Source: an uncultured Actinomycetes bacterium (lineage in GTDB: Bacteria; Actinomycetota; Coriobacteriia; Coriobacteriales; RUG844). From it: a stretch of 21,715 nt of DNA. Shown here one piece after another: positions 1 to 21,715 of this stretch. The stretch covers positions 1-21,715 of the forward strand of contig OMSY01000042.1 in NCBI GenBank assembly GCA_900313875.1, read 5' to 3'. The notes beneath the pieces were generated by a model. That model was not told where the DNA came from and searched no databases. It was given only the letters and a program-made list of their open reading frames with translations. How positions within the stretch are numbered: the first letter of the stretch is position 1; each line of letters starts with the position of its first letter. The position numbers and the translations under genes are program-made.

Positions 1-13
1 CGGCAATGCTCAT
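1..13 (-). CDS. Start of a further dcw-cluster gene, cut by window edge
   Basis: An ATG on the minus strand overlaps the pgeF stop as ATGA and is preceded by GGAGG with a 5-nt spacer, so it is very probably the start of the next gene of the operon. Only M-S-I-A is visible, so the product cannot be read. In many Gram-positive clusters the gene after pgeF is the PLP-homeostasis protein YggS or the FtsZ partner SepF; that is synteny, not sequence evidence. Confidence 0.6.
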
Positions 14-861
14 GTTGACCTCCATCCATCGAGCCGCACGGCCATGGCACCGTGCCGCCCACAACGACCACCGGAACCACGGTGGGAGAAGAAACGGTCC
101 TGCCCGTCACGGGTGCACAGCTCCGGGTCGATGATACGACCAGACGCCATACCATGCCGCAGCAGGTCCTCCCGCACGGCTGCGGAAAGCGACAGGTGAC
201 GCATCCCCGCATCGCAGCGGGCACCGAACACGTCCACGAACCGTTCGAGCAGCTCGTCGGAGACCTCGTAGCAGCATGCCCCGATATGCGGCCCGATATA
301 GGCGTTGACCTCATCGGGCATGCAACCCGTCTCCGCACATAGCGCATCGAGCGTCTTGCCTGCGATGCCCGCAAGCGCGCCACGCCATCCCGCATGGGCG
401 ATGGCGAACCCACCCCCGGGCGCGACCAGGATGACCGGCAGGCAATCGGCGAAGAAGAGGAGCACCGGGATGCCGGCCTGCAGGCAGACCACCGCATCGG
501 CACCATCGGCAAGCCGTTCGCGTACATGCTGCTCCTGACCTTCCACCACGACGACATCGCTCCCGTGCACCTGGTTGCATGCGAGAAGATGCCCAGCACA
601 TGCCCCTGCACCCAACGCCGCAAGCGCCCGCAGGCGGTTCTCCCGGACACATGCCGGGTCGTCGTCGACGTGCAGGCCCAGGTTCAGGGAGTCATGCGGT
701 TCCGCGCTCACGCCACCGGTCCGCTCGAGGAAGGCGATGCGCGTCCCGGCCACGTCACGGACCGCCTCATCCGTGAGATACCCGACTCCCGATACATGAC
801 AGACCCTCGACAGCTGCGGAAGCGGCAGGTCGAGGGTCTGAGAAGCGCCCTTTCGAGCCAT
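10..861 (-). CDS. pgeF: PgeF/YfiH family peptidoglycan editing factor
   Basis: A 283-residue protein of the multicopper polyphenol oxidase (laccase-like, DUF152/YfiH) family. Studied members (PgeF) are cytoplasmic enzymes that hydrolyse UDP-MurNAc-L-Ser formed by a MurC error, so that serine does not enter the wall. Family motifs are clear: SLNLGLHVDDDPACVRENR (58-76), NQVHGSDVVVV (96-106), ADCLPVIL (138-145), AIAHAGWRG (153-161) and IGPHIGACCYEVSDEL (189-204). The expected metal or catalytic residues are H99, C140 and H156. The C-terminal FFSHRGSGGRCGRHGAM is also typical. The start lies 5 nt after the ftsZ stop; no good Shine-Dalgarno is seen, so it probably depends on coupling to ftsZ. Position after ftsZ is usual in actinobacteria and Firmicutes. 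Confidence 0.93.
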   Translation of the reverse strand: MARKGASQTLDLPLPQLSRVCHVSGVGYLTDEAVRDVAGTRIAFLERTGGVSAEPHDSLNLGLHVDDDPACVRENRLRALAALGAGACAGHLLACNQVHGSDVVVVEGQEQHVRERLADGADAVVCLQAGIPVLLFFADCLPVILVAPGGGFAIAHAGWRGALAGIAGKTLDALCAETGCMPDEVNAYIGPHIGACCYEVSDELLERFVDVFGARCDAGMRHLSLSAAVREDLLRHGMASGRIIDPELCTRDGQDRFFSHRGSGGRCGRHGAMAVRLDGWRST

Positions 862-866
862 GGAAC

Positions 867-1973
867 CTAGAATCCCGGATTCCTCAGGAAGTCGGGCACG
901 TAATCATCGTCGTCGTACGACGGCTCATAGGACTGGCCCTGCGAGGACCTGCGCGAGGAAGAGCCGTTCTGACCGGAGAAGATATCGCTGTCGAAACCGC
1001 CGAGGGACGGCTGGCTGGTCGACGTGGAGAAACCGGTCGCGATGACGGTGATGCGGATCTGGTCGCCCATCGAATCGTCGATGACGGCACCGATGATGAT
1101 GTTGGCATCCTCGTCGGCGCATTCGTTGACGGCGTCCATGGCCTCGGTCACCTCGGACAGCGTGAGGTCGCTGCCACCGGTGATGGAGACGAGGATACGG
1201 GTCGCACCGGTGATGGAGGAATCGAGCAGCTTGCTGGAGATGGCCTGCTGCGCTGCCTCGAGGGCACGGGTCTCGCCGCTGGAGACGCCGATACCCATCA
1301 TCGCGCTGCCGGCGGACTTCATGATGGAGCGCACGTCGGCGAAGTCGAGGTTGATGAGACCCGGGATGGTGATGAGGTCGGTGATGCCCTGCGTACCCTG
1401 ACGCAGGATGTCATCGGCGATGCGGAAGGCATCGAGCATGCTCGTGCGCTTCTCGACCACGTCGAGGAGACGGTCGTTGGGGATGACGATGAGCGTATCG
1501 ACGTTCTCGGAGAGGAGCTCGATACCCTCCTCGGCCTGCGTCGCACGCTTGCGACCCTCGAAGGAGAAGGGCTTGGTGACGACACCGACGGTGAGTGCGC
1601 CGATCTCCTCATGCGCGATCTCGGCGACGATGGGAGCGGCACCGGTACCCGTGCCGCCACCCTCACCAGCGGTGATGAAGATCATGTCGGCACCGGCGAG
1701 GGCATCACGGATCTCGCTGCGGGACTCCTCGGCTGCCTGGCAACCGATCTCGGGGTTGGCACCGGCACCGAGTCCACGGGTGAGGCTGTCACCGATATGC
1801 ACGACCACATCGGCATCGGACATGAGCAGTGCCTGACGGTCGGTGTTGATGGCAATGAACTCAACGCCCTTGATTCCAGCTTCGACCATTCGGTTCACGG
1901 CGTTGGTACCACCACCGCCTACGCCGACGACCTTGATGACGGCAAGGTGATCCGTTCCTGTTACCCCTGGCAT
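867..1973 (-). CDS. ftsZ: Cell division GTPase FtsZ
   Basis: Tubulin-like GTPase of 368 residues that polymerises at midcell into the Z ring. The nucleotide-binding GGGGTNAV (19-26), the tubulin signature GEGGGTGTG (103-111) and the T7-loop region NLDFADVR (208-215) are all present. The C-terminal linker (about 318-358) is Ser/Gln/Asp-rich and ends in [11 protein letters not shown], the conserved tail that binds partners such as SepF; no ftsA is next to it, as usual in actinobacteria. The ATG is preceded by GGAGG with a 4-nt spacer. A 212-bp gap separates it from ftsQ upstream and carries a likely promoter, so ftsZ can probably be expressed apart from the rest of the cluster. Length is slightly shorter than many actinobacterial FtsZ proteins because the linker is short. 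Confidence 0.98.
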
Positions 1974-2014
1974 GGTACCTCCAATTATGTCCAGCTTCCC
2001 GTGAGAAAGCGCGT

Positions 2015-2028
2015 ATCGCCTTGGCGAT
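2015..2028. promoter_or_regulatory. Palindrome in the ftsZ leader
   Basis: A perfect inverted repeat ATCGCC-tt-GGCGAT (6-2-6) lies 42 bp before the ftsZ start codon and downstream of the predicted ftsZ promoter. The 2-nt centre is too short for a normal RNA hairpin loop, so a dimeric protein operator is the likelier reading. No regulator is identified. Confidence 0.35.
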
Positions 2029-2058
2029 TTTGCGACACTACGGCATTGTCAATCAACT

Positions 2059-2086
2059 ATTGTACAAGAAAAACTTTACCTGAAAA
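2059..2086 (-). promoter_or_regulatory. Likely ftsZ promoter
   Basis: On the minus strand TTTTCA (2081-2086) is followed after 16 bp by TACAAT (2059-2064), a near-consensus sigma-A type -10. The stretch 2040-2095 is clearly A+T-rich against its surroundings. The start of transcription would fall near 2052, giving a leader of about 80 nt before ftsZ. The rest of the 1974-2185 gap shows no gene and no strong terminator. Confidence 0.45.
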
Positions 2087-2185
2087 GCCACATCTTGTCT
2101 GTTACGTACCTGATTCGACGCTGAAACGCGCCAAATCACAGCGTCAGCACACGATAGTCCTGTGCACCTTTGGCCTATACCCATA

Positions 2186-3658
2186 TCAAAGCCCTCTCCA
2201 AGCCGGACTGTCGGGGACCCGCACGTTGATGTAGGTGACCGAACCCTCGTGCTCGGAAAGCACCTTCATGGCCACCCGTTCCTTGGTCCGCACATCCTCC
2301 GAGGAGCCGAACGAGACCTCCACCCCGTTGTCGAGGGTGAGCGTGACCGACTCGGGATCCGGAGCGGAGATGGACGTGACCCGTGAGCCGAACCCATCGC
2401 TCAGGTCCTTCATGATCGCAATGCCGGTCAGTATACCCTTGTCATCGCAAACCTCACCCGTGACAGGACGGATCGTGGTCGAGACGTTGGTGATCTTCGG
2501 CTTGTCCCCCATGTTGGCGAGGATGTTCGCCGACAACGCTTGCTGGTCGACATGCCCCGAAGCCGCCTGCAGGGCATCAGGGGTGACCATGGGCGTGATG
2601 GGAAGGGTCACCCCCGGGGTGACCCGTGCATCCTCATCCTCCACCTCGTCCTCATAGGCTTCCGCGGTAGGAGAGACCGAGGGTGTGGGCATGGCCTGCA
2701 AGGTCGTGTCCGCCGTGATGACCGTCTGCGTCGAGGAGGTGTTCTCGTCGATGATGGAGAGCCACAACCCGTTCTCGGACATGGCCCATCGGCTCAACGA
2801 CGAGTAGTTCGTGGTGACGGGGACCTCGACCACGTAGTCGAGACTCGATTCGGTGACCGTGATGTTGAGACGACCCGGAAAGACGCGCTTCACCTTGGCG
2901 GAAGCTATCCAGGGGTCGGCCTCGAGCCGCTCCACCATGTCCGAGGTGCTGCAGTTGAAGAGGGTGGCACCTTCCTTGATATCCGCAGTGGACAGTACCT
3001 CGTCCTCGGACAGATAGGTGTTGCCCGAGATGGTCACCTCGTTGATGGGGAACAACGGGGAGTGCCGGAGCACGAACATGCCCACGAGAAGGATGACCGC
3101 GATGCAGGCGACGATCGCGATGATGCGCATCAGGGGCTGAAGGCGGTCGGCGATGCGGCGCTCGTTGCGTGCCCGCTGCAGCTGGCGGACCGTGGTCCCC
3201 TGCTGCTGGGAATCGGCTTTCCTCCCGAACAGATGCGGGAACCGCCCCCTCCCGCTGCCGTCGGCGACGGGAAGACTGGATGTCGGGCGTGCCGATGCGC
3301 GCCCTCTGCCGTCATTGCGCGTGAACGACCTGCCCTCCGCAGCGGCACGGCGACGGGAACGGGCCTCATCGAGCGATTCGACCTTGCCGGGACCCCTGCG
3401 CTGACCGGAGGGATGGGAGCTGCGGACACTCTGCACACGCTTGCCACCCGAGGTGCGGGAAGGCGCGGAACGGCGTTGCGCGCCCCGCGGGGAGGAACCC
3501 TGCAGGTTGCGCCCACGTGAGGGGGAACCCTGTGCACTGCGACCGCGCGGGGTGGATCCCTTGCGTGACGGCCCCGCAGAGCCCTTGGGCGAACGCGAAC
3601 GGCCCGATCCCGACCTAGAAGCCGAGGAATTGGATCTCCGGTTGGAGTTCGATGCCAT
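2186..3658 (-). CDS. ftsQ: FtsQ/DivIB-type division protein with long basic N-terminus
   Basis: 490 residues. The order is: a basic, disordered Ser/Arg/Gly-rich cytoplasmic tail (1-175), one membrane segment (about 177-197, MRIIAIVACIAVILLVGMFV), a POTRA domain (about 203-272, starting FPINEVTISGNTYLSEDEV), and a beta domain to the C-terminus. FtsQ bridges FtsL/FtsB-type proteins to the divisome at the outer face of the membrane. The tail holds about three 10-residue repeats (35-44, 45-54, 55-62; S-x-P/S-R-G-R-x-x-Q-G). The beta domain is split by an acidic Pro/Thr/Val-rich insert (about 322-362). Usual FtsQ proteins are 250-330 residues, so both additions are notable. The chosen ATG has GGGAGG 3 nt before it and lies 44 nt inside the end of murB, a long overlap that suggests coupling. 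Family assignment rests on topology, the POTRA sequence and position before ftsZ. Confidence 0.9.
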   Translation of the reverse strand: MASNSNRRSNSSASRSGSGRSRSPKGSAGPSRKGSTPRGRSAQGSPSRGRNLQGSSPRGAQRRSAPSRTSGGKRVQSVRSSHPSGQRRGPGKVESLDEARSRRRAAAEGRSFTRNDGRGRASARPTSSLPVADGSGRGRFPHLFGRKADSQQQGTTVRQLQRARNERRIADRLQPLMRIIAIVACIAVILLVGMFVLRHSPLFPINEVTISGNTYLSEDEVLSTADIKEGATLFNCSTSDMVERLEADPWIASAKVKRVFPGRLNITVTESSLDYVVEVPVTTNYSSLSRWAMSENGLWLSIIDENTSSTQTVITADTTLQAMPTPSVSPTAEAYEDEVEDEDARVTPGVTLPITPMVTPDALQAASGHVDQQALSANILANMGDKPKITNVSTTIRPVTGEVCDDKGILTGIAIMKDLSDGFGSRVTSISAPDPESVTLTLDNGVEVSFGSSEDVRTKERVAMKVLSEHEGSVTYINVRVPDSPAWRGL

Positions 3659-4523
3659 GAGCCTCCCTCACCCGCCTTCTTGCCAGCACGATGAGTGCCA
3701 TGATATCAGCTGCGGTCGCGTCACCAGTGTTCACGATGAAGTTGGCGTGCAGGTCGGAGATGCGGGCACCACCCTTCTGCTCACCCTTGAGTCCCGCACC
3801 CTCGATGAGCTGCCCTGCAGACTCCCCCTCGGGATTGCGGAAGACGCTCCCCGCGCTCGGCTGGGAGAGCGGCTGACGTTGCTTCCTGCGCTCGAGGTTC
3901 GACTCCATCCTGCTGCGGATCTGGGAGACATCACCCGGTTTGACGCGCATCTCGGCCTCGAGGATGATGCATCCGCGGGGGATGCCGCTGTTACGGTAGC
4001 GCCAATCGATGTCGGAACCCTGCCAGCGCTCGAGACCCTTGTGCGGCGTGTAGACCGTGAGCGCCTCGACATGGTCGCCGATCGCCTCGTTCCGCACGCC
4101 CGCGTTCATGAAGAGCGCGCCGCCGAGCGTCCCCGGGATACCCACCGCGAACTCGAGACCGGAGTATCCGTTCTTGAACGCATCCTGCACGATGCGCGAG
4201 AGCAGGGTCCCGGCACCGGCGACGAGGAAGCCGTCATCGGTGAAGACCGCCTTCTTGAACTCGTTGCCGAGCGTGATGATGGCGGCATTGCAGCCCTTGT
4301 CGGAGACGAGGAGGTTGCTCCCCTTGCCCACGGGTGCCCAGGGCATGCGGTGCTGCTCGAGCACCGTGCAGACCTTGCTGATGTCCGCAAGCGTCGCACA
4401 TTCGATGAAGAGCGCGGCCGGACCACCGACCCGGAACGTCGTATGGCGCGACATGCGCTCGTCACATTGGATGGAACCATCGAGCTCGCCATCGAGCTCA
4501 CAGTAGATATCGAAGGCGCTCAC
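3615..4523 (-). CDS. murB: UDP-N-acetylenolpyruvoylglucosamine reductase MurB
   Basis: 302-residue FAD enzyme that reduces UDP-GlcNAc-enolpyruvate with NADPH to UDP-MurNAc, the second committed step of peptidoglycan synthesis, in the cytoplasm. Visible motifs: PVGKGSNLLVSDKG (FAD site, near residue 80), FAVGIPGTLGGALFMNAG, WRYRNSGIPRG, and SAGSVFRNPEGESAGQLIE, whose GSVFRNP holds the catalytic Ser of type II (Gram-positive type) MurB; LQPEIQFLG at the end carries the catalytic Glu. The start codon is GTG, overlapping the murC stop as GTGA, with GGGGAG 9 nt upstream. Placement between murC and ftsQ keeps it in the same transcription unit as the Mur ligases. Confidence 0.96.
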   Translation of the reverse strand: MSAFDIYCELDGELDGSIQCDERMSRHTTFRVGGPAALFIECATLADISKVCTVLEQHRMPWAPVGKGSNLLVSDKGCNAAIITLGNEFKKAVFTDDGFLVAGAGTLLSRIVQDAFKNGYSGLEFAVGIPGTLGGALFMNAGVRNEAIGDHVEALTVYTPHKGLERWQGSDIDWRYRNSGIPRGCIILEAEMRVKPGDVSQIRSRMESNLERRKQRQPLSQPSAGSVFRNPEGESAGQLIEGAGLKGEQKGGARISDLHANFIVNTGDATAADIMALIVLARRRVREAHGIELQPEIQFLGF

Positions 4524-5941
4524 CGCACAACACTCCCCTCATGCTGAAGCATATCGAGCACGACCGGCCCCATCGCGGTGATGTCCCCGGCCCCCATCGT
4601 CAGCAGCAGGTCACCGGGGACGAGATGCTGGGCGAGATACGGTGCGACGTCACCACGATGCGGCATCCAGGCAACCTGCATGCACGGATCATGTGCAAGC
4701 ACCGAGTCGACAAGCGTCTTGCCCGAGACCCCGGGTATCGGCGCCTCCCCTGCCGAGTAGACATCCATGAACGTGACGGAATCAGCCCGGTCGAACGCAG
4801 GACCCCACTCATCCGCAAGCGCCTGCGTCCGGGAATACCGATGCGGTTGGAACAGCACATGCACGTGACGGTAACCGAGCTCGCACGCAGCCTTGATGGT
4901 CGCCGCGACCTCGGTCGGATGATGCCCGTAGTCATCGACGACATCGATACCCGCCACGTTGCCCACGAAGTCGAAACGGCGACGTACGCCGGTGAAGCCG
5001 GAAACCGCCTCGGCGGCCTCCGCGACCCCGTAGCCCAGGAAGGACAGCACCGCCATGACCGCAGTGGCGTTGAGGACGTTGTGCTCACCGGGGTTCGAAT
5101 CGAGCCGCACAGACGCCGGAGCGTCATCTGCGACCCTCACCTCGAACCTCGTGTGCACCCCTTCGTGGACGATGTTGCTGCAGACGATGTCGCAATCCCC
5201 GGAGAATCCATAGGTGAGCACCTTCCTCCCGGTCGCATGCGCAAGCTCCGACAGCTGGGGGTCATCGCCACAGACTATGACGACCCCATCGCCCTGGTGT
5301 GCACCCGCGAACTCCCGAAACGCGGTCCTGATGGCAGCGAGGTCGGCATAATGGTCGAGATGATCCTCCTCGATGTTCGTGATGACCGCGACATAGGGGT
5401 CGAGGTAGACGAAGGACCCATCCGACTCGTCCGCCTCGACGACATAGTGCTCGCCCGCTCCGGACGAGGCGTTGGTGTCGTATCCATCCACCACCCCGCC
5501 GATCAGGAAGGTCGGGTCCGCCCCAAGCCTTGCAAGCGAGGTCGCGAGCATCGATGACGTCGTCGTCTTGCCATGGGTGCCCGCCACGGCAAGCGTCTTG
5601 CGGCCACGACCGAGCCACGCGAGCATGCGGGCGCGCGCCCAGACCGGGACACCGCGGTCGACGAGCGCCGCGAGCTCGGGATTGTCGGGGGGGATGGCGG
5701 AGGAGACGACGACCACATCGATGGCACGTCCCGCCACGTTCTCAGGCGACTGCCCGATGAACACCTCGACACCCGCCTCGCGCAACGCAGCGGTGGCCCG
5801 ACTCTCCTTGAGGTCGGAACCGGACACCTTCAGGCCCCGGTCGTGAGCGACGAGCGCGATACCGCTCATGCCCACCCCGCCGATGCCGATGAAATGAATG
5901 CTCCCGATGCCATCGGGCATCGGTCGGCTCTCAGAGAACAT
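4520..5941 (-). CDS. murC: UDP-N-acetylmuramate--L-alanine ligase MurC
   Basis: Mur ligase that uses ATP to add L-Ala to UDP-MurNAc. With the start chosen here it has 473 residues. Seen: the N-terminal dinucleotide-like IHFIGIGGVGMSGIA (15-29), the P-loop GTHGKTTT (121-128), EADESDGSF (169-177), and a Mur ligase C-terminal domain with DDYGHHPTEV and QPHRYSRT. The start at 5941 follows GGGAGGGAG with a 7-nt spacer, the best site in the region, and leads straight into the conserved fold. An in-frame ATG at 5983 (14 residues longer, GGGGG 6-7 nt upstream, 21 nt after the murG stop) cannot be excluded. It overlaps murB by 4 nt. PgeF, encoded downstream, repairs the serine error that MurC makes. 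Confidence 0.96.
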   Translation of the reverse strand: MFSESRPMPDGIGSIHFIGIGGVGMSGIALVAHDRGLKVSGSDLKESRATAALREAGVEVFIGQSPENVAGRAIDVVVVSSAIPPDNPELAALVDRGVPVWARARMLAWLGRGRKTLAVAGTHGKTTTSSMLATSLARLGADPTFLIGGVVDGYDTNASSGAGEHYVVEADESDGSFVYLDPYVAVITNIEEDHLDHYADLAAIRTAFREFAGAHQGDGVVIVCGDDPQLSELAHATGRKVLTYGFSGDCDIVCSNIVHEGVHTRFEVRVADDAPASVRLDSNPGEHNVLNATAVMAVLSFLGYGVAEAAEAVSGFTGVRRRFDFVGNVAGIDVVDDYGHHPTEVAATIKAACELGYRHVHVLFQPHRYSRTQALADEWGPAFDRADSVTFMDVYSAGEAPIPGVSGKTLVDSVLAHDPCMQVAWMPHRGDVAPYLAQHLVPGDLLLTMGAGDITAMGPVVLDMLQHEGSVVR

Positions 5942-5948
5942 CCAGGTA

Positions 5949-5957
5949 CTCCCTCCC
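5949..5957 (-). promoter_or_regulatory. Ribosome binding site that decides the murC start
   Basis: GGGAGGGAG on the minus strand, 7 nt before the ATG at 5941. It lies inside the longer reading that would start at 5983, which is why the shorter MurC was preferred. Confidence 0.5.
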
Positions 5958-6004
5958 ATGGATTCCAGCGAGCGGATACACATGCGGAACCCCCTTGATA
6001 CAGG

Positions 6005-7105
6005 TCACTGCCCACCTCCGGCAACCTCGAGGACCGTGTCCGCGAGCAGGGACACCGCATTCGGCCTACCCAGCTCCCGTGCGGAGGATGCCATCTGGAC
6101 CCTGAGCTCCGCATCCCGCAGGAGATGGAGAAGGTCATGCGAGAGATGATCCTCCAGCTGGTCATCGGGTATCAGGACACAGGCCCCCGCCTTGACGAGC
6201 GCCCGCGCGTTCTTCGTCTGATGGTCATCGGTCGCATGGGGATAGGGCACGAGCAGGCTTGCGATCCCCAATGCGGTGATCTCGGCAAGGGAGCTTGCCC
6301 CGGACCTCGACACGATGCAATCGGAAGCCTTCAGGCAATCACCCATGTTCTCGATGTACGGGAAGACCTGCCACCTGTCACCATAGCCGGTCCCAAGTGC
6401 GGTGACGACCTCCCCATGGTTCCTCGGTCCCGAGGAATGCACGACATACAGGTCATCGATGGCCATGAGCTCATCGCGCATGGCGATGAGCGCCTCGTTG
6501 AGATGCTTGGCCCCGAGCGAACCGCCCATGACGAGCAGCATGAGCGCATCATCGGGGATACCGAGTGACCTGCGTCCACGTGCACGGTCCCCCTCGAGTA
6601 TGCTCCTGCGTACCGGGTTCCCGGTGATGACCATCCGGTCGGACGGGCAGCCCTTGAGATACTCACGTGACATCTCATAGGTAAGCGCGATGCGGTCGGC
6701 ATAATGCCCGAGCCTGCGGTTCGTGAGACCGGGTACCGAGTTCTGCTCGTGGATGACGAGTGGCGTATGGGTGCGATGCGCGGCCATACCCACCGGAAGC
6801 GACACATATCCACCGAACCCCACGACCGCCGCAGGGCGATGCTCCTCGAGATAGGCAGCTGCCTTGCGTGCGCTCCTGAGCACCTTGACCGACGAGGTCA
6901 CGAGCGTCGTCGGATGGGAGCGGTTGAACCCAGCAGCCTCGAGTGGAACGAACTCGAGCCCTTGGGCGACGGAGAGCTTGGCCTCCGGTCCCCGCGGGGT
7001 ACCGATGTAGACGACCTCATGCCCACGGCGCTCGAGCTCGAGGGCCACCGCGATGGCAGGGTTGACATGACCGGCGGTACCACCACCGCAAACCACGAAC
7101 CTCAT
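6005..7105 (-). CDS. murG: Lipid II synthase MurG (GlcNAc transferase)
   Basis: 366-residue GT28 glycosyltransferase that moves GlcNAc from UDP-GlcNAc onto lipid I to make lipid II at the inner face of the membrane. Motifs: CGGGTAGHVNPAIAVA near the N-terminus (glycine-rich loop for acceptor and diphosphate), GFGGYVSLPVGMAA, HEQNSVPGLTNR, TGNPVRRS, VMGGSLGAKHLNEAL, and the donor-binding VSRSGASSLAEI with PYPHATDDHQTKNA. The ATG overlaps the ftsW stop as ATGA and is preceded by GGAGGAGGG, so synthesis of the lipid II maker and the polymerase FtsW is coupled. Length is normal for the family. Confidence 0.97.
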   Translation of the reverse strand: MRFVVCGGGTAGHVNPAIAVALELERRGHEVVYIGTPRGPEAKLSVAQGLEFVPLEAAGFNRSHPTTLVTSSVKVLRSARKAAAYLEEHRPAAVVGFGGYVSLPVGMAAHRTHTPLVIHEQNSVPGLTNRRLGHYADRIALTYEMSREYLKGCPSDRMVITGNPVRRSILEGDRARGRRSLGIPDDALMLLVMGGSLGAKHLNEALIAMRDELMAIDDLYVVHSSGPRNHGEVVTALGTGYGDRWQVFPYIENMGDCLKASDCIVSRSGASSLAEITALGIASLLVPYPHATDDHQTKNARALVKAGACVLIPDDQLEDHLSHDLLHLLRDAELRVQMASSARELGRPNAVSLLADTVLEVAGGGQ

Positions 7106-8529
7106 GACCGTTCCCTCCTCCGCCTCAGCCTCGGGACATCATCATCGTCCCGCACGGGCGTGCCGGAGCGCCCCCTGCCCGGAGGCGACCAGTCCACGTC
7201 CTCCCAGTCCGCCCAGAACCGCTGCGGGGTGGCCGGACGCTCCATACGCCTCGAAGCACCGCCCCCGCGTCGCGACCTGACGACCCGTACCGTCTCGTCA
7301 GGCCCATCCTGGATGCCGTCGTAGACGACGAGGTCCGCACGGCTCCGACGGGCCGCCGCCTCCGGGGTCGACTGCAAGGAGATGGCGAGGAGAAGGCCCA
7401 CGAGGATGAAGGTCGACAGGAGCGAGGAACCACCCGAGGACACGAAGGGAAGCGGCTTGCCCGTGACCGGGAACATGCCCACGGCACAGTACATGTTGAG
7501 GAATGCCTGGAACCCGATGACCACGGTCGCGCCACCGGCAACCATCCTGCCGAAGGGTGTCGAGGCCTGATAGGCGATCCTGAGGCCGGCTACGACGAAC
7601 GCGATGAAGAGGGCGACGATGACGAGCGTGCCGACGAGACCGAGCTCCTCTCCGATGATGGCGAATATGAAGTCGGTATGCCCCTCGGGAAGGTACCCGT
7701 ACTTCTGACCGGAATGACCGAGACCCGAACCGAGAAGCCCCCCACTACCCAGGGCATAGAGCGAGTTCTGTACCTGGTACTCGCCACCTTGGGCGGCCTC
7801 GGTGCTCCCGATACCCAGGAACGAGAGCACGCGTTGCATGCGATAAGGCTCTGCGATGATGCCGATGATGCCAACGACGAACACGATCCCCAGCACACCG
7901 AGAATGAGCCGGGAATCGAGCTCACCGACCCACATCGTGCTGAGCACGGTGACCAGGATGATGATGGAGGTCCCCAGGTCGGGCTGGATGACGATGAGCG
8001 CCGTCGGGACGAGGACCGCAGCGCCCGCCTTCACGGCCAGCTCCCTGAGCTCGATCCCACCATCCAGGAAATCGGCGAGATAACCCGCCATGATGACGAG
8101 GATGACGACCTTGGCGAACTCGGACGCCTGCAAGGTGCCGAACCCCACGTTGATCCAACGCTTCGCGCCGTATTGGGAGATGCCGAAGGCAGCCGTGCAC
8201 AGGAGCAGGAAGACCTCGACCCCCCAGAGCGCCCAGACGAGGCGCTTGCGTGTGAAGATGCGATGGTCGAGACGCGAGAGCACGAATGCGATGGATACCC
8301 CGAGCACCACATAGACCAGATGACGGGACAGGTAATGGTAGGAGGGATGCCCTTCCTTGACCGCCTGATAGGTGGATGCGGAGTAGACCATCACGATGCC
8401 GATGAGGGTGAGCGCGGTGACGCTCAGCAGCAGGACCATGCAGGGCATGGTCAACTGCACGGACGTGGAGGACTGCTTGCGCAGGGAAGAGGGGATGCGT
8501 TGTATGCGCTGCGATGCGATGGAGAACAT
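7102..8529 (-). CDS. ftsW: SEDS glycosyltransferase FtsW
   Basis: 475-residue polytopic membrane protein of the SEDS family, the septal peptidoglycan polymerase that works with the class B PBP. About ten hydrophobic segments are seen, starting with MPCMVLLLSVTALTLIGIVM near residue 30. The signature region YQVQNSLYALGSGGLLGSGL followed by PEGHTDFIFAIIGEELG is typical, as is GKPLPFVSSGGSS near the end of the membrane part. The cytoplasmic C-terminal tail of about 95 residues is Arg-rich (ends RLRRRRERS) and also has acidic patches. An in-frame stop 18 nt before the ATG fixes the start region, but no good Shine-Dalgarno is next to it; a purine-rich GGGAGGAGGAGG stretch lies about 45 nt upstream. 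A 91-bp gap with a -10-like TATAAT separates it from murD. Confidence 0.95.
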   Translation of the reverse strand: MFSIASQRIQRIPSSLRKQSSTSVQLTMPCMVLLLSVTALTLIGIVMVYSASTYQAVKEGHPSYHYLSRHLVYVVLGVSIAFVLSRLDHRIFTRKRLVWALWGVEVFLLLCTAAFGISQYGAKRWINVGFGTLQASEFAKVVILVIMAGYLADFLDGGIELRELAVKAGAAVLVPTALIVIQPDLGTSIIILVTVLSTMWVGELDSRLILGVLGIVFVVGIIGIIAEPYRMQRVLSFLGIGSTEAAQGGEYQVQNSLYALGSGGLLGSGLGHSGQKYGYLPEGHTDFIFAIIGEELGLVGTLVIVALFIAFVVAGLRIAYQASTPFGRMVAGGATVVIGFQAFLNMYCAVGMFPVTGKPLPFVSSGGSSLLSTFILVGLLLAISLQSTPEAAARRSRADLVVYDGIQDGPDETVRVVRSRRGGGASRRMERPATPQRFWADWEDVDWSPPGRGRSGTPVRDDDDVPRLRRRRERS

Positions 8530-8610
8530 GGTGTGTTTCTGCTTCGTCTAGGGTCCGTCTATGGTACGTCTGCCGCCTCCTCCTCCCGGAAGAAGCGAAG
8601 CTGGTCTCCC

Positions 8611-8616
8611 ATTATA
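8611..8616 (-). promoter_or_regulatory. Possible -10 box before ftsW
   Basis: Perfect TATAAT on the minus strand 4 nt after the murD stop. No matching -35 and no extended -10 TGn are seen at normal spacing, so this is only a candidate internal promoter for ftsW-murG-murC and beyond. It would give a leader of about 75 nt. Confidence 0.3.
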
Positions 8617-8620
8617 CCTG

Positions 8621-10042
8621 TTACAAGCCGTTCACATAGCCCTTGAACACCGATCCGCGTTCCTCGAACCCGCTGAACTCGTCGAATGAGGAGCAGGCGG
8701 GCGAGAGCAGGACGACATCACCGGGCACCGCGATGTCCCGGGCGGCGAGAAGGGCCTCCTTGAGATGGGGCGCCCGGAGAACCTGCACACCACTCCCCTC
8801 GAACGCCCCGGCGAAGCGTCCCTGGGCCTCGCCGAAGCAGACGACCGCCTTGCAGGCCCCGGAGCAGGCACGCACGAGCTCCGTGAGGTCGGTGCCCTTG
8901 TCATGCCCCCCGAGCAGCACGATGAGCGGGTCATCGGGGAAGGCGGTGAGCGCCTTGCCGACCGCATCGGTGTTGGTCGCCTTCGAGTCGTTGAAATACC
9001 GTACCCCGTCCTTGACGCCACAGGGCTCGATGCGGTGCTCGAGCGGCTGGAAGGTGGCCAGCGCCGCCTCGATACCCGCCGGGTCCGCACCGCATTGCAG
9101 CGCGGCGGCACCAGCGGCAAGCGCGTTGACCATGTTGTGCGCACCCTTGATGGCAAGATCGGAGGCAGGGCCGAGGTCGACGGGCTCCTTCCCCGGCAAC
9201 CAGACCCTGAGCCTGCCATCACGGACCGCCGCACTCCCCTCCTCCTCCAGGGAGTCCGGTGCGGTGATGCCCAGCATGCGGATCCCGCCACGCACCGCAA
9301 GGCTGCCCGCATGGGCGGCGGCGCCCTCGTCTGCCATGTCCACGATGGCGAGGGCATCCGGCGAGAGATTGCCGAACAGCTTCATCTTCGCCTCGGCATA
9401 CGCTTCATGCGTGCCGTGCCAGGCAAGATGGTCGGGGGTGATGTTCAGGAGGATGGCCGCCTCCGGCGAGAGGTACCTGGAGGAGGCGAGCTGGAACGAG
9501 GAGAGCTCGGCGACGAGATAGGTTCCCGGTTCGCGTTCCCGCACGGCGGTGATGCAGGGGTCGCCGATGTTCCCGACCGCACGCGCGGCGATACCGCAAC
9601 CCTCGAGCAGATGGGTGGCGAGCACCGTCGTGGTGGTCTTGCCGTTGGTCCCGGTGATACCCACCCAATGCTCGGGAGAGACCCGGTAGGCGAACTCGGG
9701 CTCGGACACGATGTCCCCGCAGACTGCAGCCGCACTCCTGTAGAAACCGCTCAACTGCGAGATACCGGGGCTTGCCACGCAGAGGTCGAAAGGACCCTCG
9801 ACCTCCTCGCCGAAACGCACCTCGACACCCGCATCGATGAAGGGTCTGGCAGCCTCGCGGTTGGACCCGGTATCCGCACCTGCATAGATGACGAAGCCAT
9901 CGAGGAGATCCTCACCGGAGGAGAGCGCCTCGAGGAGGAACCGGGCACATGCCGTGCCACTCACACCCATGCCGAGGATGCATACCCTCCCGAAACGCGG
10001 CCTGGCAGGAAGCGTGGCGAGGAACGCGGGGAAGTCCATCAT
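8621..10042 (-). CDS. murD: UDP-N-acetylmuramoyl-L-alanine--D-glutamate ligase MurD
   Basis: 473-residue cytoplasmic Mur ligase that adds D-Glu to UDP-MurNAc-L-Ala. It has the N-terminal VCILGMGVSGTACARFL, the P-loop GTNGKTTTT (131-139), GNIGDP (157-162), AELSSFQL (178-185), ITPDHLAWHG (201-210) and the region AEAKMKLF with the lysine expected to be carbamylated. The C-terminal domain shows HRIEPCGVKDGVRYFNDSKATN and LGGHDKG, both typical. Start is one of two adjacent ATG codons, with AAGGAG 11 nt upstream; the gene begins 16 nt after the mraY stop. Length is within the family range. Confidence 0.96.
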   Translation of the reverse strand: MMDFPAFLATLPARPRFGRVCILGMGVSGTACARFLLEALSSGEDLLDGFVIYAGADTGSNREAARPFIDAGVEVRFGEEVEGPFDLCVASPGISQLSGFYRSAAAVCGDIVSEPEFAYRVSPEHWVGITGTNGKTTTTVLATHLLEGCGIAARAVGNIGDPCITAVREREPGTYLVAELSSFQLASSRYLSPEAAILLNITPDHLAWHGTHEAYAEAKMKLFGNLSPDALAIVDMADEGAAAHAGSLAVRGGIRMLGITAPDSLEEEGSAAVRDGRLRVWLPGKEPVDLGPASDLAIKGAHNMVNALAAGAAALQCGADPAGIEAALATFQPLEHRIEPCGVKDGVRYFNDSKATNTDAVGKALTAFPDDPLIVLLGGHDKGTDLTELVRACSGACKAVVCFGEAQGRFAGAFEGSGVQVLRAPHLKEALLAARDIAVPGDVVLLSPACSSFDEFSGFEERGSVFKGYVNGL

Positions 10043-10058
10043 GAGACTGGCATCTCCT

Positions 10059-11096
10059 TCAGAGCGAATGGGCGAAGAACAGGGCGAATCCCAGGCAGGC
10101 GAACATGCCGGTCACGATCCAGAAGCGGATGACGACCTTGGTCTCCGTCCATCCTTTCTTCTCGAAATGATGATGGAGCGGCGCCATGAGGAACACGCGT
10201 TTGCGCGTGCGCTTGAAGTGCACCACCTGGATGATGACGGAAAGGGCCTCGATGATGAAGATGCCCCCGATGATGAGCGAGAAGAGCTCGGTCTTGGTCA
10301 TGACGGCGATGGCGGCAAGCGCCGCACCGAGGGCAAGCGACCCGGTGTCACCCATGAAGATGTCCGCGGGATAGCAGTTGAACCAGATGAAGCCGATGCA
10401 ACCACCGGCAAGAGCGGCGGCGAACAGCGCCATGTCGAGTTGGTCGGTGCGGAACGCGATGGCGGCCATGATCCCCATGGCGATCATCACCGTACCCCCC
10501 GCGAGGCCATCGAGACCGTCGGTGAGGTTGACGGCGTTGGACATACCGGCCATGAGCAGGAAGATGAAGATGAGGTAAAGCCACGGGATCCTGATGCCCC
10601 CGTCCGACAACGGGATCGTCGTCGTGAGGACCCCGAGGTCGATCCCCCTGCCACTGAAGACCTCGGTGACCACGGGGCTGATGTTGCACAGGTTCACGGC
10701 GACAAGGCAGAACAGCGTCGAGATGGCCGCCTGCCCGATGAGCTTGGCATGAGGCGTGAGGCCGAGGGAACGTGCATGGGCGACGCTCGAGACATCATCC
10801 ACGAAACCGAGCACCCCCGTGAGCAGCGTCGCCGATATCGCAAGAAGGCTCGGCAGGTCGGGGCGTGCGAACAGGAACGTCGTGATGCTCACCGAGAGCA
10901 GGATGATGATGCCCCCCATCGTCGGCGTGCCCTGCTTCACAAGATGGCGCTGCGGTCCATCGGCGCGCACCTGCTGGCCGATATGACGCGCATGCAGGAA
11001 GCGGATGAACAACGGAAGCAGGACGATCGTGATGAGCATCGCCACCAGCGCTGCGAGGAAGACCTGGAAGGTCGGGAAACTCGAGGCTACCGTCAT
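10059..11096 (-). CDS. mraY: Phospho-MurNAc-pentapeptide translocase MraY
   Basis: 345-residue integral membrane enzyme that transfers phospho-MurNAc-pentapeptide from UDP to undecaprenyl phosphate, giving lipid I. About ten hydrophobic segments are present. The catalytic motifs are the Asp pair in GFVDDVSSVAHARSLGL (D100, D101), NAVNLTDGLDGLAGG (187-201), GDTGSLALG (249-257) and the conserved histidine motif APLHHHFEKKGW (305-316). The start was set at the ATG 1 nt after the murF stop (TGAGATG), which gives the normal family N-terminus; the reading frame runs further upstream inside murF, but that part is Ser/Arg-rich shadow sequence. Confidence 0.96.
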   Translation of the reverse strand: MTVASSFPTFQVFLAALVAMLITIVLLPLFIRFLHARHIGQQVRADGPQRHLVKQGTPTMGGIIILLSVSITTFLFARPDLPSLLAISATLLTGVLGFVDDVSSVAHARSLGLTPHAKLIGQAAISTLFCLVAVNLCNISPVVTEVFSGRGIDLGVLTTTIPLSDGGIRIPWLYLIFIFLLMAGMSNAVNLTDGLDGLAGGTVMIAMGIMAAIAFRTDQLDMALFAAALAGGCIGFIWFNCYPADIFMGDTGSLALGAALAAIAVMTKTELFSLIIGGIFIIEALSVIIQVVHFKRTRKRVFLMAPLHHHFEKKGWTETKVVIRFWIVTGMFACLGFALFFAHSL

Positions 11097-11097
11097 C

Positions 11098-12525
11098 TCA
11101 ATCCACCAACCCCTCCACGATGCGTTCGAGTCCCATCGCATGGGAGGCCTTGACGAACAGGACGTCGCCCTCCATCGCGATCGAGCGCAGAAGCGCGATA
11201 GCCTCATCGGTGGTGTCGAACTGGAAGATCGAATCGGCCTTGAGGCCTGCATTGCATGCAGCCGATGCGATGTTGCGCGACAAGCGCCCGACGCAGACGA
11301 GGAGGTCGACACCACGCCGTGCGACCAGCTCCCCTATCCTACGATGCATCGACACGGAATCCGCCCCCAGCTCGCCCATGTCGCCGAGCACGGCGATGCG
11401 GCGACCGTCGGCCTTGATCGAGGCAAGGGTCTCGAGCCCCGCCGCCATCGATTCGGGATTCGCGTTGTAGGCATCGTTGATGACCGTGATGCCACCATGG
11501 CCATGGACGACCTCCATGCGCATCCCCGTGACCTGCACGCCTTGCGCGAAGGCCTGCTCCACCCGGTCGGACCCGATGCCGAGCGCGTAGGCGACCGCGA
11601 TGGCGGCAAGCGCGTTGCGCGCATTGTGCTTGCCGGGGATGGGAAGATGTACCTCGAACGATTGCTCGTCGGGAAGCTCGGCGCAAAACGTCGGGCAGGC
11701 ATCGTCATCGAGCACGAGCCCCGTGCCCCGGATGGTGCAGCGGTCCGAGAACCCGTAGGTGATGACCCCGCATCCCTTGGGATGGCAGAACCGGTCGATG
11801 AGGAACGGTGTGAAATCATCATCACCACAGAGGATGGCGATCCCGCCGTTGTCCGGAAGGCCGGCGATCATCTCGCCCTTGGCGAGGGCGATGTTGCGCC
11901 GGCTGCCGAGCAGCTCCATATGGCTTGCGCCGATGTTGGTGATGACGGCGATGTCAGGACGGACGAACGAGCAGAGCTGCTCGATCTGATGGAAGCCCCG
12001 CATCCCCATCTCGACGACGAGCGCCTGCGTGCGGTCATCTGCGGCGAAGACGGTCTGGGGAACCCCGAGCTCGTTGTTGTGGTTCTTCTCGGTCGCAACG
12101 GTCACGAGCGTCGAGGAGAGCACCGAGGCGATGAGGTCCTTGGTCGTCGTCTTGCCACTCGACCCCGTCACGCCGATGACCCGGGCCCCGAGCCGGTCAC
12201 GGTACCAGCCCGCCAAGGTGGCGAGCGTGGCATGCGCATCCTCGGTGAAGACGATGTGCGATTCGAACTCGCCCGCCTGCGCACGCAGGGCAGCGGAGGG
12301 CTCCCGGGTCGCGATGACGAGCGGACTGCCTGCCTGCAACGCCTTGAAGATGAAGTCGTTGCCGTCGACATGCTCACCGGGCAACGCGACGAAGATGCTC
12401 TGGTCGGTGACCTCACGCGAGTCCCAGCATAGGTGCGTGACCCGACGGGGAGGACGCGCGTAGGGAGGCTGTGAAGGAGCCTCGCCCAGGACGGCGAGCA
12501 ACGCGTTGACTTCGATGGGCATCAT
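11098..12525 (-). CDS. murF: UDP-MurNAc-tripeptide--D-Ala-D-Ala ligase MurF
   Basis: 475-residue cytoplasmic Mur ligase that adds D-Ala-D-Ala to finish UDP-MurNAc-pentapeptide. Seen are the N-terminal CWDSREVTDQSIFVALPGEH typical of MurE/MurF, the P-loop GSSGKTTT (121-128), NHNNELGVP (148-156), VVEMGMRGFHQIEQL (170-184), HNARNALAAIAVAYALG and NDAYNANPESM in the central and C-terminal domains. The start is one of two adjacent ATGs; the first overlaps the murE stop as ATGA. GAGGAG lies about 11 nt upstream inside the end of murE. The product feeds MraY, whose gene follows 1 nt after the stop. Confidence 0.96.
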   Translation of the reverse strand: MMPIEVNALLAVLGEAPSQPPYARPPRRVTHLCWDSREVTDQSIFVALPGEHVDGNDFIFKALQAGSPLVIATREPSAALRAQAGEFESHIVFTEDAHATLATLAGWYRDRLGARVIGVTGSSGKTTTKDLIASVLSSTLVTVATEKNHNNELGVPQTVFAADDRTQALVVEMGMRGFHQIEQLCSFVRPDIAVITNIGASHMELLGSRRNIALAKGEMIAGLPDNGGIAILCGDDDFTPFLIDRFCHPKGCGVITYGFSDRCTIRGTGLVLDDDACPTFCAELPDEQSFEVHLPIPGKHNARNALAAIAVAYALGIGSDRVEQAFAQGVQVTGMRMEVVHGHGGITVINDAYNANPESMAAGLETLASIKADGRRIAVLGDMGELGADSVSMHRRIGELVARRGVDLLVCVGRLSRNIASAACNAGLKADSIFQFDTTDEAIALLRSIAMEGDVLFVKASHAMGLERIVEGLVD

Positions 12526-13988
12526 AGGCGGTCGAGCTCCTCACCGGCGACGAGACGGTCATCGAAATCGATGGTCCTGTCGCCGAGTATCTGATAGTCC
12601 TCATGCCCCTTCCCCGCGATGAGGATGCAATCACCCGGCTGCGCCAGGTGGATGGCGGCGCGGATGGCGGACCGACGGTCGGGCTGCACCTCGACCTGCG
12701 AGGACGCACCCTCCATACCGGGAAGGATATCGGCGATGATGGCCTCGGGGTCCTCGCTGCGGGGATTGTCGCTCGTGACGATGGCGATGTCCGCCTTCGT
12801 CGCGGCAGCACCCATCTTGGGGCGCTTCCCGCGGTCCCGGTCCCCACCGCATCCGAACACGACGATGGTCCTCCCCTGCGCGACCTCCTCGACGACGTCG
12901 AGGGCCTTGATGAGGGCATCGGGGGTATGGGCGTAGTCGACGAGCACGGTGATCCCATGCCGTTCCCCGCCCGGCACACGCTCGAGCCTGCCCGGTGCGT
13001 GCGGGGCGCGTGCGAGCGCGGACACGATCGTGTCGAGGGGGATGCCGAGCTCGAGGCAGATCGTGATGGCGAGCACGGCATTGCTCACGTTGAAGCGGCC
13101 GACGAGTGGGATGCTGACCTCGGTACGCCCCTCCCCATGGAGGAGCGTGAACCGGGTATCCTTCCCCGAGTAACGCATGTCCACCGCGCGGATATCGGCA
13201 TCCTCCGCAAAGCCGCAGGTGACCACCGTATGACCCGCCTTGCGCGCAGCTTCCACCACACGGCGCCCATATCCATCATCGATGCAGACGGCGCAGGAAC
13301 CCACCTCGTGACCTTCGAACAGCCTCAGCTTGCAGGCGAAGTACTCCTCGAGCGTGTGGTGATAGTCGAGGTGGTCCTGCGTGAGGTTGGTGAACGCCGC
13401 AACGGCGAACCGGGTACCGATGACGCGGTCGAGATCGAGCCCCTGCGAGGAGACCTCCATGACCGCGGTGTCGACACCGGCATCGACCATGTCGGCGAGC
13501 AGGTGCTGGAGGTCGAGCGACTCGGGCGTCGTATGCTTGGAGGGAAGATGCTCGTCGGCGATGCGCGTCTCGACCGTGCCGATGAGCCCGGTCCTGTGCG
13601 CTGCCATGCGGGCGACCCACTCGACCAGATAGGTCGTCGTGGTCTTGCCGTTCGTGCCGGTGATGCCGACGAGGGCCAGATGCTCGGATGGATACCCGAA
13701 AAACGCCGCGGAGGCCTCCGCGAGCGCCTTGCGGGAATCATCCACGATGAACTGGGGGACATCGAGGTCGAGCGCATGCTCGCAGACGAGAGCCGCGGCA
13801 CCACGTGCGACCGCATCGGGGGCATAGTCATGTCCATCCGCCTTGAAACCCACGACGCAGAAGAACACATCCCCAGGCTGCACCTGGTTGGAAGCGTACG
13901 CGATGCCACCGACCTCGAGGTCGTCTGCCGCATCCGAGGTGTAACCGACCTCACGCAGCAGGGTCGCCATCGTCTTGCGAGCTGTCAT
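12522..13988 (-). CDS. murE: UDP-MurNAc-tripeptide synthetase MurE (meso-DAP type)
   Basis: 488-residue cytoplasmic Mur ligase adding the third residue of the stem peptide. It has the P-loop GTNGKTTTT (111-119), EVSSQGLDLDRV (178-189), the carbamylated-lysine region YFACKLRLF (K220), VDYAHTPDAL (350-359) and FGCGGDRDRGKRP (378-390). DNPR at 407-410 is the motif that in known MurE enzymes reads the free end of meso-diaminopimelate, so a DAP-type wall is inferred. The ATG at 13988 has GGGAGGG 5 nt upstream and matches family starts; longer readings (ATGs at 14006 and 14024, or up to 14114 inside ftsI) have poorer sites. The 122 bp between ftsI and murE show no clear promoter. Confidence 0.96.
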   Translation of the reverse strand: MTARKTMATLLREVGYTSDAADDLEVGGIAYASNQVQPGDVFFCVVGFKADGHDYAPDAVARGAAALVCEHALDLDVPQFIVDDSRKALAEASAAFFGYPSEHLALVGITGTNGKTTTTYLVEWVARMAAHRTGLIGTVETRIADEHLPSKHTTPESLDLQHLLADMVDAGVDTAVMEVSSQGLDLDRVIGTRFAVAAFTNLTQDHLDYHHTLEEYFACKLRLFEGHEVGSCAVCIDDGYGRRVVEAARKAGHTVVTCGFAEDADIRAVDMRYSGKDTRFTLLHGEGRTEVSIPLVGRFNVSNAVLAITICLELGIPLDTIVSALARAPHAPGRLERVPGGERHGITVLVDYAHTPDALIKALDVVEEVAQGRTIVVFGCGGDRDRGKRPKMGAAATKADIAIVTSDNPRSEDPEAIIADILPGMEGASSQVEVQPDRRSAIRAAIHLAQPGDCILIAGKGHEDYQILGDRTIDFDDRLVAGEELDRL

Positions 13989-13993
13989 GTCGT

Positions 13994-14000
13994 CCCTCCC
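13994..14000 (-). promoter_or_regulatory. Ribosome binding site that decides the murE start
   Basis: GGGAGGG on the minus strand, 5 nt before the ATG at 13988. The competing upstream ATG at 14006 has its GAGGAG directly abutting the start codon, which is too close. Confidence 0.55.
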
Positions 14001-14110
14001 GGACATCTCCTCAAACCGGTTCATACTAGCGCATGCCCCCGCTCTCCGCACAGTACCACACGAAACCTCCCCTTGTTCACCAGCAAACGGCATGCCCTGC
14101 CCCACAGACC

Positions 14111-15970
14111 TCACGCAGGCGCAAGCTTCATGTGCTTGGCCACATAGCTCATGACCTGCGAGAAGGTCCAGGTTCCCTTGGTGCCGGGGCCTGCGTTGTA
14201 GATGGAGACCGAGCAGACGAGCTTCGAGGAGGTGTTGGGGAGGTATCCGATGAACCCCACGTTCGACTTGCTCTTCGTGTAGGTCCCGGTCTCCTCATCG
14301 AGATACTGGGCAGTCGCGGTCTTGCCGGCAGCGGTGTACCCGTAGACCTTGGCGGTCTTGCCGGTGCCGTTGGCGACGACCTGCTCGAGCATGTAGGTGA
14401 CCTCCTCGGCCGTCTGCGCACTGACCGGCTGCGAGGTGGGCCAATCGATGGTCTCATCGGAACCGGGCTTGCTCAGCAGGAAATGCGGCGTGCACATGAC
14501 GCCCTCGTTCGCGAAGACGCCGAAGGCCCGTGCCATCTGCAACGAGTTCGCGGAAAGCCCCTGACCGAACGGCAGGTTCTGACCGGTGACGCCGTTCCAC
14601 TGGGATGGTTCGGCGAGCAGCCCGGTGGCCTCACCCGGGAAATCCACCCCACAGCTCTCCCCGAACCCGAACGCCTTCATGTAGTTGTAGAAGGTCTCGT
14701 CGCCGATGGTCCGTTCCACGAGGTCGATACCGATGTTTGACGAACGCTCGATGATCTCCGTGAGACTGATATGGAGGTCACCATGGGTGTCATCGTCACG
14801 GATGATGACATCGTAGACCGGAAGCTCGGAGGGGACATCGAACATCGTGTCGACCTCCACCTTGTCCTCGTTGAGCGCTGCAGCTGCAGTGACCGCCTTG
14901 AACGTCGAGCCCGGCTCGAATGCCTTGGTGACGGCGGTGCAGCGTTTGGTCGCATCGTCTGAGTTGCGCACATCGTCCGGGTCGGGCAGAGGCGCGGAGG
15001 CACAGGCATAGATCTCACCTGTCGCCGCATCATACAACACCACATTGCCACCCTCGGCCCCGCAGGTCTCGACGTAATCCGCAAGGCATTGCTCGGCATG
15101 ACGCTGGAGCTCGAGATCGATCGTGCAGACGATATCATGTCCGTCGACTGGGTCGACCTGTTCCGCCTTGCCCCCCTCGATGGGGACGTTGCTCCCACGG
15201 ACGGTCTCCACCTGCCGCGAGCCATCGGTTCCGCGGAGCACATCATCATATTGCGCCTCCAACCCGGAGAGCGCCTCACCATCGGAGTTGAGCAGACCGA
15301 CGACCTGCACCGCGGTCGCCCCGTTGGGGAACACGCGCTTGTAGTCCGGGGTGAAGGCAAGTCCCTTGATGTCAAGCTCCATGATCTGCTCTGCGATCTC
15401 GAGATCGCACTGGCGCTTGACGTAGCAGAACCTGTTCTCCTTGTCGGCAAGAAGCCCGAAGAGCTCTTCGCGCTTGTTGGCGATGGCCGTCTCACGGTCC
15501 ACGGGGGTGGGCGTGGGGCTGGGTGTCTCCTCCCCTTCCTCCTCATCTTCGGGAGTCGGGGTGGGAGTGGGGGTGGGAACAGGGCTCACGATGGCCCCGT
15601 CGGAATCGTCATTCGAGGGAATCCCGTCGGCTTCCACGAGCAGTGGGGCAAGCTTGTCGACAGCGTCCTGCACATCATCGATCTGCGAGGGATCCGCGCT
15701 GATGGTCCTGCATTCGACGGTCGTGGCGAGTACCGTGCCGTTGCGGTCGTAGATGGTTCCCCGCCGGGCGGGCAAGGTGAGCGTCTTGCCGGAATGCTGG
15801 TACGAGGCGGACTCGGAATAGGACCCGTGCCTGATGACCTGGACATAGAACAGGCGCAGGAGCAGGAGTGCTGCAAGGGCGATGAAGAACGTCCAGACCC
15901 AAGGACCCCGGCTCGAGGACACCTCAGGGGACGCGGCACCCCGGGAACCGTTCCCCCTCATCCGCGCCAT
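14111..15970 (-). CDS. ftsI: Septal class B penicillin-binding protein (FtsI/PBP3)
   Basis: 619 residues. A short basic cytoplasmic tail is followed by one membrane anchor (about 23-43), the pedestal domain with ARRGTIYDRNGTVLATT (68-84), an unusual acidic Pro/Thr-rich insert (about 127-160, PTPTPTPTPEDEEEGEE), and the transpeptidase domain. Active-site motifs are STFK (355-358, catalytic S355), SSN (410-412) and KTA (550-552) in AAGKTATAQ, where KTG is the rule. It cross-links septal peptidoglycan outside the membrane and pairs with FtsW. No PASTA domain follows. The gene starts 5 nt after the ftsL stop, with GAGGG close to the ATG. FtsI is preferred over other class B PBPs because of position in the cluster. 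Confidence 0.95.
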   Translation of the reverse strand: MARMRGNGSRGAASPEVSSSRGPWVWTFFIALAALLLLRLFYVQVIRHGSYSESASYQHSGKTLTLPARRGTIYDRNGTVLATTVECRTISADPSQIDDVQDAVDKLAPLLVEADGIPSNDDSDGAIVSPVPTPTPTPTPEDEEEGEETPSPTPTPVDRETAIANKREELFGLLADKENRFCYVKRQCDLEIAEQIMELDIKGLAFTPDYKRVFPNGATAVQVVGLLNSDGEALSGLEAQYDDVLRGTDGSRQVETVRGSNVPIEGGKAEQVDPVDGHDIVCTIDLELQRHAEQCLADYVETCGAEGGNVVLYDAATGEIYACASAPLPDPDDVRNSDDATKRCTAVTKAFEPGSTFKAVTAAAALNEDKVEVDTMFDVPSELPVYDVIIRDDDTHGDLHISLTEIIERSSNIGIDLVERTIGDETFYNYMKAFGFGESCGVDFPGEATGLLAEPSQWNGVTGQNLPFGQGLSANSLQMARAFGVFANEGVMCTPHFLLSKPGSDETIDWPTSQPVSAQTAEEVTYMLEQVVANGTGKTAKVYGYTAAGKTATAQYLDEETGTYTKSKSNVGFIGYLPNTSSKLVCSVSIYNAGPGTKGTWTFSQVMSYVAKHMKLAPA

Positions 15971-15975
15971 GGCCC

Positions 15976-16467
15976 TCAGTCCCCGGACAGGAGGTCCATC
16001 TCGTCATCCGAATCCCCGACGACGTAGGCGGAGAACGTACCCGTTATGGAGATGTCGCCCTTGGAATCGGTGGCGACGACATCATCGGAAAGATACAGGT
16101 AGTTGCCCGAGACACGCTCGGTCATCCCAAGCTTCCCCTCGGCAACCGAGGAGATGCGGTCGGGTGAATAGAGCTCTGCCTGCTCGGATTCGAGTAGGGT
16201 ACCCTCGGTACGCAGGGTGTTCACATCGGCAAGCTTGGACGCGTTCTGGGTCTGCAGGTCCGCGCTGGCGGCAGTGACCGCCACACGTGCGATCCCGATG
16301 ACGGCGAGCATCAGCAGGATGACGATGACGCCCCTGACCAGACTCCAGAGCGAGGGGTCGACGTCTTGACGTGGAACCGTGCGCTCATCGTTGGTGAGGA
16401 CCCTGAGGCCATCGTATCTGGGTGCACGTTGCGTGTTGTCGCGATACGCGCGTGCTGCCTGAGCCAT
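15976..16467 (-). CDS. ftsL: FtsL-like septum formation protein
   Basis: 163-residue bitopic protein: polar cytoplasmic N-terminus (1-43), one membrane segment (about 44-66), a heptad-like outer stretch (about 68-100) and the motif LYSPDRISSVAEGKLGM (99-115), which matches the short helix seen at the end of FtsL/DivIC coiled coils. A 45-residue acidic tail follows, longer than in most FtsL proteins. FtsL joins FtsQ and FtsB/DivIC and helps switch on FtsW-FtsI. The call rests on topology, motif and position between rsmH and ftsI; sequence is poorly conserved in this family. GGAGG lies 6 nt before the ATG. Confidence 0.85.
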   Translation of the reverse strand: MAQAARAYRDNTQRAPRYDGLRVLTNDERTVPRQDVDPSLWSLVRGVIVILLMLAVIGIARVAVTAASADLQTQNASKLADVNTLRTEGTLLESEQAELYSPDRISSVAEGKLGMTERVSGNYLYLSDDVVATDSKGDISITGTFSAYVVGDSDDEMDLLSGD

Positions 16468-16497
16468 ACGCAGCCTCCCTCCTCGTGCATTCGACGG

Positions 16498-17469
16498 TCA
16501 TCGACCGTCCTGGTCCAGTTTTCGGGCAACACGCATCCGTGCGGACCGTGCCCGAGGATTCCGCTCCACCTCCTCGTCGCCCGCCATGATCGGCTTACGT
16601 GTCATGATCTGCAATACCGGCTTGTTGCCACACACGCAGACCGGGAGGTCCGGTGGGCAGGTACATCCCTGGGACAATCTTGAGAAGCACTCTTTCACGA
16701 TGCGGTCCTCGAGCGAGTGATAGCTGATGACCACGATACGACCCCCTGGCAGCAGCCAACGCACGGCGGCGTCAAGCCCCTGCCTGAGCATGTCGAGCTC
16801 CTGGTTGACCTCGATGCGCAAGGCCTGGAACGTGCGCCTTGCCGGATGACCCCCCTTGCGTCGCGCAGATGCGGGGATCGCATCCTTCACGATGGCGACG
16901 AGCTGGTCCGCGGTCTCGATCTTCGACGTGGCGCGTGCCTTGACCACGAACTGGGCGATGCGCGATGCCCATCGCTCCTCACCGTAGTCGCGAAAGATCC
17001 GGGTGAGGTCTGCTACGTCATAGGTGTTGATGACCTCTGCTGCCGTTTTGGTGTGTTTCCCCGGATCCATACGCATGTCCAGGCGGGCATCCCCGTGATA
17101 GGAGAAGCCGCGCTCGTGGAAGTCGAGCTGGGGCGAGCTGACGCCCAGGTCGAACAGGATGGCGTCAATCCCGGGGACCTCTGCTGTGATAAGGAGTTCG
17201 TCTAGGTCCCCGAAATTGCCGCGCAAAAGAAGTGGCTGCATGTGTGGTGCGATTGCGGAGAGCTGCTCGGCAGCCGCATCCAGGGCCGCTTGGTCCTGGT
17301 CGATGCCGATGAGCAGACCGCTTGGTGCGATTCTGGCTTCCACTTCTCGAGAGTGTCCCGCCCCGCCCAAGGTGCAGTCGACGAACGTATCCCCTTCATG
17401 GAGATCGAGCGCCTCGAGCACCTCGTCGAGGAGGACCGGGATATGCCGGTATTCAGATGTCAAGCTCAT
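16498..17469 (-). CDS. rsmH: 16S rRNA m4C1402 methyltransferase RsmH (MraW)
   Basis: 323-residue SAM-dependent enzyme that methylates N4 of C1402 in the decoding centre of 16S rRNA. Family motifs: HIPVLLDEVLEAL (9-21), DCTLGGAGHS (31-40), GIDQDQAALD (55-64), FDLGVSSPQLD (106-116), RGFSYHGDARLDMRMD (120-135), DYGEERWASRIA (161-172), KGGHPARRTFQALRIEVNQEL (205-225), ISYHSLEDRIVK (248-259) and RNPRARSARMRVA near the end. A Cys cluster (C269, C271, C278, C280) is also typical. The start chosen overlaps the mraZ stop as ATGA; a longer reading into mraZ adds 28 residues with no family match. Confidence 0.97.
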   Translation of the reverse strand: MSLTSEYRHIPVLLDEVLEALDLHEGDTFVDCTLGGAGHSREVEARIAPSGLLIGIDQDQAALDAAAEQLSAIAPHMQPLLLRGNFGDLDELLITAEVPGIDAILFDLGVSSPQLDFHERGFSYHGDARLDMRMDPGKHTKTAAEVINTYDVADLTRIFRDYGEERWASRIAQFVVKARATSKIETADQLVAIVKDAIPASARRKGGHPARRTFQALRIEVNQELDMLRQGLDAAVRWLLPGGRIVVISYHSLEDRIVKECFSRLSQGCTCPPDLPVCVCGNKPVLQIMTRKPIMAGDEEVERNPRARSARMRVARKLDQDGR

Positions 17470-17909
17470 GCGCTGGTCTGGTCCTTGCCGAAGACGAGCT
17501 CGTCGAGCGTGGGAGCCGCATCCATGAATGCGTTCCAGCGGTCCGTATCCCACATCTCGATGTGGTTGCCCTTGCCGATGACGGTCACCGACTTCCCGAG
17601 ATGGGTATCGGCCCGCAGCTGCGCGGGTACGTTGACACGACCTGCCGAGTCGACCGGCACCTCATGCGATCCTCCGCGGACCATGGTGTCGATCTGGTCG
17701 TGCCTCGGGTTGGTCGGGTCGAACCCTCCCTCACCGAAGAACCCATCGAGCCAGCTCTCGAACTCCTCATCCGTAAAGACGAACAACGCCTCATGGAGAC
17801 CCTTGACCAAGATCACCTTGTCGGGAAGCACCTTGCGGAACGGGGCAGGCAGCGCCACACGGCCCTTGCTGTCCATGTTGTGACAGTAGTTGCCTCGAAA
17901 GCCCGCCAT
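17466..17909 (-). CDS. mraZ: MraZ transcriptional regulator
   Basis: 147-residue protein with two AbrB-like MraZ halves, carrying DSKGR (13-17) and DSAGR (87-91), the paired DNA-contact motifs of the family. MraZ rings bind direct repeats before their own gene and set dcw expression; repression is known in Escherichia coli. The start MAGFRGNY is the normal family start and has GGAGGAGGG 3 nt upstream; a longer reading to 17978 crosses the promoter. A matching set of 10-bp-phased GTGG boxes lies inside the predicted promoter just upstream, so autoregulation is likely. First gene of the cluster. Confidence 0.97.
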   Translation of the reverse strand: MAGFRGNYCHNMDSKGRVALPAPFRKVLPDKVILVKGLHEALFVFTDEEFESWLDGFFGEGGFDPTNPRHDQIDTMVRGGSHEVPVDSAGRVNVPAQLRADTHLGKSVTVIGKGNHIEMWDTDRWNAFMDAAPTLDELVFGKDQTSA

Positions 17910-17946
17910 GACCCTCCTCCCTGAAGTGACAGTGGTCCCGTGGTCT

Positions 17947-17960
17947 TCATGCCTGCATGA
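17947..17960. promoter_or_regulatory. Palindrome over the predicted mra start site
   Basis: Perfect inverted repeat TCATGC-ct-GCATGA (6-2-6) that begins inside the -10 box of the mra promoter and runs over the expected +1 (near 17950). Its place suits an operator for a second regulator, different from the direct MraZ boxes; this is inference. Confidence 0.35.
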
Positions 17961-17985
17961 TAGTCCACCATGCCCCACCTTGCAA
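17957..17985 (-). promoter_or_regulatory. Likely dcw cluster promoter (Pmra)
   Basis: Minus-strand TTGCAA (17980-17985), a 17-bp spacer and TATCAT (17957-17962). The leader to the mraZ ATG would be about 40 nt. It is the best sigma-A type promoter in the window and lies where the mra promoter is known in other bacteria. Confidence 0.6.
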
Positions 17986-18001
17986 CAAAATTCGACACTT
18001 T
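17962..18001 (-). promoter_or_regulatory. Candidate MraZ operator: 10-bp-phased GTGG boxes
   Basis: Read on the minus strand in 10-bp steps the blocks are AAAGTGTCGA, ATTTTGTTGC (poor), AAGGTGGGGC and ATGGTGGACT, giving a loose consensus A-A/T-A/G-GTG-G/T. The two best copies fill the spacer of Pmra. Known MraZ sites are short G-rich direct repeats at about one helical turn, so these are the natural targets of the MraZ encoded next door. Confidence 0.55.
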
Positions 18002-18140
18002 GTAGGTGGTTTCATGGGAATACACGATTGCTCCCTGCACCATGCCACACCCGCCACCGAAGGAACCATCCGGGAGGCGCAGGGCGAGTCGATTCGGCGG
18101 GACACCACATGAGGGGTGCTGTGCAGCCGAAACGACACAA

Positions 18141-18200
18141 GATATGGGATGGCTTCGGGGAGACGTGGAGCCGATGCGGTTGGTGGGGATGATGTGGGAC
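18141..18200. other. Phased G-run tract in divergent region
   Basis: In the 411-bp gap between mraZ and the desulfurase gene, six successive 10-bp blocks on the plus strand each carry a G-rich run near the same position (for example gatatGGGat, tggtgGGGat, gatgtGGGac). The last two resemble the MraZ boxes in opposite orientation. It may be a distal binding array or chance G-richness. Apart from this tract, the promoter and operator above and the sites below, nothing else is recognised in the gap. Confidence 0.25.
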
Positions 18201-18215
18201 GCTGACCCGACCCGA

Positions 18216-18255
18216 AAGGAGGGAAATGTGGAGAATTTGCGAGGATGAACGGTGA
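18216..18255 (+). other. Strong Shine-Dalgarno with possible 9-codon leader ORF
   Basis: A full AAGGAGG (18216-18222) is followed after 3 nt by ATG (18226) and a 9-codon frame, M-W-R-I-C-E-D-E-R, ending in TGA at 18253-18255. It lies 66 bp before the cysteine desulfurase start and has one Cys codon. It may be a translated leader or a Shine-Dalgarno left without a gene. No upstream promoter is evident. Confidence 0.3.
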
Positions 18256-18306
18256 ACGGCATGGTCATCTGGAAACGCAGAGGATGTCCACCGTGCCGAA
18301 TTGCGG

Positions 18307-18312
18307 TATGCT
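18307..18312 (+). promoter_or_regulatory. Possible -10 box for a leaderless desulfurase mRNA
   Basis: TATGCT ends 8 nt before the desulfurase ATG, so transcription from it would start at or next to the A of that ATG. The gene also lacks a good Shine-Dalgarno. The -35 region is weak. Confidence 0.3.
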
Positions 18313-18320
18313 GAGCCTCT

Positions 18321-19526
18321 ATGGAGACCCATGCCATCGACATCTACCTCGACCATGCCGCTGCGACACCCGTCGATGCCCGGGTGCTCGCTGCCATGCT
18401 CCCCTACTTCACCGAGCGCTTCGACAACCCGTCGGCCCCCTACGCACGTGGACGAGCGGCCAAGCAGGCGCTTGAGGACGCGCGTGGCAGACTTGCCCGC
18501 GCCATAGGCGCCAAGCCAGCGAACGTCACGCTCACCGCCGGCGCAACGGAGGCGAACAACCTCGCATTCGGATGCGTGGACGGGCCGGTGGCCGTGAGCG
18601 CCATCGAACACGAGAGCATCATGGCGATCGTCGAGGCACGCGAGCATGCGACCATCCCCGTCGAACCGGATGGCATGGTCACGCCTGCCGCCGTCCAGGG
18701 AGCGCTCACACCGAGGACCGAGCTCGTGAGCATCGCCTTGGCGAACGGCGAGATCGGGACGGTCCAGCCGCTGCGCGCCATCTCCGATGTCGTACGCGCA
18801 GAGCGTCGACGCCGCCTCGATGCCGGTGAGGAGACCCCCCTGTACCTGCACACCGATGCCACGCAGGCCGCCGGACTGCTTCACGTAGACGTGTCATCGA
18901 CCGGTGCGGACCTCGTCACGCTCTCCGCCGCCAAGATCTACGGCCCCAAGCAGGTCGGTTTGCTTTGGGCACGTGATGGCATCGCACTCAGGCCCCTCGT
19001 GCTGGGCGGAGGACAGGAGCATGGTCTCCGCGGCGGCACCGAGAACGTCGCCGGTGCCGTCGGGTTCGCCTGTGCACTCGAACTCGCCATAGGAGAGCGC
19101 GTGGAGGAGTGCAAACGCCTGTCGGCTCTCCGCGACACCATGCAGCGGACGCTTGTCGAGCGTTTCCCCGATGCGGTCGTCTCGGGACCACGCAAGGAAG
19201 CACGCAGGCTCCCGCATCTGCTGCACATCTCGTTCCCCGGGCTCGAGGCACGACGGCTCGTCATCGCCCTCGACCGACGTGGGGTGAGCGTGGGCACGGG
19301 AAGCGCCTGCGCCGCGAGCAAGATGCGCACCTCCCGCACGCTGCAGGCGATAGGCCTCGACCGAAGCATCGCGGACGGTAGCCTGCGCATCACGCTCGGA
19401 AGGCCCACGACCGAGGAACAGGTACGGGACGCGGTGGACATCATCGGCGATGTCGTGGCTGCGGAGTACGCTCGCGTGGCAGCCCAGCATGACTGGAGCG
19501 AGGACAGGGGGAACCATCATGGGTGA
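18321..19526 (+). CDS. Cysteine desulfurase, IscS/NifS family
   Basis: 401-residue PLP enzyme that takes sulfur from cysteine as a persulfide and hands it to acceptors. Motifs: IYLDHAAATPVDARVLAAML (8-27), TAGATEANNLAF (72-83), SAIEHESI (93-100), HTDATQAAG (177-185), the PLP-lysine site SAAKIYGPKQVG (K205), GGGQEHGLRGGTENV (229-243) and the active-site loop GSACAASK (C330). The residue before the PLP lysine is Ala where family members usually have His (SxHK). It overlaps mnmA by 8 nt, so its main acceptor is probably MnmA, giving 2-thiouridine in tRNA; Fe-S cluster work is possible but no iscU or sufU is in view. It is divergent from mraZ. The start lacks a clear Shine-Dalgarno; a leaderless mRNA is possible. 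I leave the symbol open because iscS and nifS types cannot be told apart here. Confidence 0.92.
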   Translation: METHAIDIYLDHAAATPVDARVLAAMLPYFTERFDNPSAPYARGRAAKQALEDARGRLARAIGAKPANVTLTAGATEANNLAFGCVDGPVAVSAIEHESIMAIVEAREHATIPVEPDGMVTPAAVQGALTPRTELVSIALANGEIGTVQPLRAISDVVRAERRRRLDAGEETPLYLHTDATQAAGLLHVDVSSTGADLVTLSAAKIYGPKQVGLLWARDGIALRPLVLGGGQEHGLRGGTENVAGAVGFACALELAIGERVEECKRLSALRDTMQRTLVERFPDAVVSGPRKEARRLPHLLHISFPGLEARRLVIALDRRGVSVGTGSACAASKMRTSRTLQAIGLDRSIADGSLRITLGRPTTEEQVRDAVDIIGDVVAAEYARVAAQHDWSEDRGNHHG

Positions 19527-20664
19527 GCGTGTCGTGGTCGGGATGAGCGGCGGGGTGGACTCGGCGCTTGCGGCAGCGCTCCTCGTCGAACGGGGATATG
19601 ACGTGCTCGGCGTCTACATGCGCAACTGGACCGCGGACCTGCCCGGCTTCACCTGTCCATGGGCAACCGACCTCGCGGATGCGGAACGCGTGGCCGTCGG
19701 ACTCGGCATCGACCTCGAGGTATGGGATTATGAGGCCGAATACAAACGCGAGGTCGTCGACCATCTCGTCGACTGCTATCAGCACGGGATCACGCCCAAT
19801 CCCGACGTCATATGCAACGAGAAGATCAAGTTCGGCCTGTTCGCCGAACGCGCCCTTTCCCGTGGCGCCGACTACATCGCAACCGGACACTACGCCCGCA
19901 CGGTACCGGGTACCCAAGTGGTACCGGGTACCGAAGTGGTACCGGGTACCAACCGGGTTCCGGGAACCGACCGGGTTCCGGGAACGAGCGGCACCACGGG
20001 TCGGCTCCTGCGCGCTGCCGACGAGCACAAGGACCAGACCTACTTCCTATGGCGCGTACCGGGTACCGTTCTCTCGCGGACCCTCTTTCCCATCGGTGAT
20101 ATCCCGGACAAGGGCACGGTACGCGAGATGGCACGGGAACGGGGCATCGAGGTCGCCGGCAAGAAGGACTCGACCGGCATCTGCTTCATCGGCGATATCG
20201 GTATCAGGCAGTTCCTGCTTTCCCAGCTCGATTCCCAGCCAGGGGATATCATCGACCATGAGACCGGCGAACGGATCGGCAGGCATGACGGTGCCTTCCT
20301 CTACACGGTCGGACAACGCAGGGGGCTCGGAATCGGAGGCGGACCCGTCCGCTACGTGGTACGCACCGATACAAAGGCAGGCATCGTTTATGTGACATCG
20401 GACAGGGAATGCCCCTTGCTGTGGATGAGGGAACTGCACCTTCGCGATACACACTGGATTGCGGGACATGCACCCCGTCCAGGACATTATGAGATACGCA
20501 CCCGCCACACCCGGGCGCTTGTCGGAGCCATGGTCGAACATGGACAAGGCGCTACCGCGCATCTTGTCCTCGACCGGCGCGAACCAGCCATCGCACCCGG
20601 TCAGTCCGTCGTCGTCTACGACGGACTCGAGTGCCTCGGGGGCGGAATCCTGGAGCGTTGCTGA
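19519..20664 (+). CDS. mnmA: tRNA-specific 2-thiouridylase MnmA with repeat-encoded insert
   Basis: 381-residue enzyme that adenylates and then thiolates U34 of tRNAs for Lys, Glu and Gln. The PP-loop SGGVDS (10-15), the first catalytic Cys in NPDVICNEKIKF (C99), ATGHYAR (121-127), KDQTYFLWR and the second catalytic Cys in STGICFIG (C222), plus YTVGQRRGLGIGG (262-274), are all intact. Between GHYAR and LLRAADEHKDQ the protein carries five VPGTxx hexapeptides (129-158), encoded by five 18-bp DNA repeats; other MnmA proteins have a short loop there. A further VPGT at 180-183 fits without extra length. The start chosen has AGGGGG 7 nt upstream and overlaps the desulfurase gene by 8 nt; the longer frame adds 23 residues with no family match. 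The enzyme is probably active because the insert falls in a naturally variable loop. Confidence 0.96.
   Translation: MGERVVVGMSGGVDSALAAALLVERGYDVLGVYMRNWTADLPGFTCPWATDLADAERVAVGLGIDLEVWDYEAEYKREVVDHLVDCYQHGITPNPDVICNEKIKFGLFAERALSRGADYIATGHYARTVPGTQVVPGTEVVPGTNRVPGTDRVPGTSGTTGRLLRAADEHKDQTYFLWRVPGTVLSRTLFPIGDIPDKGTVREMARERGIEVAGKKDSTGICFIGDIGIRQFLLSQLDSQPGDIIDHETGERIGRHDGAFLYTVGQRRGLGIGGGPVRYVVRTDTKAGIVYVTSDRECPLLWMRELHLRDTHWIAGHAPRPGHYEIRTRHTRALVGAMVEHGQGATAHLVLDRREPAIAPGQSVVVYDGLECLGGGILERC
19902..19986 (+). repeat. Five-copy 18-bp tandem repeat inside mnmA
   Basis: Cores start at 19902, 19920, 19938, 19956 and 19974, exactly 18 bp apart. Each is GGWWCC-G-GGWWCC: three GGTACCGGGTACC, one GGTTCCGGGAACC and a last copy with its final C changed to G. 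Five-nt linkers separate them (caagt, gaagt, aaccg, gaccg). Since 18 is a multiple of three the frame is kept and each unit reads V-P-G-T-x-x. A lone near-copy lies at 20055-20067. Confidence 0.95.
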
Positions 20665-20675
20665 CCGACCGCTTT

Positions 20676-20876
20676 GGTTCCCGGTACCATATGGCATCCC
20701 ATTGGTTCCCGGTACCCGGTACCCTATTGGTACCCGGTACCCTATTGGTTCCCGGTACCATATGGCCAGCCCGCTCTGGTTCCCGGTCCCATTGGTTCCC
20801 GGTACCATATGGCCAGCTCACTTTGGTTCCCGGTACCATATGACGGCTCTTCCCGGTTCGTCCGGTTCCCGGTACC
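20676..20876 (-). repeat. Nine-copy inverted-orientation repeat array after mnmA
   Basis: This nearly fills the gap between mnmA and the methyltransferase gene. Plus-strand cores of the form GGTTCCCGGTACC or GGTACCCGGTACC start at 20676, 20704, 20711 (overlapping the previous), 20729, 20747, 20778 (degenerate, GGTTCCCGGTCCC), 20794, 20825 and 20864. Three steps (20711, 20729, 20747) keep the 18-bp period seen in mnmA; others form a longer 31-bp unit with ATATGGCCAGC after the core (20747, 20794). Against the mnmA copies the orientation is reversed. No gene is seen within it; the open frames through it are products of the repeat. Confidence 0.93.
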
Positions 20877-20909
20877 ATGTTGGGACGTCAACCACGATGG
20901 GTCACGGAG

Positions 20910-20917
20910 AAGGAGGG
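20910..20917 (+). promoter_or_regulatory. Ribosome binding site of the methyltransferase gene
   Basis: AAGGAGGG, 4 nt before the ATG at 20922. It decides that start over the in-frame ATG at 20877, which lies at the edge of the last repeat copy. Confidence 0.6.
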
Positions 20918-20921
20918 AGCC

Positions 20922-21548
20922 ATGGACGAGCACGGACTGTTCGGCGGAAACCCGGCGTTTCCCGAGGGGGCAGAAGGCCTCGCCATGCTCGACCGCATGA
21001 ACGGCGGCGCGCACGAGCAGCTGGCATCATGGGGGTTGTCCCTTTGCCGCCTCGACCCCACGGCACACGTCCTCGACATCGGCTGCGGAGGCGGGGCCAA
21101 CCTCCTCAGGATCCTCAGCCTCTGCCCCCGGGGGCACGTCACGGGAATCGACCCCGCCCCCGCCTCCCTCGCGAAGTCATCAGCTGTCTGCGCTGCCGAA
21201 ATCGAACGGGGAGCCTGCTCGGTGCTGAAGGGCAACGTGACGGAGCTGCCCTTCGACGATGCCTCCTTCGATGCCGCAACCGCATTCGAGACCGTGTACT
21301 TCTGGACGGATCCCGAAACCGCCTTCGGTGAGGTCCACCGCATCCTGCGCCCAGGGGGTATGTTCCTCATCTGCAACGAGACCGACGGAACGGACCGCAA
21401 GGCACATGAGCAGGGCGACCCCCTGGAGGGCATGAGCATCTATACGGGCGAGGAGCTCGAACGCTTGCTGAAAGGGGCCGGCTTCCCGGAAACCGATGTG
21501 CGCTCCAAGCCCGGTTCGCATCATATCGCGGTGATTGCCCACGCTTAG
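20922..21548 (+). CDS. Class I SAM-dependent methyltransferase
   Basis: 208 residues. It has a Rossmann-fold methyltransferase core of the UbiE/Methyltransf_11 kind: motif I VLDIGCGGG (50-58), an acidic end of strand 2 in GIDPAPASL (75-83), LPFDDASFDAATAFETVYFW (109-128) for motif II, and EVHRILRPGGMFLICNE (137-153) for motif III. The substrate cannot be told from the sequence; proteins of this kind act on small molecules as well as lipids and quinones. The gene shares strand with mnmA but is separated by the 201-bp repeat array, so co-transcription is uncertain. Start set by AAGGAGGG. No membrane segment or signal peptide. Confidence 0.88.
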   Translation: MDEHGLFGGNPAFPEGAEGLAMLDRMNGGAHEQLASWGLSLCRLDPTAHVLDIGCGGGANLLRILSLCPRGHVTGIDPAPASLAKSSAVCAAEIERGACSVLKGNVTELPFDDASFDAATAFETVYFWTDPETAFGEVHRILRPGGMFLICNETDGTDRKAHEQGDPLEGMSIYTGEELERLLKGAGFPETDVRSKPGSHHIAVIAHA

Positions 21549-21715
21549 TTCGACCATCTCCGTTGCCAGCAAACCATGGAACCGGGGCTGCGGCGGGATG
21601 CCGAAGGTGGAGCAGGACCGCAACCCCCGTCCCACGACCACCGTTCCACACTGCTGGCCGGACTGCGGAACGGGGAACCCCCGGTGAGACAGCGTTCCCG
21701 TCCTCCCGGTTGCCC
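21549..21715. other. Non-coding tail with competing hairpins
   Basis: No gene is recognised in the last 167 bp. CCGTTCC (21641-21647) can pair with GGAACGG (21667-21673), and the same GGAACG can pair with CGTTCC (21693-21698), so two exclusive hairpins are possible. No U-run follows the first, so it is not a standard terminator. A leader of a gene beyond the window is possible. Confidence 0.3.

Follow-up and report, generated by a model that had tools for sequence, protein, structure and literature searches.

A family of palindromic DNA repeats translated within housekeeping genes of an uncultured Coriobacteriales bacterium

Introduction

Does a run of five VPGT-headed hexapeptides in the tRNA thiolase MnmA belong to the enzyme, or is it repetitive DNA that is read as protein? 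The question is raised by a 21,715-nucleotide stretch of an uncultured Coriobacteriales bacterium, hereafter the window (contig OMSY01000042.1 of assembly GCA_900313875.1). The genome (G000) is an 80%-complete MAG of 1.16 Mb in 217 contigs. Homologues of its proteins labelled Olsenella, Atopobiaceae, Coriobacteriales, Adlercreutzia and Eggerthellaceae also suggest this order. VPG is a turn-forming motif, and the original prediction, made from the window alone, considered an elastin-like flexible arm near the active site as well as an insertion that is simply tolerated. Housekeeping genes can contain in-frame minisatellites, for example the 6-bp repeats of mutL, where the number of units shifts without a change of frame.

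Results

An array of 18-bp units in an intact mnmA gene

The window MnmA scores 370.8 bits against the equivalog model NF001138 (cut-off 284), its frame is intact, and its Pfam domains are HUP, PRC-barrel and beta-barrel. C99 and C222, which we take to be the catalytic cysteines, are present, and both columns are invariant in the MnmA alignment. With a score above the cut-off and both cysteines in place, the description of an otherwise intact tRNA thiolase holds; on its sequence the product is a tRNA 2-thiouridine synthase, and thiolation of U34 is predicted. The NifS/IscS-like cysteine desulfurase encoded immediately 5' of mnmA, with a gene that overlaps the mnmA start, is the likely sulfur donor. 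On the other side, the start of the methyltransferase-like gene was chosen within an open reading frame that opens at 20877. The minus strand from 867 to 17553 carries a run of genes that we take, by look, to be the dcw cluster of cell-wall and division genes (ftsZ, murC, murG, murD, murF, murE and others). No tRNA gene was found in the window, and an RNA family was ruled out there, as a search with gathering thresholds gave no Rfam match.

Table 1. Features of the mnmA locus in the window, and protein genes on other contigs of the same genome that contain the repeat
Feature	Location	Strand	Basis or detail
NifS/IscS-like cysteine desulfurase	18321..19526	+	best NifS 309 bits, below model cut-off 530.75
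mnmA, predicted tRNA 2-thiouridine(34) synthase, 381 aa	19519..20664	+	NCBIfam NF001138, Pfam domains, predicted fold
Five 13-bp palindromes, 18-bp steps	19902..19986	+	motif scan, TRF; code for (VPGTxx)5
Sixth mnmA near-copy, 1 mismatch, WRVPGTV	20055..20067	+	motif scan
Intergenic array, nine palindromes	20676..20876		motif scan
Methyltransferase-like gene 3' of intergenic array	20923..21548	+	best 70.6 bits, below model cut-off 155
RarA-type AAA ATPase	contig C169 (L053) 35-1792		VPGT/EPGT-rich stretch before MgsA_C part
XseB, C-terminal tail of three 54-bp units	contig C92 (L060) 2301-2795		unit heads 2583, 2637, 2691

The 13-bp core of the repeat, GGTWCCSGGWACC, is a palindrome. Within mnmA it starts at 19902, 19920, 19938, 19956 and 19974, in steps of exactly 18 bp, a period that was also called by TRF. 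The core is exact in four of the five units and has one mismatch in the fifth. The units encode residues 129–158, VPGTQV-VPGTEV-VPGTNR-VPGTDR-VPGTSG (DNA 19903–19992), which lie between GHYAR and the KDQ motif in the HUP domain. The (VPGTxx)5 loop that had been read from five in-frame 18-bp units is thus confirmed in its coordinates, its period and its intact frame. The term tandem copies stands for the period and the count, with two amendments: the units are alike but not identical, and the same repeat also fills the intergenic DNA downstream. The window contains 23 matches to GGTWCCSGGWACC with at most two mismatches, against 1.75 expected, and none of 100 shuffles reached 23. The sixth near-copy in mnmA (Table 1) is probably native sequence, because at this place several relatives that lack the array show WRVPG with T, S, R or E as the next residue.

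Length variation and predicted structure of the MnmA loop

The comparison set comprised the best 120 of 8000 scored MnmA homologues. Among these 120, the stretch from GHYxR to KDQ measures 14–75 residues; it has 18–20 residues in 88 and at least 24 in 26, against 43 in the window MnmA. Unrelated tandem repeats are found at the same loop, namely APSASVP in P0044 (labelled Olsenella uli), SHPPTSMWQK in P0068 and a 12-residue unit in P0051. Because the stretch varies so widely and holds unrelated repeats in some homologues, the site is judged from the alignment to be permissive for both length and sequence. An AlphaFold model computed with 25 sequences has a mean pLDDT of 87.0, and among solved structures it is matched best by those of MnmA, 2hma, 2det, 2deu and 2der. 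The pLDDT falls below 50 at residues 132–156 (numbering of the 380-residue model), which form a hairpin tip flanked by two short strands. According to this model the VPGT loop is probably flexible and disordered, and it is presumed to be close to neutral for thiolation. An elastin-like functional arm is not what the model returns, which is just a low-confidence, probably disordered hairpin tip.

Natural versions differ by whole hexapeptides

Among the homologues examined, the VPGT array was found solely in the window MnmA and in two near-identical proteins. The window MnmA has five units, P0001 (98% identical) has six and P0002 (97%) has three; the next relative, P0003 (83%), has TAPGADS at the spot, a single turn that amounts to one degenerate unit (APGADS). 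The corresponding lengths of 357, 369, 381 and 387 residues differ by whole hexapeptides. P0001 and P0002, like the XseB variant P0242 described below, are protein sequences alone, from contigs without a stated source. It had been anticipated that a change in copy number would alter the protein by six residues at a time without a frameshift, and the near-identical proteins with 3, 5 or 6 units, together with the one degenerate unit of P0003, bear this out across the aligned relatives. The absence of the VPGT array from the other homologues agrees with a conserved enzyme to which an array was added. Orthologues in unrelated actinobacteria with a non-repetitive loop of equal length and composition had been named as what would make the loop an old protein feature. 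The outcome is mixed: tolerance of length is indeed old, as relatives have long loops, but the VPGT array itself is confined to three proteins.

The wider form of the palindrome, GGWWCCSGGWWCC, was absent from all 23 mnmA loci inspected from 22 other genomes of the order. The mnmA gene of genome G044 has a single AVPGTP at the array spot, encoded by GGTTCCCGGGACG, which is two mismatches from the motif. The order contains two types of MnmA, about 50–62% and about 32–38% identical to that of the window. Both occur in genome G024 (contigs C161 and C219), which suggests replacement or transfer, judging from the sequences.

The palindrome is repeated across the genome

The exact 13-mer occurs 44 times in the 1.16 Mb of G000, where the base composition, taken from 81.6 kb of contig pieces, predicts about 0.33. 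A search of 394 further genomes in the order gave at most three copies in each, and other relatives, in a set of 60 genomes that includes G000, have at most one. The inference of repetitive DNA behind the MnmA loop is borne out by these 44 copies of the same 13-mer. All were located, and they are spread very unevenly over 8 of the 217 contigs. Read on one strand they fall into three forms, 25 GGTTCCCGGTACC, 12 GGTACCCGGTACC and 7 GGTTCCCGGAACC. Thirty-seven of the 44 lie outside genes as bounded here, partly by hand. The repeat is therefore high-copy, dispersed and mostly intergenic, as REPs are. It constitutes a lineage-specific family that is read as protein in housekeeping genes. Six of the 434 contig ends are within 25 bp of an exact copy (binomial p ~ 2e-9 for 14 clusters), from which it follows that the arrays probably interrupt the assembly and that the true number of copies is likely to exceed 44.

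In the window, the intergenic array opens 12 bp past the mnmA stop codon. Its palindromes start at 20676, 20704, 20711, 20729, 20747, 20778 (one mismatch), 20794, 20825 and 20864, with spacings that are not tied to three. Sigma-70 promoters were looked for around this array and none was found between 20500 and 21100; a hairpin of the single repeat was also considered and is too weak (-0.4 kcal/mol). On another contig (C203, L054, about 2166–2387), a longer repeat surrounds the palindrome, TTTACC(A/T)TTTCGGTAGTGGTACC, in three copies, downstream of a presumed tyrosine-recombinase-like open reading frame on the minus strand.

Arrays within genes keep one reading frame

Neighbouring copies in the same gene are separated by a multiple of three in 10 of 10 cases (mnmA, rarA, xseB); outside genes this holds for 14 of 41 (Fisher one-sided p = 1.5e-4). 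The genic spacings come from three genes and are non-independent. One mismatch and a slightly wider motif were permitted in this count, with gene bounds partly set by hand. When the probably native copy at 20055 is left out, 9 of 9 genic spacings are multiples of three. All seven exact genic copies, of which mnmA has four, rarA two and pyrG one, read VPGT. With at most one mismatch there are 26 genic matches, 17 of which read V/E-P-G-T. The other nine are in other frames, each a lone near-copy (murG, murE, murJ, dgt, trmFO, xseA twice, dxs and a methyltransferase gene), and are taken as chance native sequence. A pattern of VPGT codons cannot tell frames apart, since it is itself palindromic in DNA; it occurs 91 times in the 1.16 Mb of G000 (51 in the backward control) and 4–69 times in each of 39 other genomes of 1.2–3.4 Mb.

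In conserved protein genes the repeat lies in frame at mnmA, rarA and xseB. The RarA stretch that links the AAA part to the C-terminal part measures 140 residues, compared with 71 residues and three EPGT in P0122 and 25–38 residues in eight other aligned homologues; its excess over most homologues is about 100 residues. Measured by pattern in 85 of 120 homologues, it exceeds 38 residues only in P0121 (140), P0122 and P0225 (45). Of the 83 other RarA homologues measured, 15 have a single E/V-PGT. In XseB the tail units are headed by EPGTE and recur every 54 bp, and the repeat there is worn. The 146-residue XseB P0242, known as a protein only, is shorter by 18 residues in the tail, which is one unit, and all three remain in P0243 (87% identical; a protein from an NCBI MAG with the label Actinomycetota bacterium). 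The copy in pyrG (CTP synthase; contig C19, L037, 2739–2751) is a lone exact 13-mer read LVPGTK.

A candidate transposase gene

A gene for a Y1_Tnp (IS200/RAYT-like) protein is located at 62–1027 of contig C1 (L040). It scores 42.7 bits with Pfam and 53.1 bits with REP_Tyr_transpos, for which the NCBIfam cut-off is 80. The contig, possibly foreign, has a GC content of 0.54, and the repeat is present on it in two exact copies and several near ones. REPs go with a RAYT transposase gene that the repeat flanks. No exact 13-mer is present in the 61 bases before the gene, where the contig starts, or in about 1.4 kb after it; the closest near-copy is 270 bp downstream, within the next gene. Genes for Y1_Tnp proteins occur in 28 of the 60 genomes, G000 included, and the other 27 have at most one copy of the 13-mer each. 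The C1 protein is a candidate for the mover of the repeat and no more.

Discussion

Origin of the in-frame arrays

The following explanation is considered likely as a whole. A REP-like short palindrome with the core GGTWCCSGGWACC would have multiplied in this lineage, chiefly as intergenic arrays, with some arrays within genes. It reads V-P-G-T in one frame only, and E-P-G-T once its first arm is worn. Genes keep in-frame arrays with spacings divisible by three because V/E-P-G-T is readable in that single frame, as was seen in three genes. The mnmA array occupies a length-tolerant, probably neutral hairpin loop, and replication slippage or recombination between near-identical 18-bp units would add or remove six residues each time. 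Its seed was probably a lone native (V/A)PG turn of the kind that close relatives have at this place. Since those relatives have a single turn there, the array may have arisen from a native seed whose sequence came to match the genome repeat.

A stronger version, possible though rather unlikely, is that the palindrome captures native V/A/E-P-G-T turns, converts them and multiplies them in frame. This would lengthen loops of several enzymes and produce a reversible length polymorphism within the species, with possible effects on tRNA thiolation and repair. It is supported by the single turns at the MnmA spot in G044 and P0003 and by those in the 15 of 83 RarA homologues. The LVPGTK of pyrG would then be a seed just captured.

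Alternative explanations

The palindrome could be a selected DNA or RNA signal (an operator, a terminator, an mRNA stabiliser, or an uptake or segregation site) whose genic copies are spill-over. Its symmetry and the intergenic arrays are in keeping with this, the mnmA array transcript has a better fold than any of 200 shuffles (z -4.7), and one terminator-like site exists at 20729–20741. However, a lone 13-mer lacks a stable hairpin, two folded intergenic pieces gave z values of -1.9 and +0.1, the spacing is irregular, the single terminator-like site compares with 0.4 expected, and the 44 copies are confined to 8 of 217 contigs, all of which makes a signal improbable. Decidedly improbable is a purely local minisatellite, that is, a native VPGT run grown by slippage in mnmA and linked to the intergenic copies by GC-rich codon choice only: the 13-mer is in excess in G000 alone among the genomes searched in the order, and a second array starts only 12 bp after the mnmA stop. 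What speaks for such local growth are the AVPGTP of G044 (GGTTCCCGGGACG), the APGADS of P0003 and the unrelated local repeats that other lineages have at this loop.

That the array is a selected flexible arm of MnmA, for instance for contact with tRNA or the sulfur donor, with the DNA repetition secondary, is very improbable. The turn-forming VPG, the position in the HUP domain, with GHYAR on one side and KDQ on the other, and the intact DNA of the units would suit an arm, but the same 13-mer fills noncoding DNA and recurs in the unrelated RarA and, worn, in XseB; moreover, P0003 does without the array, the stretch varies freely in length and sequence, and the pLDDT of the loop is below 50. 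An assembly artefact or a mis-binned contig is hardly credible. The MAG is fragmented, the window MnmA is closer to those of other families than to those of two family members searched, and C1 has a lower GC content (0.54). However, the longest exact repeat in the mnmA array is 17 bp, which is short relative to usual assembly k-mers, separate three- and six-unit proteins exist, and exact copies lie on eight contigs of the bin. The distant MnmA match is no proof of contamination, because two MnmA types occur in the order and G024 has both.

Relation to known repeats

The preferred explanation, a REP-like repeat read in frame, shares with mutL-type minisatellites the frame-neutral change of units and differs from them in that the unit belongs to a genome-wide palindromic family. 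Rickettsia palindromes (RPE) occupy both intergenic and genic sites; in conserved proteins they stand in frame and are apparently tolerated (PMC2229807, PMC10969869). The present repeat is like them in this. However, RPE are long stem-loops of 105–146 bp (PMC2229807), whereas the core described here has 13 bp and no stable hairpin, and near-identical proteins here differ in their number of units. REPs (GTAG/CGTC), with which RPE-4 and RPE-6 were equated in their shorter CGTC form, are likewise short palindromes, mostly intergenic and sometimes intragenic; their intragenic dimers or groups code for 20–30 residues and clusters for 43–82, and their targets include many DNA synthesis and repair genes and some tRNA pseudouridine synthase genes (PMC3733652). 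Given these published insertions in tRNA-modification and DNA-repair genes, and the permissive stretch in MnmA, calling the repeat invasion of such a gene unusual was an overstatement. The core of 13 bp is nonetheless shorter than the 20–40 bp of REPs, no exact copies stand beside the Y1_Tnp gene within its contig, and no GTAG or CGTC was found by eye at a fixed place in the flanking columns of the 44 copies. PARCEL elements also yield tandem protein repeats from dyad-symmetric DNA, but their motif is amphipathic, has 25 residues and often occurs in membrane-targeted proteins (PMC2996958), whereas the unit here is a six-residue VPGTxx in housekeeping enzymes. The repeat thus behaves like RPE, REP and PARCEL and falls outside their definitions, with a shorter core, no GTAG/CGTC tag and no long stem-loop.

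No description of this repeat was found in searches of open-licence literature. As far as the available parts of the RPE, REP and PARCEL accounts go, the lineage is outside those they name for short palindromic repeats read as protein, and near-identical proteins that differ by whole units, as found here in natural versions at two genes, mnmA and xseB, do not appear in them. As MnmA proteins with one, three, five and six units exist, it is directly testable whether inserts of this kind are passengers without effect or a source of new protein parts.

Similar arrays in other genomes

A contig scan of other genomes for two near copies, possibly excluding the genome of the window, returned 32 stretches. 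Of the 27 inspected, about half are tandem copies in 7-bp steps and the others are pairs with different spacings. One Chitinophaga pinensis MAG accounts for ten of the 32 (L068, L075–L078, L083, L086, L087, L095 and L097) and one Rhodospirillaceae MAG for two, so that other genomes may hold families with the same core. The Rhodospirillaceae MAG (Ww273; L082 and L096) has arrays of GGTACCCGGTACCAACAATTCAA, which has the same palindromic core, on two contigs. In the Chitinophaga MAG, L068 and L075–L077 are tandem copies in 7-bp steps, and those of L078 are looser.
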